This document shows positions 1 to 64,000 of a DNA stretch of 64,000 bases, piece by piece. Under the pieces are notes generated by a model that saw nothing but the letters and a program-made list of their open reading frames with translations, was not told the origin of the DNA and ran no database searches. Each line of letters begins with the position of its first letter. The first letter of the stretch is position 1. The position numbers and the translations under genes are program-made. Source of the stretch: Pseudomonas leptonychotis (lineage in GTDB: Bacteria > Pseudomonadota > Gammaproteobacteria > Pseudomonadales > Pseudomonadaceae); NCBI RefSeq assembly GCF_004920405.1, contig NZ_RFLV01000001.1, positions 1,364,001-1,428,000 of the forward strand, given 5' to 3'.

Positions 1-361
1 GTTCTACCCGACCGCCATCGGCACCGAGCCGCATGACCCGAGCATCAGCTCGCGCGACCATTGGCAGCGCGTGCAGCAGGGTCACGCCGGAGCCAACCTG
101 ATGCCGCTGATCGCCAGCAACCGCATCGGCCGTGAAGACCAGGGCGACTACCACATCAACTTCTATGGCTCGTCGTTTATCGCCGACCAATTCGGCGCCA
201 AGGTGCAGGAAGCCAACGAAACCAACGAGGCCGTGCTAATGCACAGCTTCGACCTGGACCAGCTGGAGCATATCCGCAGCGCCTGGGGCAGCTTCCGTGA
301 CCGCCGTCCGAACCTCTACGGCCCGCTAAAAACCCTCGACGGCCATCTGGCCTGCGAGTAA
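1..361 (+). CDS. aguB: N-carbamoylputrescine amidase, C-terminal part (partial)
   Basis: Only the last ~119 residues are present; the frame is open from base 2 to the TAA at 359-361. The protein belongs to the nitrilase superfamily and hydrolyses N-carbamoylputrescine to putrescine, CO2 and ammonia in the cytoplasm. Seen: FYPTAIGTEP at the cut, then HWQRVQQGHAGAN, NRIG and INFYGSSFI, which fit the C-terminal half of AguB, ending with a helix-rich tail (WGSFRDRRP). The catalytic Cys, Glu and Lys lie partly upstream of the window. aguA follows on the same strand 109 bases downstream, as expected of an aguBA operon, with an inverted repeat between them. Confidence 0.9.
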   Translation, partial: FYPTAIGTEPHDPSISSRDHWQRVQQGHAGANLMPLIASNRIGREDQGDYHINFYGSSFIADQFGAKVQEANETNEAVLMHSFDLDQLEHIRSAWGSFRDRRPNLYGPLKTLDGHLACE

Positions 362-391
362 AAACGCCTCGTAGGATGGGTTGAGACGCGC

Positions 392-432
392 AGCGTCGAT
401 ACCCATCATTACCCTCGATGGGTATCGACGCT
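392..432. repeat. Intergenic inverted repeat between aguB and aguA
   Basis: Two perfect 16-base arms (392-407 and 417-432) are separated by 9 bases; the core is GTCGATACCCATC and its complement. GTAGGATGGGTT just upstream at 371 resembles the start of a common dispersed repeat of Pseudomonas intergenic regions. It would form a stable hairpin in the aguBA transcript and could change the aguA:aguB ratio; that role is inference. Confidence 0.75.
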
Positions 433-470
433 CGCTCCATCCGCCCCTGCTCAATGTTTTTGGTGAACCT

Positions 471-1577
471 ATGACAACCCTGACCACTACCCCTCGCGCC
501 GACGGTTTCCGCATGCCCGCCGAATGGGAGAGCCACAGCCAAACCTGGATGGTCTGGCCCGAACGCCCTGACAACTGGCGCCTGGGCGGCAAACCCGCGC
601 AGGCTGCCTTTAGCGCAGTGGCCAGGGCGATTGCTGAATTTGAACCGGTCACCGTGGGCGTGTCCGCCGGCCAGTACGAGAACGCCTGCGAGCGCCTCGC
701 TCACGCCAATATCCGCGTGGTCGAAATCAGCACCGACGACGCCTGGGTACGCGACACCGGGCCGACCTTCGTCACTAATAACAGCGGCGAAGTGCGCGGT
801 GTGGACTGGGCGTTCAACGCCTGGGGCGGCCTGAATGGCGGCCTGTACGCCAACTGGGTGCGTGACGATCAGGTGGCGCGCAAGATTCTGCAGATCGAAG
901 GCTGCGCGCGTTATCGCACCGATGAGTTGATCCTCGAAGGCGGCTCAATCCATGTCGACGGCGAAGGCACATTGATCACCACCGAGGAATGCCTGCTCAA
1001 CCCCAACCGCAATCCGCACCTGAACCGCGAGCAGATTGAGCAGTACCTGGCCGAGCATCTGGCCATCGACACGGTGATCTGGCTGCCAGACGGCCTGTTT
1101 AACGACGAAACCGACGGCCACGTCGACAACTTCTGCTGCTACGTACGCCCGGGTGAAGTGCTACTGGCCTGGACCGACGACGCCACTGACCCCAATTACC
1201 CGCGCTGCCAGGCCGCCATGCGCGTGCTGGAAAGCACGCGTGATGCCAAGGGCCGCCAGCTGATCGTGCACAAGATGCCGATCCCCGGGCCGCTGCATGC
1301 CAGCGATGAAGAATGCGCCGGGGTCGACTTGGCCGCAGGCACTCAGGAGCGTGACCCATCGATCCGCCTGGCCGGCTCTTACGTCAACTTCCTGATCGTC
1401 AACGGCGGCATTATCGCGCCCACGTTTAATGACCCCAAAGACGCCGAAGCCGAAGCAATCCTCCAGCGCCTGTTCCCGCAGCACCGCGTAGTCATGGTGC
1501 CGGGCCGGGAAATTCTGCTGGGCGGCGGTAACATCCATTGCATCACCCAACAGCAACCCGCGCCGCAGCACAGCTAA
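471..1577 (+). CDS. aguA: Agmatine deiminase
   Basis: Converts agmatine to N-carbamoylputrescine and ammonia, the step before AguB, in the cytoplasm. The protein has 368 residues, the usual AguA length, and starts [20 protein letters not shown]; the frame is open from 381, but the extra 30 residues would be encoded by the inverted repeat, so ATG 471 is preferred. Family motifs seen: [10 protein letters not shown] near the N-terminus, [12 protein letters not shown] (substrate binding), [26 protein letters not shown] (catalytic Asp/His region) and GGGNIHCIT at the C-terminus carrying the nucleophilic Cys. A weak hairpin follows the stop (1584-1604). It feeds the putrescine pathway encoded at 24314-27749 and 42674-48720. 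Confidence 0.95.
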
Positions 1578-1686
1578 GCGCAGATGCCCGGCTACGCTGG
1601 GCATTTAACAACCTATCAGCAAGCGGCGAGGGTGCCCGCGCGCAAGCAAATTCCCGCGTTAGGGTGCGAGTGTTATTCTCGCACCC

Positions 1687-3321
1687 ATGAAATCACCCTT
1701 GCCCTCTTCCAGCGACAACGTCTCCCAACACAGCCTCTCCGACTCCAATGCCATCATTCAGGCGCTGGGCGGCGGCAAGAATAAACGCGCGCGTAAACTG
1801 CTGGCGCGCATGCACCCCGGAAAAATTGCCGCGCTGCTGGAGCGGCTGGACACCGAGCAACGTCTGACGCTGTGGCAGCAGATTGGCCCCGAGCTGGAAG
1901 AACGTACCCTGCATCACCTGAGCCCTAGCCTCAGGGCGCAGTTAGCCGGTGATTCTGCCGAGGCCAGCCTTGCCGCCAGTGACGAGCCAGGCAACAGCCA
2001 GCTGGAAGCCGTACGCCAGGCGTTGGCCCAGGGCAAACTCAAGCGGTTAGGCAAGTTACTGCACCGTATGCATCCCGCCAAAGTCGCCGGCTTGCTGGAA
2101 GCCATGCCACCTGCAGAGCGCAACCGCGCCTGGAGCATGGTCGAGACCGAGCGCGCGGGCAAAGTGCTCACCTATCTGCATGACGAGATCCGCACCGCGC
2201 TGGCGCTGGAACTCGATCCTGAGGACCTGATCGCTGCCACAGCCCAGCTCGAACTGGATGATCGCGTCGACCTGATCCAGGCCTTGCCGGCCAAACTGGG
2301 TAACCAGTTACTGCATGCCAGCAGCACGGCGCAACGTCAGCAGCTTGAGTCGATGCTGTCCTACCCTGAAGATTCGGCCGGCGGCTTGATGAACGCCGAC
2401 CCGATTCAGGTGCGCGCCGATGTCCAGGCCGGGGCCGTGTTGCGCTACCTGCGTCTGCTCGAACGCCTGCCGCCGCAAACCGACTTGCTGATGGTGGTCG
2501 ACCGTAAAGGCCACTACCAAGGCGCCCTGCGCCTGAGCGAGTTGGTCACGGCGGAACTCGACCAGCGCGTCAGCGAGTTGATGCACCACGACATCATCGG
2601 TATTGCCGTTACTACCAGCGGTAACGAAGTGGCCCGATTGTTTCAGGACCACGATCTGCTCTCCGCGCCGGTGGTCGATGAGCATAATCGGCTGCTCGGA
2701 CGTATCACCGTGGACGATGTGATCGACCTGATTCGCGAAGACTCCGACCGCGCCCTGATGCACATGGCGGGCCTCGACGATGAGGCCGACATCTTCGCGC
2801 CGGTACTGGTTAGTGCACGCCGCCGCGCCCTGTGGCTGGGCATTAACCTGCTCACGGCCTTCGGCGCCGCCTGGGTTATCGGCCTATTTCAGGCGACATT
2901 GGAGCAACTGGTGGCCCTCGCCGTGCTGATGCCGATTGTGGCCAGCATGGGCGGTATCGCCGGCAGCCAAACCCTGACGTTGGTCATCCGCGGCCTGGCC
3001 TTAGGGCAGGTGCAGAAAGGCAACATCCGCATTCTGCTCAACCGCGAACTGGGCATCTCCATCCTCAACGGCATGCTCTGGTCAGTGGTGATCGCCTTGC
3101 TGGCCGTGCTGTGGTTCGGCAACTGGGGAATTGGCGCCGTGCTCGGCGCCGCCATTCTGCTCAATTTGCTTTGCGCCACACTGGCTGGCTGGGGGATTCC
3201 GCTCCTGCTCGACCGCATGGGCATTGATCCCGCGCTGGCCGGCAGCGTGATTCTGACCACGGTCACTGATGTGATCGGCTTCTTTGCCTTTCTTGGCCTG
3301 GCGACCATTCTACTGCTCTAG
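1687..3321 (+). CDS. mgtE: MgtE-family magnesium channel with duplicated N domain
   Basis: Inner-membrane Mg2+ channel/transporter gated by cytosolic Mg2+. 544 residues, longer than the usual ~450-480. Order: N-terminal helical domain in two copies (RMHP with His43 and again His129, period 86 residues), a CBS pair (about 225-350, with LLGRITVDDVIDLI), then five hydrophobic segments (about 375-544) containing the pore-type stretch MPIVASMGGIAGSQT. The first N-domain copy looks like the extra one. ATG 1687 is the first start in the frame and no strong ribosome-binding site is seen. The gene ends only 7 bases from the convergent SulP gene with no clear terminator between. Confidence 0.9.
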   Translation: MKSPLPSSSDNVSQHSLSDSNAIIQALGGGKNKRARKLLARMHPGKIAALLERLDTEQRLTLWQQIGPELEERTLHHLSPSLRAQLAGDSAEASLAASDEPGNSQLEAVRQALAQGKLKRLGKLLHRMHPAKVAGLLEAMPPAERNRAWSMVETERAGKVLTYLHDEIRTALALELDPEDLIAATAQLELDDRVDLIQALPAKLGNQLLHASSTAQRQQLESMLSYPEDSAGGLMNADPIQVRADVQAGAVLRYLRLLERLPPQTDLLMVVDRKGHYQGALRLSELVTAELDQRVSELMHHDIIGIAVTTSGNEVARLFQDHDLLSAPVVDEHNRLLGRITVDDVIDLIREDSDRALMHMAGLDDEADIFAPVLVSARRRALWLGINLLTAFGAAWVIGLFQATLEQLVALAVLMPIVASMGGIAGSQTLTLVIRGLALGQVQKGNIRILLNRELGISILNGMLWSVVIALLAVLWFGNWGIGAVLGAAILLNLLCATLAGWGIPLLLDRMGIDPALAGSVILTTVTDVIGFFAFLGLATILLL

Positions 3322-3328
3322 GCGCCTG

Positions 3329-5050
3329 CTATTGCGGCGTCAGTGCACGCACTGCACACACGGGGTCTAGCGTGCACAGCGCCTGATAGTGGCTGATAAA
3401 CACCTGCCCGCCAAAGCGTTCGAGAAAGTCCGAACGCAGCAACCTATCCATCACCGGCCCTTTGACTTCAGACAGGTGCAGCTGCACCTCGGCACTTTGC
3501 AACTGTTCGGCAATTGCTTCGAGGGCGTCCAGCGCACTGGCATCAATCTGATTGACCCCTGAGCACATCAACACCAGATGACGGACCTCAGGACTCACGG
3601 CAATCAACTCGCCGATGCGGGCCTCCAGGTAGCGTGCGTTGGGAAAATACAGGCTTTCATCAACCCGCAACGACAGCACACTCGAGCTCTGCACTGTGTC
3701 ATAGCGCTGCACATTGCGAAAATGCTGGCTGCCCGGCACCTGCCCGACAACGGCCATATGCGGCCGGCTGGTACGCCAGAGGAACAGCAACAGTGACAGG
3801 GCGACGCCGAGCATAATGCCGGCTTCCACACCCTGTAACAGCACGCCGAAGAAGGTGGCTAACTGCGCGCAGCCTTCCGCTTTCGAGTAGCGCCAGGTGT
3901 GGCGGAAGGTCGGCACATCAATCAGGCCAAGCACCGCCACCAGAATACTCGCCGCCAATACCGCCTGTGGCAGATGGCGCAATACCGGGGCCAGGCCGAG
4001 CACCGCGGCCAACATCAAACCCGCCGCAAAAATACCCACCAGCGGCGTAGCCATATTGCTTTGCCGGGCCACCGCAGAACGGGAAAAACTCGCCGCCACC
4101 GGCATCCCGCCGCTAAAGGCCGAGGCCACATTGGCTGCGCCCTGGCCCAGCAGTTCCAGATCAGGGCGGATCAATTGGCGCTTGCGCATAGCCAGGCTTT
4201 GAGCAATGGAGATGGACTCGATAAACCCCACCAGAGCAATCAACAACGCGGCCGGTAGCAGCTCACGTAGCAGGCCCAGCTCCAGGTTCGGTAAACCCAA
4301 CGTCGGCAGCCCCGACGGGACCTGCCCCACAACTCTGACCCCATAGGCCTCCAGCTGCAAAAGGCCGCCTACGGACATGGCCAACAGCATCACCAACAAG
4401 GCACTGAGCTGCTTCAGCCGCAGTGCCCAAGCAACTGACACGCCCAACAGGCTCAGATTGCGCAACACCACCAGCGCCACCAAGCTCACCACGCCCAGCA
4501 GCAGGGTCGGTTTATGTAGCGCCGGCAATTGGGCGTATAACGCGGGAAGCACCTGCGGCAAGGTCAGACCGTCAACGGACACCCCCAGTAAATAACGCAG
4601 CTGGCTCACCGCAATCAGCACTGCCGCACCACTGACGAACCCAGAGATCACTGGATGGCTGAGAAAGTTGGCAATAAAGCCCAGGCGCAACAGCCCCATC
4701 AACAACAGCAGCGCACCGACCAGCAGCGTCAGCCCGATCGCGGCCGCACTGTAAGCTTCGCTACCGGCCACCGCGATCGGCGCTAATGCCGCCGCGGTCA
4801 TCAGTGACAAGACCGCCACCGGCCCGAATGACATGGCCACCCCAGGGCTTGCACCGATCAACGCATACACCACCAACGGCAAGATACTCGCGTACATCCC
4901 CGCCACCGCTGGCAAACCGGCTAATTGCGCATAGGCCAAGGCTTGCGGCACCAGTAACAGGCAGATCAGGCAGGCCGCCAATAGATCGCGGCCTGCCTGA
5001 CCACGGTCGTAGTTGCGCACGGTGTTGAGTAGCGGCCACTTATAACGCAT
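3329..5050 (-). CDS. SulP-family anion (sulfate) permease with STAS domain
   Basis: Inner-membrane SLC26/SulP transporter of 573 residues. The N-terminal signature VPQALAYAQLAGLP is followed by 10-12 hydrophobic segments to about residue 425, and a cytoplasmic STAS domain (about 445-560) with the SGVNQIDASALDAL motif. Substrate could be sulfate, bicarbonate or another anion; the family alone does not settle it. Its start overlaps the end of the upstream metallo-hydrolase gene by 11 bases, so it is translated as the last gene of the persulfide operon. That context favours export or exchange of sulfate/sulfite produced by sulfide oxidation (inference). Confidence 0.88.
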   Translation of the reverse strand: MRYKWPLLNTVRNYDRGQAGRDLLAACLICLLLVPQALAYAQLAGLPAVAGMYASILPLVVYALIGASPGVAMSFGPVAVLSLMTAAALAPIAVAGSEAYSAAAIGLTLLVGALLLLMGLLRLGFIANFLSHPVISGFVSGAAVLIAVSQLRYLLGVSVDGLTLPQVLPALYAQLPALHKPTLLLGVVSLVALVVLRNLSLLGVSVAWALRLKQLSALLVMLLAMSVGGLLQLEAYGVRVVGQVPSGLPTLGLPNLELGLLRELLPAALLIALVGFIESISIAQSLAMRKRQLIRPDLELLGQGAANVASAFSGGMPVAASFSRSAVARQSNMATPLVGIFAAGLMLAAVLGLAPVLRHLPQAVLAASILVAVLGLIDVPTFRHTWRYSKAEGCAQLATFFGVLLQGVEAGIMLGVALSLLLFLWRTSRPHMAVVGQVPGSQHFRNVQRYDTVQSSSVLSLRVDESLYFPNARYLEARIGELIAVSPEVRHLVLMCSGVNQIDASALDALEAIAEQLQSAEVQLHLSEVKGPVMDRLLRSDFLERFGGQVFISHYQALCTLDPVCAVRALTPQ

Positions 5051-5903
5051 TCAACGGTACCTTGAGGTAGCGCACGCCATTGTCTTCGGCGGGCGGCAGG
5101 TGGCCGGCGCGCATGTTCACCTGCACTGCCGGTAACATCAGCGCAGGCATGCCCAGGCCCGTATCACGGGCCTCGCGCATGGCAACAAACGCGTCTTCAT
5201 CAATGCCCTGATGCACGTGCACGTTGTTCGCACGCTGCTCCGCCACCGTAGTTTGGTAACGATGCTGCTCACGACCTGGAGCCAGGTAATCGTGGCACAT
5301 AAACAGCCGGGTGCTGGCTGGCAAGGCAAATAATCGGGTAATCGAGCGGTACAGGATCCGCGCATCACCGCCGGGGAAGTCGCAACGCGCGGTGCCGTAA
5401 TCGGGCATAAACAGGGTGTCGCCGACAAACGCAGCATCGCCGATCAAATACGTCATGCAGGCGGGAGTATGCCCCGGTGTGTGGATAGCACGAGCGTTCA
5501 AGGAGCCGATTTGAAAGGCCTGTTCATCCATGAATAACTCATCAAACTGGCGACCATCGGTGGCGAACTCACTGCCGGCGTTAAACAGCTTGCCGAACGT
5601 GTTTTGCACCACGCGAATCTGCTCACCAATGGCCAGTCGGCCACCCAGGGCCGCCTTGAGATAAGGCGCAGCCGAGAGGTGATCCGCATGCACATGGGTT
5701 TCCAGCAACCACTGCACACTTAGGCACTGCTCACGCACATAGCTGATCAGCTTATCGGCACTGCTGTAGTCAGTGCGGCCGGCCGCCGCGTCATAATCCA
5801 ACACCGAGTCGATAATGGCGCACTGAGCGGTGGCAGGGTCGCTGACAACATAACTGTAGGTCGACGTAGCATCATCGAAGAACGCTTCAATAGTGGCTGG
5901 CAT
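5040..5903 (-). CDS. Persulfide-dioxygenase-like MBL-fold hydrolase (Blh/ETHE1 type)
   Basis: 287 residues, cytoplasmic. Metal-binding residues are intact: THVHADH (His70, His72, Asp74, His75), HTPGHTP (His141), GDTLF (Asp162) and CHDY (His204). The short HADH form and overall layout fit ETHE1/Blh proteins, which oxidise glutathione persulfide to sulfite. No rhodanese domain is fused. Gene order (BigR-like sensor, two YeeE/YedE proteins, this enzyme, SulP) matches the logic of the bigR operon known from Xylella and Agrobacterium. Ribosome-binding site TGGAGG lies ahead of ATG 5903. Confidence 0.88.
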   Translation of the reverse strand: MPATIEAFFDDATSTYSYVVSDPATAQCAIIDSVLDYDAAAGRTDYSSADKLISYVREQCLSVQWLLETHVHADHLSAAPYLKAALGGRLAIGEQIRVVQNTFGKLFNAGSEFATDGRQFDELFMDEQAFQIGSLNARAIHTPGHTPACMTYLIGDAAFVGDTLFMPDYGTARCDFPGGDARILYRSITRLFALPASTRLFMCHDYLAPGREQHRYQTTVAEQRANNVHVHQGIDEDAFVAMREARDTGLGMPALMLPAVQVNMRAGHLPPAEDNGVRYLKVPLNAL

Positions 5904-5930
5904 AGAACCTCCAGAGAGACTGATACAGGT

Positions 5931-6365
5931 TTAGGATGCCGACTCACGCGCAGCGGTTCGGCGCTGCAACAGCGCAAACAGCAGCATGCCGGCGAGCATG
6001 GCAAGGACAAACAGCAGCACCTGCCAACGCCCAGTCAGCAAAATTGCCACAGCCGGCCCTGGGCAAATACCAGCAATGCCCCAGCCGATACCAAACAACA
6101 AGCTGCCGCCGATCAGTCGGCGGTCCAGCTCACGCTTGACCGGTAACTGCATAGGCGCGCCCAGCAGGCTGCTACGTTGAAACCGTGCCCAACTGAACGG
6201 CAAAAACGCCACGCCAATGGCCGCCACCATCACAAACGCCAACGAAGGATCCCAAGCGCCGCTCAGGTCGAGAAAGGCCAGGACCTTGGCCGGGTTGGCC
6301 ATGCCCGCCGCCAACAAACCGATACCGAAGATTATTCCGGCGATAAAAGCCGTCAGTTTGCGCAT
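5931..6365 (-). CDS. YeeE/YedE-family membrane protein, PmpB-like half
   Basis: 144 residues with four hydrophobic helices. It starts MRKLTAFIAGIIFGIGL at ATG 6365 behind a run of G residues; the open frame extends to 6473 but that part overlaps the upstream gene. The conserved cysteine sits in GIAGICPGPAV, and family members move thiosulfate or other reduced sulfur species across the inner membrane. The gene begins 2 bases after the paired YeeE/YedE gene stops, and the metallo-hydrolase follows, so the two halves are probably made together and form one transporter. Exact substrate is inferred from context. Confidence 0.85.
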   Translation of the reverse strand: MRKLTAFIAGIIFGIGLLAAGMANPAKVLAFLDLSGAWDPSLAFVMVAAIGVAFLPFSWARFQRSSLLGAPMQLPVKRELDRRLIGGSLLFGIGWGIAGICPGPAVAILLTGRWQVLLFVLAMLAGMLLFALLQRRTAARESAS

Positions 6366-6367
6366 CT

Positions 6368-6799
6368 TCAAGCCCCCCAGAGATGACGTAAAACAAACAC
6401 CGTGACGAAGCCGGCGCCCATAAAACTCAGGGTGGCAGCCAGCGAGCGCGGCGATAGCCGTGACAGCCCGCAAACGCCATGACCACTGGTGCAGCCTGAG
6501 CCATAGCGGGTGCCAATACCAACCAGGAAGCCGGCCACTGTCAGCGCCAGCCAGCCGCTGTTGATCTGTATTTCAGGCAACCGGCTAAACAACTGCCACA
6601 GCACGGGGGCAAGCAGTATTCCCAGTAAAAACAGGGCTTTTTCCCCACGCCCCTCACCGGGCGCTAACAGACTGCCAAGCAGGCCACTGATACCCGCCAC
6701 ACGGCCATTCATAACCGCGAACACACTCGCAGCCAGACCAATTAACGCGCCGCCGAGCAGTGCGCTCCAGGGCGTGAAGTTGTACCAATCAATACTCAT
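6368..6799 (-). CDS. YeeE/YedE-family membrane protein, PmpA-like half
   Basis: 143 residues, starting MSIDWYNFTPWSALLGG. Two adjacent ATGs exist (6802 and 6799); both overlap the TGA of the upstream regulator, so translation is coupled. Four hydrophobic helices are present, with a two-cysteine loop GSGCTSGHGVCGL typical of the YeeE/YedE family, where the cysteines handle thiosulfate or persulfide sulfur. It pairs with the next gene at 5931. The longer frame to 7015 lies antisense-free but inside the regulator gene and is not credible. Confidence 0.85.
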   Translation of the reverse strand: MSIDWYNFTPWSALLGGALIGLAASVFAVMNGRVAGISGLLGSLLAPGEGRGEKALFLLGILLAPVLWQLFSRLPEIQINSGWLALTVAGFLVGIGTRYGSGCTSGHGVCGLSRLSPRSLAATLSFMGAGFVTVFVLRHLWGA

Positions 6800-7122
6800 C
6801 ATTCGGTACCTGCGCAGAAGTGCTGATAGAGCGTGTTGATCACCGCCAACGCGGCCGGGCTGCAGATACGGTAATAAATCTGCTTGCCCTCGCGACGCGT
6901 TTCCACCAGCCCCTCGCGACGCAACACCGCCAATTGCTGAGACAACGTCGGTTGCTGAATGCCCAACAGGTTTTCCAGTTCGCTCACATTCAGCTCGCCT
7001 TGAGAAAGCTGGCACAGCAGCAGCAGACGGTCCGGATTACTCAAGGCTTTAAGCAGCTGCCCTGCCGCATCGGCATTGCTGCGCAGCTGCTGAATATCTA
7101 ACAGAGGGTCGTTTGGTTGCAT
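6799..7122 (-). CDS. bigR: ArsR-family persulfide-sensing repressor, BigR/SqrR-like
   Basis: 107-residue winged-helix protein. The recognition region reads NLLGIQQPTLSQQLAVLR, followed by the wing REGKQIYYRI. Cys37 (LLLLCQL) and Cys103 (HFCAGTE) are 66 residues apart, exactly the spacing of the redox pair in BigR (Cys42/Cys108), which forms a disulfide or polysulfide bridge and leaves DNA when persulfides rise. A third Cys is in RICSP. It is the first gene of the leftward operon and probably represses it through the AT-rich site at 7154-7174. Alternative: a metal-sensing ArsR, less likely because no metal-type CxC motif is seen. Confidence 0.87.
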   Translation of the reverse strand: MQPNDPLLDIQQLRSNADAAGQLLKALSNPDRLLLLCQLSQGELNVSELENLLGIQQPTLSQQLAVLRREGLVETRREGKQIYYRICSPAALAVINTLYQHFCAGTE

Positions 7123-7153
7123 GGCGCACTGCTCAATTAAGACAAAAACAATC

Positions 7154-7174
7154 TATTCTTTTATATATTGAATA
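7154..7174. promoter_or_regulatory. Probable BigR operator and promoter of the sulfur operon
   Basis: An AT-rich imperfect palindrome, TATTC-N11-GAATA with TTTATATAT in the centre, lies 32 bases upstream of the regulator start in otherwise GC-rich DNA. BigR-type repressors bind AT-rich imperfect palindromes overlapping the -10 region. Assignment is by position and composition only. Confidence 0.5.
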
Positions 7175-7262
7175 ACAAGCATCCATACCCAACTCAATAG
7201 CCTTGCTCAGGCGCATTTCTCAAACCTCAGGACGACGCTAAACGTTAACCATCAGCGTTTTC

Positions 7263-7306
7263 AGAGCATAAAAAACCCGGAACAGGGTCCGGGTTTTTTA
7301 TGCTCT
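7263..7306. terminator. Bidirectional rho-independent terminator
   Basis: Perfect 18-base arms (7263-7280 and 7289-7306), core ACCCGG/CCGGGT, are flanked by A-run and T-run, giving a U-tract in both directions. It ends the leftward porin transcript before the sulfur operon promoter. Confidence 0.9.
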
Positions 7307-7339
7307 GCTTGCCGGCTGTTTAGCCGGCAGAAGCTGCCA

Positions 7340-8605
7340 TCACAGCAGCGGCAAGGTGTAGCTGACAATCAGGCGGTTTTCATCGATGTCGCGACCGAAG
7401 TTGTTACGCATGGTCGCGTTGCGCCAGCGCACACCCAGGTTCTTTAGCGAACCCTCCTGGAACACGTACATCAGCTCGGTGTTGCGCTCGCGCTCCTTAC
7501 CCTCGGAAACGTTGCTGCCGCGGTCGATGTTATCGCCGCTCAGGAAGCGCGTCATAAAGGTCAGGCCAGGAATGCCGACGGAGGCAAAGTTGAAGTCGTA
7601 ACGCGCCTGCCAAGACTTCTCGTCTTTGTTGGAGAAGTCACCGATTTGCACGTAGTTGACCAGGAACGGGTCGGTGCCATTGATGTAGGCAAAGCCCGTG
7701 TCGCCACTCATTTTCTGGTAACCCAGACCAAAGCTGTGGCCTTGGATGCCGTAGGTCAGCATGGCGCCGAACGCATTGTTGTCGACGTTGCTGCGGCCGT
7801 CATCGGTGGAGCGCGCATAACGCACATCCGTTTTCAGGGATTGCTTGTCGCCCAGCGGCAGCACGTGCACCAGGTTGAACGAGTTCTGCTTGTACAGATC
7901 GTCCAGCTCGGAGTGGTAGTAAGCCGCCGTCAGATCCGCGTTGATCTTATAGGTGCCGCCCAGGTAGCTGAACTTGTCAGTGGTTACGCCACCTGTCGTG
8001 GTAATACCACGGGTACCGCCGTTAGCGCCGCTGCTGGTGTTGATGCGCATGTCTTGGAAGTCGCCCGAGTTACGGTCGTTCACTTCACGAATGCGCGCGG
8101 CATCCAAGGTCAGGCCTTCAATTTCCTGGGACAGCACTTGACCGCCGGAGAATACCTGCGGGGTCAGACGGCTGTCGCTGGACGCAATAGCCATGTTCTT
8201 GAACTGCATGCTGCCGACTTTCAACACACTCTTGGAGACTTTGACTTTGGCAGCGACCGCCAGGTCGGACGAATAATCCTGCGAACCGCCCGAGGAACGA
8301 TCCGGGGTCAGCAGACCACTGCCTGCGGTGCCGTCGCCGGAATCCAGTTTGAAACCGAGCATGCCGATGGCGTCGAGACCGAAACCGACGGTGCCTTCGG
8401 TGTACCCCGACTCAGCCCGCAGGATAAAACCCTGTGCCCACTCTTCGCTTTTGGACTGGCCAGTGCCTTCGCGGAAGTCGCGATTGAAATAGAAGTTACG
8501 CGCTTCAAGGGTGGCTTTGCTGTCACCGATAAAATCGGCAAACGCCGCCTGGCTCAGAGACAGGGTGCTGGCTGCGACGGCCAGGGCGAGGGAGGTCTTT
8601 CTCAT
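7340..8605 (-). CDS. OprD-family outer-membrane porin (OprE-like)
   Basis: 421 residues beginning at ATG 8605 behind GGAGA; signal peptide MRKTSLALAVAASTLSLSQA then cleavage near AFA-DFIGDSK. The mature part has the OprD-family opening KATLEARNFYFNRDF and strands with alternating polar/aromatic residues, and ends with LIVSYTLPLL rather than the usual terminal Phe. OprD-family porins take up basic amino acids, peptides or small carboxylates; family knowledge places OprE beside aguBA in PAO1, which fits this position. Substrate is not evident from the sequence. The open frame extends to 8743 but lacks a signal peptide there. Confidence 0.88.
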   Translation of the reverse strand: MRKTSLALAVAASTLSLSQAAFADFIGDSKATLEARNFYFNRDFREGTGQSKSEEWAQGFILRAESGYTEGTVGFGLDAIGMLGFKLDSGDGTAGSGLLTPDRSSGGSQDYSSDLAVAAKVKVSKSVLKVGSMQFKNMAIASSDSRLTPQVFSGGQVLSQEIEGLTLDAARIREVNDRNSGDFQDMRINTSSGANGGTRGITTTGGVTTDKFSYLGGTYKINADLTAAYYHSELDDLYKQNSFNLVHVLPLGDKQSLKTDVRYARSTDDGRSNVDNNAFGAMLTYGIQGHSFGLGYQKMSGDTGFAYINGTDPFLVNYVQIGDFSNKDEKSWQARYDFNFASVGIPGLTFMTRFLSGDNIDRGSNVSEGKERERNTELMYVFQEGSLKNLGVRWRNATMRNNFGRDIDENRLIVSYTLPLL

Positions 8606-9059
8606 TATGATTTCTCCAGTTGTGTGTGGGTTGCACATCGGTGCGGGTACTGTCTTCAGCCCATGAAGCGGCAGGCGCACACCGAATTCGGGGAGGCAGT
8701 ACAGGGCCAGGCCGCAGCTCAGCGGCGGCCCTGCACTGGCCAAAATCAGGGGCGTAGGTGAAGACAGTCAGCGCGAACTGAGGAATGAGGACATAACAGC
8801 GGGCAGATACAGGTCATGGCGCAGGTCTCTTCATTTTTATTGTCGGCCGATGATTCTGGCCGTTATGAACGGAGCCCTACGCAGATACTGTGCCAGCCTC
8901 CCCAAACTGCTTGCAGAGCCCGTTGTTACGCGGCTCTCATGACTAACAAGGGAAGGATTGGAGCGGACGGGGAAGCGCTGATGAGCGGTTTCTTGCCGAT
9001 GCTGCAAAACACATAGGCGGGTTATCGCCAGCCCTCTCGCGCTGCAGCAGCGCGCGCCA
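8606..9059. promoter_or_regulatory. 454-base leader/promoter region of the porin gene
   Basis: No credible gene. Leftward of the porin start it holds an imperfect hairpin (8702-8733, outer arms CAGGGCC/GGCCCTG) that would fall in the 5' leader if transcription starts upstream of it, and CACACACAAC just before the ribosome-binding site. Near 9036-9055 a short GC palindrome may serve as terminator of the cyclase gene. A 66-codon frame (8816-9016, +) has no family resemblance. Confidence 0.35.
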
Positions 9060-10031
9060 TCAATCGACTACGATTTGATTCTTGCCCTGACGTTTGGCCT
9101 GGTACATGGCTGCATCGGCGCGGGCATACAAGGCATCGAGGCTGGTGTCTTCAGGCCGTAGATGGGTCAGGCCCTGACTCAGGGTCACGCCAAAGGTCGC
9201 GCCCTCATGGTTAAAACTCAGGCGGCGCACATCACGTTGCAAGCGTTCAGCAATCTGCTCGGCCAAGGCCGGCTCGCAGCGCGGAAATAACGCGGCAAAC
9301 TCCTCCCCGCCGATACGGCCGAAGAGATCGCCACGGCGCAACGTGGTTACACCGCTATAAGCCAAACGCTGTAACACCTGATCGCCCATCTGATGACCAT
9401 GGCGGTCGTTGATCTGCTTGAAGTCATCCAGATCGAGCAGCAAAAAGGCCAGCGGACTGCCGTATTCAAGGGCTTGCTCGAACTCACGTTGCCCGCACTC
9501 GAAGAAATGCCGGCGGTTGCTGCTCTGGGTCAGCACATCGGTGGTGGCCAGACGGTGCAGCTCGCCTTCCAGTAGCTTCTTCTCAGTAATGTCTTCGGCG
9601 ATCCCAACAATGATAGGCGGCTTGCCCGGGGCACTTTCACGGCTGACAAAACACTTGTCGCTCAGCCAGCGTAATTGCCCATCCGCGCGAATGATGCGGT
9701 ATTCGCGCGCCTCAACCGCTCCGGTTTCCAGCACTTGGGCCAGGCTTTCGGCGGCGTACTCCATATCATCCGGGTAGATGCTGTTGTGCCAGTTTTCATA
9801 GCCGGCCATCAGCATCGCAGCGGAACGACCGAAAATCCGCTCATAGGCTGGGCTGACATAAATTATCCGCTGGGCATTCCAATCAAGCGCCCACAACACT
9901 GCATTTACGCCACCTAGCAGGGTACTGAACAACTGCTCACGTTCCTGCAAGCGCGCGACCTCACCCCGTGTGTGTAACAACGCCAGGGTCAGCTCTTCAT
10001 GCTCAAGCTGATGCTTGCTGATTTCGTCCAT
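9060..10031 (-). CDS. PAS-GGDEF diguanylate cyclase
   Basis: About 323 residues. Start ATG 10031 (MDEISKHQLEHEEL) is preferred because the longer start at 10076 lies in the loop of the desaturase terminator. Order: short coiled-coil, PAS domain (about 35-150, VLWALDWNAQRIIYVSPAYERIFG), then GGDEF (about 160-320) with an intact active site GRIGGEEFAALF and an inhibitory site RRGD five residues before it. It should make c-di-GMP from two GTP in the cytosol under product inhibition. No membrane segment, so the PAS reads an internal signal. Confidence 0.9.
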   Translation of the reverse strand: MDEISKHQLEHEELTLALLHTRGEVARLQEREQLFSTLLGGVNAVLWALDWNAQRIIYVSPAYERIFGRSAAMLMAGYENWHNSIYPDDMEYAAESLAQVLETGAVEAREYRIIRADGQLRWLSDKCFVSRESAPGKPPIIVGIAEDITEKKLLEGELHRLATTDVLTQSSNRRHFFECGQREFEQALEYGSPLAFLLLDLDDFKQINDRHGHQMGDQVLQRLAYSGVTTLRRGDLFGRIGGEEFAALFPRCEPALAEQIAERLQRDVRRLSFNHEGATFGVTLSQGLTHLRPEDTSLDALYARADAAMYQAKRQGKNQIVVD

Positions 10032-10061
10032 AAGTACCGCCGAGCTACTCAGAGTTTTCAC

Positions 10062-10090
10062 AAAAAAGCCCGCCAAATAGGCGGGCTCTT
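10062..10090 (-). terminator. Terminator of the desaturase gene
   Basis: Arms AGCCCGCC (10067-10074) and GGCGGGCT (10080-10087) with a 5-base loop; on the minus strand the stem is followed by a T-run (complement of 10062-10067). It stands 20 bases after the desaturase stop and overlaps the upstream edge of the cyclase frame. Confidence 0.85.
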
Positions 10091-10106
10091 ATGACAAGGC
10101 GAACAG

Positions 10107-11294
10107 TTACATAGTTGCAGCCGGCCGCAGCGAATAGGTTTTCAACTGCTCGGCAAATTCACGCAACGACTGGATGCCACTGGCCTCGGCGTCACTGACC
10201 CAATGCTTGATGGCTTCCAGCATGTCGTGGCCATTGCTGCTGGTTTTGACCCAGATCTGCTGCAAGGCCAAGCGTTTTTCGTAGATCACTTTGAGCGCCT
10301 GACTTTGCTCCAGCATGCGCTGAATGCGTGCGTGGTGGCCTTCATCGAGCAGGCTCGGTTCACGCGACAGCAAGCGCTTGGCACGGTGGAAGTGATGGCG
10401 CACTGAGGCATCGGCCTTGGCCAGCTCTTGCTGCACCAGCGGCGCAATCACCAATTTGCGGTACTGCGCCATGATCTGGAAACGGTTGTTGAGGATCGCC
10501 ATGGCGGTGTCCATGTCCAGACTGCGCTTGCCCTCAACTCGGTGGGCGATGGGCGCAACCCGCTGCACTTTGGCCAATCCACAAGCACTGAACAATTGAA
10601 TCCAGGCCCAGCCCATGTCGAACTCCCACTTCTTCACCGACAGCTTGGCTGAGTTCGGGTAGGTGTGGTGGTTGTTATGCAGCTCTTCACCGCCAATCAA
10701 GATGCCCCAGGGCACTAGGTTAGTCGCCGCATCACGGCACTCGAAGTTGCGGTAGCCGACCGCGTGACCAAGGCCATTGATCACGCCCGCCGCCCATACC
10801 GGAATCCACATCATCTGGATCGCCCAGACGGTCATACCGAGCACACCGAACAGGGCCAGGTCGATCGCGCCCATGATGACGATACCGCCCACCGGAAAGC
10901 GCGAGTAAAGGTTACGTTCCAGCCAATCATCTGGACAATTCTTGCCGTAGATACGCAGGGTTTCCGGGTTTTGCGCTTCTTCGCGGTACAGCTCGGCACC
11001 GGTCAGCAGCACAGTACGCAGGCCTTTGACCACCGGGCTGTGTGGGTCATCGATGGTTTCGCATTTAGCGTGGTGTTTACGGTGGATGGCCGTCCACTCA
11101 CGGGTGTTCTGCGCCGTGGTTAACCACAGCCAGAAACGGAAGAAATGCTTAAGCGCCGGGTTCAGCTCAAGCGCGCGGTGCGCTGAGTAGCGGTGCAGAT
11201 AGACCGTGACGCTGACGATGGTCACGTGCGTCATCAGCAGCGTGACTGCGATCAACTGCCAGACCGACAGGTCAAGTAAACCGTTGTACCACAT
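10107..11294 (-). CDS. desA: Acyl-lipid / phospholipid delta-9 fatty acid desaturase
   Basis: 395 residues starting MWYNGLLDLSVWQLIAVT at ATG 11294. Integral-membrane di-iron desaturase that puts a cis double bond into acyl chains. Histidine boxes are intact: HRYSAHR, HRKHH and HNNHH, with TTAQNTREWTAIHRKHH matching the Pseudomonas DesA signature. Hydrophobic segments lie at about 10-30 and 150-195. The C-terminal ~120 residues are a charged helical tail. The frame runs on to 12038 antisense to the next gene; that extension is an artefact. The divergent neighbour is the signalling operon. Confidence 0.93.
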   Translation of the reverse strand: MWYNGLLDLSVWQLIAVTLLMTHVTIVSVTVYLHRYSAHRALELNPALKHFFRFWLWLTTAQNTREWTAIHRKHHAKCETIDDPHSPVVKGLRTVLLTGAELYREEAQNPETLRIYGKNCPDDWLERNLYSRFPVGGIVIMGAIDLALFGVLGMTVWAIQMMWIPVWAAGVINGLGHAVGYRNFECRDAATNLVPWGILIGGEELHNNHHTYPNSAKLSVKKWEFDMGWAWIQLFSACGLAKVQRVAPIAHRVEGKRSLDMDTAMAILNNRFQIMAQYRKLVIAPLVQQELAKADASVRHHFHRAKRLLSREPSLLDEGHHARIQRMLEQSQALKVIYEKRLALQQIWVKTSSNGHDMLEAIKHWVSDAEASGIQSLREFAEQLKTYSLRPAATM

Positions 11295-11660
11295 GGATCG
11301 TGTGCCTCGTGCAGAAGGAAGGACGCCGCTGATTTTTAGCACACGCCGAGAGCCATTATCCCTGACCCGGGTCAGAAAACCAGTTGGTCTTTCGCATAAG
11401 AATGCCGTGTGCTTAGCAGCATCTATACTGCCGGTCTTAGGCAAGGGACTGACCCTAACCCCATGAATACTCCGCAACACGCTTGGCGCCTGGGCTGCCG
11501 CTGTCGGCTGACTACGGCCTTGAACCGCTTGGTGGGTACCTACCCGCCGGCGGCGACCGTGCTCATGACCATTATTTCGGGCATGCTCAACCGACAAAAC
11601 CCGAACAACGGGGCAGCCCATGAGCGCTAAGCGTCGCGACGACGGACTAAGGCATAACAC
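11295..11660. promoter_or_regulatory. 366-base divergent promoter region, desA / signalling operon
   Basis: Carries the start signals for leftward desA and the rightward six-gene operon. The only coding candidate is the 55-codon frame at 11463-11630. No strong inverted repeat or sigma-54 site was recognised. Confidence 0.4.
11463..11630 (+). CDS. Possible small hypothetical protein
   Basis: A 55-codon frame starting MNTPQHAWRLGCRCRLTTAL, with a mildly hydrophobic stretch YPPAATVLMTIISGML. It ends 30 bases before the REC-HDOD gene on the same strand. The purine-rich AAGGGA is about 17 bases upstream, too far for a good ribosome-binding site. I do not recognise it and it may be leader sequence rather than a gene. 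Confidence 0.2.
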   Translation: MNTPQHAWRLGCRCRLTTALNRLVGTYPPAATVLMTIISGMLNRQNPNNGAAHER

Positions 11661-12794
11661 ATGCGTGTAATGATTCTTGAGGATGACAGCTGGATCGCCG
11701 ACCTGCTCAAGCAGATCGTTCTCAGCCTGCGCCCCAGCTGCCAAGTGGTATGCCTGGACAACATCGGCGCCGCGCTGCACGAATGGCAGCAACGCCCGGT
11801 CGACATGGTTATATCCGACTGGAACCTGCCGGATGGCCCTGGCACGCGCTTGCTCGAACAGGTTCGCCGCGACAACAGCAGCACCCCGCTGGTGGTGATC
11901 ACCGGCCGTTCGGACCGCGCCAGCGTGCTGGCAGTCCGCGCGTTGAAGATCAACGCCTTTATCAGTAAACCGTTCCAGGCGGCGCATGTGGCCACCAGCC
12001 TGGAGGCCTTGTTGCCGCCAGACATGGATGAGCAACAACCACTGCCTGAGACCACGCAGGACGACTTACTTACGCACTTGCACAGTCTGCCCAGTAGCGA
12101 ACTGCAACTCCCCCTCAAGGCGCATGTACGCGATCGTCTGGTGCAGAGTTTCAAAGGCGAGCCCATTGATCTACGTGAGCTGGCCAGCGAATGGCAGCAA
12201 GACCCTGCGCTGAGTGCGCGCCTGCTCAGCGTAGCCAATAGCAGCGCTTACAACGCAGCCGGTAAGCCTTGCTCTAACTTGCTCGAAGCCCTGCAAAAGC
12301 TGGGGGCGAACAACAGCCTCAACTTGGCCATGAGCCTGGCGCTGCGCCAATCCAGCGCATTGGAAAACCCGATCCTGAGCCTATTTGCCCAGGCCCACCT
12401 GGACAGCACTGAGCAATTGATCGAGCGCAGCACCAACCTTGCCCGCCAATGCGCCATTGACCCGGCGCCGTTCCATTGCGCGGCCCTGCTGCACCGCATG
12501 GGCGAACTGTGCGTGCTGTACCAAGCACAGGTGTGGCAAGACAGCGGCCAGAGTTTCAGCGAAGACCAGGTCATGCAGGCCATTGATCAGTTCAGCGGCC
12601 CCTTCGCCATCAGCATCAAGGCGCAATGGCAATTGCCGATGCACCTGCGCGAACTGATCGGCGCGTGCTACAACCTGCCGAGCCATAACGTCAAACGCGA
12701 AAATATCCTGATGCGTCTAGCGGCCTGCGAACTCGACACAGAACCCGACGATCCGGAATGTGCACGCTTGCGGCGGCTGGCGGGGCTGGCTTGA
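11661..12794 (+). CDS. Response regulator with HDOD output domain
   Basis: 377 residues, first gene of the signalling operon. Receiver domain at 1-120 with acidic pair Glu7/Asp8-Asp9, phosphoacceptor Asp53 (VISDWNLPDG), ITGRSD and ISKPF (switch Thr and Lys). HDOD domain at about 135-345 (PALSARLLSVANSSAYN, CAALLHRMGELCVLY). HDOD proteins act in signalling without a clear catalytic site; they are often linked to c-di-GMP or motility control. AAGG lies ahead of ATG 11661. The next gene follows after 40 bases. It is probably one of the outputs of the downstream kinases. Confidence 0.9.
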   Translation: MRVMILEDDSWIADLLKQIVLSLRPSCQVVCLDNIGAALHEWQQRPVDMVISDWNLPDGPGTRLLEQVRRDNSSTPLVVITGRSDRASVLAVRALKINAFISKPFQAAHVATSLEALLPPDMDEQQPLPETTQDDLLTHLHSLPSSELQLPLKAHVRDRLVQSFKGEPIDLRELASEWQQDPALSARLLSVANSSAYNAAGKPCSNLLEALQKLGANNSLNLAMSLALRQSSALENPILSLFAQAHLDSTEQLIERSTNLARQCAIDPAPFHCAALLHRMGELCVLYQAQVWQDSGQSFSEDQVMQAIDQFSGPFAISIKAQWQLPMHLRELIGACYNLPSHNVKRENILMRLAACELDTEPDDPECARLRRLAGLA

Positions 12795-12834
12795 GCGCCC
12801 ATGTTGCTGCGCCCAACTGTAATGGGGCTGACTG

Positions 12835-15800
12835 ATGGCTAAACCGCTCAAGGCCACGGCGATTCACTGGATAGTGGGGCTCGGCAGCCTGGGGCTGGCG
12901 GTTTTCTTTAGCGTGCTCGGCAACGTTGCCCTAAAACAGCAGGACACCTTCTGGAACCTGCAAATCACCAAACAGCATGAGCTGCAAAGCCTGACCCTGC
13001 GCAACAGCCAGCAGCAGCTGCAACAGCAAGCACAATTGCTGGCCGAAACCATCGCCGCCGACGCCTGGCTGGTCGAGCTGGTGCGCCAGGCCTACGTACA
13101 GCGCAGCAGCGAGCAGGCCGATGAGCTGAGCCTGACGGCTATACGCAACCAGTTGTTCACCCGCCTGGCGCCGCGCTGGCGCAACTTGCAAGGCATGCGT
13201 CCGTTCGCCCTGTATGTGCACCTGGCGCCGACAGCCGAAGTGCTATTGCGGGTACATGAACCCCAGTGGTTTGCCGACTTTCCCGCTGCGCAACGGCCTA
13301 TGCTGCTCGACAGCCTGGGCCAATCCTCACCTACCGCAGGCCTGGCAGCCAATGGCCAGAACCTGAGCATGCGCGCCATTGTGCCGCTGTACGTGGAAAG
13401 CGCAGAGGGCCGCCTTAATGTCGGTGCGCTGGAGGTCAGTCTTGACGTGCTGAGCAACTTGCAACAACTGGACAACGAGCTGGGTGCCGGGGTTGCCTTA
13501 CTGCTCAAGCAGCTGACACAGGGCCCAGGCCGCGGCGGTGAGGCGCTACGTGCCACTGTAGAGGGCCATGAGTATTGGCAACTGGCAGGCTTTTCCCAAG
13601 TGCAGGTGCAGCATTGGCACGCGCAGCACCAGCTGCCGGCTCCCGAAGCCGGTGACACCTTTAAGCTGCTCGATGATCAAGGCCGCACCTTCCTGCTCAA
13701 TCAAGTGCGCCTGAGTGGCTACTCACCCGGCGCAAACGGCACCGACAGCCCCGTGCTGGCGCTGACGTGGCGTGATATCAGCGACCTCTACAGCCTTCAC
13801 CAACAAGACCAGCGCTGGCTGGTAGGCAAATGGTTGCTAGCCTGGCTCGCTGCCGAAGCGCTGCTGCTCCTGCTGCTGCAGGCCACGCAACACAGCAGCC
13901 AACGCGTCATGCGGCGCCATAACGCTGAGCTGCAGGATAAGCAGCAACAAACTGAAGAGTCGCGTCAGCTGCTAGGGCTGATCGCCGAGGCGCAAGCGGC
14001 CTATATCAACCGGCATAACCAGCGCGAAGCCTTCGAGTCACTGCTCGGGCGAATCCTCGACGTCAGTGCCAGCCAGTTCGGCTTTATCGGTGAAATTTTA
14101 CAAGACGATGCCGGTGCGCCCTTTCTGCGCACCTTTGCCATTAGCAACATCGCTTGGGATGCAGAAACCCGCGCGTTCTATGATACCCACGCAGCTCAGG
14201 GCCTGGAGTTTCGCAGCCTCGACAGCCTGTTCGGCCAGGTTATTCGCAGCGGTGAGGCGTTGATCACTAACGACCCGGCCAACCACCCCAAGCGCGCCGG
14301 CTTGCCGCCCGGGCATCCGCCGTTAAAAGCCTTTGCTGGCCTGCCGATTCACGCCAACGGCGAGCTGCTCGGCATGCTCGGCCTGGCCAATCGCGAAGGC
14401 GGGTACAACGCCGACTTTGCCACCCAGTTGCAGCCCCTACTGATTACCCTGGGCCAGCTGTTTGACGCGCTACGCCGTGACAGCCAACGCGAACTGGCCC
14501 AGCAACGCTGGCAACGCCAGCAGGCCGCCCTGCGCGCACTCAACGAAATCGCCGCGCTACCTAGGTTAAGTACCAAAGAGCAGCTGCGTCAGGCCCTGCA
14601 ACTGGGGGCAGAGTTCTATGGCATGCCGATCGGCATCATCAGCCAGATCGACGCGCAAACCTATCGGGTGATGGTCAACGTTTCACCGCCCGGCAGCCTA
14701 GAGGACGACCAGTGTTTTGCCCTGGGCGACACCTACTGCAGCATTGCCATGCACAGCAATGATGTACTGACCATCGCGGCCATGGGAGAGAGTGAATATG
14801 CCGCGCACCCTTGCTACCCGCTATTCGCCCTGGAAAGCTACATCGGCACCAGTGTCTGGGTCGCCGGCCAACGCTTCGGCACCCTGTGTTATGCCGCCAG
14901 TGAGGCCCGCAGCACCGCGTTCGATGATGCGGATGAAGAGTTCATGCGGCTGTTCGCCCGCTGGGTCGGCGCCACGCTGGAACGCCTGCAGCACGAAGAG
15001 CAAACCCGTGAGGCGCGGCGTTTCCTGCAAGCGGTGCTCGATTCGGCCACGGGGGTGAGCATCATTACTACCGACACCGAGGGCCTGATTACCTTATTCA
15101 ACACCGGAGCAGAACGCCTGCTGGGCTACCGCAGCGACGAAGTGATCGGCCAGCACAGCCCGGCGCTGTTCCACCTAGCGGAGGAAACTCAAGCCCGCAG
15201 CGCCCAACTCAGCTTCGAGGAAGGCTGTGAGATCAAGAATTTTGAAGCACTCACCTGGATACCGGCCAAGGGCGAACCGGAAACCCGGCAGTGGACCTAT
15301 GTGCGCAAGAACGGCGAACCGCGCATCGTCAACCTGACTGTCAGCGCCATGCGTGACAACCACAACAACATCAGTGGCTACCTGGGTATCGCCAGTGACA
15401 TCAATGAACTGCAACAGGCCACGCGCGCACTGCAGAAGAGCGAGAGTCGCTTCCGTGGCCTGGTGGCCAACCTGCCAGGCGCGGTATACCGCTGCCGCAG
15501 TGATGCGGATTGGACCATGAGCTACCTGAGCGATGAGATTGAGCTGTTGTGTGGCTACCCCGCGCACGAGTTCATCAACAATCGCGTGCGCAGCTTCTCC
15601 AGCGTGGTGCACCCCGACGATCTGCCGATCACCTTCCGCGCGGTGGCCGCCATCGAACGCCAGGAATCTTTTGAACTGACCTACCGTCTGCTGCACGCCA
15701 ATGGTCACAGCGTCTGGGTGCGGGAAAAAGGCCGCGGTGAATACGACAACCACGGCAAGCTGCAGTGGATTTCCGGGTTTATCTGGGACATCAGCGACCG

Positions 15801-17292
15801 CAAGGCCGTCGAAGACCAGTTACAACTCAGTCAACAGCGCTTCAGCAACGCCTTCAGCATTGCGCCCCAGGGCATGGCCCTGGTGTCACTGCAGGGCGAG
15901 TGGATGGAAGTTAACGACCAGCTCTGCGACATGCTCGGCTACAGCCGCGAACAACTGCTCAGCAGCACCTTCCAACAGATCACCCACCCCGACGATCTGG
16001 ATGCAGACCTGCAGCACATCGAAGAATTGCTCGCCGGAGAGATCAATACCTACCAGATGGAAAAACGCTACCTGGACAGCCAAGGCCGCATCATCTGGGT
16101 CTTACTCAGTGTGGCGCTGGTACGCAACCGCGATAACCAACCCGTGCACTTCGTCTCACAGATTCAAGATTTCAGTGAACGCATTGCCAGTGAAATGGCC
16201 GTGCGCGAGCGCGAGGACTACCTGCGTACGCTGCTCGACAACGTGCTCGACGCCATCATCACCGTCGATCAACAGGGCTATATCGAAACCTTTAATCGCG
16301 CCGCCGAGCACATTTTCGGCTACAGCCATCTAGAAGTTTCCGGGCACCGCGCCACCCTGCTACTGCCGGAACCGCAGCGCTCGATGCGCGCCCGCTACCT
16401 CAGCCACTTCCTGAAAACCGGCATTCAAAAAATGCTCGGCAAAGAGGTTGAGCTCACCGCCATGCGCAGCAATGGCGAATCCTTCACCATCGAATTGGCC
16501 GTCTCGCAGATCAGTTACCAGGGCGAGCGACGCTTTATTGCGGTGATCCGCGATATCGAGGAACGCAAACGGACCGAGCGAATGAAGAATGAATTCGTCT
16601 CCACCGTCAGCCATGAACTGCGCACCCCATTGACCGCCATCTCAGGCTCCCTCGGTCTGATCAATGGCGGCGCACTGGGTGAGGTGCCAGCGGGCATGCA
16701 ACACATGCTGCAGATCGCGCAGGACAACAGTCAGCGTCTCAACCTGTTGATCAACGACCTGCTCGACATGGAAAAACTGGTGGCCGGCAAGATGTTCTTC
16801 GAACTGCAGGATGAGGCGCTGCAGCCGCTGCTCGAGAAGGCCATCTTAGAAAATCAGCCCTACGGCGACCGCCACCACGTTCAACTTGAGCTGCACGGCC
16901 CTGCGACCCCAGCGCGCGTGCGGGTCGACAAACTGCGCCTGGCCCAAGTGCTGGCCAACCTGCTGTCCAATGCGGCGAAGTTCTCACCCCGAGGCCAACG
17001 TGTGGACGTTCGCGTGCAGCAACACGACGACGCGTACGTACGCGTCAGCGTGACTGACCACGGCCCCGGTGTACCGGAAAACTTCCAACCGCGAATATTC
17101 AGCAAATTCTCCCAGGCCGACGCCACTGATACTCGGCAAACAGGCGGCACCGGCCTGGGCCTGGCAATCAGCAAAGAAATCATCGAGCGCATGGACGGGA
17201 AGATCGGCTTTGACTCGATTGAGGGCCGGGGCAGCACCTTCTGGTTCGACCTTCCCATCAGCGTCGCCACAACACAGGAAGCCAGCCTATGA
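12835..17292 (+). CDS. Membrane sensor histidine kinase, periplasmic sensor + 2 GAF + 4 PAS
   Basis: 1485 residues, very large. Order: transmembrane helix (about 10-33), periplasmic domain (about 34-330), second helix (about 333-350), GAF (about 400-545), GAF (about 566-722), four PAS domains (about 728-860, 871-990, 1001-1120, 1126-1245), HisKA with VSHELRTP (phospho-His1260), and HATPase_c (about 1365-1480) with N-box LANLLSNAAKFS, DHGPGVP and GGTGLGLAIS. No receiver is attached, so its phosphate must go to another protein, most simply the receivers encoded around it. It overlaps the next gene by 4 bases (ATGA). Confidence 0.92.
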   Translation: MAKPLKATAIHWIVGLGSLGLAVFFSVLGNVALKQQDTFWNLQITKQHELQSLTLRNSQQQLQQQAQLLAETIAADAWLVELVRQAYVQRSSEQADELSLTAIRNQLFTRLAPRWRNLQGMRPFALYVHLAPTAEVLLRVHEPQWFADFPAAQRPMLLDSLGQSSPTAGLAANGQNLSMRAIVPLYVESAEGRLNVGALEVSLDVLSNLQQLDNELGAGVALLLKQLTQGPGRGGEALRATVEGHEYWQLAGFSQVQVQHWHAQHQLPAPEAGDTFKLLDDQGRTFLLNQVRLSGYSPGANGTDSPVLALTWRDISDLYSLHQQDQRWLVGKWLLAWLAAEALLLLLLQATQHSSQRVMRRHNAELQDKQQQTEESRQLLGLIAEAQAAYINRHNQREAFESLLGRILDVSASQFGFIGEILQDDAGAPFLRTFAISNIAWDAETRAFYDTHAAQGLEFRSLDSLFGQVIRSGEALITNDPANHPKRAGLPPGHPPLKAFAGLPIHANGELLGMLGLANREGGYNADFATQLQPLLITLGQLFDALRRDSQRELAQQRWQRQQAALRALNEIAALPRLSTKEQLRQALQLGAEFYGMPIGIISQIDAQTYRVMVNVSPPGSLEDDQCFALGDTYCSIAMHSNDVLTIAAMGESEYAAHPCYPLFALESYIGTSVWVAGQRFGTLCYAASEARSTAFDDADEEFMRLFARWVGATLERLQHEEQTREARRFLQAVLDSATGVSIITTDTEGLITLFNTGAERLLGYRSDEVIGQHSPALFHLAEETQARSAQLSFEEGCEIKNFEALTWIPAKGEPETRQWTYVRKNGEPRIVNLTVSAMRDNHNNISGYLGIASDINELQQATRALQKSESRFRGLVANLPGAVYRCRSDADWTMSYLSDEIELLCGYPAHEFINNRVRSFSSVVHPDDLPITFRAVAAIERQESFELTYRLLHANGHSVWVREKGRGEYDNHGKLQWISGFIWDISDRKAVEDQLQLSQQRFSNAFSIAPQGMALVSLQGEWMEVNDQLCDMLGYSREQLLSSTFQQITHPDDLDADLQHIEELLAGEINTYQMEKRYLDSQGRIIWVLLSVALVRNRDNQPVHFVSQIQDFSERIASEMAVREREDYLRTLLDNVLDAIITVDQQGYIETFNRAAEHIFGYSHLEVSGHRATLLLPEPQRSMRARYLSHFLKTGIQKMLGKEVELTAMRSNGESFTIELAVSQISYQGERRFIAVIRDIEERKRTERMKNEFVSTVSHELRTPLTAISGSLGLINGGALGEVPAGMQHMLQIAQDNSQRLNLLINDLLDMEKLVAGKMFFELQDEALQPLLEKAILENQPYGDRHHVQLELHGPATPARVRVDKLRLAQVLANLLSNAAKFSPRGQRVDVRVQQHDDAYVRVSVTDHGPGVPENFQPRIFSKFSQADATDTRQTGGTGLGLAISKEIIERMDGKIGFDSIEGRGSTFWFDLPISVATTQEASL

Positions 17293-19244
17293 ATAGGCGT
17301 CCGGGTCACCCTCTAACCCCGCATAATGAATCCAGTCGCCTGGCGGCCCTGTTGGACTTCGAGGTGCTGGATACGCCCGCCGAGCAGATGTTCGACACCA
17401 TCACAGCACTGGCCGCGCAGATATGCGGCACGCCCATCGCGCTGATCTCGCTGATCGACGCCGAACGCCAGTGGTTCAAGAGCCGGGTCGGTCTGGATGC
17501 CAGCGAAACGCCGCGAGAAATAGCCTTTTGTGCCCATGCGATCAACGGCGATCGCCTGTTCGAGGTGGACAACACCCTGCTGGACCCGCGCTTTTGCGCT
17601 AACCCGTTGGTCACCGGCGACCCGGATATTCGCTTCTACGCCGGTATGCCCCTGAGCGATGGTCAGGGCCACAACCTGGGCACCCTGTGCGTGATCGACC
17701 GTCAGCCACGCCATCTAAATGACGAGCAACGCCACGCCCTGCGCCTGCTGGCCGAGCAGACTGTGCAACTGTTCGAGCTACGCCTGCAAGCCCGTCGCCA
17801 GCGCGAGCAAGCCGCCCTGCACAAGGCCATGTTCCGCAGCGCCGGCACCGCCGTGCTGGTCACCGACCTGGACGGGTTGATCCAACAAACTAGCCCCGGC
17901 GTGGCCACCCTGCTCGGCTATAACCCCGAGCAATTGCAGGGCCAGCCTTTGGAGCTGCTACTGGCTCAGAACAGCGATCAACTGCCCGATGATCCGCAGC
18001 GCCCACAACTAGCAACATTGGCAGGCCAAGGCCAGGTGCATGAGGTGCAGTTACGCCACAGCAACGGTCAAAGCGTGCCGGTGCTGCTGACCCTGGCCCC
18101 GATCAGCCTGGAAGCTCAAGCTCCTATGGGTTACCTGTGCATCGCCCATGACCTGAGCGACCGCGAAGAAGCCCTGCAACGTCTGCACAAAGTAGCGGCC
18201 CACCTACCCGGCATGGTCTATCAATTTATCCAGCGCGCCGATGGCAGCAGCTACTTCCCCTATGCCAGCCGAGGCATCGAGATAATCTATGGCCTGACGC
18301 CGGAAGCGGTCAGCCAGGATGCAGCGCCGGCATTCGCCCTGATTCACCCCGATGATTTGCAGGTAGTGACCGAGAGCGTCGCCCTGTCGGCGGTCTCCCT
18401 GCAGCCCTGGTACCGCGAGTACCGCGTGTTGCACCCACAACGAGGGCTCATCTGGGTCGAGGGCCGCTCCACGCCACAGCTCTTGGACAATGGTGCAATC
18501 ATCTGGCACGGCTTTATCAACGATATCAGCGAACGCAAGCATATGGAGCGGCTAAAGAGTGAGTTCGTCTCGACCATCAGCCATGAACTGCGCACCCCGT
18601 TGACCGCAATCGCCGGCTCCCTTGGCCTGGTCAATGGCGGCGCGCTGGGCCAGGTGCCTCAGGCCATGGCCGAAATGCTGCACATCGCCGAGCTGAACAG
18701 CCAGCGCCTGCGCCAGCTGATTGATGACTTGCTCGATATGGACAAGCTGATTGCCGGCAAGATGGACTTCAACCTGCAGCTGCTGGAACTCGACACCCTA
18801 CTGACCGAATGCAGCACCAGCCACCAAAGCTTTGCCCAGCATCACGGTGTGCAACTGCTGCAGGTGCCCGGGCCGCCCCTGCAGATCGTGGCCGACTCTT
18901 TCCGCCTGCAGCAGGTGCTGAGCAACCTGCTGTCCAACGCCCTGAAATTTTCCCCGGCCCAGGGCGTGGTGCGCCTGTTCAGCCAGCTGCACGGCAATTG
19001 CGTACGTATCCAGGTCAGCGACCAGGGGCCCGGCATACCAGCGGACTTTGCCGGGCGCATGTTCGAGAAGTTCTCCCAGGCCGATGCCAGCGACCGTCGA
19101 CAGAAGGGCGGTACCGGCCTTGGCCTGGCCATCAGCAAAGAGCTGATCGAACATATGGGCGGACGCATCGGCTTCGATTCAGCACCCGGCCAGGGCAGTA
19201 CCTTCTGGATCGAACTGCCTCTCGACGCGGCAGCTGAGGCATGA
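17289..19244 (+). CDS. Cytosolic GAF-PAS-PAS sensor histidine kinase
   Basis: 651 residues, no membrane segment. Order: GAF (about 25-165, LISLIDAERQWFKSRVGLD, a common N-terminal GAF type), PAS (about 172-290), PAS (about 293-415), HisKA with ISHELRTP (His432), HATPase_c (about 530-645; LSNLLSNALKFSP, DQGPGIP, GGTGLGLAIS). The stretch after the His box (LTAIAGSLGLVNGGALGQVP) nearly repeats that of the two flanking kinases, pointing to tandem duplication of the catalytic core with different sensors. No receiver attached. Starts and ends with 4-base overlaps. Confidence 0.92.
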   Translation: MNRRPGHPLTPHNESSRLAALLDFEVLDTPAEQMFDTITALAAQICGTPIALISLIDAERQWFKSRVGLDASETPREIAFCAHAINGDRLFEVDNTLLDPRFCANPLVTGDPDIRFYAGMPLSDGQGHNLGTLCVIDRQPRHLNDEQRHALRLLAEQTVQLFELRLQARRQREQAALHKAMFRSAGTAVLVTDLDGLIQQTSPGVATLLGYNPEQLQGQPLELLLAQNSDQLPDDPQRPQLATLAGQGQVHEVQLRHSNGQSVPVLLTLAPISLEAQAPMGYLCIAHDLSDREEALQRLHKVAAHLPGMVYQFIQRADGSSYFPYASRGIEIIYGLTPEAVSQDAAPAFALIHPDDLQVVTESVALSAVSLQPWYREYRVLHPQRGLIWVEGRSTPQLLDNGAIIWHGFINDISERKHMERLKSEFVSTISHELRTPLTAIAGSLGLVNGGALGQVPQAMAEMLHIAELNSQRLRQLIDDLLDMDKLIAGKMDFNLQLLELDTLLTECSTSHQSFAQHHGVQLLQVPGPPLQIVADSFRLQQVLSNLLSNALKFSPAQGVVRLFSQLHGNCVRIQVSDQGPGIPADFAGRMFEKFSQADASDRRQKGGTGLGLAISKELIEHMGGRIGFDSAPGQGSTFWIELPLDAAAEA

Positions 19245-22132
19245 AACGCATCATTAAACCGCTGCAGGCCCGACCACGATTGCTGCCCCTGCTGGTACTG
19301 CTGTGCAGCTGCATTGCCACCCTGTTTGCCTGGTACAGTCTGCGCCAGAGCCAACAGGCTGCCGCCGAGCTGCATTTCCAGCAGCTCAGCGTGGAGGTAC
19401 TCGAAGCCATCGAAAAGCGTATGGGCAACCACCAGCAGATCCTGCTCGGCGGCGCCAGCTTGTTCGAGGCCAGTGAGGCGGTCAGCCGCGAGGAGTGGCA
19501 GCGCTATATCCAGCGCCTGGAGTTGAGCAGCAACTATCCCGGCATTCAGGGTGTGGGTTACAGCCAGGTGATCCGCGCCCACCAGCTGGCCGAGTTCGAG
19601 GCAGCGCGCCGCGCCGAGGGCTTCCTCAACTTCGCCGTACGCCCGCCAGGCCCTCGCGAGCTGTACACCTCAATTCTCTATCTGGAGCCGTTTAGCGGAC
19701 GTAACCTGGCCGCCTTTGGCTATGACATGTTTTCCGAGCCGGTGCGCCAGGCCGCCATGCTCAAGGCTGCACGCAGCGGCCAGGCCCAACTTAGCGGCAG
19801 AGTCACCCTGGTTCAGGAGACACACGGCCCAGTGCAGGCCGGGCTACTGATGTATGTGCCCATCTATGAGCCCGGCAGCCCGCTGCGCAGCGAGCAGGAG
19901 CGGCTGCAAGCCTTACAGGGCTTTGTCTACAGTCCCTATCGGGTCAACGACCTGATGAGCGGCATACTCGATGGCCGCGAGCTGGAGCTCGACTTCGCCC
20001 TGTTCGCCGGCCCCCAGCTCGACCCCGAGCAGCGCCTGTACCTCAGCCACCCACGCCTGGAGCAAACCGAAGCGCCCCCTAGCCAGGCCCAGCTTCAGCT
20101 CTTCGGCCAGACCTGGACTGCGGCCTTCTATGCCCAGCCTGGCTACTACGCCAGCTTTCAGCAGGGTCAAAGCAGCCTGCTGATTCTCGGCGGCGCCATC
20201 AGCCTGCTGTTGTTCTTCCTCGCCCGCACCCTGGCCATCGGGCAGCAACAAGCCCTGGCTCTCGCCCATGACATGACGGCTCAACTGCGCGCACAGCAAG
20301 ACGAGCTGCGCCGCAGTGATGCGCGTCTGAATCGGGTACTGCAGGGTGGCCATGACGGCTGGTGGGATCTGGATATGACCCGCCGCAGCTTCTTCGCCTC
20401 GGCCCGCGCCTGGCAGATGCTCGGCTACCCCGACGAAGGACCGCAACCGCCCCTGGGCAGCTTGCAACAGCTTGTGCACCCCGATGACCTGCGCGCCTTG
20501 CAGCACCAGCTGCAACCGCCACCCGGCCAGCAGGAGCACCACCTGAACCATGAGTGCCGCCTCTTGCGCCAAGACGGCCAGAGCCTGACGGTGTTGCTGC
20601 GCGCCCTGGTGCAGTGCACCAGCGAGGGTCAGGTACTGCGGATCAGCGGCACAGCCATGGACCTCACCGAGCAAAAGCGCATCGAGCAGTTGAAGAATGA
20701 TTTTGTCTCCACCGTCAGCCACGAACTGCGCACCCCGCTGACCTCCATCGCAGGCTCCCTGGGCCTGATTAACGGCGGCGCCTTTGGCGCGGTACCCGAG
20801 GCCATGCGGCCGATGCTGAAGATTGCTCAGCAGAACAGTCAGCGCCTCGGCCATCTGATCAACGACCTACTGGATATGGACAAGCTCGCAGCAGGCAAGC
20901 TCAACTTCGAGCTGGGCAGGCTTGACCTCGAAGAACAGCTGCACGAAAGCCTGCAGGCTAACCAGTCCTATGCCAATCAGCATGAGGTTGAATTGATTCT
21001 GGATACCACCCTCCCCGCCACCATTCGCGCCGACGCCATGCGCCTGCAGCAAGTGCTGGCCAACTTCCTTTCCAACGCCATCAAGTTCTCCTGCCCAGGC
21101 AGCCAGGTGCATCTGCACAGCACCTTGCGTAATGGCCGAGTGAGGATCAGCGTCAGCGACCAGGGGCGCGGAATACCCGAGCATTTTCGTGGCCATATTT
21201 TCCAAAAGTTCTCCCAGGCCGAGAGCGGTGACCAGCGGCAGAAAGGCGGCAGCGGCCTGGGCCTGGCCATCAGTAAGGAACTGATCGAGCGCATGGGGGG
21301 CCAGGTCGGTTTCGATTCCAAAGAAGGCCAAGGCAGCACCTTCTGGTTTGAGCTGCCCGTGCTGGCCGACAACCTGCCAGCGCTCAGCCGGCAACAACCG
21401 AGCATTCTGGTAGTAGAGGACGAGGAGGACATCTCCCACCTGCTGCAGCTGCTACTGCAGCGCGCCGGTTATCGGGTGCTACAGGCCCATAGCCTGGCCC
21501 AGGCGCGCCAGTTGCTGGCCAGCGAAGTCATTGCCGCCATTACCCTGGATCTGCGTTTGCCCGATGGCAACGGCCTGCAGCTGATCAAAGAACTGCGTCA
21601 AGATCCGGCCTGCCAAGGGCTGCCCATTCTGGTGATCTCCGCCGCCAGCGAGCAGGGACGCCTGACCCTGCAAGGCGGCCTGCAGGGCATCGACTGGCTG
21701 GACAAACCTATTGACCCGCGACGCCTGCTCACTAGCCTGCACCAGTCACTCAAGGGCCTGACGGACAGACCCCGAGTGCTGCATGTTGAGGATGATGCTG
21801 ATCTGCAGCGGGTGATCGCCGAGCAGGGCCGCCCACTGGCCGATTTCATTGCTGCGTCTAACTTGGCCGAAGCCCGCAACCATCTGGCCGCAGGCGGTCT
21901 AGACTTGGTGTTGCTGGATATTGAACTGCCCGATGGCAACGGCTTGGAGCTGATCGAGGAGATTCATCGCCTGTATCCCGGCTTGCCGGTGGTGATATTG
22001 TCTGCCGCAGAACTGTCCACCGAACAACTCAATCGGGTCGAGGCAGCCCTGGCCAAATCTCGCACCGATACACAGCACTTCCTCGACGTACTGGCCCGCC
22101 TGCTGCCAACCAAGGAGAGTCACCATGCCTGA
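19241..22132 (+). CDS. CHASE-PAS hybrid sensor histidine kinase with two receivers
   Basis: 963 residues. Order: transmembrane helix (14-32), CHASE periplasmic sensor (about 60-260, NYPGIQGVGYSQVI), second helix (about 310-332), PAS (about 363-480), HisKA with VSHELRTP (His494), HATPase_c (to about 710; DQGRGIP, GGSGLGLAIS), receiver 1 (about 724-840, Asp770 in LDLRLPDG), receiver 2 (about 844-960, Asp893 in LDIELPDG). It is the only kinase of the cluster with its own receivers, so it may be the hub from which phosphate passes to the Hpt protein at 22504. The next gene overlaps by 8 bases. Confidence 0.92.
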   Translation: MKRIIKPLQARPRLLPLLVLLCSCIATLFAWYSLRQSQQAAAELHFQQLSVEVLEAIEKRMGNHQQILLGGASLFEASEAVSREEWQRYIQRLELSSNYPGIQGVGYSQVIRAHQLAEFEAARRAEGFLNFAVRPPGPRELYTSILYLEPFSGRNLAAFGYDMFSEPVRQAAMLKAARSGQAQLSGRVTLVQETHGPVQAGLLMYVPIYEPGSPLRSEQERLQALQGFVYSPYRVNDLMSGILDGRELELDFALFAGPQLDPEQRLYLSHPRLEQTEAPPSQAQLQLFGQTWTAAFYAQPGYYASFQQGQSSLLILGGAISLLLFFLARTLAIGQQQALALAHDMTAQLRAQQDELRRSDARLNRVLQGGHDGWWDLDMTRRSFFASARAWQMLGYPDEGPQPPLGSLQQLVHPDDLRALQHQLQPPPGQQEHHLNHECRLLRQDGQSLTVLLRALVQCTSEGQVLRISGTAMDLTEQKRIEQLKNDFVSTVSHELRTPLTSIAGSLGLINGGAFGAVPEAMRPMLKIAQQNSQRLGHLINDLLDMDKLAAGKLNFELGRLDLEEQLHESLQANQSYANQHEVELILDTTLPATIRADAMRLQQVLANFLSNAIKFSCPGSQVHLHSTLRNGRVRISVSDQGRGIPEHFRGHIFQKFSQAESGDQRQKGGSGLGLAISKELIERMGGQVGFDSKEGQGSTFWFELPVLADNLPALSRQQPSILVVEDEEDISHLLQLLLQRAGYRVLQAHSLAQARQLLASEVIAAITLDLRLPDGNGLQLIKELRQDPACQGLPILVISAASEQGRLTLQGGLQGIDWLDKPIDPRRLLTSLHQSLKGLTDRPRVLHVEDDADLQRVIAEQGRPLADFIAASNLAEARNHLAAGGLDLVLLDIELPDGNGLELIEEIHRLYPGLPVVILSAAELSTEQLNRVEAALAKSRTDTQHFLDVLARLLPTKESHHA

Positions 22133-22511
22133 ACTCAAGCGCATCCTGCATGTGGAGGACGACCCTTCGATCCAGGCTGTGGCCAAAGTTGCCCTAGAAG
22201 CCGTGGGTGGCTTTCAGGTACTCAGCTGCTCATCCGGACAAGACGCGCTGGATCAATTGCAGGGCTTTGCCCCGGACTTTATCCTGCTGGATGTGATGAT
22301 GCCGGACATGGATGGCCCACAAACCCTGGCGCGCATCGCTCGGCTGATCGATATCAACCTCGTGCCGGTCGCCTTTATGACCGCCAAAGTGCAGCCCGCA
22401 GAAATCGCTCATTACCGCAGCCTCGGCGCTCGCGACGTGATCATAAAACCCTTCGACCCCATGCAGCTGGCCGCACAAGTGCGCAAAATCTGGAGCCAGG
22501 CCCATGAGTGA
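22125..22511 (+). CDS. Stand-alone receiver-domain response regulator
   Basis: 128 residues, a single CheY-like domain: HVEDDPSIQ (acidic pair), phosphoacceptor Asp56 in LLDVMMPDMDG, FMTAKVQ (Thr), IIKPFDP (Lys). All key residues are intact and there is no output domain. It could be a phosphate shuttle or sink between the three kinases and the Hpt domain of the next gene, or act by protein contact. It overlaps the genes on both sides by 8 bases. Confidence 0.9.
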   Translation: MPELKRILHVEDDPSIQAVAKVALEAVGGFQVLSCSSGQDALDQLQGFAPDFILLDVMMPDMDGPQTLARIARLIDINLVPVAFMTAKVQPAEIAHYRSLGARDVIIKPFDPMQLAAQVRKIWSQAHE

Positions 22512-24156
22512 AGGCAAGAGCGCGGCCGATGAGCTGCAACAACACCTGCAACGGCTGAGTAATGCCTTTGCCTTGCGTTTGCAGGAAGAGCTGCCGGCGC
22601 TGGGGCAGGACGCCGAGCGCCTGCTGCATGCCGCCGAGCAGCACGAACAGTTGCAACACCTGCAAAGCCTGCGTGACCAGTTACACAAACTCGCCGGGGC
22701 CGCCGGCACCTTCGGTTTCAGCAGCCTCGGCCAACGCGCTCGCGAATTGGAGCAAGAGGCCGATCAATGGCTGCAAACCCTGCAGCAAGAACAGCAAAGC
22801 CTGCAGGATTTCATTGGCAACCTGCAGCAACTCGCCACCCAGCAGTACCAGGCCGAAAGCACCCAGGCGCCCGCTACCCAAGCCGCCAAAGCCCCTCGCC
22901 CCAGCAGCAATGCCCGGCGCATCTACATCCTCGAAGATCAACTGGCGATTGGCGAGAACATGCGCCTAACGCTAAACAACTTCGGCTACCAGGCCGAGCA
23001 CTTCACCCGCATCGTCGACCTCGACGCGGCACTGCAACAGCAACTGCCGGACGCACTGATCGTCGACGTTAATTTGCCCGACGAAGAACTTACCGGCCTG
23101 GCATATGCCGCCAGCCTGCAACAGCGCTTGGACGAACCCCTGCCGCTGCTGGTGATCACCACCCAGAACGACTTCGCCACCCACCTGGAAGCGGTGCGGG
23201 TCGGAGCCATGGGCTTCTTCACCAAACCGGTGGATATCCCCCAGCTGGAGAACCGTCTGGAGCGCTGTTTTTCCCAACAACAGGGTGAACCCTACCGGGT
23301 ATTGATCATCGACGATGACCGCGAACTGGCCAGCCGCTTCAGCCTGATCCTGCGCGGGGCCAATATGCTGGTGGAAATGCTCCACGAGCCCGCCGATATC
23401 TTCGAATGCATGCGTGACTTCAACCCCGAAGTGGTACTGCTGGATGTCAGCATGCCGGATTGCACCGGCCCGGAGCTGGCACAGATCATCCGCATGAACG
23501 ACGAATGGCTGCGCGTGCCGATCATTTATCTGTCCGCGGAAACCGATATCGGCCGACAGATGAACGCGTTGATCAAGGCCGGTGACGACTTCGTCACCAA
23601 ACCAATCTCCGACAATGCCTTGGTCGCCGCCGTCTTCTCCCGCGCCCAACGTGCACGTCTGCTGAGCAACGCCCTGTCGCGCGACAGCCTGACCGGCCTA
23701 CTCAAACACGCCGACATCAAGGAGCAGGCAGCGGTCGAGCTGGAGCGCGCCCAACGCAGCGGCAAACCCGCCAGCGTGGCCATGCTCGATATCGACTTCT
23801 TCAAGAAGGTTAACGACAGTTACGGCCATGCCGCCGGTGACAATGTTATCCGTGCCCTGGCCAACCTGCTGCGCCAGCGTTTGCGCCGCATTGATAGCCT
23901 GGGCCGTTACGGCGGCGAAGAATTTCTGGTGGTATTGCCGGACTGCCCAGCAGATCAGGCAAAACGAATTCTCGATGAAATTCGTCAACGTTTCGCTGAA
24001 TTGAACTTCATCGCCAGCGGCAGTGAGTTTTCAGTCACCCTGAGCGCCGGCATCGCCTCCACCGCAGACGCCCCCACCAGCTCAGGTGATTTCTTGGAGA
24101 AGGCCGACCGCGCGCTCTACGCCGCCAAACATGGCGGTCGTAATCAAGTGCGTTAG
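22504..24156 (+). CDS. Hpt-REC-REC-GGDEF diguanylate cyclase
   Basis: 550 residues, cytosolic, last gene of the operon. Order: Hpt domain (about 10-110) with LHKLAGAAGTFG (phospho-His61), receiver 1 (about 138-262, Asp188 in VDVNLPD), receiver 2 (about 265-385, Asp314 in LLDVSMPDCTG), GGDEF (about 392-548) with GRYGGEEFLVVL and an inhibitory site RRID five residues before it. It should make c-di-GMP, with activity set by phosphorylation through its own Hpt and receivers. It is the only Hpt-bearing protein of the cluster, so the relay probably ends here. Confidence 0.92.
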   Translation: MSEGKSAADELQQHLQRLSNAFALRLQEELPALGQDAERLLHAAEQHEQLQHLQSLRDQLHKLAGAAGTFGFSSLGQRARELEQEADQWLQTLQQEQQSLQDFIGNLQQLATQQYQAESTQAPATQAAKAPRPSSNARRIYILEDQLAIGENMRLTLNNFGYQAEHFTRIVDLDAALQQQLPDALIVDVNLPDEELTGLAYAASLQQRLDEPLPLLVITTQNDFATHLEAVRVGAMGFFTKPVDIPQLENRLERCFSQQQGEPYRVLIIDDDRELASRFSLILRGANMLVEMLHEPADIFECMRDFNPEVVLLDVSMPDCTGPELAQIIRMNDEWLRVPIIYLSAETDIGRQMNALIKAGDDFVTKPISDNALVAAVFSRAQRARLLSNALSRDSLTGLLKHADIKEQAAVELERAQRSGKPASVAMLDIDFFKKVNDSYGHAAGDNVIRALANLLRQRLRRIDSLGRYGGEEFLVVLPDCPADQAKRILDEIRQRFAELNFIASGSEFSVTLSAGIASTADAPTSSGDFLEKADRALYAAKHGGRNQVR

Positions 24157-24313
24157 ACCCGCCCGCTATGGCTGCAGCAGAGCACGATGCTTACGCCTTG
24201 AGGTCAGCTAAACCTATTACCTGGGCGGTTAATAGGCGTCGCCGCTTGGTTTTGTGAAATTTATAGCGTAGATTTTCATGAAATTATCTAAATAGAATTT
24301 CATGAGGCGCGCC
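24157..24313 (+). promoter_or_regulatory. Promoter region of the gamma-glutamylputrescine module
   Basis: AT-rich from 24250 on. It holds the palindrome TTTCATGAAA (24274-24283) and a second TTTCATGA (24299-24306) overlapping the first possible ATG, plus TGAAATTT at 24255. These repeats could be the operator of the XRE-cupin regulator encoded at 25676; this is inference. Confidence 0.4.
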
Positions 24314-25603
24314 ATGTTCAAGCAATCCGCCCAGCACATCAGCACCTACTACGCCGGCACCTACCCAGGGCAGATCCCCCTGCGCCCGCGCCTGCAGGAG
24401 CCGCTGCAATGCGACGTGCTGATTATCGGTGGCGGCTTCAGCGGCCTGCACAGCGCGCTGCGCCTGGCGCTGGCCGGCAAGAAGGTGGTCGTGCTGGAGG
24501 CCAGCCGCCTGGCCTGGGCGGCCTCCGGACGCAACGGCGGCCAGGCACTGCCGGGCTGGTCTTGCGACATGCCGCCGTTCGAGAAAGCCCTCGGCCTGGA
24601 GCGCGCCCGTCGCCTGTGGGACAGCATGGTCTGGGCCGCCGAGGAGATGTGCGAGCTGCCCAAGCGTCACAACTTCGACATCGACTACCGCACCGGCGCC
24701 ATCTACACCGCCGTGCTGCCGCGCCGGGTCAAACAGTTGCAAGAGAGCCTCGAAGAAGCCGAGCAGAAATACGGCTATTCGCAGCTGAGCTTTATCCCTA
24801 AAGAACAGCTGCCGGAGTGGATCGCCAGCCCACGCTATCTGGCTGCCCTGCACGACGCTGGTGCTGCTCACCTCAACCCGCTGAAACTGGCCCAGGGTTT
24901 GGCAGCGGCCATCGAAGCGGCTGGCGGGCAGGTTTTCGAGCAGAGCAAGGCGCTGGAATACCGCGAAAGCACAGACGGCTATGTCGCGCGCACCGAGCAC
25001 GGCGAAGTGCGCAGCGACGTATTGATACTGGCCTGCAACGCCTATATCGACCGCCTCGACCCGCAGTTGGCGAAGCGCCTGCTGCCGGTCGGTTCTTACC
25101 AAGTCGCCACCGCGCCGCTCGACCCCGAACTGGCGCGCTCGCTGTTCCCCCGTGGCACCTGCGCCATCGACAACCAGTTCGTACCCGACTACTTCCGCGT
25201 CACCCCGGACAACCGCCTGCTGTTCGGCGGCGGCTGCACTTACCTGGGCGGCATCCCCAAGGATGTGCCGGCAGCCACCCGGCCATATCTGGAGCGAGTG
25301 TTCCCGCAACTGCGCGGCGTGCAGATCGACTACGGCTGGGGCGGGCATATCGACTGCACCATGCACCGTACCCCAGATGTCGGCCGCAGCGGGCAGAAGT
25401 ACTGGCTGCAGGGTTTCTCCGGTCACGGCATCCTGCCGACTCTGGCCGCCGCCCGCGCCGTCAGCGACGCGATTCTCGGCGACACCAGCCTACTCGACCT
25501 CTATCAAGGCCTGCACAACCCGCGCTTCCCCGGCGGCGACTTGCTGGCGGCGCCTATCGAAGCCGTCGGCAAAGCCTGGTATCGACTGCGCGATGTGATT
25601 TGA
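24314..25603 (+). CDS. FAD-dependent gamma-glutamylputrescine oxidase (PuuB/PauB-type)
   Basis: 429 residues from ATG 24314, which has GAGG six bases upstream; ATG 24302 in frame overlaps that site and is less likely. DAO-fold flavoprotein: dinucleotide site DVLIIGGGFSGLHSALRLA, then SGRNGGQ and a C-terminal GHGILPT flavin contact. The family oxidises the free amine of gamma-glutamyl polyamines to the aldehyde with release of ammonia and H2O2. A paralogue is encoded at 42674, sharing the YYA...IGGGFSGL start and the FPGG...WHRM-like end. Downstream are the regulator and the ligase of the same pathway. Confidence 0.87.
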   Translation: MFKQSAQHISTYYAGTYPGQIPLRPRLQEPLQCDVLIIGGGFSGLHSALRLALAGKKVVVLEASRLAWAASGRNGGQALPGWSCDMPPFEKALGLERARRLWDSMVWAAEEMCELPKRHNFDIDYRTGAIYTAVLPRRVKQLQESLEEAEQKYGYSQLSFIPKEQLPEWIASPRYLAALHDAGAAHLNPLKLAQGLAAAIEAAGGQVFEQSKALEYRESTDGYVARTEHGEVRSDVLILACNAYIDRLDPQLAKRLLPVGSYQVATAPLDPELARSLFPRGTCAIDNQFVPDYFRVTPDNRLLFGGGCTYLGGIPKDVPAATRPYLERVFPQLRGVQIDYGWGGHIDCTMHRTPDVGRSGQKYWLQGFSGHGILPTLAAARAVSDAILGDTSLLDLYQGLHNPRFPGGDLLAAPIEAVGKAWYRLRDVI

Positions 25604-25607
25604 TCCC

Positions 25608-25658
25608 GTAGCCCGGATGCAATCCGGGACCACCCTCCCCGGATTACATCCGGGCTAC
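25608..25658. repeat. Dispersed inverted repeat (GTAGCCCGGAT type)
   Basis: Arms 25608-25627 and 25639-25658 match at 19 of 20 positions around an 11-base loop. The same arm sequence occurs at 27769 and 34470. It sits between the oxidase stop and the regulator start. Confidence 0.85.
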
Positions 25659-25675
25659 GCCATAAGGAACACACG

Positions 25676-26233
25676 ATGGACATGCAGGAAGAAGTCGAAG
25701 GTCTGGCGATCCTGATACGCGATCTGCGTAAGCATAAGAACCTCACCCTGGGTGAGCTGGCTACGCGCATCGACCGTTCGGTGGGCTTTCTCTCCCAGGT
25801 CGAGCGCGGCCTGTCGCGGCCTACCGTGGCGGACCTCACCGCCATCAGTGAAACCCTCGGCGTGCCGACCACCTATTTTTATAGCCTGAGCAAGCCGCGC
25901 GCCGTGCCCTGGGTGACCCGCCCAGATGAGCGCCGCACCCTCTACTACGCCGGCGGCATCACCGACGTGTTGGTCTCCCCCAGCATCGCGGCCGGGTTCT
26001 CCATGCTCGAAAGCTTTCTGCAACCGGGCGCAAGCAGCGGCGAAGGGCACTTGAATGACAGCGACGAGCAAGGCGGCTTTGTCCTCGAAGGCGAACTGAC
26101 GATCTGGTACGGCGACGCCGCCGAGCCGGTCACCCTCGGCCCGAATGACAGCTTCCAGCTGCCGCCGCATGCGCAGTTCCGCTACGCCAACCTGACCGAT
26201 TCCCCCACACGAGTCCTCTGGGTCTTCAACTGA
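25676..26233 (+). CDS. XRE-cupin transcriptional regulator (PuuR-like)
   Basis: 185 residues. Helix-turn-helix at about 12-66 (LTLGELATRIDRSVGFLSQV) and a cupin_2 domain at about 110-185 (DEQGGFVLEGELTIWYGD, GPNDSFQLPPHAQFRY). This architecture is that of PuuR/PauR-type repressors that sense putrescine or a glutamylated derivative. It lies inside the gamma-glutamylputrescine module, between oxidase and ligase. AAGGA precedes ATG 25676. Probably a local repressor of this module; a second one of this type is at 37930. Confidence 0.87.
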   Translation: MDMQEEVEGLAILIRDLRKHKNLTLGELATRIDRSVGFLSQVERGLSRPTVADLTAISETLGVPTTYFYSLSKPRAVPWVTRPDERRTLYYAGGITDVLVSPSIAAGFSMLESFLQPGASSGEGHLNDSDEQGGFVLEGELTIWYGDAAEPVTLGPNDSFQLPPHAQFRYANLTDSPTRVLWVFN

Positions 26234-26259
26234 AATTCAGCCAAAACCTACTGCGCTCG

Positions 26260-26343
26260 GCCAGGCTGCGTTGAAAGCAGGCTCGGACTGCTCATTTACT
26301 ATTTGTAAACTCCGCGTCCTCGCCTGCTTTCGCCTTGCCTGAC
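26260..26343. repeat. Long imperfect palindrome before the ligase gene
   Basis: Nested arms: GAAAGCAGGC (26273-26282) with GCCTGCTTTC (26322-26331) exactly, extended outward by AGGC/GCCT and inward by CATTTAC/GTAAACT. The folded RNA would be about 80 bases. It looks like a mobile or dispersed Pseudomonas intergenic element rather than a terminator, because no T-run follows. Confidence 0.6.
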
Positions 26344-26402
26344 CTTCGCTCGTGACGGTTTTGATCTGAATTTTTAAGTATCTATGAAAGCAAGAGCAAA
26401 AC

Positions 26403-27749
26403 ATGAACACAGCATTTCCCGACCTGCTTAGCGAAGTCCGCGCCTTTCGCGCGGCTCACCCAGACGTGCGTTATGTCGACCTGATCAGCCTGGATATACC
26501 CGGCCACTTCTACGGCAAGCGCTACCCCCTCGACATGCTGGAGAAAGTGGCCGCCGGCGGCCCGCTGAAAATCCCGCAGAACTGTGTGCTGCTGGGCGTT
26601 CAGGGTGGCCTGCACCCGATTGGCGACTATTGCTTCAACGACGGTGACCCAGACGCACCGCGCCGTCTGATCCCCGGCACGCTGAAGCCAATGCGTTGGG
26701 AGAATCAGCCTTTGGGGCAGATGCTGATCAGCTCGGATGGTACCGAGGCGCCGATCGAATTCGAGCCGCGCGAGGTGTTGGCCGGCGTACTCAAGCGTCT
26801 GGCCGCGCGGGGTATTCGCCCGGTGGTGGCCTTCGAGCTGGAGTTCTACTTGTTCGACCGCAAGCTGCAAGACGGCCTGCCGCAGTTCCCCCGCGACCCG
26901 CTGTGCGGCGATGAAGATGACCAGCCGAATATGCACATCGAGCGCCTGTCACGCTTCTCCGATGTGCTGCATGAGATCGTCGACGCCGCCAATGAACAGG
27001 GCGTGGACGCCAACGTGATCACCGCCGAACTCGGCCCCGGCCAGTTCGAGATCAACTTCGGCCACTGCGACGATGGCCTGCGCGCCGCCGACTGGGCCGC
27101 CCTGTTCTGCCGCAGCACCCGTGGCGTCGCACTCAAGCACGGCCAGCGCGCCAGCTTTATGAGCAAGCCCTACCTGCACGCGCCCGGCAGCGGCATGCAT
27201 GTGCATGTCAGCCTGTATGACGACAATGGCCACAACCTGCTGGCCGCCGACGAGCAGCGCCCACTGCGCCATGCTGTCGCTGGCTGCCTGGAATTACTGC
27301 CGCACTGCATGCCGATCTTTGCCGCTAACCACAATGCCTTCCGCCGCTATGGCGCCATGGTCAACGCCGCCAGCCGCGCCAGTTGGGGCTATGAAGATCG
27401 CGATGCGTGCATCCGTATTCCCGAATCAGACGGCAAGAACCTGCGCATCGAGCACCGCTTGGCCGGCGCCGACGCCAATCCTTATCTGGTTTTGGCGGCC
27501 ATTCTCACCGGCATGGAGCATGGTCTGGATGCCGGTAAAGAGCCGATCACCCCGCTCAACGAAGATCGCAGCAGTGGCATCGACTTCCCCCAAGACATGC
27601 TCAGCGCCGTCAGCGCCATGCGCGACCACCCTGTGGTCAACCAGGGCTTGGGCAGCGAGTTCGTGATGGTCTATTGCGAGAACAAGCGCCAGGACCATCT
27701 GGCCTTTATGCAGGAAGTCAGTGCGCGGGAATATCGCTGGTTTCTCTAG
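26403..27749 (+). CDS. Gamma-glutamylputrescine synthetase (glutamine synthetase fold)
   Basis: 448 residues. It joins glutamate to putrescine or another polyamine with ATP, the entry step of the gamma-glutamyl route. Glutamine-synthetase motifs: AFELEFYLFD (metal Glu), ELGPGQFEINF, GSGMHVHVSL (ATP/metal), AANHNAFRRY, and LRIEHRLAGADANPYL near the C-terminus. The shorter length and sequence set it apart from ordinary GlnA, and its neighbours support polyamine use (PauA/PuuA class; exact polyamine preference unknown). The leader before ATG is A-rich. Confidence 0.88.
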   Translation: MNTAFPDLLSEVRAFRAAHPDVRYVDLISLDIPGHFYGKRYPLDMLEKVAAGGPLKIPQNCVLLGVQGGLHPIGDYCFNDGDPDAPRRLIPGTLKPMRWENQPLGQMLISSDGTEAPIEFEPREVLAGVLKRLAARGIRPVVAFELEFYLFDRKLQDGLPQFPRDPLCGDEDDQPNMHIERLSRFSDVLHEIVDAANEQGVDANVITAELGPGQFEINFGHCDDGLRAADWAALFCRSTRGVALKHGQRASFMSKPYLHAPGSGMHVHVSLYDDNGHNLLAADEQRPLRHAVAGCLELLPHCMPIFAANHNAFRRYGAMVNAASRASWGYEDRDACIRIPESDGKNLRIEHRLAGADANPYLVLAAILTGMEHGLDAGKEPITPLNEDRSSGIDFPQDMLSAVSAMRDHPVVNQGLGSEFVMVYCENKRQDHLAFMQEVSAREYRWFL

Positions 27750-27768
27750 CGGACAGCACAGCCATGTC

Positions 27769-27836
27769 GTAGCCCGGATAAGCCCTGGCGCAATCCGGGA
27801 ACTGCCCCGGATTACGCTGGAGCTTATCCGGGCTAC
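27769..27836. repeat. Dispersed inverted repeat (GTAGCCCGGAT type)
   Basis: Outer arms of 15 bases match perfectly (27769-27783 and 27822-27836), inner parts imperfectly. It shares its arm sequence with the elements at 25608 and 34470 and stands just after the ligase stop. Confidence 0.8.
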
Positions 27837-27893
27837 AGGCTGTCAGACCGCGATTGTGCCGCGTGCCCATTGCCTCAGCAGCGGACGCGCGAC

Positions 27894-29237
27894 TCAACGC
27901 AACAGATACACCGCCAGCCCCGCCAAGGCCGATACCAGCAGCACTTCCATCACCCCACGCTTAAAGCGCAACAAGGCTAGCGCCGCAGCCGCTGCGATTA
28001 ACGCCGAAGGCCAATCAAAGCTGCCTGCAAAGCCCTGCGGCCAGAGCACGTGGTAGGCAAAGAACAGCGCCAGATTAAGGATCACCCCCACCACTGCCGC
28101 GGTAATCGCCGTCAGCGGCGCGGTGAATTTCAGCTCGCCGTGAGTCGACTCCACCAGCGGCCCGCCGGCAAGGATGAATAGAAAGGACGGCAGAAAGGTA
28201 AACCAGGTAACCAGCGCCGCCGCGACCGCGCCGCTGACAAAGCCCGAGTCGCCGCCGAACACTGGCTGCAGGTACGCGCCGACAAAGGCGACAAACGCGA
28301 CCACCATAATCAGCGGCCCCGGCGTGGTTTCGCCCAAGGCCAGGCCATCGATCATCTGCGTCGGCGTCAGCCAGCCGTAATGGCCGATGGCGCCCTGATA
28401 CACGTAGGGCAACACCGCATAGGCGCCGCCGAAGGTCAGTAAGGCTGCCTTGGTAAAGAACCAGGCCATCTGCGTCAACGTGCCATCCCAGCCGTAAAGC
28501 GCCGTCAGCAGGCCCATCGGCAGCAACCAGAGCAGCGCGCCGACCAGCAGTAACAACGCTAAGCGCGACGCACGAAAACGCGTGTGCGCCAGCGGTGGGC
28601 TGTCGTCATCAATCAACGCCGCCCCATACGACTTATCCGACGCCGCATGCCCGCCGCCCAGGCTGAACTGCTGCGGCAGCAAGCGACCACCGAGGTAGCC
28701 GAGCAGCGCTGCGCCGATCACGATCAACGGGAACGGCACATTAAAGGCAAAAATGGCGACAAAAGACGCGCCGGCAATGCCCCACAGCCAGTTGTTCTTC
28801 AGTGCCCGCGAGCCAATGCGCCAGGCCGCCTGCATGACGATGGCGGTAACCGCCGGTTTGATTCCGTAGAAAATCCCCGCCACCAGCGGCACATCGCCAT
28901 AGGCGATATACAGCCAGGACAAACCAATCAGGATAAATAGCGACGGCAGCACGAACAGCACCCCGGCCAGCACTCCGCCCCAGGTGCGGTGCAGCAGCCA
29001 GCCAATATAGGTGGCCAGCTGCTGCGCTTCCGGCCCTGGCAGCAGCATGCAATAGTTCAGCGCATGCAGAAAACGCCGCTCGGATAGCCAGCGGCGCTTC
29101 TCCACCAATTCCTGATGCATGATCGCAATCTGCCCGGCCGGACCGCCAAAGCTGATCAGGCCGAGCTTGAGCCAGAACCAGAACGCTTCGCGCAGGCTCA
29201 CCGCTGGCGGCGCAGTGGATGTAGCTGATTCGGACAT
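27894..29237 (-). CDS. chrA: Chromate efflux transporter, CHR family
   Basis: 447 residues from ATG 29237 ([11 protein letters not shown]); ATG 29255 six codons upstream is possible. Two homologous halves of about six hydrophobic segments each. The N-half has [15 protein letters not shown] and [16 protein letters not shown]; the C-half has [14 protein letters not shown] and [18 protein letters not shown], the paired CHR signatures. It exports chromate from the cytosol, or may carry other oxyanions. It stands alone, with no chrB-type regulator beside it. It is not clearly tied to the neighbouring polyamine genes. Confidence 0.92.
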
Positions 29238-29378
29238 GGGGCAACTCGCAGCCATAAAAGCGGTCGCACTATAGCGCGCCTTGATGACAATTTAAGCCTG
29301 CTGCGCTCAAGCTCAGACGCGGATTTCCGTATACTTGGCAGCGCTACGCCCTCCTTCAACCTGCCCGTGAAGCCCTCT

Positions 29379-30284
29379 GTGAAAATCCGCCACTCGATAG
29401 TAAGCCTGCTGCTGATCTGCAGTTGCGTTGTAGTTGCATCGAACACCCAAGCCGCCGCCCCCAAGCAACAGGAGCTGGCGGCCGGAAGCGCCCTGCTGGT
29501 CGACCTGCAGACCAATCAAGTGCTTTTCGAGCGCAACGCCGACAGCGTGGTGCCCATTGCCTCGGTAACCAAGTTGATGACCGCCATGGTCACCCTGGAT
29601 GCCAAGCTGCCGCTGGATCAGATACTGCCGATCATGATTCGCGACACCCAAGAAATGCGCGGGGTGTTCTCCCGCGTACGGGTAGGCAGTGAACTGAGCC
29701 GCCGCGACATGCTGCTGCTGGCCCTGATGGCCTCGGAAAACCGCGCCGCAGCCAGCCTGGCGCACCACTACCCGGGTGGCCACGCGGCCTTTGTCGCGGC
29801 GATGAATGCCAAGGCCCGCGCCCTGGGCATGAAGAGCTCGCGCTTTGTCGAGCCCACCGGGTTGTCAGAGCACAACGTCTCCAGCGCCCGCGACCTGGTG
29901 CTGATGCTCAAGGCCGCCCGGCAGTACCCGCTGATCAGCCAATTCAGCACCACCTCGGAAAAGACCCAGGCATTCCGCAAACCCAACTACACCTTGGGCT
30001 TTCGCAACACCAATAACCTGGTGCGCAAACCCGGCTGGAGCGTGCAACTGAGCAAAACCGGTTACACCGGCGAAGCCGGCCGCTGCCTGGTGATGAATAC
30101 CGTGATGAATAACCGCCCAGTGGCGTTCGTGGTGCTGGATGCTTTCGGCAAATACACCCACATGGCCGACGCCAACCGCCTCAAGCGCTGGCTGGAAACG
30201 GGCAAAGTCACCGCCGTGCCGCCCGCCGCCATCAGCTACCGCCAGCAGAAACTGGCGCAACGCCAGGCCCAGGCCGCGCAGTAA
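29379..30284 (+). CDS. pbpG: D-alanyl-D-alanine endopeptidase, penicillin-binding protein 7
   Basis: 301 residues from GTG 29379 ([20 protein letters not shown]), with GAAG seven bases before it; GTG 29367 is an alternative four codons longer. A signal peptide covers about the first 25 residues, so it acts in the periplasm on peptidoglycan cross-links. The peptidase S11 triad is intact: SVTK (catalytic Ser), SEN and KTG ([10 protein letters not shown]). Length and motifs fit PbpG. Monocistronic, with its own terminator. Confidence 0.9.
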
Positions 30285-30285
30285 A

Positions 30286-30318
30286 CAAAAAGGCCCGCAA
30301 CAGGTGCGGGCCTTTTTG
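30286..30318. terminator. Bidirectional terminator between pbpG and the GGDEF-EAL gene
   Basis: Arms CAAAAAGGCCCGCA (30286-30299) and TGCGGGCCTTTTTG (30305-30318), 5-base loop, with a T-run on either strand. It serves both convergent genes. Confidence 0.92.
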
Positions 30319-30333
30319 CTATCAGCGCGCCGC

Positions 30334-32007
30334 TCAGCTGTTATTCAGCCCGAGCAACGGCTGGCGCATGCCAAATACCAGAAAGCGCGCCAGCTCTGGG
30401 AGCGGCAAGGCTTTGCTGATCAAGTAGCCTTGCACTTGGTCGCAACCGTACTGGCGCAGCAGCGCCAGTTGTTCAGCATTCTCCACGCCCTCACCGACCA
30501 CCTGCAGATTGAGGTTGTGCGCCAGGTTGATCATCGCCCGCACCAGCTGCCGATTCTCCGGGCGCTCACTCATGCCGCCGACAAAACTTTTATCGATTTT
30601 CAGCAAGGTGATTGGCAGGTTATTCAGGTGCACGAAAGACGAGAAGCCGGTGCCAAAATCGTCGAGGGAAAAACGCACCCCGAGACGAGCCAAGGCCAAC
30701 ATGGTTTGTTGCACCTGATCGCTGCGGCGCATCACTGCGGTTTCTGTTAACTCGAACTCCAACCACTGCGCGTCCACACCGCGCTCTTCGATCAGGCGGC
30801 TCAGGGTTGGCAGCAACTGGCTGTCCTGAAACTGGCGGAATGACAGGTTAACCGCCATATGCAGCGCCGGCACGCCGCGCCCACGCAGCCATTGCATGTC
30901 ACGCAAGGCACGCGAGATCACCCAGTAGCCGAGTGGCACGATCAGGCCACTCTCCTCGGCCAACGGCACGAATTCGTTTGGACCCAGCAGGCCATGCTCG
31001 CGGTGCTGCCAACGCACCAGCGCTTCCAAGCCGACGATACGCCCGGTCTGTAAACACAGGCGCGGCTGATAATGCAGCTCCAATTCATCACGGCGCAGGG
31101 CACGACGCAGCTCACTCTCCAGGTCAGCCTGGTTGCGGGCGCTGCGGTTGATCCGCTCGTCATAGATATGAAAGGTGCAGCCCTGTTGGCTCTTGGCCTG
31201 CTGCATGGCGATATGTGCGTGCCACATCAATGGGTCGGCGCGGCTCTCGGCACGGGAATGGACCAGGCCCAGGCTGCAGCCGATCAGCAGGCTTTCGCCG
31301 TCAATCCAGTAAGGCTCACCGAGAGCCTCGGTAATCTGCACCGCCAGGCGTTCGGCGCGCTGCGGATCACGGCGGCTGTCGAGCAACAAGGCGAACTCAT
31401 CGCTACCCAGGCGCGCCACTTGATCGCCGGCCTGCAACTGCGCCTTGATCCGCGCGACCACTTGCAACATCAGGTGATCGCCACCCTGATAACCGAGGGC
31501 ATCGTTGGCGTGGCGGAAATTATCCAGATCAAGATGCCCAAGCGTCAGGCCACGGCCTTCGTTTTCGGCCAGGCGCGCAGCGAGCAGGGTCTGAAAACCC
31601 TGACGGTTGGCAATCCCAGTCAACGCATCCTGCTCGGCCAGGCGGTGCAAGGTGTCATTAAGGTGGCCGCGCTCACGCGCATAACGCAGGCAGCGGCGCA
31701 GCACCTCGCCGCTGAGCTGGTCGCGCACCAGCCAGTCGCACACGCCCTCAGGGACCGCTTCGGGCTCAGCATCCAACAGCAACACAGTAGGAAGCGCACA
31801 GCGCCCGGAAGAAGGCAGGTACTTGGCGGTGGTCAGCAGGATGGCGTTACTGGGCTTATCGAACAGCGCGCTAGCTGCCTCCCATGACGGTGCGGTAATC
31901 AGTGCATAGCCACTGCCGAGCGCACTCAGGCGTTCACGCAGCAACTGTGCCCAGCCCGGCGTTTCCGCCAGCAGGAGCAAGCGTAATGGTTCGACGAACG
32001 CGGACAA
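30334..32007 (-). CDS. Receiver-like / degenerate GGDEF / EAL protein
   Basis: About 557 residues. A TTG at 32007 follows GGGGGAAG at good distance and no ATG is nearby; another TTG is at 32028. Order: a receiver-like domain without the usual phosphoacceptor surroundings (about 5-120), a GGDEF domain with GSDEF instead of GGDEF and no RxxD inhibitory site (about 135-295), then EAL (about 305-550) with EALVRW, ELTE, DDFGTGFSSF, KIDKSF and EGVEN all present. Probably a c-di-GMP phosphodiesterase whose GGDEF part binds GTP as a regulator. PAO1 has an EAL-type gene beside rep, as here. Confidence 0.85.
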   Translation of the reverse strand: MSAFVEPLRLLLLAETPGWAQLLRERLSALGSGYALITAPSWEAASALFDKPSNAILLTTAKYLPSSGRCALPTVLLLDAEPEAVPEGVCDWLVRDQLSGEVLRRCLRYARERGHLNDTLHRLAEQDALTGIANRQGFQTLLAARLAENEGRGLTLGHLDLDNFRHANDALGYQGGDHLMLQVVARIKAQLQAGDQVARLGSDEFALLLDSRRDPQRAERLAVQITEALGEPYWIDGESLLIGCSLGLVHSRAESRADPLMWHAHIAMQQAKSQQGCTFHIYDERINRSARNQADLESELRRALRRDELELHYQPRLCLQTGRIVGLEALVRWQHREHGLLGPNEFVPLAEESGLIVPLGYWVISRALRDMQWLRGRGVPALHMAVNLSFRQFQDSQLLPTLSRLIEERGVDAQWLEFELTETAVMRRSDQVQQTMLALARLGVRFSLDDFGTGFSSFVHLNNLPITLLKIDKSFVGGMSERPENRQLVRAMINLAHNLNLQVVGEGVENAEQLALLRQYGCDQVQGYLISKALPLPELARFLVFGMRQPLLGLNNS

Positions 32008-32272
32008 ACAACTTCCCCCACAGCACAAATAAAGAGCATTGAAACCGCTCGGATGCGTCGTAATCGACGTCTAATCACGCACATCCTTGTGTCAGTGGCG
32101 CGCGCCCTGCGGCATGGCAGGCCCCGAAAGTGGCACCAGAGTACTGGATTAGGAAAATTAACCAAGCCTGGCGGTTTGCCATTATGTGCACTGCAACACA
32201 CTTCCAGATGGTCGCGGCAGAAAGCCTCAGGCCTGTTAAAATGCGCGCCCATTCCGCCTGACGATTGATTCA

Positions 32273-34282
32273 ATGTCCCGACTGAACCCCCGGCAGCAGG
32301 AAGCCGTGAACTATGTCGGCGGCCCTCTTTTGGTGCTCGCCGGCGCAGGCTCCGGCAAGACCAGCGTGATCACGCGCAAGATCGCCCATCTGGTGCAGAA
32401 CTGCGGCATCCAGGCGCGTCATATCGTGGCCATGACCTTTACCAACAAGGCGGCGCGCGAGATGAAGGAGCGCATCGGCAGCCTGATCAAAGGCCCCGAG
32501 GCGCGCGGCCTGACCGTATCGACCTTCCACAACCTGGGCATGAACATTATCCGTAAGGAATACGCGGCACTGGGCTACAAGCCGGGCTTCTCGATTTTTG
32601 ACGAAGGCGACATCAAGGCGCTGCTGTCGGACATCATGCAAAAAGAGTATTCCGGTGATGACGGCGCCGACGAGATCAAGAACTACATCGGCAGCTGGAA
32701 GAACGAGCTGATCATGCCCGAGCAGGCGTTGGCTGCGTCGCGCAACCCCAAGGAACAGACCGCCGCCATCGTCTACCTGCACTACCAGCGCACGCTCAAA
32801 GCCTATAACGCGGTGGATTTCGATGACCTGATCCTGATGCCGGTGAAGCTGTTCCAGGAACACCCCGACATCCTGGAAAAGTGGCAGAACCGCATCCGCT
32901 ACCTGCTGGTCGACGAATATCAGGACACCAACGCCAGCCAATATTTGCTGGTGAAGCTGCTGGTGGGCATGCGTAACCAGTTCACCGTGGTCGGCGACGA
33001 TGACCAGTCAATCTACGCCTGGCGCGGCGCGCGCCCGGAAAACCTGATGCTGCTCAAGGATGATTACCCGTCGTTAAAAGTGGTGATGCTGGAGCAGAAT
33101 TACCGCTCCACCAGCCGCATCCTCAAATGCGCCAACACCTTGATCGCCAACAACCCCCACGCTTTCGAAAAGCAGCTGTGGAGCGAGATGGGCATGGGCG
33201 ATGAGATCCGCGTGATCCGCTGCAAAAACGAAGATGCCGAGTGCGAACGGGTAGCCCTGGAGATTCTCACCGAGCACCTGCGCACCGAACGCCCCTACAG
33301 CGACTACGCGATCCTTTATCGCGGTAACTACCAAGCCAAGCTGATGGAGCTGAAACTGCAGCATCACCAGATTCCCTATCGCCTGAGCGGCGGCACCAGC
33401 TTCTTCGCCCGCCAGGAGGTGAAGGACCTGATGAGCTACTTCCGCCTGCTGGTTAACCCCGATGACGACAACGCCTTCCTGCGGGTGATCAACGTACCGC
33501 GCCGCGAAATTGGCTCCACCACCCTGGAAAAACTCGGCAACTACGCCACCAGCCGCAAGATCAGCATGTACGCCGCCGCCGGCGAGATGGGCCTGGGTGA
33601 AAGCCTGGACGCGCGCTTTACCGAGCGCCTGGCGCGCTTCACCAAGTGGATGGACCGGGTGCGCCAGGAGTGCGCGCAGAACGATCCCATTGCGGCGATC
33701 CGTAGCATGGTGATGGACATCGATTACGAGAATTGGCTGCGCCAGAACGCCTCCAACGACAAGGTCGCCGACGCGCGCATGGGTAACGTCTGGTTCTTGG
33801 TCGAAGCGCTGAAGAACACCCTGGAGCGCGACGAAGACGGCGACATGACCATCGAAGACGCCATCGGCAAACTGGTGTTGCGCGACATGCTTGAGCGCCA
33901 ACAAGAGGAAGAAGAAGGTGCCGACGGCGTGCAGATGATGACCCTGCACGCCTCCAAAGGCCTGGAGTATCCCTCTGTTTACATCCTCGGCGTGGAGGAG
34001 GAAATTCTTCCGCACCGCTCCAGCATTGAAGCCGACACCGTTGAGGAAGAGCGGCGCCTGGCCTACGTCGGGATCACCCGCGCCAAGCGCAACCTGACCA
34101 TGACCTTCGCCGCCAAACGCAAGCAATACGGCGAAATCATCGACTGCGCGCCGAGCCGTTTCCTCGATGAACTGCCACCCGAGGATCTCGCCTGGGAAGG
34201 TCTGGAAGACGCCGCGCCCGAGGTCAAAGCCGCCACCGGCAACTCGGCGCTAGCAAATATGCGCGCCATGCTTAAAAAATAG
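32273..34282 (+). CDS. rep: ATP-dependent DNA helicase Rep
   Basis: 669 residues, UvrD/Rep superfamily I 3'-5' helicase that helps replication forks past protein blocks. Seen: Walker A LAGAGSGKTSV, motif II LVDEYQDTN, motif III GDDDQSIYAWRGA, motif IV EQNYRST, late motifs TLHASKGLEYP and YVGITRAK. Full length for Rep, with a short C-terminal tail. The 265 bases upstream carry its promoter. A weak AT-rich hairpin spans the stop codon (34273-34295). Confidence 0.96.
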   Translation: MSRLNPRQQEAVNYVGGPLLVLAGAGSGKTSVITRKIAHLVQNCGIQARHIVAMTFTNKAAREMKERIGSLIKGPEARGLTVSTFHNLGMNIIRKEYAALGYKPGFSIFDEGDIKALLSDIMQKEYSGDDGADEIKNYIGSWKNELIMPEQALAASRNPKEQTAAIVYLHYQRTLKAYNAVDFDDLILMPVKLFQEHPDILEKWQNRIRYLLVDEYQDTNASQYLLVKLLVGMRNQFTVVGDDDQSIYAWRGARPENLMLLKDDYPSLKVVMLEQNYRSTSRILKCANTLIANNPHAFEKQLWSEMGMGDEIRVIRCKNEDAECERVALEILTEHLRTERPYSDYAILYRGNYQAKLMELKLQHHQIPYRLSGGTSFFARQEVKDLMSYFRLLVNPDDDNAFLRVINVPRREIGSTTLEKLGNYATSRKISMYAAAGEMGLGESLDARFTERLARFTKWMDRVRQECAQNDPIAAIRSMVMDIDYENWLRQNASNDKVADARMGNVWFLVEALKNTLERDEDGDMTIEDAIGKLVLRDMLERQQEEEEGADGVQMMTLHASKGLEYPSVYILGVEEEILPHRSSIEADTVEEERRLAYVGITRAKRNLTMTFAAKRKQYGEIIDCAPSRFLDELPPEDLAWEGLEDAAPEVKAATGNSALANMRAMLKK

Positions 34283-34349
34283 CTGGGAGCTATTTTTAAC
34301 GTCGCTTGCGACGGCCCGTAGGGTGGCCGCCAAGGATGGCAGGCCATAA

Positions 34350-35114
<765 letters not shown>

Positions 35115-35127
35115 CCCACTGCGCGCC

Positions 35128-37272
35128 TCACGAAGCGGGCTGCCCCGACGCGGTGGCCTGCAGGCCCGCTAGAATCAAGCGCTGATACAGGGCTTCACGC
35201 ACCCCCTCGGGCGCCTCCAACCCCATGCGGGTCAGGTGCAGAGGAAAGGCCTCGGGCGCTGGCGCATCGAGCGTGGCTTTGCCCAACTCCAGTACCTCGC
35301 TGAGCTTGAAATGCCGTTTGAGCCAGGTTAACGCCCGTACCAAGTCACGCTCTTCAGCGCTGAAATCACTGCCCAGCGGGTATTCGCTAAATAGCGCGGC
35401 GTGCTTGCGCTGTAACGCATCCAGATGTTCAGGCCGGTTATCGCAGAAACGCGGTGGTAACTGAAAATCTTCGGGTAACTTGCCGGCCTGCTGCGCCTGC
35501 TCGATCAGCTGCGCCTGAAAGCGCGAGTCGCTGATGCACAACAAGGCCTCAATCACCTGAGCATCGGTTTTACCGCGTAAATCGGCGATGCCGTACTCAG
35601 TGACCACGATGTCACGAAGGTGCCGTGGGATGGTGGCGTGGCCGTAATCCCAAACGATGTTCGAGCTGACCGTGCCGGCGCTTTCACGCCAACTGCGCAG
35701 CAGCAGAATCGAGCGTGCATCATCAAGCGCATGAGCCTGGGCGACAAAGTTGTACTGCCCGCCTACGCCGCTGAGCACGCGGCCGTCTTCCAGCTGATCG
35801 GACACCGCCGCGCCCAACAGCGTGACGGTGAATACTGTGTTGATAAACCGTGCCTCGCGGCGCTGCAAACGCTTGAGCTCTTCCTGTTGATACAACTCAT
35901 TGATAAAGCGGATGCCGGCCATGGCATAGCGGCTTCGTTGCTCTGGCGGCAGCGCCCGAAGCCGTTGGTAAAACTGCTGCGGGCCGAGGAAAAAACCACC
36001 GTGCAACACCGCACCCTCTCGCGCCGCGCCCAGATAGGTGGCCAAGCCAGCCTGCGTGCGAGGGTCGTCAAGATCGCATGACAGCTGTCGACCATCAGGC
36101 AAACGTATCTGTGCGCCGTCCAGGGCAATAGCACCGTTAAGCAAACCGCTGCTCTGTAGCCATGTCAGCAGCGGCTCATCCAGCTGCTTTGCGATGCCAG
36201 CTGCGCGCAAGGCTTGCACGCTGTGAGGGCGACCTTGCTCATCCAGCGCGCCGGCCGCCGCCAACTGCTGCACCCGCAAATCGGGGTAAACCGCCCGCCG
36301 CACTACACCGGCCTCGGCCAGCGCCAACAGGCCGTTGACGAACATCTCGCTGCAGCCATACAGGCCCCGGGCAAATGCCTCAAGACCACCAACTTTGCTG
36401 ATCATCTGCGCCCAGTGTCCCTTCTGCAGTGCTTCCAGCACCGCCCGGTAGCCGGCGTTGTCAGCCTGACGTGCCAATAGCGCAGCGGTCAGGGCATCGC
36501 CGATGGCGCCGATACCAATCTGCAACGTACCGCCATCTCGGACCAGGGTGCTGGCGTGCAAACCAATGCAATGATCCTGCACGCTCACTGACAGGTTCGG
36601 GGTGGAGAACAGCGTAGTGCACTCGCTGTCGGCAATCTGCAGGTCGAACGTAGCGCACGGCACTTGGGCGGTGCCGGCCATGTAAGGCAACGCCTCATGC
36701 ACTTGCGCCACGCAGAGAATCGTTTCACCGGCGGCGCGGCGCTGCTCCAGCAGGGGCAACAGGTCGAGGGTGATATCCGGGTTGCAGCTCAGGCTCCAGT
36801 AGCCAGGGTGTGCGGGGTCGGTCGCGACCAGTTGCGCGATCAGGTTCAAGCCTTTGTCATTCAGATCGCGCGCCACATGGCTGTAGTTGCTACTGATGTA
36901 ATCCTGCTGGGCCGGTGCGCTGTTGAGCAGGCTACCCGGCTGCAGAAAGAACTGCTCGACACGCACATTGGCCGGCAGACTGTTGCCGTGCAGGTCGGCG
37001 AGAAAGTCCAGCTCGGGGTAATCGCCGTAGACTCGCTCAACAAACGGCTCAAGAAACCGCTGCTGCAACCCTTCAGGCGCACGGGGACGCCCCAGGCAGA
37101 GAGCGGTATAAATTGTCAGCTGGCGCTCGGGCAAGCGTTTAAGGCGTGCATACAGTGCATTGACCCAGCGGTTCGGCTTGCCCAAACCCAGCGGTAAGCC
37201 AAGGTGTATTGGCCCCTCAAGGGTCTGGAGGACATGGTCAATACTGTGCTCGATCGAACAGACCTTGGGCAT
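35128..37272 (-). CDS. Acetyl-CoA hydrolase/CoA-transferase family protein
   Basis: 714 residues, ATG 37272 behind AGGAG. The C-terminal half has the family marks GGFFLGPQQFYQRL, INTVFTVTLLGAAVSDQ, SGVGGQYNFV and DLRGKTDAQVIEALL; the N-terminal half resembles the transferase domain with GLPLGLGKPN. The family moves CoA between acyl groups or hydrolyses acetyl-CoA; the catalytic Glu and substrate cannot be fixed by eye. The protein is longer than the usual ~500 residues of succinyl-CoA:acetate CoA-transferases, because of extra N-terminal and middle parts. It converges with xpt (13-base gap). Confidence 0.82.
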   Translation of the reverse strand: MPKVCSIEHSIDHVLQTLEGPIHLGLPLGLGKPNRWVNALYARLKRLPERQLTIYTALCLGRPRAPEGLQQRFLEPFVERVYGDYPELDFLADLHGNSLPANVRVEQFFLQPGSLLNSAPAQQDYISSNYSHVARDLNDKGLNLIAQLVATDPAHPGYWSLSCNPDITLDLLPLLEQRRAAGETILCVAQVHEALPYMAGTAQVPCATFDLQIADSECTTLFSTPNLSVSVQDHCIGLHASTLVRDGGTLQIGIGAIGDALTAALLARQADNAGYRAVLEALQKGHWAQMISKVGGLEAFARGLYGCSEMFVNGLLALAEAGVVRRAVYPDLRVQQLAAAGALDEQGRPHSVQALRAAGIAKQLDEPLLTWLQSSGLLNGAIALDGAQIRLPDGRQLSCDLDDPRTQAGLATYLGAAREGAVLHGGFFLGPQQFYQRLRALPPEQRSRYAMAGIRFINELYQQEELKRLQRREARFINTVFTVTLLGAAVSDQLEDGRVLSGVGGQYNFVAQAHALDDARSILLLRSWRESAGTVSSNIVWDYGHATIPRHLRDIVVTEYGIADLRGKTDAQVIEALLCISDSRFQAQLIEQAQQAGKLPEDFQLPPRFCDNRPEHLDALQRKHAALFSEYPLGSDFSAEERDLVRALTWLKRHFKLSEVLELGKATLDAPAPEAFPLHLTRMGLEAPEGVREALYQRLILAGLQATASGQPAS

Positions 37273-37354
37273 TTGGCTCTCCTGGCGGCCTTATGGCGAA
37301 TGCAGTTTGGACCATCACGTCCTCCACGTTGCTGCACTGCCGGGCAGAAAATGC

Positions 37355-37380
37355 AAAAAGCCGCCCGAGGGCGGCTTTTT
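37355..37380. terminator. Terminator after cytochrome c5 gene
   Basis: GCCGCC (37360-37365) and GGCGGC (37370-37375), 4-base loop, flanked by AAAAA and TTTTT. On the minus strand it ends the cycB transcript; it lies upstream of the CoA-transferase gene on the same strand. Confidence 0.88.
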
Positions 37381-37396
37381 CATCAGCAGGGTCGGC

Positions 37397-37819
37397 TTAC
37401 AGGCCAGACATCTTCTGGATCGCGCCACGTAGCTCATCATCCGAGCAATCGGCGCAGGTGCCTTTCGGCGGCATCGCATTGATACCCGAAATGGCTTTAG
37501 CCAGGATCCCGTCAAGACCGCCCTCTGCATCAGCACGAGCTTTCCAGGCAGCGGTGTCACCAATTTTCGGCGCACCCAAGATACCCGGGGTATGGCAAGC
37601 GCCGCAGTGCTTAGTAATGATGTCATCAGCAGTACGCGCAGCACCGCCAGCGGCAACCGCAACTGCACCCACGCCTTTGCATTCTTCACCCATTACGCAG
37701 ACTTGACCTACCGGCTTCAGTCGCTCGGCAATCGCATCGTCGGTCGTGGCCTGAGCAGTCACTGCCCACAGGGCCAACACGGTAGCCTGAGCTACCAGGA
37801 TCTTTTTTATCAGGTTCAC
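37397..37819 (-). CDS. cycB: Cytochrome c5
   Basis: 140 residues from GTG 37819 behind GAGGGTG. Signal peptide about 1-24 (ending AVTAQA), then a linker and one c-type heme site CGACH with distal Met in INAMPPKG. The C-terminal CADCSDDEL pair of cysteines is typical of cytochrome c5. A periplasmic electron carrier. PAO1 has cycB at the same place beside pauR. Confidence 0.92.
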   Translation of the reverse strand: MNLIKKILVAQATVLALWAVTAQATTDDAIAERLKPVGQVCVMGEECKGVGAVAVAAGGAARTADDIITKHCGACHTPGILGAPKIGDTAAWKARADAEGGLDGILAKAISGINAMPPKGTCADCSDDELRGAIQKMSGL

Positions 37820-37929
37820 GGTACACCCTCATCGTGGCTAGTCTCGCTCGCGGCCACGGTTTCGCGAGCGGGGGTCAGTATAACGGCAAGCTGCGGCCGC
37901 CGAAACAACCCGTATTGTCGCAGGGTTAT

Positions 37930-38478
37930 CTAGAAATTCGCCGGAGTGGTGGCGCTGATTAGGCGTGCCGGATGCTCGAACGGATTACGAAAACGGTGCG
38001 GTTTGCTGCTCTCGAAGTAGTAACTGTCGCCTGGTTCGAGAATAAACACCTCACTGCCGACGGTCAGTTCTAGCTTGCCGGAGACCAGCATGCCGGCCTC
38101 TTCACCTTCATGGGCGTACATCTCGTCACCGGTGTCAGAGCCACTCGGGTAAGTCTCATCGAGGAAGGAAATAGCCCGGCTCGGGTGCGCCTTGCCCACC
38201 AATTTCATGGTGATAGCACCGCTGCAGATATCAGTAAGTTCGGCGGCTCGGTAGACCACCTGGGCCTGGTTATCCGGTTCCACATCCAGGGAGAAGAACT
38301 CCACCAGCGACATGGGGATACCTGCCAACACCTTTTTCAACGAACTGATCGAGGGGCTTACGCTGTTCTTCTCGATCATCGAAATAGTGCTGTTAGTGAC
38401 GCCCGCCCGTTTAGCGAGTTCACGCTGGGAAAGGCCTTTGAGTTTGCGAATGGATTGCAGTCGTACACCGACGTCCAA
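37930..38478 (-). CDS. pauR: Polyamine-responsive XRE-cupin repressor PauR
   Basis: 182 residues if started at TTG 38478, which has AAGGGGG eight bases upstream; the longer frame to 38565 adds 29 residues of no family resemblance. Helix-turn-helix at the very N-terminus (LSQRELAKRAGVTNSTISMI), cupin domain at about 105-180 (HEGEEAGMLVSGKLELTVG, EPGDSYYFESSKPHRF). PauR represses the pau polyamine catabolism genes in Pseudomonas and releases DNA on binding putrescine or cadaverine. The position between cycB and dadX equals PAO1. Its targets here would include the FAD oxidases, ligase and aldehyde dehydrogenase of this window. Confidence 0.9.
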   Translation of the reverse strand: MDVGVRLQSIRKLKGLSQRELAKRAGVTNSTISMIEKNSVSPSISSLKKVLAGIPMSLVEFFSLDVEPDNQAQVVYRAAELTDICSGAITMKLVGKAHPSRAISFLDETYPSGSDTGDEMYAHEGEEAGMLVSGKLELTVGSEVFILEPGDSYYFESSKPHRFRNPFEHPARLISATTPANF

Positions 38479-38579
38479 TGCTGGAGCCCCCTTGGGATAG
38501 ATACGGAAAAGTCGCCGTATCATCGCATAGCGTTCGGAATTTACAACACTCGTGTTCAAACTCATCTACAAACGCGCGT

Positions 38580-39653
38580 TTAACCCCCGAGATAGAGCAG
38601 CGGTGCTCGACGCAGATTGCAAAACAACTGATAAGGAATACTGCCTGCCTGAGTGGCCACGTCGCTGGCCAGCACCTGCTTGCCCCAGAGTTCGACCCGG
38701 CTGCCCAAGCCCGCCTGGGGTACGTCGGTCAGGTCCACCGTGAGCATGTCCATCGACACCCGGCCGATCAAGCGAGTCAGTTGGCCGTCCACCGCCACCG
38801 GCGTTCCTGTCGGTGCGTGGCGCGGATAGCCATCGGCATAACCCATGGCCACCACACCCACACGGGTCGGCCGCTCACTGACAAAACGCGCGCCATAACC
38901 CACCGGCTCGCCAGCCGGCAGCTCGCGCACGCTAATGATCTTCGACTCCAAGGTCATCACCGGCTGCAAGCGCGCGGCCACGGCCTGCGCCTGCTCAAAC
39001 GGGGTAGCGCCATACAGCATGATGCCAGGGCGTACCCAGTCACTTGGAACGGCCGGCCAACCGAGCACAGCCGGCGAGTTACGCAGGCTGACCTCGGCGA
39101 CAAGGCCCTGACGGGCCTGCTGGAAGACGGCCAGTTGTTCTTCGCTACGCGGGCAATCCAGCTCGTCAGCGCGGGCGAAGTGGCTCATCAAAACGATTTT
39201 CTCCACCTTGCCGCTGGCCAGCAGGCGCTGATAAGCAGCCTGATATTCCGCTGGATGCAGGCCGACACGGTGCATGCCGCTGTCCATCTTCAGCCACACC
39301 GTCAGCGGCGTGCGCAGGGGGCTGCGCTCGATCACCTCCAGCTGCCACAACGAATGCACCACACACCACAAATCATGTTGCTCAATCAGCGCTAATTCAT
39401 CGATCTCGAAGAAGCCTTCCAGCAGCAGAATTGGCCCGCGGATGCCGGCCTCACGCAGTTGCAGCGCTTCTTCGATACAGGCCACGGCAAAACCATCGGC
39501 ATCATTCTGCAACGCCTGCGCACAGCGCACCGCACCATGACCGTAAGCATCCGCCTTAATCACCGCCAGCGCCCGCGCGCCAGTCACCTCACGGGCCAGT
39601 TGGTAGTTGTGACGCAAGGCGTTGAGGTCGATCAGGGCACGAGCAGGACGCAT
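38580..39653 (-). CDS. dadX: Catabolic alanine racemase
   Basis: 357 residues. PLP enzyme interconverting L- and D-alanine, so that DadA can oxidise the D form. Seen: PLP lysine in [30 protein letters not shown] (catalytic Tyr region), MGYADGYPR and VDLTDVPQ near the end. Length is right for DadX/Alr. It is last of the dadA-ridA-dadX series but separated from ridA by a terminator-like hairpin, so it may be read partly from its own promoter. Confidence 0.95.
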
Positions 39654-39727
39654 GATGTTCTCGGCTATCAGCAGTGTTTAGGCTTTGAAAATGGCCCGAA
39701 GAATCGCCGCCAGAGATGGTCGGCTAT

Positions 39728-39753
39728 AAAAAAGCCCGGTGTGATCGCCGGGC
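39728..39753 (-). terminator. Hairpin terminator between ridA and dadX
   Basis: GCCCGG (39734-39739) and CCGGGC (39748-39753), with a T-run on the minus strand (complement of 39728-39733). It would end or attenuate the dadA-ridA transcript. Confidence 0.75.
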
Positions 39754-39781
39754 AAACACCTATTGCAAATGGGGCAGCCGA

Positions 39782-40132
39782 CTAAAGAGCGGCCACGATG
39801 GTCATTTCCACCAAAACTTCCGGCTTGTACATCTTGGCCTCGACGCAGGCCCGCGCCGGTGCTGCACCCGGCGCGACCCAGGCATCCCAGACCTGATTGA
39901 GACCGGCGTAATCGCGGTCCATGTCCTTCAGGTAAATGGTCACGGAGAGGATCTTCGACTTATCGCTGCCGGCCTCGGCCAAAAAACGGTCGGTACTGGC
40001 CAGGGTTTCGCGGGTTTGCTGCACGATGTCGCCACTGTAATCATCGGCCAATTGGCCGGCCAGATAGACCGTGCCGTTATGGATCACGATCTCGCTATGA
40101 CGTGTTTCAGTGTGCAGGCGCTGTACTGACAT
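39782..40132 (-). CDS. ridA: RidA-family imine/enamine deaminase
   Basis: 116 residues, ATG 40132 behind GGAG. YjgF/RidA fold: [27 protein letters not shown], the dad-linked [17 protein letters not shown] stretch ([17 protein letters not shown]) with the conserved Arg. It clears reactive imines released by amino acid oxidation, here probably the 2-iminoacid made by DadA. Its first 26 bases overlap the end of dadA, so the two are translated together. Confidence 0.93.
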
Positions 40133-41405
40133 GTTTATGAGTCTCCTGGGTGCGGCTGTAGCGGGAAATATCCAGGCCTTCGGCGCTGATCTGCGGGCGC
40201 TTTTTCGCCATCAGGTCGGCAAGCAGGCGACCGGAGCCACAGGCCATGGTCCAGCCCAGTGTGCCGTGGCCGGTGTTAAGGAACAAATTGCGCAAGCCGG
40301 TGGCCCCCACAATCGGGGTGCCGTCCGGGGTGGCCGGACGCAGGCCGGTCCAGAATTCAGCCTGGCTAAGATCGCCGCCTTGCGGGTAAAGATCGGCGGT
40401 GATCATTTCCAGGGTTTCGCGGCGGCGCGGATTGAGGCTCAGGTCAAAGCCGGCGATTTCCGCCATGCCGCCGACGCGGATGCGGTTGTCGAAACGGGTG
40501 ATCGCGACCTTGTAGGTTTCATCAAGGATGGTCGAAGTCGGCGCCATCGCGGCATTGGTGATGGGCACGGTCAACGAGTAGCCCTTGAGCGGATACACCG
40601 GCGCCTTAATGCCCAATGGCTTGAGCAGTTGCGGGCTGAAGCTGCCAAGAGCCAATACATAGCGGTCGGCAGTTTCCAGCTTGCCGTCGATCCACACGCC
40701 ATTGACCCGGTCACCCACCGCCTCGATGCGCTGGATGTTCTGACCGAAGCGGAACTCCACACCCAACGCCTTGGCCATATCGGCCAGTTTGTTGGTGAAC
40801 AGCTGGCAATCGCCGGTCTGGTCATTCGGCAGGCGCAAGGCACCGGCCAGCTTGTCGGTCACCGCCGCCAGGGCCGGCTCAACGCGGGCAATGCCAGCGC
40901 GATCGAGCACTTCATAAGGCACACCGGATTGCTGCAGCACGGCGATGTCTTTCGCGGCGTTATCCAGTTGCGCCTGGGTGCGGAACAGCTGGGTGGTGCC
41001 CAGGCTGCGGCCTTCATAAGCGATTCCAGTTTCCGCACGCAGTTCATCGAGGCAGTCACGGCTGTACTCAGACAGACGCACCATACGCTCCTTGTTCACC
41101 GCGTAACGGCTGGCGGTGCAGTTGCGCAGCATCTGCGCCATCCACAGGTATTGGTCGATATCGGCGGTGGCCTTGATCGCCAGCGGCGCGTGCTTTTGCA
41201 GCAACCATTTGATGGCCTTCAATGGTACGCCTGGCGCTGCCCATGGCGAGGCATAGCCAGGGGAGACCTGGCCGGCGTTGGCGAAGCTGGTTTCCATGGC
41301 CGGGGCGTTCTGCCGATCGACCACCACCACTTCAAAACCCTGACGCGCCAGGTAATACGCACTGGCTGTGCCAATCACACCGCTACCGAGAACCAGAACC
41401 CGCAT
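40107..41405 (-). CDS. dadA: D-amino acid dehydrogenase small subunit
   Basis: 432 residues from ATG 41405 ([20 protein letters not shown]) behind GAGGAG; ATG 41432 upstream is less likely. FAD enzyme bound to the inner-membrane respiratory chain that oxidises D-alanine and other D-amino acids to oxo acids. Seen: GxGxxG flavin site at the N-terminus, [16 protein letters not shown], and C-terminal [14 protein letters not shown] with [16 protein letters not shown]. Full family length. Divergent from its regulator at 41561. Confidence 0.96.
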
Positions 41406-41560
41406 GTCACTCTCCTCGTCGCGACCGAGCACGACGGATAATTCTTGAGATCACAATTGATCGCAGTATAGGAAGAGATGACCAGTGCTTTTCACTATAT
41501 AACTAGCTATATTTGGCGACAATTATTGGCAATATCGCTTTCTATAGAGGGGTATCCACC
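41406..41560. promoter_or_regulatory. Divergent promoter region dadA / lrp
   Basis: 155 bases, AT-rich in the middle. It includes the near-palindrome ATATAACTAGCTATAT (41497-41512 region) and ATAGAGG ahead of the regulator. Lrp-type regulators bind several degenerate AT-rich sites in such regions; the pairing with dadA is inferred from position. Confidence 0.5.
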
Positions 41561-42049
41561 ATGCGCACCCAGCATCAGAGCCGCCGCGAACTGGACAAGA
41601 TTGACCGCAACATCCTGCGTATCCTGCAAGACGATGGGCGCATCAGCTTTACCGAACTGGGCGAACGCGTCGGCCTGTCGACCACGCCGTGCACCGAACG
41701 GGTCCGCCGCCTGGAGCGCGAAGGCATCATCATGGGCTACCACGCGCGCCTCAACCCACAGCAGCTCAAAGCCAGCCTGCTGGTATTCGTCGAGATCAGC
41801 CTGGACTACAAGTCCGGCGACACGTTCGAAGAGTTTCGCCGCGCCGTGCTCAAGCTGCCGCACGTGCTGGAGTGCCACCTGGTGTCGGGGGATTTCGATT
41901 ACCTGGTGAAAGCACGGATTAACGAGATGGCCAGCTACCGCAAGCTGCTCGGCGATATCCTGCTCAAGCTGCCGCATGTGCGCGAGTCGAAGAGCTATAT
42001 CGTTATGGAAGAAGTGAAAGAGAGCCTGAGCCTGCCGATTGCCGAGTAA
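41561..42049 (+). CDS. lrp: Lrp/AsnC-family regulator of the dad genes
   Basis: 162 residues from ATG 41561 (MRTQHQSRRELDKIDRNIL) behind GAGGGG; in-frame ATG 41513 is too close to the dadA promoter and adds nothing of the family. Helix-turn-helix (LGERVGLSTTPCTERVRRLE) followed by the effector-binding RAM domain (about 75-150). In P. aeruginosa this gene (PA5308) activates dadAX in response to alanine. An octameric DNA-wrapping protein by family. Confidence 0.92.
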   Translation: MRTQHQSRRELDKIDRNILRILQDDGRISFTELGERVGLSTTPCTERVRRLEREGIIMGYHARLNPQQLKASLLVFVEISLDYKSGDTFEEFRRAVLKLPHVLECHLVSGDFDYLVKARINEMASYRKLLGDILLKLPHVRESKSYIVMEEVKESLSLPIAE

Positions 42050-42068
42050 CCCTCGGCAATCGGTTTCT

Positions 42069-42128
42069 GTGGGAGCGGCTTTAGCCGCGATGCGCTGCCG
42101 GGCTTTCGTAGCTGAAGCCACTCCCGCA
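42069..42128. repeat. REP-like element (GTGGGAGCGGCTT type)
   Basis: Imperfect inverted arms: GTGGGAGCGGCTTTA at 42069 and TGAAGCCACTCCCGC at 42113-42127. Nested GGCTTTAGCC gives a second stem. This matches the common Pseudomonas REP sequence style and lies between convergent genes. Confidence 0.75.
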
Positions 42129-42144
42129 AGAGCAGCGACGTAAC

Positions 42145-42498
42145 CTACACCAGACGTTGGCGGGTGCTGGCGATCAACTGGTGTACATGCGCTTCCACGG
42201 CCGGCTCGATCATCTGCTCCGGCCCCTGACCACGCGGGCACGGCAGGCTCGGCGTGGTGCCGAACAACCGGCAGATCAATGGCCGCTGCTCGTACACCGT
42301 GCAGCCTTGCGGGCCGAGGTGCACGCAGTTGTACTCGGCCAGGGCGGCGTCGTGCTCGGCGTCGCTTTTCACCGGCAGGCGCGACATTTCTTCGGACGAC
42401 GCGGTGACCGGGCCACAGCAATCGTGACAGCCCGGCACACAGGCGAAACTGGGGATCTGCAAACGTAGTTGGTCGATCTTGCGGTTAGTACAGCTCAT
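42145..42498 (-). CDS. YkgJ-family cysteine-cluster protein
   Basis: 117 residues from ATG 42498. Cysteines in CVPGCHDCC (near 20-29), CVHLGPQGC, ICRLFG and LPCPRG match the CxxCxxCC cluster of the YkgJ/UPF0153 family, thought to bind zinc or an iron-sulfur cluster. Function unknown. The preceding codon TTG at 42501 is less likely as a start. Single gene, convergent with lrp. Confidence 0.85.
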   Translation of the reverse strand: MSCTNRKIDQLRLQIPSFACVPGCHDCCGPVTASSEEMSRLPVKSDAEHDAALAEYNCVHLGPQGCTVYEQRPLICRLFGTTPSLPCPRGQGPEQMIEPAVEAHVHQLIASTRQRLV

Positions 42499-42673
42499 CA
42501 ACAGCGCTCGGTAGAAAACTCGCGCATCTTAACCGCCAACCCCTGCTCTGCGCCGGCAAACGACGATCGGCGCCCAGGAAAAACAGTTTTTACCGCCTCC
42601 CCCCTTGGCTTGTGACAAGTAGCGCGCTTATCCTGCGTCAAATTTTAACAACACATAAAACAGGATTTCGCAC

Positions 42674-43999
42674 ATGAACGCCCGCGTTCACCAGCCGCAA
42701 CAGCCAGCCGTGCACAACGATCAGCACGCCCCCTCCTACTACGCCGCCACTGCCAACCAGCAGCTGGCCTATCCGCCGCTGGCGGGTGAGGAGCTGGCCG
42801 ATGTGTGCATTGTCGGTGGCGGGTTCTCCGGCCTGAATACCGCCATCGAACTGACCCAGAAGGGCTTCTCGGTGGTGCTGGTGGAGGCGCACCAGATCGG
42901 CTGGGGCGCCAGCGGGCGCAATGGCGGCCAGTTGATTCGCGGCGTCGGTCACGGCGTCGAGCAGTTCGCTTCAGTGATTGGCAGCGAAGGTGTACGCCAG
43001 ATCAAGCTGATGGGCCTGGAGGCGGTGGAAATCGTGCGCGGCCGCGTTGAGCAGTTCAACATCGACTGCGACCTGACCTGGGGTTACTGCGACCTGGCCA
43101 ACAAACCGGCGCACCTGGACGACTTCGCCGAAGACAAGGCCGAGCTCGAAAGCCTCGGCTATCGCCACGAACTGCGCCTGCTGCAAGCCGAGCAGATGCA
43201 CCAGGTGGTCGGCTCCGACCGCTACGCCGGCGGCATGATCGATATGGGCTCAGGCCATCTGCACCCGCTCAATCTGGCCCTCGGCGAAGCAGCAGCCGCT
43301 GCCAGCCTGGGCGTGCGCCTGTACGAGCATTCGCCGGTTACGCATATCGACTACGGCAGCGAAGTGCAGGTGCACACCACCAGCGGCAAGGTCCGCGCCA
43401 AAACTCTGGTGCTGGCCTGCAACGCCTACCTCAATGGTCTCAACAGCAAACTCGGCGGCAAGGTGTTGCCCGCCGGCAGCTACGTGATCGCCACCGAGCC
43501 GCTCTCCGCAGCCCAAGCGCGCAACCTGATCCCGCAGAATATGGCCCTGTGCGACCAGCGCGTGACGGTCGATTACTTCCGCCTGTCCGCCGACAACCGC
43601 CTGCTATTCGGCGGTGCCTGTCACTATTCCGGGCGCGATCCTGCGGACATTGCCGGCTATATGCGACCGAAAATGCTGCAAGCCTTCCCACATCTGCAAG
43701 ACGTGAAAATCGACTTCCAGTGGGGCGGCATGATCGGCATCGGCGCCAACCGCCTGCCACAAATTGGTCGACTTGCGGAGCACAGCAACGTGTTCTTCGC
43801 CCAGGCCTACGCCGGCCACGGCGTAAACGCCACTCACCTGGCCGGCAAGCTTCTGGCCGAGGCTATCAGCGGCCAGCAAGGCGGCGGCTTCGAGCTCTTC
43901 GACAAGGTGCCGCACATGACCTTCCCCGGCGGCAAACACCTGCGCTCGCCGCTGCTGGCGCTGGGCATGCTCTGGCATCGGATGAAAGAGCTGGTCTAA
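42674..43999 (+). CDS. FAD-dependent gamma-glutamylpolyamine oxidase (PauB-type)
   Basis: 441 residues, ATG 42674 behind CAGGA. DAO-fold: VCIVGGGFSGLNTAIELTQ, WGASGRNGGQLIRGVGHG, and C-terminal FAQAYAGHGVNATHLAGKL. It resembles the oxidase at 24314 over the whole length, including the FPGG near the end, so the two are paralogues with perhaps different polyamine preference. In PAO1 a PauB paralogue (PA5309) follows lrp, as here. The leader has TTAACAACACATAAAAC just before the ribosome-binding site, which resembles a Hfq/Crc target. Confidence 0.88.
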   Translation: MNARVHQPQQPAVHNDQHAPSYYAATANQQLAYPPLAGEELADVCIVGGGFSGLNTAIELTQKGFSVVLVEAHQIGWGASGRNGGQLIRGVGHGVEQFASVIGSEGVRQIKLMGLEAVEIVRGRVEQFNIDCDLTWGYCDLANKPAHLDDFAEDKAELESLGYRHELRLLQAEQMHQVVGSDRYAGGMIDMGSGHLHPLNLALGEAAAAASLGVRLYEHSPVTHIDYGSEVQVHTTSGKVRAKTLVLACNAYLNGLNSKLGGKVLPAGSYVIATEPLSAAQARNLIPQNMALCDQRVTVDYFRLSADNRLLFGGACHYSGRDPADIAGYMRPKMLQAFPHLQDVKIDFQWGGMIGIGANRLPQIGRLAEHSNVFFAQAYAGHGVNATHLAGKLLAEAISGQQGGGFELFDKVPHMTFPGGKHLRSPLLALGMLWHRMKELV

Positions 44000-44064
44000 C
44001 CCACGCAACCCAGCAGGCCGTCTGCGCCCTGCTGCTCGTCAACTCAGGGCCGCGTGGCCTCAAC

Positions 44065-44310
44065 TTAGAGTGTCCAGAACGGACACAAGGCTTCACGCTG
44101 CGCCTGCGCGCGGCTCAAGCCGACATCCTTCAGTTGCTCATCGCTTAACGTCAGCAACGCGCGCCGCGTCGCTAAGCGCCGACAGAACAGCCTCCAGCGG
44201 CCGACAGCCGAAGTGCTTTTATCTTTCTGACCATACAGATGCTCGGCTACGGCCCCTTGCCGCAGCGCTTCTGGTTTCAGCACCAGCCTTGCATCACTTA
44301 ACCCGTTCAT
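44065..44310 (-). CDS. DUF1127-domain small protein
   Basis: 81 residues from ATG 44310, which has AGGAG six bases upstream; ATG 44346 lacks such a site. The C-terminal part carries the DUF1127 helix pair (WRLFCRRLATRRALLTLSDE then LKDVGLSRAQAQREA). In other bacteria short DUF1127 proteins bind RNA and affect phosphate or nitrogen metabolism; its role here is unknown. It is divergent from the MocR regulator and ends close to the oxidase gene on the other strand. Confidence 0.82.
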   Translation of the reverse strand: MNGLSDARLVLKPEALRQGAVAEHLYGQKDKSTSAVGRWRLFCRRLATRRALLTLSDEQLKDVGLSRAQAQREALCPFWTL

Positions 44311-44490
44311 CGCCTGCTCCTGCCCGAAAGCCTGGTAGGTGTTCATGATGAACGCGCCAATAAAAGCATGACAGATTCAAATAACTACTTTTAAATCCAT
44401 ACAGCTTTGTCATAACACAGTCTGAATGACAGATTTACAGCCCATCTGTACTGGTTTTACCAACACCGATAGCATTGCGAGGTAGCTGTC

Positions 44491-45951
44491 ATGACGCTCT
44501 ACATCAATCTTGCCGAGCTACTCAGCGACCGCATCGAGCAGGGCTTGTACCGCCCTGGCGATCGCTTGCCGTCGGTGCGCGCCCTAAGCATTGAACATGG
44601 CGTGAGCTTGAGTACGGTGCAGCAAGCCTATCGCCACCTGGAAGATCAGGGCCTGGCCACGCCCCGGCCGAAGTCGGGCTACTTCGTGCCGGCCGCGCGA
44701 AAAATGCCGGCACTGCCTAAGGTCAGCCGTATGGCTCAGCGCCCGGTGGATGTGTCGCAGTGGGATCAAGTGCTGGAGCTGATCAGCCAGCAACCCGGAC
44801 ACGAGGGCATGCTTCAGCTCAGCCGCGGCCGACCGGATATCGACAGCCCAACGCTTAAACCGCTGCTGCGCTCGCTGTCACGCCTGAGCCGTCGTCAGGA
44901 CGCCAACAGCCTGACCTACGGCTGCATTTACGGCCACCTGGGCATGCGCGAGCAGATCTCCCGACTGATGCTCGACTCCGGCTGCAACCTGTCGCCTCAG
45001 GACATCATCGTCACTACGGGCTGTCACGAGGCACTCTCCGCCGCCATACGCGCCGTCTGCCAGCCTGGCGACATTGTTGCTGTGGATTCGCCGAGCTTTC
45101 ACGGGGTCATGCAGGCACTCAAAGGCTTTGGCATGAAAGCCTTGGAGCTGCCGACCGACCCCATCAGCGGAATCAGTCTGGAAGCCCTAGAACTGGCCCT
45201 AGAGCAATGGCCGATAAAAGCCATTCAGCTGACTCCGACCTGCAACAACCCGCAGGGCTACATCATGCCCGACGCCAACAAGCGCGCCCTGCTGGCCCTG
45301 GCTCAACGCTATGACGTGGCGATTATCGAAGACGATGTTTACGGCGATCTGGCCTACAGCTACCCACGCCCACGCACGATCAAATCCTATGACGAAGATG
45401 GCCGTGTGCTGCTCTGCAGCTCTTTTTCCAAGACCCTGGCTCCAGGGCTGCGCATTGGCTGGATCGCCCCCGGGCGCTACTTGGAACAAGTGCTGCACAT
45501 GAAATACATGGGCACTGGCAGCACCGCGCAACTGCCACAGCTAGCACTCACTGAGTACCTTGCAGCAGGCCACTACGAGCCTCACCTGCGGCGCATGCGC
45601 GCGCAATACCAGCGCAGCCGTGATGTGATGATCGATTGGGTCAGCCGTTACTTCCCCGCCGGCACGCGGGTCAGCCGGCCGCAGGGCAGCTTTATGCTAT
45701 GGATTGAGCTGGAAGCCGGCTTCGACAGCCAGCGCCTGAACCGCGAACTGCTGCCGCATGCCATCCAGGTTGCGCCCGGCAGCATCTTTTCGGCGGCCGG
45801 CAAATACCGTAACTGCCTGCGCATCAACTACGCCGGCAAACCCACGCCGCAGCTTGAACAGGCGATACGTCAGGTCGGCGAATGCGTGGCCGCTTTACTG
45901 ACCGAGCAGCAACTCGTGCATAGCGGCGAAGAGACCAGCCTCACGCCCTGA
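44491..45951 (+). CDS. MocR-type GntR/aminotransferase regulator
   Basis: 486 residues. GntR winged helix (about 5-70, GDRLPSVRALSIEHGVSLSTV) fused to a fold-type I aminotransferase domain (about 110-470) with TYGCIYGHLGMREQI, NNPQGY, EDDVYGDLAY and the PLP lysine in SSFSKTLAPGLRIGW. Such proteins bind PLP and act as transcription regulators, not enzymes. It is divergent from DUF1127 and converges with the MFS gene (11-base overlap of ends). Likely target is a neighbouring gene. Confidence 0.9.
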   Translation: MTLYINLAELLSDRIEQGLYRPGDRLPSVRALSIEHGVSLSTVQQAYRHLEDQGLATPRPKSGYFVPAARKMPALPKVSRMAQRPVDVSQWDQVLELISQQPGHEGMLQLSRGRPDIDSPTLKPLLRSLSRLSRRQDANSLTYGCIYGHLGMREQISRLMLDSGCNLSPQDIIVTTGCHEALSAAIRAVCQPGDIVAVDSPSFHGVMQALKGFGMKALELPTDPISGISLEALELALEQWPIKAIQLTPTCNNPQGYIMPDANKRALLALAQRYDVAIIEDDVYGDLAYSYPRPRTIKSYDEDGRVLLCSSFSKTLAPGLRIGWIAPGRYLEQVLHMKYMGTGSTAQLPQLALTEYLAAGHYEPHLRRMRAQYQRSRDVMIDWVSRYFPAGTRVSRPQGSFMLWIELEAGFDSQRLNRELLPHAIQVAPGSIFSAAGKYRNCLRINYAGKPTPQLEQAIRQVGECVAALLTEQQLVHSGEETSLTP

Positions 45952-47089
45952 CGGCCACGACCTCATTGAACGCACCGCGCTTAAACGCCAGCCAAACAAA
46001 CACTGCCGCACCAATCGCCATCAATATCGGCAGGGCATGCCCACTGACCCACTGGCTGGCAGCGCCGGTCGACAGCGGCCCGAGCAGGCAGCCGGCGCCC
46101 CAGAGCAAGGCGATATGCGAGTTGGCGCGCACCAGCGCATCGTCACGGTAACGCTGGCCGACCAGGATCAGCGACAAGGTGTACAAACCGCCTGCGCTGG
46201 CACCGAACAACACCAGCACCGCCCAGATCAGCGGCGTGTGCAGCAATGACGGAATGCTCAGGCTCGACAGCAGCAATACCACCCCGCAGCAGCGAAACAG
46301 CGTTTGCCGGGGTACACGGTCAGCCATCCAGCCAATCGGCAGCTGCAACGCGGCATCGCCGACCACCACCGCACTGACCATGATCAACGCCAGCTGCTGG
46401 GCAAAACCTTCGCGCACCAGGTACACCGGCAGCAGCGTCAGCACCATCGCCTCAAAGGCGGCAAACAGCACCACCGCCCAGGCGATTGCCGGCGAGGTGC
46501 GGCAGAACGCCAAGATGCCGCGTCCGGACGCACTCTGCGCATCAACCTTGGGCGCGCCATCACGCCCCAACAACAGCAGGCTACCGAAGATCAACAAGCC
46601 CGCCGAGAACCAGAAACCCCGATCACTTTCCGTACCCAGCAGGGTCAGCAAGAGCGGGCCGCACAGCTGACTGAGCGCAAAACCGGTGCCGTACAGCGCC
46701 ACCAGGCGACCGCGCAGGCGGTCTTCAACCAGCTGATTGATCCAACTTTCGCCGAGCACAAACACCACGGTCAGGGAGATGCCGATCAGCAGGCGCAGCA
46801 GCAGCCACAACGGATAGCTCGGCATCACACTGAGCAAGCCCACCGACACCGCACTGGCCACCAGGCAAAGCCGCAAGGTCTGCGGCGTACCGAACCAACC
46901 GGCCAGGCGCCCGGTCAACCGCGCTCCCAGCAAAACGCCAACGGCCGGCATCCCTGCCATCACACCAATAGCAAAAGGGCCATAACCCCAAGACTCAAGC
47001 CGAAACGATACCAGCGGCAGCGTCACCCCCAGCGACAGCCCAACGACCACAACAGCCGCACTGACGGCGAAATAGGTTGCCCATCTCAT
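45941..47089 (-). CDS. Major facilitator superfamily transporter
   Basis: 382 residues from ATG 47089 (MRWATYFAVSAAVVVVGLSL) behind GGGAG; ATG 47104 is possible. Twelve hydrophobic segments; GARLTGRLAGWFGTP between TM2 and TM3 is the MFS loop motif, and the C-half repeats it as GWMADRVPRQT. Substrate unknown. In PAO1 a similar MFS/MocR/DUF1127 trio is found together elsewhere (PA5282-PA5284), which suggests the three travel as a unit. Confidence 0.87.
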   Translation of the reverse strand: MRWATYFAVSAAVVVVGLSLGVTLPLVSFRLESWGYGPFAIGVMAGMPAVGVLLGARLTGRLAGWFGTPQTLRLCLVASAVSVGLLSVMPSYPLWLLLRLLIGISLTVVFVLGESWINQLVEDRLRGRLVALYGTGFALSQLCGPLLLTLLGTESDRGFWFSAGLLIFGSLLLLGRDGAPKVDAQSASGRGILAFCRTSPAIAWAVVLFAAFEAMVLTLLPVYLVREGFAQQLALIMVSAVVVGDAALQLPIGWMADRVPRQTLFRCCGVVLLLSSLSIPSLLHTPLIWAVLVLFGASAGGLYTLSLILVGQRYRDDALVRANSHIALLWGAGCLLGPLSTGAASQWVSGHALPILMAIGAAVFVWLAFKRGAFNEVVAVRA

Positions 47090-47226
47090 TTGCCCAACTC
47101 CCATCCCGTGGAGCGAATCACCAGCGTTAACACCGCAGAAAAAACAACGGCCGAGCCTCTGAGAAGAGGCTCGACCGCCAGTTTGACGCTACCGAGTCGA
47201 CCACTGGCCGACCCAGACGCTTCGTT

Positions 47227-48720
47227 TTATAGCTTGATCCAGGTGGCTTTGATCTCGGTGTACTTATCGAACGCATGCAGCGACTTGTCACGGCCGTTGC
47301 CCGATTGCTTGTAGCCACCGAACGGCGCGGTCATGTCACCACCATCGTACTGGTTGACCCACATGCTGCCGACACGCAGCGCTTTGGCCGCCAGGTGAGC
47401 CTTGGACAGGTTGCTGGTCCAAATGGCAGCCGCCAGGCCATAGATGCTGTCGTTGGCGATCTGGATCGCTTCCTCAGTACTGTCGAAGGCAATGACTGTC
47501 AGCACCGGGCCGAAGATTTCTTCCTGGGCGATGCGCATCGCATTGTGTGCGTCATCAAAGATAGTCGGCTCAACATACTGGCCGCCGGTCTCTTCGAGGG
47601 TGCGCTTGCCACCACAGAGCAGCGTGGCTTGGTCTTTGTGGCCGGCGTCGATATAACCGAGCACCGCGTTCAGGTGCCCCGCGTCAACCAGCGCACCGAC
47701 CTTGCTCTCAGGGTCCAGCGAATGACCGGCCTTCCAGCCTTGCATCGCCTCCACGACCATCGGCATAAACTGATCCTTGATCGAGCGCTCCACCAGCAGA
47801 CGTGAACCCGCGGTACACATCTCGCCTTGGTTAAAGCAGATCGCCGCCGCCGCCGCTTCTGCCGCCGCCTTGAGGTCGGGGGCGTCGGCGAAGACGATAT
47901 TGGCGCTCTTGCCGCCCGCTTCCAACCACACACGCTTCATGTTCGATTCGCCTGCATAAATCATCAGCTGCTTGGCGATCTTGGTTGAACCGGTGAACAC
48001 CAGCGTGTCGACATCCATATGCAGCGCCAGCGCTTTACCCACGGTATGGCCATAACCCGGCAAGACGTTGAGTACTCCGGCGGGAATACCCGCCTCAAGG
48101 GCCAGCTGAGCCAGACGCAACGCCGTGAGCGGCGATTTCTCGGAGGGTTTAACGATTACCGAGTTACCGGTGGACAGCGCCGGGCCGAGCTTCCAGCAGG
48201 TCATGATCATCGGGAAGTTCCACGGCACGATGGCCGCAACCACGCCCACCGGCTCACGGGTCACCAGGCCCAGTTCGTCATGCGGGGTGGCGGCTACTTC
48301 GTCGTAGATCTTGTCGACCGCTTCACCGCTCCAGCGGATCGCGCGCGAGGCGCCCGGTACATCAACGCCAAGTGAATCGCTGATCGGCTTGCCCATGTCG
48401 AGGGTTTCCAACAGCGCCAACTCTTCGGCGTGCTCATCCATCAGATCGGCGAAACGAATCATGATGCGCTTGCGCTGCGCCGGCGCCATCCGCGACCACA
48501 CGCCAGACTCAAAGGTAGCGCGGGCGTCGCTTACCGCTAATTCGGCGTCAGCCAGGTCACAGCTGGCCACCTGGCCCAGCACGCGGCCATCGACCGGGCT
48601 GATGCACTCAAAAGTGTCACCCGAAACCGCCGCACGGTATTCACCATGCACAAAGGCACGGCCTTCGATCTTCAGATTGTTGGCGCGCTGCTCCCAATCG
48701 GCACGAGTCAGGCTAGTCAT
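47227..48720 (-). CDS. Gamma-glutamyl-gamma-aminobutyraldehyde dehydrogenase (PauC/KauB-type)
   Basis: 497 residues from ATG 48720 (MTSLTRADWEQRANN). NAD(P)-dependent aldehyde dehydrogenase: VVAAIVPWNFPMIM, FTGSTKIAKQL, LEAGGKSANIVF (catalytic Glu), FNQGEMCTAGSRL (catalytic Cys) and EEIFGPVLTVIAF. It oxidises the aldehyde made by the FAD oxidases, giving gamma-glutamyl-GABA. PA5312 (KauB/PauC) in PAO1 is its positional and length match and also oxidises other aldehydes. The 5' part of the open frame (48721-48774) is not used. Confidence 0.92.
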   Translation of the reverse strand: MTSLTRADWEQRANNLKIEGRAFVHGEYRAAVSGDTFECISPVDGRVLGQVASCDLADAELAVSDARATFESGVWSRMAPAQRKRIMIRFADLMDEHAEELALLETLDMGKPISDSLGVDVPGASRAIRWSGEAVDKIYDEVAATPHDELGLVTREPVGVVAAIVPWNFPMIMTCWKLGPALSTGNSVIVKPSEKSPLTALRLAQLALEAGIPAGVLNVLPGYGHTVGKALALHMDVDTLVFTGSTKIAKQLMIYAGESNMKRVWLEAGGKSANIVFADAPDLKAAAEAAAAAICFNQGEMCTAGSRLLVERSIKDQFMPMVVEAMQGWKAGHSLDPESKVGALVDAGHLNAVLGYIDAGHKDQATLLCGGKRTLEETGGQYVEPTIFDDAHNAMRIAQEEIFGPVLTVIAFDSTEEAIQIANDSIYGLAAAIWTSNLSKAHLAAKALRVGSMWVNQYDGGDMTAPFGGYKQSGNGRDKSLHAFDKYTEIKATWIKL

Positions 48721-48948
48721 TCGAACATCCTCTATCGCTAGTAAAGCGCCGCAGGTCGGCCGCTGCGCTGTCAATTATTCTGCATGGGTTAAACAAACCC
48801 AATCGTGCCGGCAACACTAAACCAGAGGCCTGAGTAGTTCCAATATTTTTTACAAATACAGGCTAATCCACCTTGTTATGTGCGCTTTATTAAACATAGA
48901 CTGCCGAAATTAGCATTTAACTGACAACACGCCTGACTGGACCTTCTT

Positions 48949-49314
48949 ATGAACATTGAGCAGATCGTCGACTTCGCCCACGCCACCACCGCCCCTGAGC
49001 ATTACCGCCCAGCTGCAGAAAAAGTCCTCGCGGGTGACCCCGAACAAAGCGTGCGCAACCACTACGGCAGCCCGTGCGGTCAATTCAATGCAGGTATCTG
49101 GGAAGGCGCTATCGGCCAATGGACCATCAGCTACACCGAACACGAGTACTGCGAAATTTTGCAGGGTGTCTCAGTGCTGCGTGACCAAGACGGTAATGCC
49201 AAGACCTTACGCGCCGGTGACCGTTTCGTGATCCCGGCCGGCTTCTCCGGCACCTGGGAAGTGCTGGAAGCTTGCCGCAAGGTCTATGTGATTTTCGAGC
49301 AGACCAGCAACTGA
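48949..49314 (+). CDS. Cupin-domain protein
   Basis: 121 residues. A single cupin_3 (DUF861/EutQ-like) fold: HEYCEILQGVSVLRDQDGN and GDRFVIPAGFSGTWEVLEA. No DNA-binding domain. Divergent from the aldehyde dehydrogenase with a shared promoter region (48721-48948). In PAO1 a cupin protein near PA5310 has the same place, and a role in amine metabolism is only implied. Start ATG 48949 has a weak ribosome-binding site (GGACC). Confidence 0.8.
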   Translation: MNIEQIVDFAHATTAPEHYRPAAEKVLAGDPEQSVRNHYGSPCGQFNAGIWEGAIGQWTISYTEHEYCEILQGVSVLRDQDGNAKTLRAGDRFVIPAGFSGTWEVLEACRKVYVIFEQTSN

Positions 49315-49337
49315 TAGCGATTCATGCGTCACCCTTC

Positions 49338-49359
49338 GCCCGCCTTGCGCGGGCTTTTT
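49338..49359 (+). terminator. Terminator of the cupin gene
   Basis: GCCCGC (49338-49343), 5-base loop, GCGGGC (49349-49354), then TTTTT. Confidence 0.85.
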
Positions 49360-49467
49360 ATCGCCGACCATCCCTGGCGGCCACTCTGCAGACCATCACT
49401 GCGCAACGCAAAAAATGGCTCCCGGCGTTTTTTATCACCTAGGTTTATCACGCTAAATCGCAGGCAA

Positions 49468-49498
49468 GAAAAAGCCCGCCATGAAGGCGGGCTTTTTC
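49468..49498. terminator. Terminator after rpmG
   Basis: GAAAAAGCCCGCC (49468-49480) and GGCGGGCTTTTTC (49486-49498) with a 5-base loop. On the minus strand it ends rpmB-rpmG, and it can also stop rightward read-through. Confidence 0.9.
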
Positions 49499-49516
49499 GG
49501 CAAGGAGCCAGATCAA

Positions 49517-49672
49517 TTACTTGATCTTGCCTTCCTTGTAGATCACGTGCTTACGCACAACCGGATCGAATTTTTTGATTTCGATTTTGTCCGGAGTGGT
49601 GCGCTTGTTTTTGTCGGTAGTGTAGAAGTGACCAGTACCGGCACTCGAGATCAAACGGATCAATTCACGCAT
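49517..49672 (-). CDS. rpmG: 50S ribosomal protein L33
   Basis: 51 residues starting [20 protein letters not shown] at ATG 49672, behind AAGGGGAA; the frame extends to 49735, but the family length fixes the start. The zinc-binding cysteines are absent, so this is the Zn-independent (C-) form. It follows rpmB by 10 bases. Confidence 0.97.
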
Positions 49673-49682
49673 GACTTTCCCC

Positions 49683-49919
49683 TTAAACCTTTTCGCCGCG
49701 AGCACGCAGCTCGGACAGAACGACGTCAATACCACGCTTGTCGATGCAACGCATGCCTTTGGCAGAAACGCGCAGACGGACGAAACGGTTCTCAGACTCG
49801 ACCCAGAAGCGGTGATGCTGCAGGTTCGGCAGGAAACGACGACGGGTTTTGTTGTTTGCGTGGGAAATGTTATTCCCAGTTACCGGACCCTTACCGGTAA
49901 CTTGACAGACTCTCGACAT
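49683..49919 (-). CDS. rpmB: 50S ribosomal protein L28
   Basis: 78 residues: [37 protein letters not shown], and C-terminal [14 protein letters not shown] are the L28 pattern. No zinc ribbon. It is first of the rpmB-rpmG pair; the 346 bases upstream hold its promoter. Confidence 0.97.
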
Positions 49920-50265
49920 GCCTCAGCCCTCTAAAACCACATGCCCAACCCGGCATGGGTTGGCCGCTAATATTCAATCTTGGCGCTCAGCGCCGCGTAT
50001 CTCGAGGGTCTTACCGGCCGTACCTGAAAGCGCAAGAACCGGGCCCCTACAAAAGAGCGCTGCTTTATACCAGAAAGCTCAAGGCGCAACAAGATTAAAC
50101 GCACTTTACCTAATCACGCTCGACCACCGTATTCCACTCTCAAGCCAGGCATTGAGGGGGGTCACGCTCATCGACCACTCGTCGCCAAGATTGATTGCCC
50201 CGCGAGCGAGTAATGGCCTAGGGTAAAGCTTTCGCACACGCGCCACCTCATTTCAGGAGCTTGTC
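49920..50265. promoter_or_regulatory. Divergent intergenic region rpmB / peptide-binding protein
   Basis: 346 bases without a credible gene. The rpmB promoter should be at its left side and that of the binding protein at its right; AGGAGC before 50266 is the only clear signal. A 102-codon frame (+) crosses it but has no family resemblance. Confidence 0.4.
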
Positions 50266-51855
50266 ATGCGCCTCGCCCTCCTACCGCTACTGCTGGTTCC
50301 GCTACTGGCTCCTGCTCTGGCCCAAGCCAGCACGCTCAGCGTCTGCACCGAAGCCAGCCCGGATGGCTTCGATGTGGTGCAGTACAACTCCCTGACCACC
50401 ACTAACGCATCTGCCGACGTATTGATGAACCGCCTAGTGGACTTCGACGCGATCAGCGGCACGTTACAGTCAAGCCTTGCCAAAAGCTGGGAGGTCAGTC
50501 CGGACGGCCTGCATTACAGCTTCACCCTGCGCCCAGATGTGAGCTTTCACAGCACCGACTATTTCACCCCCAGCCGCCCGCTGAATACAGATGACGTGCT
50601 GTTCAGCTTTCAGCGCATGCTCAACCCGGCGCACCCATGGCACAAGGTCGCGCAGAGCGGCTACCCGCATGCTCAGTCGATGCAGCTACCAAGCCTGATC
50701 AACAGCATCGAGAAAACCAGCGAACATAGCCTGCGCTTTAGCCTCAATCGCCCAGATGCGACCTTCCTCGCCACCCTGAGCATGGGTTTCGCGTCTATTT
50801 ATTCCGCCGAGTATGCCGCGCAACTGCTAGCTGCCGGCACGCCGGACACACTCAACAGCCAGCCAATCGGTACGGGGCCATTCGTCTTCAAACGCTTCCA
50901 GAAAGATGCCAGCGTGCGTTACAGCGCCAACCCAACGTACTTCGCGGGTAAACCCGCGGTGGATAACCTGGTGTTCGCCATCACCCCCGACGCCAATGTG
51001 CGCCTACAGAAATTGCGCCGCGGTGAGTGTCATATAGCCCTCTCGCCGAAACCGCAGGATGTGCAGGCGATTAGCGGCGATAACACGCTGCAGAGCGCGC
51101 GCACCGCCGCCTTTATGACCGCTTTCGTCGGCATCAACAGCCAGCACCCACCACTCGACCAACCCGCCGTGCGCCAGGCCATTAACCTGGCCTTCGATAA
51201 AAGTAGCTATTTGAAGGCGGTGTTCGAGGACAGCGCCGAGGCCGCCAATGGTCCCTATCCGCCCAATACCTGGAGCTACGCCAGCGAGCTGCCCGGTTAC
51301 CCCCACAACCCGGAAAAAGCCCGCGAATTGCTGAAGTCGGCCGGCCTAGCCGATGGCTTCAGCACCACCATCTGGACCCGCCCCACCGGCAGCGTGCTCA
51401 ACCCTAACCCGAGCCTGGGCGCACAACTGCTACAGGCGGACCTGGGCAAGATCGGCATCAAGGCAGAAATTCGCGTGATCGAATGGGGCGAGCTGATTCG
51501 CCGTGCCAAAGCCGGCGAGCACGACCTGCTATTTATGGGCTGGGCCGGCGATAACGGTGATCCAGACAACTTCCTCACACCGCAATTTGCCTGCGCCTCA
51601 CTCGAGTCTGGGCTGAATTTCGCCCGCTATTGCGACCCGCAACTGGACAAACTCATCAGTGATGGCAAGAGCACCAGCGATCAAGCCCAGCGCAGCCAGC
51701 TGTATAAGCAAGCGCAAGAGATCATCCAGCAACAAGCACTATGGTTGCCGCTGGCTCACCCGACGGCTTACGCACTGACGCGCAAGCAGGTCGAGGGGTA
51801 TCAGGTCAGCCCGTTCGGCCGCCAGGACTTCTCCAAGGTGCGCCTTACGCCTTAG
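50266..51855 (+). CDS. ABC transporter periplasmic peptide-binding protein (SBP_bac_5)
   Basis: 529 residues, ATG 50266 behind AGGAG. Signal peptide about 1-21 (ends ALAQA), then the family-5 solute-binding fold: [36 protein letters not shown], and C-terminal [15 protein letters not shown]. Binds di- or oligopeptides in the periplasm. No permease or ATPase genes follow, so it must use components encoded elsewhere. PAO1 PA5317 has this position. Confidence 0.9.
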
Positions 51856-52526
51856 AGCCAACCGTACTCGGCCATCGACAGCGGCTCACCGTCGCCAACG
51901 ATAAAGTGGTCGATTACGCGCACATCCACCAATTCCAGAGCCTCTTTCAGGCGACGGGTTAACACCCGATCCGCCTGACTGGGCTCAGCGACGCCGGACG
52001 GGTGGTTGTGAGTCAAAATCAGCGCCGCAGCATTATGTGCCAACGCCCGCTTGACCACCTGCCGGGGATAAACGCTGGCGCTGTCGATGGAGCCATGAAA
52101 CAAGGCCTCAAAGGCCAATACGCGGTGCTTGGCATCAAGAAACAGACAGCCGAACACCTCATGCGGCTCATGCCGTAGCAGCGCTTTCAGGTAATCGCGC
52201 ACGGCCTGTGGGCTTTCCAATGCTGAATCTCGGCGCAATTGCTCGGCCAAATGGCGTCGCGCCATTTCCAGCACGGCCTGCAACTGAGCAAATTTAGCTG
52301 GGCCCAACCCCAAACGTTGACTGAACGACGGCAGATCCGCCTGCAACAGCGCGCGCAAACTGCCAAAGTCGCCCAGTAGATGGCGCGCCAGATCGACCGC
52401 ACTCTGCCCGGCCACCCCGGTGCGCAGAAAAATCGCCAGTAATTCGGCATCGGTCAGGGTGCCCGCGCCCTGGGCCAGGAGTTTCTCCCGCGGGCGCTCT
52501 GCCGCCGGCCAGTCACGAATACTCAT
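51852..52526 (-). CDS. radC: RadC/YsfB-type JAMM-domain protein
   Basis: 224 residues from ATG 52526 ([17 protein letters not shown]). Helix-hairpin-helix-like N-terminal part (about 25-80), then a JAMM/MPN domain with [17 protein letters not shown] (metal His and Asp). Name kept by tradition; the original DNA-repair assignment is no longer supported and the function is unknown. Convergent with the peptide-binding gene, ends overlapping by 4 bases. Confidence 0.93.
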
Positions 52527-52729
52527 CACACCTCCTTGTGCATTACCGAGCGCCAAGTCGTCGCACCCAAGCACCGCAAAGCCAAGCCTGGCAGGCACTT
52601 GGCAGCGCTACTCCGCTGCAGGCTCTGTGCTATCGTAGCCCAACTTTTGCGTCGCGCCTGGCCTGGGGAGGTGTCGGCGCTGCGCTATAACCTTCTTTGA
52701 CAAAAGCCAACTTTATAAAAGGCAGGCCT

Positions 52730-53938
52730 ATGCAGCGGCTGTATCGGAAACGCATCATTGTTGGCGTAGGCGGTGGTATTGCCGCGTATAAGAGTGCTGA
52801 GCTGATTCGCCGACTCAAGGACCAGGATGCCGACGTGCGCGTGGTCATGACCAAAGGCGGCCGTGAATTCATCACTCCGCTGACGTTGCAAGCCCTGTCC
52901 GGGCATCCGGTACACCTTGACTTGCTCGACCCTGAGGCCGAGGCCGCCATGGGCCATATCGAGCTGGCGCGCTGGGCCGACCTGGTCCTGATTGCCCCCG
53001 CCACGGCTGATCTGATGGCGCGCCTGGCCCAAGGCGTGGCGGATGACCTGCTGACCACCTTGGTGCTGGCCACCGATGCCACCGTCGCCCTGGCACCTGC
53101 GATGAACCAGGCCATGTGGCGCGACCCCGCCACCCAGGCCAACGCGCACCTGCTGCAACAGCGCGGCCTGCACCTGTTCGGCCCTGCGGCTGGTAGTCAG
53201 GCTTGCGGTGATATCGGTCTGGGCCGCATGCTCGAAGCCGAACAGCTGGTGCAATGCGCCGCCGACTGTTTCCAGCACCAGGCGTTAACCGGCAAGCATG
53301 TATTGATTACCGCCGGACCCACCCAAGAAAATATCGACCCAGTGCGATACATCACCAACCACAGCTCCGGCAAGATGGGTTTTGCCCTGGCTGAAGCAGC
53401 CGCAGAGGCGGGCGCTAAGGTCACCCTGATCAGCGGTCCGGTGCACCTGCCCACACCCGAACGCGTTACCCGCATCAACGTCACCAGCGCCCGCGACATG
53501 CTCGCGGCCTGTGAAGCGGCAATGCCCTGTGACCTCCTGATCGCCGCCGCGGCTGTCGCCGATTACCGCCCAGAAGTGGTCGCACAACACAAATTGAAGA
53601 AAGACCCCAGCAGCGGCGACGGCTTGCTCCTGCAAATGGTGCGCAACCCCGATATTCTCGCCACCCTAGCTACCCGCGCCGACCGGCCATTCAGCGTCGG
53701 CTTTGCCGCCGAAACCGAAAACCTGCTGGAGTACGCCTCGCGCAAGCTCAAGGACAAGAATCTTGACCTGATTGTTGCCAATGACGTGGCCAACCCGAGC
53801 ATCGGCTTCAACAGCGAAGAAAACGCCATCACCATCATCGACCGTGAATTGCAGCAGAGCAGCTTCGCCCAGACCAGCAAAAGCAAAATCGCTCGCCAAT
53901 TGGTGAGCTTTATTGCAGAACGCTGCACGCGCGACTGA
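52730..53938 (+). CDS. coaBC: Bifunctional phosphopantothenoylcysteine decarboxylase/synthetase
   Basis: 402 residues from ATG 52730 ([21 protein letters not shown]). N-half CoaC (FMN decarboxylase; [17 protein letters not shown] and [10 protein letters not shown] with the catalytic Cys), C-half CoaB ([30 protein letters not shown]-dependent synthetase). Makes 4'-phosphopantetheine for CoA. The dut gene follows after 28 bases. Confidence 0.96.
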
Positions 53939-53966
53939 CGCCTACTCACTGACCACAGAGCCTGAT

Positions 53967-54422
53967 ATGCACGCCTTACAAGCCAAAATTCTCGACCCGC
54001 GCCTGGGCAACGAATTCCCCCTGCCGCACTACGCCACTCCAGGTTCCGCCGGCCTTGACCTACGCGCCATGCTCACACAGGAACTGGTACTCGAGCCGGG
54101 GCAAACCGTGCTTATCCCTACCGGCCTGTCGATCTACATCGGCGACCCTGGCCTGGCTGCGATGATCCTGCCGCGCTCGGGCCTAGGACACAAACACGGC
54201 ATTGTTCTCGGAAATCTGGTCGGCTTGATCGACTCTGACTATCAGGGCGAGCTGATGGTGTCCTGCTGGAACCGCGGACAAAGCGCCTTCACCATCGCGA
54301 TTGGCGAACGTATTGCCCAACTGATTCTGGTACCGGTGGTGCAAGCTCACTTTGAGCTGGTCGAACAGTTCGATGAAAGCCAGCGCGGCGCAGGTGGCTT
54401 TGGCCACTCCGGCAGCCACTGA
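53967..54422 (+). CDS. dut: dUTP diphosphatase
   Basis: 151 residues from ATG 53967 ([14 protein letters not shown]). The five trimeric-dUTPase motifs are present: [41 protein letters not shown] and GAGGFGHSG. Hydrolyses dUTP to dUMP and PPi. It follows coaBC as in PAO1 and is followed 44 bases later by algC. Confidence 0.97.
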
Positions 54423-54466
54423 TTGCCCCACCCTAATTCCAGGATGAATTGCCGAGGAGACGCTGC

Positions 54467-57064
54467 ATGAAACTCTTCAAGCGCACTGCCAAGGATGCTG
54501 AAACGCTGACACCAAGCGCCCAGCTGACCAGTGCCCCCGCTGCCCCGAAAGCACGCAACTCCCGCTTAAATGCCCTGTTGCCTGGCGTGGTGGCGGCGTT
54601 ACTCGGCATTATCCTGGCCGGCGCACTGCTTTGGTTTGGCCCGCTCAACAGTGCCAATCAACAACAGCTGCAACAGCTCAGCCAGGCCTGGGGCGGCGGC
54701 CAAGCCACTGTATTGCAGTCGGCCCTGCAGCAACTGAGCGCAGACACCCAGGCAGCTGCGCGTAACCCACAGTTGCTGCAGGCGGTGCAAAGTCAGGATA
54801 TCGAGCAAATCCGCGCGGCCGAACGCAACCTCACATACTGGAACGGGGTTGTCGACGCCCACCTCAACGCGCGCAGCCAGGCCGTGCAGGACATGGGCCG
54901 CAGCGCACCGATGAACTTTGCGGCGCTGGATATGCTGCGCCGCGTCGAAAATGGGCAAACACCCGCACCAGAAGCCTACAAGGTGGGCCAACGCTGGCTG
55001 GTCTACAGCGCCGCGCCACTGCGCCTGAGTGAAGGCGAGCCGCTGCATGGCACCCTGCTGCTGGCCGTAGACCTGGAGCGCCTGCTCACTAGCCTGCCGG
55101 TAATGCCCGCAGAGATCGGCCAGATCCAGCTGATTCAGCAGTTCAACAATACCGCCGCTCAGGTACTCGCAGAGCGCGGCCAAGCACAGGGCACCGCGCA
55201 GGTATTCAGCACCGGCAACCCCAACTGGACGATCAGCTTCATCCCCGGCTCGTCGCTAACCAACTCGGTGTTATCACCGTTGCTGCTGGCTATAGCCGGA
55301 CTGCTGGCTCTGGTCGGGGCTATTGTCGGCCTCTACTTGGTGCTAAGCCGCCTGCAAAGTCACTTACACGCCGATGTGCTGCAACTGGGCCAGATGCTCA
55401 AGGAACTGTCCGCCGGTAAGGCCGTCAAAGCTTTCAGCCTGAGCCTACCGGCCCTGGATATCCTCGCGCAGAGCCTGGCACGCCTGCCACGCCGCGCTAG
55501 CGAACAAGCCCCGGCACCCGCGAGTTCAGGCACAGCGAACCCCGAACGCGCAGCCATGCAGGCGCCTGTAAGCGCCATGGTTGACCCACTGTTTCAAGAC
55601 ACGGACATCCTCGACATCGACATTCTCGACGAAGACCAAGACCTACTCGGCCTCCATGAGCCGACTCCCGCCCCCGCGCAGGTAAAAGCACCGAAGCTGC
55701 CGGCCGATATCTTCCGCGCCTACGATATTCGTGGCGTGGTCGGCCGCACCTTGAGTGCTGAAACCGCTTACTGGATCGGTCGCGCTATCGGCTCGCAAAG
55801 CATCGCCCAAGGTGAGCCAAACATCGCGGTCGGCCGTGACGGCCGCCTGTCCGGCCCAGAGCTGGCGCAACAACTCATTCAAGGTTTGCTCGATTGCGGC
55901 TGCCATGTCAGCGATGTCGGCATGGTACCCACACCCGTGGTGTATTACGCCGGGCACATCCTCACTGGTAAATCGGCGGTGATGCTCACCGGCAGCCATA
56001 ACCCGCGCGACTACAACGGTTTCAAGATCGTCATCGCCGGCGACACCTTGGCCAATGAGCAGATTCAAGCGCTGAAAACGCGCATCGACAACAATGACCT
56101 GGCCAGCGGCGTGGGCACCGTCGAGCAGGTTGACGTGCTGGATCGCTACTTCAAGCAGATTCGCGACGACATCGCCATGGCCAAACCCATGCGCGTGGTA
56201 GTCGACTGCGGCAATGGCGTGGCTGGGGTGATCGCTCCTCAGCTGATTGAGGCACTGGGCTGCTCGGTGATTCCGCTGTACTGCGAAGTCGACGGCAACT
56301 TCCCCAACCACCACCCAGATCCCGGCAAACCGGAGAATCTGGTGGATCTGATCGCCAAGGTTAAAAGCGAGAAAGCCGATATTGGCCTGGCGTTCGACGG
56401 CGACGGCGATCGCGTCGGGGTAGTGACCAACACAGGCACCATCGTCTACCCGGACCGACTGCTAATGCTGTTCGCCAAGGACGTGGTGTCGCGCAACCCC
56501 GGTGCTGACATCATCTTCGACGTCAAATGCACGCGCCGCCTGACCCCGCTGATCAGTGGCTATGGCGGCCGCCCGGTGATGTGGAAGACCGGTCACTCGC
56601 TGATTAAGAAGAAAATGAAAGAAACCGGGGCGCTGTTGGCCGGTGAAATGAGCGGGCATATTTTCTTCAAGGAGCGCTGGTTCGGCTTTGACGATGGCAT
56701 CTATGCCGCCGCCCGCCTGCTGGAAATCCTTAGCCAGGACCGCCGCGACGCCGACCATGTGTTCAGCGCGTTCCCTAACGATATTTCCACCCCGGAAATC
56801 AACATCGAAGTCACCGAGCAGAGCAAGTTCAGCATCATCGAACGCCTGCAACGCGACGGCGTATGGGGTGAAGGTAATATCACCAACCTCGATGGCGTGC
56901 GCGTCGATTACCCCAAGGGCTGGGGCTTGGTGCGCGCCTCCAACACCACACCGGTGCTGGTATTGCGCTTTGAGGCGGAAACCGAAGAAGAGCTCGAGCG
57001 GATCAAGGAGGTCTTTCGTGCGCAGCTCTACAGCGCGGCGCCAGACCTCAACCTACCGTTTTGA
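54467..57064 (+). CDS. algC: Phosphomannomutase/phosphoglucomutase with membrane N-terminal extension
   Basis: 865 residues from ATG 54467 behind GAGGAG. The C-terminal ~460 residues are AlgC: DIFRAYDIRGVVGR, phosphoserine loop TGSHNPRDYNG, metal site AFDGDGDRVG, sugar-binding GEMSGHIFF and phosphate-binding RASNTTPVL. It interconverts mannose/glucose 6- and 1-phosphates for alginate, LPS and rhamnolipid. The N-terminal ~400 residues add a helix (about 28-50), a periplasmic-type region, a second helix (about 270-290) and an acidic linker. The extension has unknown function. Confidence 0.93.
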   Translation: MKLFKRTAKDAETLTPSAQLTSAPAAPKARNSRLNALLPGVVAALLGIILAGALLWFGPLNSANQQQLQQLSQAWGGGQATVLQSALQQLSADTQAAARNPQLLQAVQSQDIEQIRAAERNLTYWNGVVDAHLNARSQAVQDMGRSAPMNFAALDMLRRVENGQTPAPEAYKVGQRWLVYSAAPLRLSEGEPLHGTLLLAVDLERLLTSLPVMPAEIGQIQLIQQFNNTAAQVLAERGQAQGTAQVFSTGNPNWTISFIPGSSLTNSVLSPLLLAIAGLLALVGAIVGLYLVLSRLQSHLHADVLQLGQMLKELSAGKAVKAFSLSLPALDILAQSLARLPRRASEQAPAPASSGTANPERAAMQAPVSAMVDPLFQDTDILDIDILDEDQDLLGLHEPTPAPAQVKAPKLPADIFRAYDIRGVVGRTLSAETAYWIGRAIGSQSIAQGEPNIAVGRDGRLSGPELAQQLIQGLLDCGCHVSDVGMVPTPVVYYAGHILTGKSAVMLTGSHNPRDYNGFKIVIAGDTLANEQIQALKTRIDNNDLASGVGTVEQVDVLDRYFKQIRDDIAMAKPMRVVVDCGNGVAGVIAPQLIEALGCSVIPLYCEVDGNFPNHHPDPGKPENLVDLIAKVKSEKADIGLAFDGDGDRVGVVTNTGTIVYPDRLLMLFAKDVVSRNPGADIIFDVKCTRRLTPLISGYGGRPVMWKTGHSLIKKKMKETGALLAGEMSGHIFFKERWFGFDDGIYAAARLLEILSQDRRDADHVFSAFPNDISTPEINIEVTEQSKFSIIERLQRDGVWGEGNITNLDGVRVDYPKGWGLVRASNTTPVLVLRFEAETEEELERIKEVFRAQLYSAAPDLNLPF

Positions 57065-57072
57065 TTGATTAG

Positions 57073-58002
<930 letters not shown>

Positions 58003-58123
58003 GGCACGGGCATAACCGCGAGTCAGGCCGTGATCGCGACTGACTCGCACGCCTTATGCCTGCGGCAAAAACTGACAAGTTGCTTGAGAGCGAATACGCG
58101 ACGCTGCGCCAGCGGACGATGAG

Positions 58124-58717
58124 CTACTGGTTGCGGCCCAGCAATACCTTGAGCCGATCACGGTCGGCATTGAAACTGACATCAGCCTCTTTGCGCACAG
58201 CCTGGTAGCGCAAAATGTCGCTTTTGAGGCGCGCTTGTTCAGCTTTTTGGTTGTCAATCTGCGCCAAGAGGTGCGCCGGCACTTCACGCCCCGCGCGCTC
58301 GTGATCGGCGGCTTGGCTCTGCAGGTTGGCTTGCTGAGTACGCACCGATTGCAGATTGCTGCGCGCCACGCCAATCAGACCATCAAGCTCGGCCAATTTG
58401 CGCTGACGAGCACGCTCGACGTCTTCCGGGGTGCTGTACAACCGTAGCAACTGCGCATCAGAACTGGCGCGCGCGCGCTCGGCAAGAATGTGCTTCATTT
58501 CTTCGGCACTGGGGGCCGGCGGAATGACTTTGACCACCCGGCCCTGCTCATTCAACACTTCATAGCCCCTACGGATGTGCTCCGGCGGCACACCTTGACG
58601 ACTTAGTACGGTGATACCCTTGTCATCGACATAGCGGTACAGCTCGGTCGCACCTGCCACAACCGGCAACAGTAGGCCAAGCAACAGCGAACAGCGGGTC
58701 AAGACAGATCTATGCAC
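58124..58717 (-). CDS. DUF4124-domain exported protein
   Basis: 197 residues from GTG 58717 (VHRSVLTRCSLLLGLLLPVV) behind AAGGTG. Signal peptide to about ATELYR; DUF4124 follows (LYRYVDDKGITVLSRQGVP), then a long coiled coil (about 75-180, EEMKHILAERARA...). Periplasmic, function unknown. It stands 22 bases downstream of pyrE on the same strand, so probably cotranscribed. The longer open frame lacks a signal peptide at its start. Confidence 0.85.
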   Translation of the reverse strand: MHRSVLTRCSLLLGLLLPVVAGATELYRYVDDKGITVLSRQGVPPEHIRRGYEVLNEQGRVVKVIPPAPSAEEMKHILAERARASSDAQLLRLYSTPEDVERARQRKLAELDGLIGVARSNLQSVRTQQANLQSQAADHERAGREVPAHLLAQIDNQKAEQARLKSDILRYQAVRKEADVSFNADRDRLKVLLGRNQ

Positions 58718-58739
58718 AATGCTGCACCTTATCGACAGG

Positions 58740-59381
58740 TTAGATTCCGTATTCAGCTCGGTAGGCTTGTACCGCTGGCAGATACTGCTTGAGTTCAGCA
58801 TTCTCTGCCAGATATTCCAGTACTTGCTCGAGCGACACAATGCTCACCACGGGCATACCGTAGTCGCGCTCAACCTCCTGAATAGCAGAAAGCTCGCCTT
58901 GGCCACGTTCTTGGCGATTCAGCGCAATCAACACACCGGCTGCCTGTGCGCCCTGCGCCTGAATGATCTGCATCACTTCGCGAATCGCCGTACCGGCGGT
59001 GATCACGTCATCAATAATCAGCACTTTACCCGCCAGCGGCGCACCAACCAGGGTGCCGCCTTCGCCGTGGGCTTTGGCTTCCTTACGGTTGAAACACCAA
59101 GGCATATCGCGCTGATGGTGCTCCGCCAACGCAACAGCGCTGGTCGCCGCCAACGGAATACCTTTGTAAGCCGGACCAAACAACACATCAAAATCGATCC
59201 CGCTGTCGACTATCGCCGCCGCGTAGAACCGCCCAAGCTGCGCCAGGGCCAAACCGCTATCAAACAGCCCAGCGTTGAAGAAATAGGGACTTATACGCCC
59301 GGACTTCAGAGTGAACTGACCAAAGCGCAGAACCCCACGCTCGATGGCAAAACGGATGAAATCACGTTGGTACGCTTGCAT
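58740..59381 (-). CDS. pyrE: Orotate phosphoribosyltransferase
   Basis: 213 residues. PRPP loop [17 protein letters not shown] and orotate contacts [14 protein letters not shown]; a full-length PyrE. Makes OMP in pyrimidine synthesis. Divergent from crc with a 92-base intergenic promoter region. Confidence 0.97.
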
Positions 59382-59473
59382 GAAAAAGTCCCGGACGGCA
59401 CGGCTTTACTAGGAATTTAGCTAATAGGGATGAGCTCGGGTATCATACACGCACGTGATTTTTGGGGCCATTT

Positions 59474-60253
59474 ATGCGGATCATCAGTGTGAACGTGAAT
59501 GGTATTCATGCGGCAGTCGAGCGTGGTTTGCTCAGTTGGCTGCAAGCACAGAATGCCGACGTCATCTGCCTGCAGGACACCCGCGCCTCCGCCTTTGAAC
59601 TGGACGACCAAGCCCTCCAACTGGATGGCTATTTCCTCTATGCCTGCGATGCTGAAGTACCAAGCCAAGGTGGTGTGGCGCTGTATTCGCGGTTGCAACC
59701 CAAGGCGGTAATCAGTGGTCTGGGTTTTGAAACGGCTGACCGCTATGGGCGCTACCTGCAGGCCGATTTCGACAAAGTAAGTATTGCCACCCTGCTTATG
59801 CCCTCCGGGCAACAGGGTGATGAGAGCTTGAATCAGAAATTCAAGTTCATGGACGACTTCACCCATTATTTGGATAAACAGCGCCGCAAGCGCCGCGAAT
59901 ACATCTATTGCGGCTCGCTCTACGTGGCACACCAGAAAATCGACGTGAAAAACTGGCGCGACTGCCAGCAATCGCCCGGTTTCCTGGCGCCCGAGCGCGC
60001 CTGGCTGGACGAAGTGGTCGGCACCATGGGCTATGTCGACGCGCTGCGTGAAGTCAGCCGCGAAGGCGACCAGTTCAGCTGGTGGCCAGACAGTGAGCAA
60101 GCCGAGCTACTCAACCTGGGCTATCGCTTCGACTATCAACTGCTCACACCGGGCATGCGTCGCAGCATCCGTAGCGCGCGCCTGCCGCGTCAGCCGCGCT
60201 TCTCGCAGCACGCACCGCTGATCGCCGATTACGACTGGATTCTCAGCGTATAA
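59474..60253 (+). CDS. crc: Catabolite repression control protein Crc
   Basis: 259 residues from ATG 59474 (MRIISVNVNGIHAAVERGLL), the usual length; ATG 59462 is possible. Exonuclease III/endonuclease fold, but Crc has no nuclease activity; with Hfq it represses translation of catabolic mRNAs carrying A-rich CA motifs. Several catalytic positions of the fold are altered, as expected. Its position next to pyrE is the Pseudomonas norm. Catabolic genes of this window are plausible targets. Confidence 0.97.
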   Translation: MRIISVNVNGIHAAVERGLLSWLQAQNADVICLQDTRASAFELDDQALQLDGYFLYACDAEVPSQGGVALYSRLQPKAVISGLGFETADRYGRYLQADFDKVSIATLLMPSGQQGDESLNQKFKFMDDFTHYLDKQRRKRREYIYCGSLYVAHQKIDVKNWRDCQQSPGFLAPERAWLDEVVGTMGYVDALREVSREGDQFSWWPDSEQAELLNLGYRFDYQLLTPGMRRSIRSARLPRQPRFSQHAPLIADYDWILSV

Positions 60254-60266
60254 CCAATTAGCGACC

Positions 60267-60299
60267 ACAAAAAAGCCGGCTGAACGCCGGCTTTTTTGT
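60267..60299. terminator. Bidirectional terminator crc / DUF4870
   Basis: GCCGGC (60275-60280), 5-base loop, GCCGGC (60286-60291) with A-run before and T-run after. It serves both convergent genes. Confidence 0.9.
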
Positions 60300-60311
60300 A
60301 TCTGCGCAACG

Positions 60312-60683
60312 CTATTTGACCAAGCGCCAAGCAAAGGGATAACGATAGGCCTGGCCTTCATTGGCCTTGATCCCGGCAATGATGGTCAACACCAAGGCCG
60401 CAATGCTGACCAGCACCAGCAGCGGAAAGCCGATCACCACAACCATCAGCAGGAAACACAACAACGCGGCCAGGGCCACGCTGATCTGAAAGTTCAGCGC
60501 TTCCTTGCCCTGTGCATCGACAAACGGATCGAGATCTTTCTTGATCTGCCAGACGATCAAAGGTCCGAGTAGATTGCCAAAGGGGAAAACCAGGCCGAGA
60601 AAGGCTGCGAAGTGGCAGAACATCGCCCACTGGCGGGCCTCAGGGCCGGGAACCGGTTGTGGCGTTTGGGACTCTTCGCTCAT
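60312..60683 (-). CDS. DUF4870 membrane protein
   Basis: 123 residues, ATG 60683 behind GGAG. Short hydrophilic N-terminus, then three hydrophobic segments (about 20-50, 68-90, 92-108) with the family mark HFAAFLGLVFPFGNLLGPLI and FVDAQGKEALNFQI. Integral membrane protein of unknown function. Follows rph by 38 bases on the same strand. Confidence 0.88.
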   Translation of the reverse strand: MSEESQTPQPVPGPEARQWAMFCHFAAFLGLVFPFGNLLGPLIVWQIKKDLDPFVDAQGKEALNFQISVALAALLCFLLMVVVIGFPLLVLVSIAALVLTIIAGIKANEGQAYRYPFAWRLVK

Positions 60684-60721
60684 GGTGCTTCTCCTGCGTG
60701 ATGGCTTGTAGTAAAGCTCAA

Positions 60722-61444
60722 TCAGTCAGCCAGAGCTGCTTGTTGCAGTTCGAACAGCTCATTCATACCCTTCTGCGCCAACGCCAACATGGCATTCAGC
60801 TCAGCGGGCTGGAAGGGCGCGCCTTCGGCGGTGCCCTGCACTTCGATGAAACCACCGGTGCTGATCATCACTACGTTAAGGTCAGTTTCGGCGGCCGAAT
60901 CTTCCAGATAATCCAAGTCCAATACTGGTTCGCCTTGGTACATGCCCACCGAAACAGCGGCAATCATCTGTTTGAGCGGATCACCGCCTTTGAGGCCGCC
61001 ACGCTTTTTGATCACTTTCAGCGCATCGATCACGGCCACCATGGCACCAGTAATCGATGCGGTACGGGTACCGCCATCGGCCTGGATCACATCGCAATCG
61101 ACATACAGGGTATTTTCGCCCAGCTTCGACATATCCAGCGCAGCGCGCAGCGAACGGCCGATCAGGCGTTGGATCTCTAGGGTACGACCGCCCTGCTTAC
61201 CACGGCTGGCTTCGCGCTGGTTACGATCACCGGTAGCGCGCGGCAACATGCCGTACTCGGCAGTCAACCAACCTTGGCCCTGCCCTTTCAAGAAGCGCGG
61301 TACGCCCGACTCGACGCTGACCGTGCAAATCACTTTGGTATCGCCAAACTCCACGAGAACCGAACCCTCGGCATGCTTGGTGTAGTTGCGGGTGATACGA
61401 ATCGAGCGCAACTGATCGGCGGCGCGGCCACTGGGACGTTTCAT
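60722..61444 (-). CDS. rph: Ribonuclease PH
   Basis: 240 residues: [64 protein letters not shown] and DLDYLEDS are the RNase PH pattern. A phosphorolytic 3' exonuclease that trims tRNA ends. Divergent from yicC with a 140-base promoter region. Confidence 0.97.
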
Positions 61445-61584
61445 TTAGAAATACCTACTTTGAATAAAAATCTGCCGGCCATTATAGGGCCGTAAGGCTG
61501 CGCTGACATGCCGAATTGGGAGCGACCGACGCACTGCGCTACAATCTTGCGCCTTTCATTCCGACTTTTCGCGAGGTTCGCTCC

Positions 61585-62448
61585 ATGATCCACAGCATGA
61601 CTGCCTTCGCCCGCGCCGAACAGGCGAGCGCCAACGGCACCCTGAGCTGGGAGCTGCGCTCGGTCAACCATCGCTACCTAGAACCTCACCTGCGTCTGCC
61701 GGAAGCCTTTCGCGACCTCGAAGGCGCAGTGCGCGAAGCCCTGCGCAATGGCCTGTCACGCGGTAAAGTCGAATGCACCCTGCGCTTTAGCGATGACAAC
61801 GCCGGCAAAGCGCTGCAAGTCGACCTGGAGCGCGCGGCGCAGCTGGTCGCCGCTGCCGAAAGCGTTGCCAACTTGATCAAGCAGCCCGCCGCACTCAATC
61901 CACTGGAAGTGCTTGGCTGGCCAGGCGTGCTAGTGGCCGACGCAGCTGATCCGCAAGCTCTCAACCAAAGCGCTCTGAGCCTGTTCACCCAGGCACTGAA
62001 TGAATTGAAAAACGGTCGCGGACGCGAAGGTACCGAGCTGGCCAAGCTGCTCAACGAACGCCTCGACAGCATCCTTGACCAAGTAGCTGACTTACGCGAG
62101 TTAGTGCCGCAGATGCTGGCCGCTCAGCGCCAGAAAATTCTCGACCGCTGCGCAGAAATGCACGCCGAACTTGACCCGCAGCGACTGGAGCAAGAACTGG
62201 TCATGCTGGCGCAGAAAAGCGATGTTGCCGAAGAGCTCGACCGTCTCAATACGCACGTCACAGAAGTGCGCCGCGTACTGAAAACCGGCGGGCAAGCTGG
62301 GCGCCGCCTGGACTTCCTGATGCAGGAACTCAACCGCGAAGCCAATACTCTCGGCTCCAAGGCCTTCGATACCCGCAGCACCCAGGCAGCGGTCAACCTC
62401 AAAGTACTGATTGAACAGATGCGTGAACAAGTGCAGAACATCGAGTAA
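61585..62448 (+). CDS. yicC: YicC-family endoribonuclease
   Basis: 287 residues from ATG 61585 (MIHSMTAFARAEQAS) behind GCGAGG; the open frame begins at 61516 but the family start is clear. N-terminal YicC domain and C-terminal DUF1732 with ETNTLGSK-like REANTLGSKAFDTRSTQAAV. The E. coli homologue cleaves RNA (sRNA RyhB decay). It is followed by gmk after 48 bases. Confidence 0.94.
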   Translation: MIHSMTAFARAEQASANGTLSWELRSVNHRYLEPHLRLPEAFRDLEGAVREALRNGLSRGKVECTLRFSDDNAGKALQVDLERAAQLVAAAESVANLIKQPAALNPLEVLGWPGVLVADAADPQALNQSALSLFTQALNELKNGRGREGTELAKLLNERLDSILDQVADLRELVPQMLAAQRQKILDRCAEMHAELDPQRLEQELVMLAQKSDVAEELDRLNTHVTEVRRVLKTGGQAGRRLDFLMQELNREANTLGSKAFDTRSTQAAVNLKVLIEQMREQVQNIE

Positions 62449-62493
62449 GCCAAACGCCACTGCTACTCTTCGAACAACGCGTTCCAGGATTGA

Positions 62494-63117
<624 letters not shown>

Positions 63118-63231
63118 CTTATCACTCGCCGGCAAATCAATGCTTCCCTTAATGCTGGTGATTTTTTAGACTATTCAGTCCGCTCGCCCATTTGGGCCTA
63201 GCTCTATTACGCATTTGCTACGAGGAACACC

Positions 63232-63495
63232 ATGGCTCGCGTTACCGTCGAAGATTGCCTGGATCACGTTGAGAACCGCTTTGAACTGGTCATGCTCGCC
63301 ACCAAGCGTTCGCGCCAACTGGCTACCGGTGGCAAAGAGCCGAAGCTGGCTTGGGAAAATGACAAGCCAACCGTGGTCGCGCTGCGTGAAATCGCCGCTG
63401 GCCTGATGAGCTACGACGTCATCGCCCAAGACGAAATCGTCGAAGAAGAGCCGCTGTTTGCTGCATTCGAGGACGAGGCGAACGAGCCTCTGTAA
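63232..63495 (+). CDS. rpoZ: RNA polymerase omega subunit
   Basis: 87 residues, ATG 63232 behind [26 protein letters not shown] and [12 protein letters not shown] are the omega pattern. Helps beta' assembly and, in the gammaproteobacteria, (p)ppGpp binding at the beta'-omega interface; the cotranscribed gene downstream is spoT. Confidence 0.98.
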
Positions 63496-63555
63496 GCCTA
63501 TGCCGGGTCGACGTCGTCAGGCGCAGAGCTATCTGAATCGGCAAGGGGAAATCCC

Positions 63556-64000
63556 ATGCCGAGCATAGACGCCCTCGCCGACAGACTTTCGACCTACCTC
63601 GACGGTGACCAGGTCAACCTGGTCCGTCGTGCTTATTTCTACGCCGAACAAGCCCACGACGGCCAACGCCGCCGCAGCGGCGAAGCCTACGTCACCCATC
63701 CCCTAGCGGTGGCGAGCATCTTGGCTGATATGCACATGGACCATCAGAGCCTGATGGCCGCCATGCTGCATGACGTGATCGAAGACACCGGCATCGCCAA
63801 AGAAGCCCTGGACGCTCAGTTCGGTGAATCTGTGGCTGAGTTGGTCGACGGGGTCAGCAAACTGACCCAGATGAACTTCGAGACCAAAGCCGAGGCCCAG
63901 GCCGAGAATTTCCAGAAAATGGCCATGGCCATGGCCCGCGATATCCGCGTGATCTTGGTCAAGCTGGCTGATCGCCTGCACAACATGCGCACCTTGGAAG
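63556..64000 (+). CDS. spoT: Bifunctional (p)ppGpp synthase/hydrolase SpoT, N-terminal part (partial)
   Basis: The first 148 codons, cut by the window end. ATG 63556 behind AAGGGGAA. The HD hydrolase domain is beginning: HPLAVASILADMHMD, LMAAMLHDVIEDT (metal His-Asp) and ILVKLADRLHNMRTLE (catalytic region). SpoT sets (p)ppGpp level under starvation. Follows rpoZ by 60 bases as usual. Confidence 0.96.
   Translation, partial: MPSIDALADRLSTYLDGDQVNLVRRAYFYAEQAHDGQRRRSGEAYVTHPLAVASILADMHMDHQSLMAAMLHDVIEDTGIAKEALDAQFGESVAELVDGVSKLTQMNFETKAEAQAENFQKMAMAMARDIRVILVKLADRLHNMRTLE

Follow-up and report, generated by a model that had tools for sequence, protein, structure and literature searches.

We identified in Pseudomonas leptonychotis a six-gene operon that probably encodes a dedicated, convergent and split phosphorelay setting the synthesis of c-di-GMP, the cyclase product and a biofilm signal; each phosphotransfer step, the way it runs and whether it raises or lowers the output are what we infer. 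The operon lies in the window, by which we mean the whole 64,000 nucleotide stretch of DNA analysed. Its six neighbouring genes are on the + strand, spaced in order by a gap of 40 bases and then overlaps of 4, 4, 8 and 8 bases. The open reading frames and this spacing bear out the earlier note, which had described close-packed genes on one strand, and the spacing suggests a single transcription unit. Gene order much like that of the operon recurs in other species, so the arrangement is not due to chance.

The first gene (11661..12794) encodes a REC-HDOD response regulator of 377 amino acids with Asp53 (Pfam REC 67.8 bits, HDOD 80.1 bits). It is followed by kinase K1 (12835..17292; 1485 amino acids, DHp His1260), in which Pfam detects two GAF domains, PAS, HisKA and HATPase, and TIGR00229 recognizes four PAS stretches. 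Next are K2 (17289..19244; 651 amino acids, GAF-PAS-PAS-HisKA-HATPase, DHp His432), which like K1 is without a receiver, and the hybrid kinase K3 (19241..22132; 963 amino acids, CHASE-PAS-HisKA-HATPase-REC-REC, DHp His494, receiver residues Asp770 and Asp893). The last two genes encode a lone receiver of 128 amino acids (22125..22511; Asp56) and a diguanylate cyclase of 550 amino acids with the organization Hpt-REC-REC-GGDEF (22504..24156). These Pfam and TIGR00229 profile matches agree with the gene contents proposed from the letters alone. The proposed phosphotransfer histidine of the cyclase, His61, had been placed at 22504, which is the start of the gene; its codon is at 22684..22686 (+ strand). 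The cyclase was also said to carry the single Hpt, which holds within the operon but not genome-wide, where a search returned 17 Hpt matches. A hydropathy scan indicated that K1 and K3 each have two membrane spans around an outside part of ~270-290 residues. K2 has one hydrophobic stretch (residues 37-56), inside its GAF domain, and no clear membrane anchor. There is weak evidence for a terminator-like hairpin 3′ of the last gene (24224..24243, + strand), as 19 such sites were found compared with a mean of 14.8 in shuffles. The promoter scan gave 0 sites against a shuffle mean of 3.9 and was uninformative. A scan of the operon plus one neighbouring gene on either side found no CheA, CheW or chemoreceptor genes, and the cluster does not have the make-up of a chemosensory (Wsp-like) cyclase cluster.

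The residues for a His-Asp-His-Asp relay are encoded together: His1260, His432 and His494 of the kinases, Asp56 of the lone receiver, and His61 and Asp188/Asp314 of the cyclase. In the relay that we propose, each of the three kinases would respond to its own input and autophosphorylate on a DHp domain much like those of the other two, and all would phosphorylate the lone receiver at Asp56, which would hand the phosphate to His61 of the built-in Hpt. From there it would move on to one of the cyclase's own receivers, the likeliest switch being REC2 (Asp314), beside the GGDEF domain, with REC1 as a second acceptor or modulator. Phosphorylation would promote GGDEF activity, with the RxxD inhibitory site setting a limit to it. 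The receivers of K3 may act as a second entry or a brake, and REC-HDOD may be an accessory branch, possibly a second output or one that responds to c-di-GMP. Kinases without a receiver cannot phosphorylate an Hpt directly, so the conserved lone receiver is the likely entry point. Convergence of related kinases onto one cyclase through an Hpt step had been suggested before and is kept here as a probable scheme, but that wiring gave the lone receiver no role.

The three kinases are unusually alike within their genome. The kinase core of K1 is 61% identical to that of K2 and 60% to that of K3 (287 bits), compared with 39% (138 bits) for the next kinase of the genome. In pairwise comparisons of K1, K2 and K3, identity is 74-76% in the DHp domain versus 52-57% in the CA domain. 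Their predicted specificity residues are near-identical (TAGSGL, TAGSGL and TSGSGL), and this residue class occurs in 82 of 91 kinases at the genus loci and in none of 24 other kinases in the genome. Nine of the 91 fall outside the class, six of them with TAGPEL. Among 16 other genomes, picked for having a kinase beside the cyclase, the best K1 match adjoins the cyclase in 14 and is an unlinked kinase in two. Seven of the 29 strongest family matches are kinases unlinked to the cyclase. By these sequence comparisons, K1, K2 and K3 are a private kinase family within the genome that travels with the lone receiver and cyclase. It is therefore unlikely that they act on distant regulators alone, an objection that the earlier note had raised against its own reading.

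We examined 38 Pseudomonas loci (window included) and 52 loci drawn from surveys of the class and the order, labelling domains with profiles built on those of the window itself, not Pfam, and chaining genes when gaps were under about 130-160 bases. In the class survey, 46 of 369 genomes (the window's own included) matched the cyclase at E <= 1e-75, and not every match has the Hpt. One class match (G747), cut by a contig start, is outside the fetched loci, and likely repeats among the named Pseudomonas loci (L021-L025 and L045) were omitted from all counts. In four of the 52 loci, L205 being one, no Hpt was detected. Six named non-Pseudomonas loci, two of them with an adjacent receiver, are outside the 52; two are inside the 30/30 of the conservation count. 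One locus (L162) is truncated some 3 kb upstream, and another (L144), whose K1-like kinase ends in a receiver, was scored as hybrid.

The lone receiver gene lies immediately upstream of the cyclase gene in 37 of the 38 genus loci, with the same 8-base overlap in 26 of those 37, and in 28 of the 52 class and order loci. It is present in all 38 genus loci; in L170 a kinase gene intervenes before the cyclase. The front end upstream of this pair varies from one to four kinases. A hybrid kinase (HK-REC gene) occurs in 24 genus loci and is absent from 14, the fetched stretch includes an HDOD gene at 30 of the 38, and the recurrent minimal arrangement in the genus is one K1-like kinase, the lone receiver and the cyclase. 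Outside Pseudomonas, the order HK-REC-REC, REC, cyclase is common and the overlapping receiver-cyclase gene pair occurs across families, and no adjacent receiver was found in 24/52 class and order loci and 4/6 named non-Pseudomonas loci. Thus, the lone receiver and the Hpt-REC-REC-GGDEF cyclase are the conserved core, and the presence of the hybrid, of additional kinases and of REC-HDOD varies from locus to locus. The kinases resemble exchangeable accessories to a go-between and cyclase. A neighbourhood search across Pseudomonas, as advised earlier, does recover similar gene orders, but the six-gene set is not the conserved unit.

Some loci depart from the common layout. L211 has CheA-REC, a lone receiver and a cyclase of the same family in that order. 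In L206 a 359-amino acid REC protein directly precedes the cyclase, with a lone receiver of 130 amino acids upstream of it, and in L228 a neighbouring protein has Hpt-REC-REC fused to PAS-HK-REC. Our own profiles did not detect a receiver fused before the Hpt in three longer cyclases (L201, L214 and L219). Chemosensory neighbours were guessed for L216 and ruled out, as its neighbours are DUF349 and HlyD proteins. Eight relatives have the downstream FAD oxidoreductase but not the module, and in none of them was a desaturase gene detected within 1.5 kb.

The operon's cyclase has intact His61, REC1 Asp188, REC2 Asp314 and a GGEEF motif (residues 470-474), with RRID at the RxxD inhibitory site (461-464) and the REC1 Thr at residue 219. 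Pfam matches its Hpt only modestly (26.5 bits, cut-off 24.6), and the genome search scored it at 34.7 bits. The AlphaFold2 model (pLDDT 82.7, pTM 0.63) has a four-helix N-terminal region, with His61 in the helix spanning residues 46-69 and Asp188 and Asp314 at strand ends. By both fold and sequence, PleD ranks first among the matches, but whole-model TM-scores in the structure search are low (0.28-0.32), so the domain arrangement differs or is uncertain. With a GGEEF active site and REC2 next to GGDEF, the protein has the features of a receiver-controlled (PleD-like) diguanylate cyclase. The PleD equivalog NCBIfam NF007135 was rejected, as it scored 208.8 bits against a curated cut-off of 474.

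His61 is kept in all 67 loci with an adjacent receiver. It is also kept in 24 of 28 non-genus rows without one, indicating that a neighbouring lone receiver is not required. Among 77 thinned rows, His61 was present in 40/40 with a lone receiver against 24/37 without (Fisher p 1.9e-5), a difference that rests on about three losses, and the kinship-corrected pairing test had three usable pairs and no power. For REC1 integrity versus the lone receiver, a plain Fisher test gave p 0.0025, but pairing with kinship taken into account did not confirm it. The receiver with the strongest conservation is REC2, whose Asp is kept in 93 of 96 rows.

The cyclase is distinct from a widespread Pseudomonas paralogue, which we take to be GcbA/PA4843. 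GcbA is reported to have two REC domains (PMC9355167). The Pseudomonas rows of this type are 40-47% identical to the operon's cyclase (P0006), mainly over REC1-REC2-GGDEF, but the Hpt His is lost in 22 of 23 rows (the sole row scored with His, L041, has a divergent N-terminus) and the REC1 Lys in 23 of 23. REC2 Asp/Ser/Lys are kept in 23/23. The 23 rows count G012 twice (L012 and L104), include L105 and L106 from other families, and share L205 with the 52 loci. No separate lone receiver was seen in their fetched flanks, which for nine span only about 1.1-1.5 kb. In the GcbA-type copy of the window's genome, Pfam sees one REC and no Hpt. A tree of REC2-GGDEF, with weakly supported deep branches, places the operon's cyclase with the lone-receiver loci, apart from the GcbA-type rows. 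From this grouping and the presence of His61, we rejected a GcbA-type identity.

Other wirings of the same parts deserve consideration. Receiver-less kinases of ordinary two-component systems act directly on receivers. The operon's kinases could likewise phosphorylate REC2 (or REC1) of the cyclase, leaving the Hpt and lone receiver as a phosphate sink or reset path, and this would fit the strong conservation of REC2, which persists even in the GcbA-type paralogue without the Hpt His or a visible lone receiver. We consider such direct control unlikely given the lone receiver before the cyclase in 37/38 genus loci and His61 in 67/67, although a sink would conserve both too. Alternatively, as the earlier wiring taken literally would have it, K3 might feed the Hpt through its own receivers, with the other two kinases acting via K3. 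Its receivers retain their Asp residues and the HK-REC-REC, REC, cyclase order is common outside the genus, yet the 14 of 38 genus loci that lack a hybrid while keeping kinase, lone receiver and cyclase make this route improbable. Lone receivers often act as independent diffusible outputs. If that of the operon did so (like CheY or DivK), the cyclase would be under other kinases, and the 17 Hpt matches of the genome leave room for such cross-wiring; we regard this as very improbable in light of the overlapping receiver-cyclase pair across families and the private kinase family linked to it.

Taking the convergent relay as the preferred reading, a broader one can be put forward tentatively, at somewhat under even chances. 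The lone receiver and Hpt-cyclase core may be a plug-in hub that gains or drops kinases of a matched family, or a CheA pathway, integrating many inputs as phosphate on one receiver with c-di-GMP as the readout. It would be the Gram-negative equivalent of Spo0 logic, with a second messenger as output. Family members encoded away from the core in some genomes would then feed the same hub. If true, this would offer a small natural system with a fixed relay core and, among close relatives, input kinases that differ in number and kind. The integration of several sensors into one c-di-GMP decision, and the sharing of specificity among duplicated sensors, would become directly testable. It would also suggest a role for a widespread cyclase architecture called uncharacterised in a 2018 paper (PMC5907407).

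That paper concerns Halomonas titanicae KHS3, whose chemosensory cluster 2 cyclase is likewise Hpt-REC-REC-GGDEF. That cyclase has an RxxD site, and all three domains contain phosphorylatable residues, but it is encoded with a receiver-bearing CheA-like kinase and a chemoreceptor, not a HisKA kinase array; the authors suggest a phosphorelay and know no characterised cyclase so organised (PMC5907407). The earlier claim that no such system had been described is thus nearly right: our literature text searches found no paper on the multi-kinase cluster, but the cyclase architecture is in print. The accessible part of a review on c-di-GMP sensing (PMC8846402) has no mention of Hpt, phosphorelay or GcbA. 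In Anabaena, mutants support a His-Asp-His-Asp relay from CdgK, also a large CHASE/PAS/GAF kinase, onto CdgS, also a receiver-GGDEF cyclase (PMC9927289). However, a single hybrid kinase there carries REC1-REC2-Hpt, which places the Hpt on the kinase; the site phosphorylated in CdgS is Asp60 of its own receiver, and the available sections mention neither a lone receiver nor a second kinase (PMC9927289).

PleD, WspR and DgcR share a receiver-controlled GGDEF, but PleD is without an Hpt and WspR has one receiver. HptB of Pseudomonas aeruginosa, a separate Hpt protein, is common to several hybrid kinases. Activation of PleD involves phosphorylating one of its receivers (PMC5907407), whereas the operon's cyclase keeps both Asp residues. 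The HptB-HsbA-HsbD pathway similarly ties an Hpt to a cyclase in Pseudomonas, but acts through HsbA and the cyclase HsbD (PMC5085249). The operon's Hpt is fused to the cyclase, whereas Spo0B of Bacillus is a protein in its own right. The Spo0 output is transcriptional, and the kinases of sporulation are scattered orphans. As proposed for the operon, several kinases feed in turn a lone receiver (Spo0F), a His phosphotransferase (Spo0B) and a receiver output (Spo0A) (PMC6136694). By analogy, and with no homology claimed, the operon's relay would work like Spo0 rather than be a member of it.

The six genes of the operon (11661-24156, + strand) have the positions, spacing and domains reported in the earlier note, as judged by ORF and domain scans. 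The codon of the Hpt histidine, His61, which that note placed at 22504, is actually at 22684. The cyclase (Hpt-REC-REC-GGDEF, 22504-24156) has a GGEEF motif with an RxxD site upstream, and alignment revealed intact Asp and Lys in both receivers, REC1 and REC2. In its AlphaFold2 model (mean pLDDT 82.7, pTM 0.63), the predicted N-terminal region is helical, with His61 in the second helix, and the receiver residues Asp188 and Asp314 are at strand ends.

Orthologues of the cyclase (E <= 1e-108) were identified in 36 of 398 sampled genus genomes, at 38 loci in total, and matches at E <= 1e-75 in 46 of 369 sampled class genomes (own genome included in both). We fetched neighbourhoods of up to about 20 kb for all 38 genus loci and for 50 of the 51 matches in other genomes of the class, added two loci of genome G029 from the order sample to give 52 non-genus loci, and called genes and domains in every stretch. 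A lone receiver gene (lone REC; 22125-22511 in the window) is directly 5′ of the cyclase gene in 37 of the 38 genus loci; in the remaining one, L170, a kinase gene lies between them. The same adjacency occurs in 28 of the 52 non-genus loci; in 22 of these 28, the gene chain also includes an upstream kinase. Over the whole fetched stretches, 13 genus loci encode one kinase, five two, ten three and ten four, with a hybrid (HK-REC) gene in 24 and an HDOD gene in 30; if only upstream same-strand genes are counted, the kinase distribution is 14, 4, 10 and 10, and HDOD genes occur in 28. These counts are lower bounds because some stretches end at contig ends. Further upstream, 25 of 38 genus loci have a GGDEF-bearing gene (three are short or cut), which is absent from the window and from locus L101. 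The P. guineae example (L022 2040-4337, +), the only one examined, encodes PAS-PAS-GGDEF-EAL and adjoins REC-HDOD. We conclude that the system is a real, conserved unit, and it is probably functional.

The three kinases of the operon, K1 (1485 aa) and K2 (651 aa), which lack a receiver, and the hybrid K3 (963 aa), are closely related. K2 and K3 (61% and 60% identity, 287 bits) are the best two genome-wide matches to the K1 kinase core, and the next best of 27 scores 138 bits. Pairwise identity is 74-76% in the DHp and 52-57% in the ATPase domains, as expected if partner choice were constant while the rest drifted. The six predicted specificity positions are TAGSGL in K1 and K2 and TSGSGL in K3. 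The class T[AS]G[SA][GA]L is shared by 82 of 91 genus-locus kinases and by 21 of 39 in other loci, some of which are merely neighbours, and by none of the own genome's 24 other matched kinases. An accessory subtype with diverged residues, TAGPEL (L140, L142, L145, L148, L150 and L156), is possibly drifting towards another partner. In a FastTree phylogeny of 154 kinases, 118 from surveyed loci group together (support 0.97), with none of the 24 kinome rows, all from the own genome, inside.

Among 16 genomes of 14 other genera, picked for having a kinase beside the cyclase, 14 have their best K1 match linked to the cyclase. Coordinates place 22 of their 29 K1 matches of >= 235 bits as linked and seven as unlinked; the latter suggest that the hub, i.e., lone REC plus cyclase, may also receive input from elsewhere. 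Two rearranged kinases were noted. L144 (4392-9620, -) encodes a K1-like kinase of 1742 aa with an extra C-terminal receiver (1622-1735), a hybrid derived from a normally receiver-free kinase. In L228 (6399-9089, +), an Hpt-REC-REC-PAS-HK-REC fusion directly 5′ of lone REC and cyclase appears to be the N-terminal relay part of the cyclase reused on a kinase.

His61 is present in every cyclase row with an adjacent REC (37/37 genus, 30/30 other), and also in L170 and in 24 of 28 non-genus rows without one. The widespread GcbA-type paralogue, also encoded in the own genome, has the Hpt histidine in 1 of 23 rows. Its REC1 retains Asp in 15 of 23 and Lys in none, and its REC2 has Asp, Ser and Lys in all 23. 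The flanks fetched for these 23 rows, short ones in nine cases, revealed no separate lone REC. A tree built solely from the REC2-GGDEF part of 77 thinned rows requires three changes of the histidine, and none of the 13 rows that lack the histidine has an adjacent REC. Among the 77 rows, the histidine is present in 40/40 with an adjacent REC versus 24/37 without, a strong plain association for which a kinship-aware test has no power. The pattern is compatible with, and not proof of, a relay.

In two-component systems, an Hpt histidine cannot obtain phosphate from a kinase without a receiver. Lone REC is the only receiver-only protein common to all 14 of the 38 genus loci that lack a hybrid kinase. 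For these two reasons, we propose that phosphate would pass from the kinases to lone REC, then to the Hpt and on to a cyclase receiver, a topology we hold to be moderately probable. REC2 would be the likeliest effector receiver, as 93 of 96 aligned cyclase rows and all 23 GcbA-type rows retain its Asp. In PleD, one of two receivers is described as the phosphorylated one (PMC5907407).

The REC-HDOD protein may, as a lead only, form a c-di-GMP-sensing branch. SadB, an HDOD protein of P. fluorescens, is described as binding c-di-GMP, although SadB has a second domain that might do so (PMC6543031). Around the operon, we noted a DesA-type fatty acid desaturase (listed ORF 10107-12038, -, longer than the gene), the tail of which resembles an ISL3 transposase; such a desaturase adjoins the module in several relatives too. 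Beyond it, a PAS-GGDEF protein (9060-10076, -) is a second predicted cyclase. A GGDEF-EAL protein (30334-32028, -; EAL 256.9 bits), possibly a phosphodiesterase, is encoded some 6 kb beyond the 3′ end of the operon.

The literature searched, in which subscription journals are mostly missing, yielded no paper on the multi-kinase cluster. Hpt-REC-REC-GGDEF occurs in chemosensory cluster 2 of Halomonas titanicae, and a passage of that report states that its authors know of no characterised cyclase so organised (PMC5907407). Locus L211, where CheA-REC is followed first by lone REC and next by a member of this cyclase family, bridges the Halomonas chemosensory and the multi-kinase arrangements. In Anabaena, CdgK-CdgS is described as a relay onto a cyclase with mutant support (PMC9927289). 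The system is known in kind, as a probable c-di-GMP phosphorelay; its new features are the proposed entry via lone REC, an Hpt that is part of the cyclase itself, and a repertoire of matched kinases that varies.
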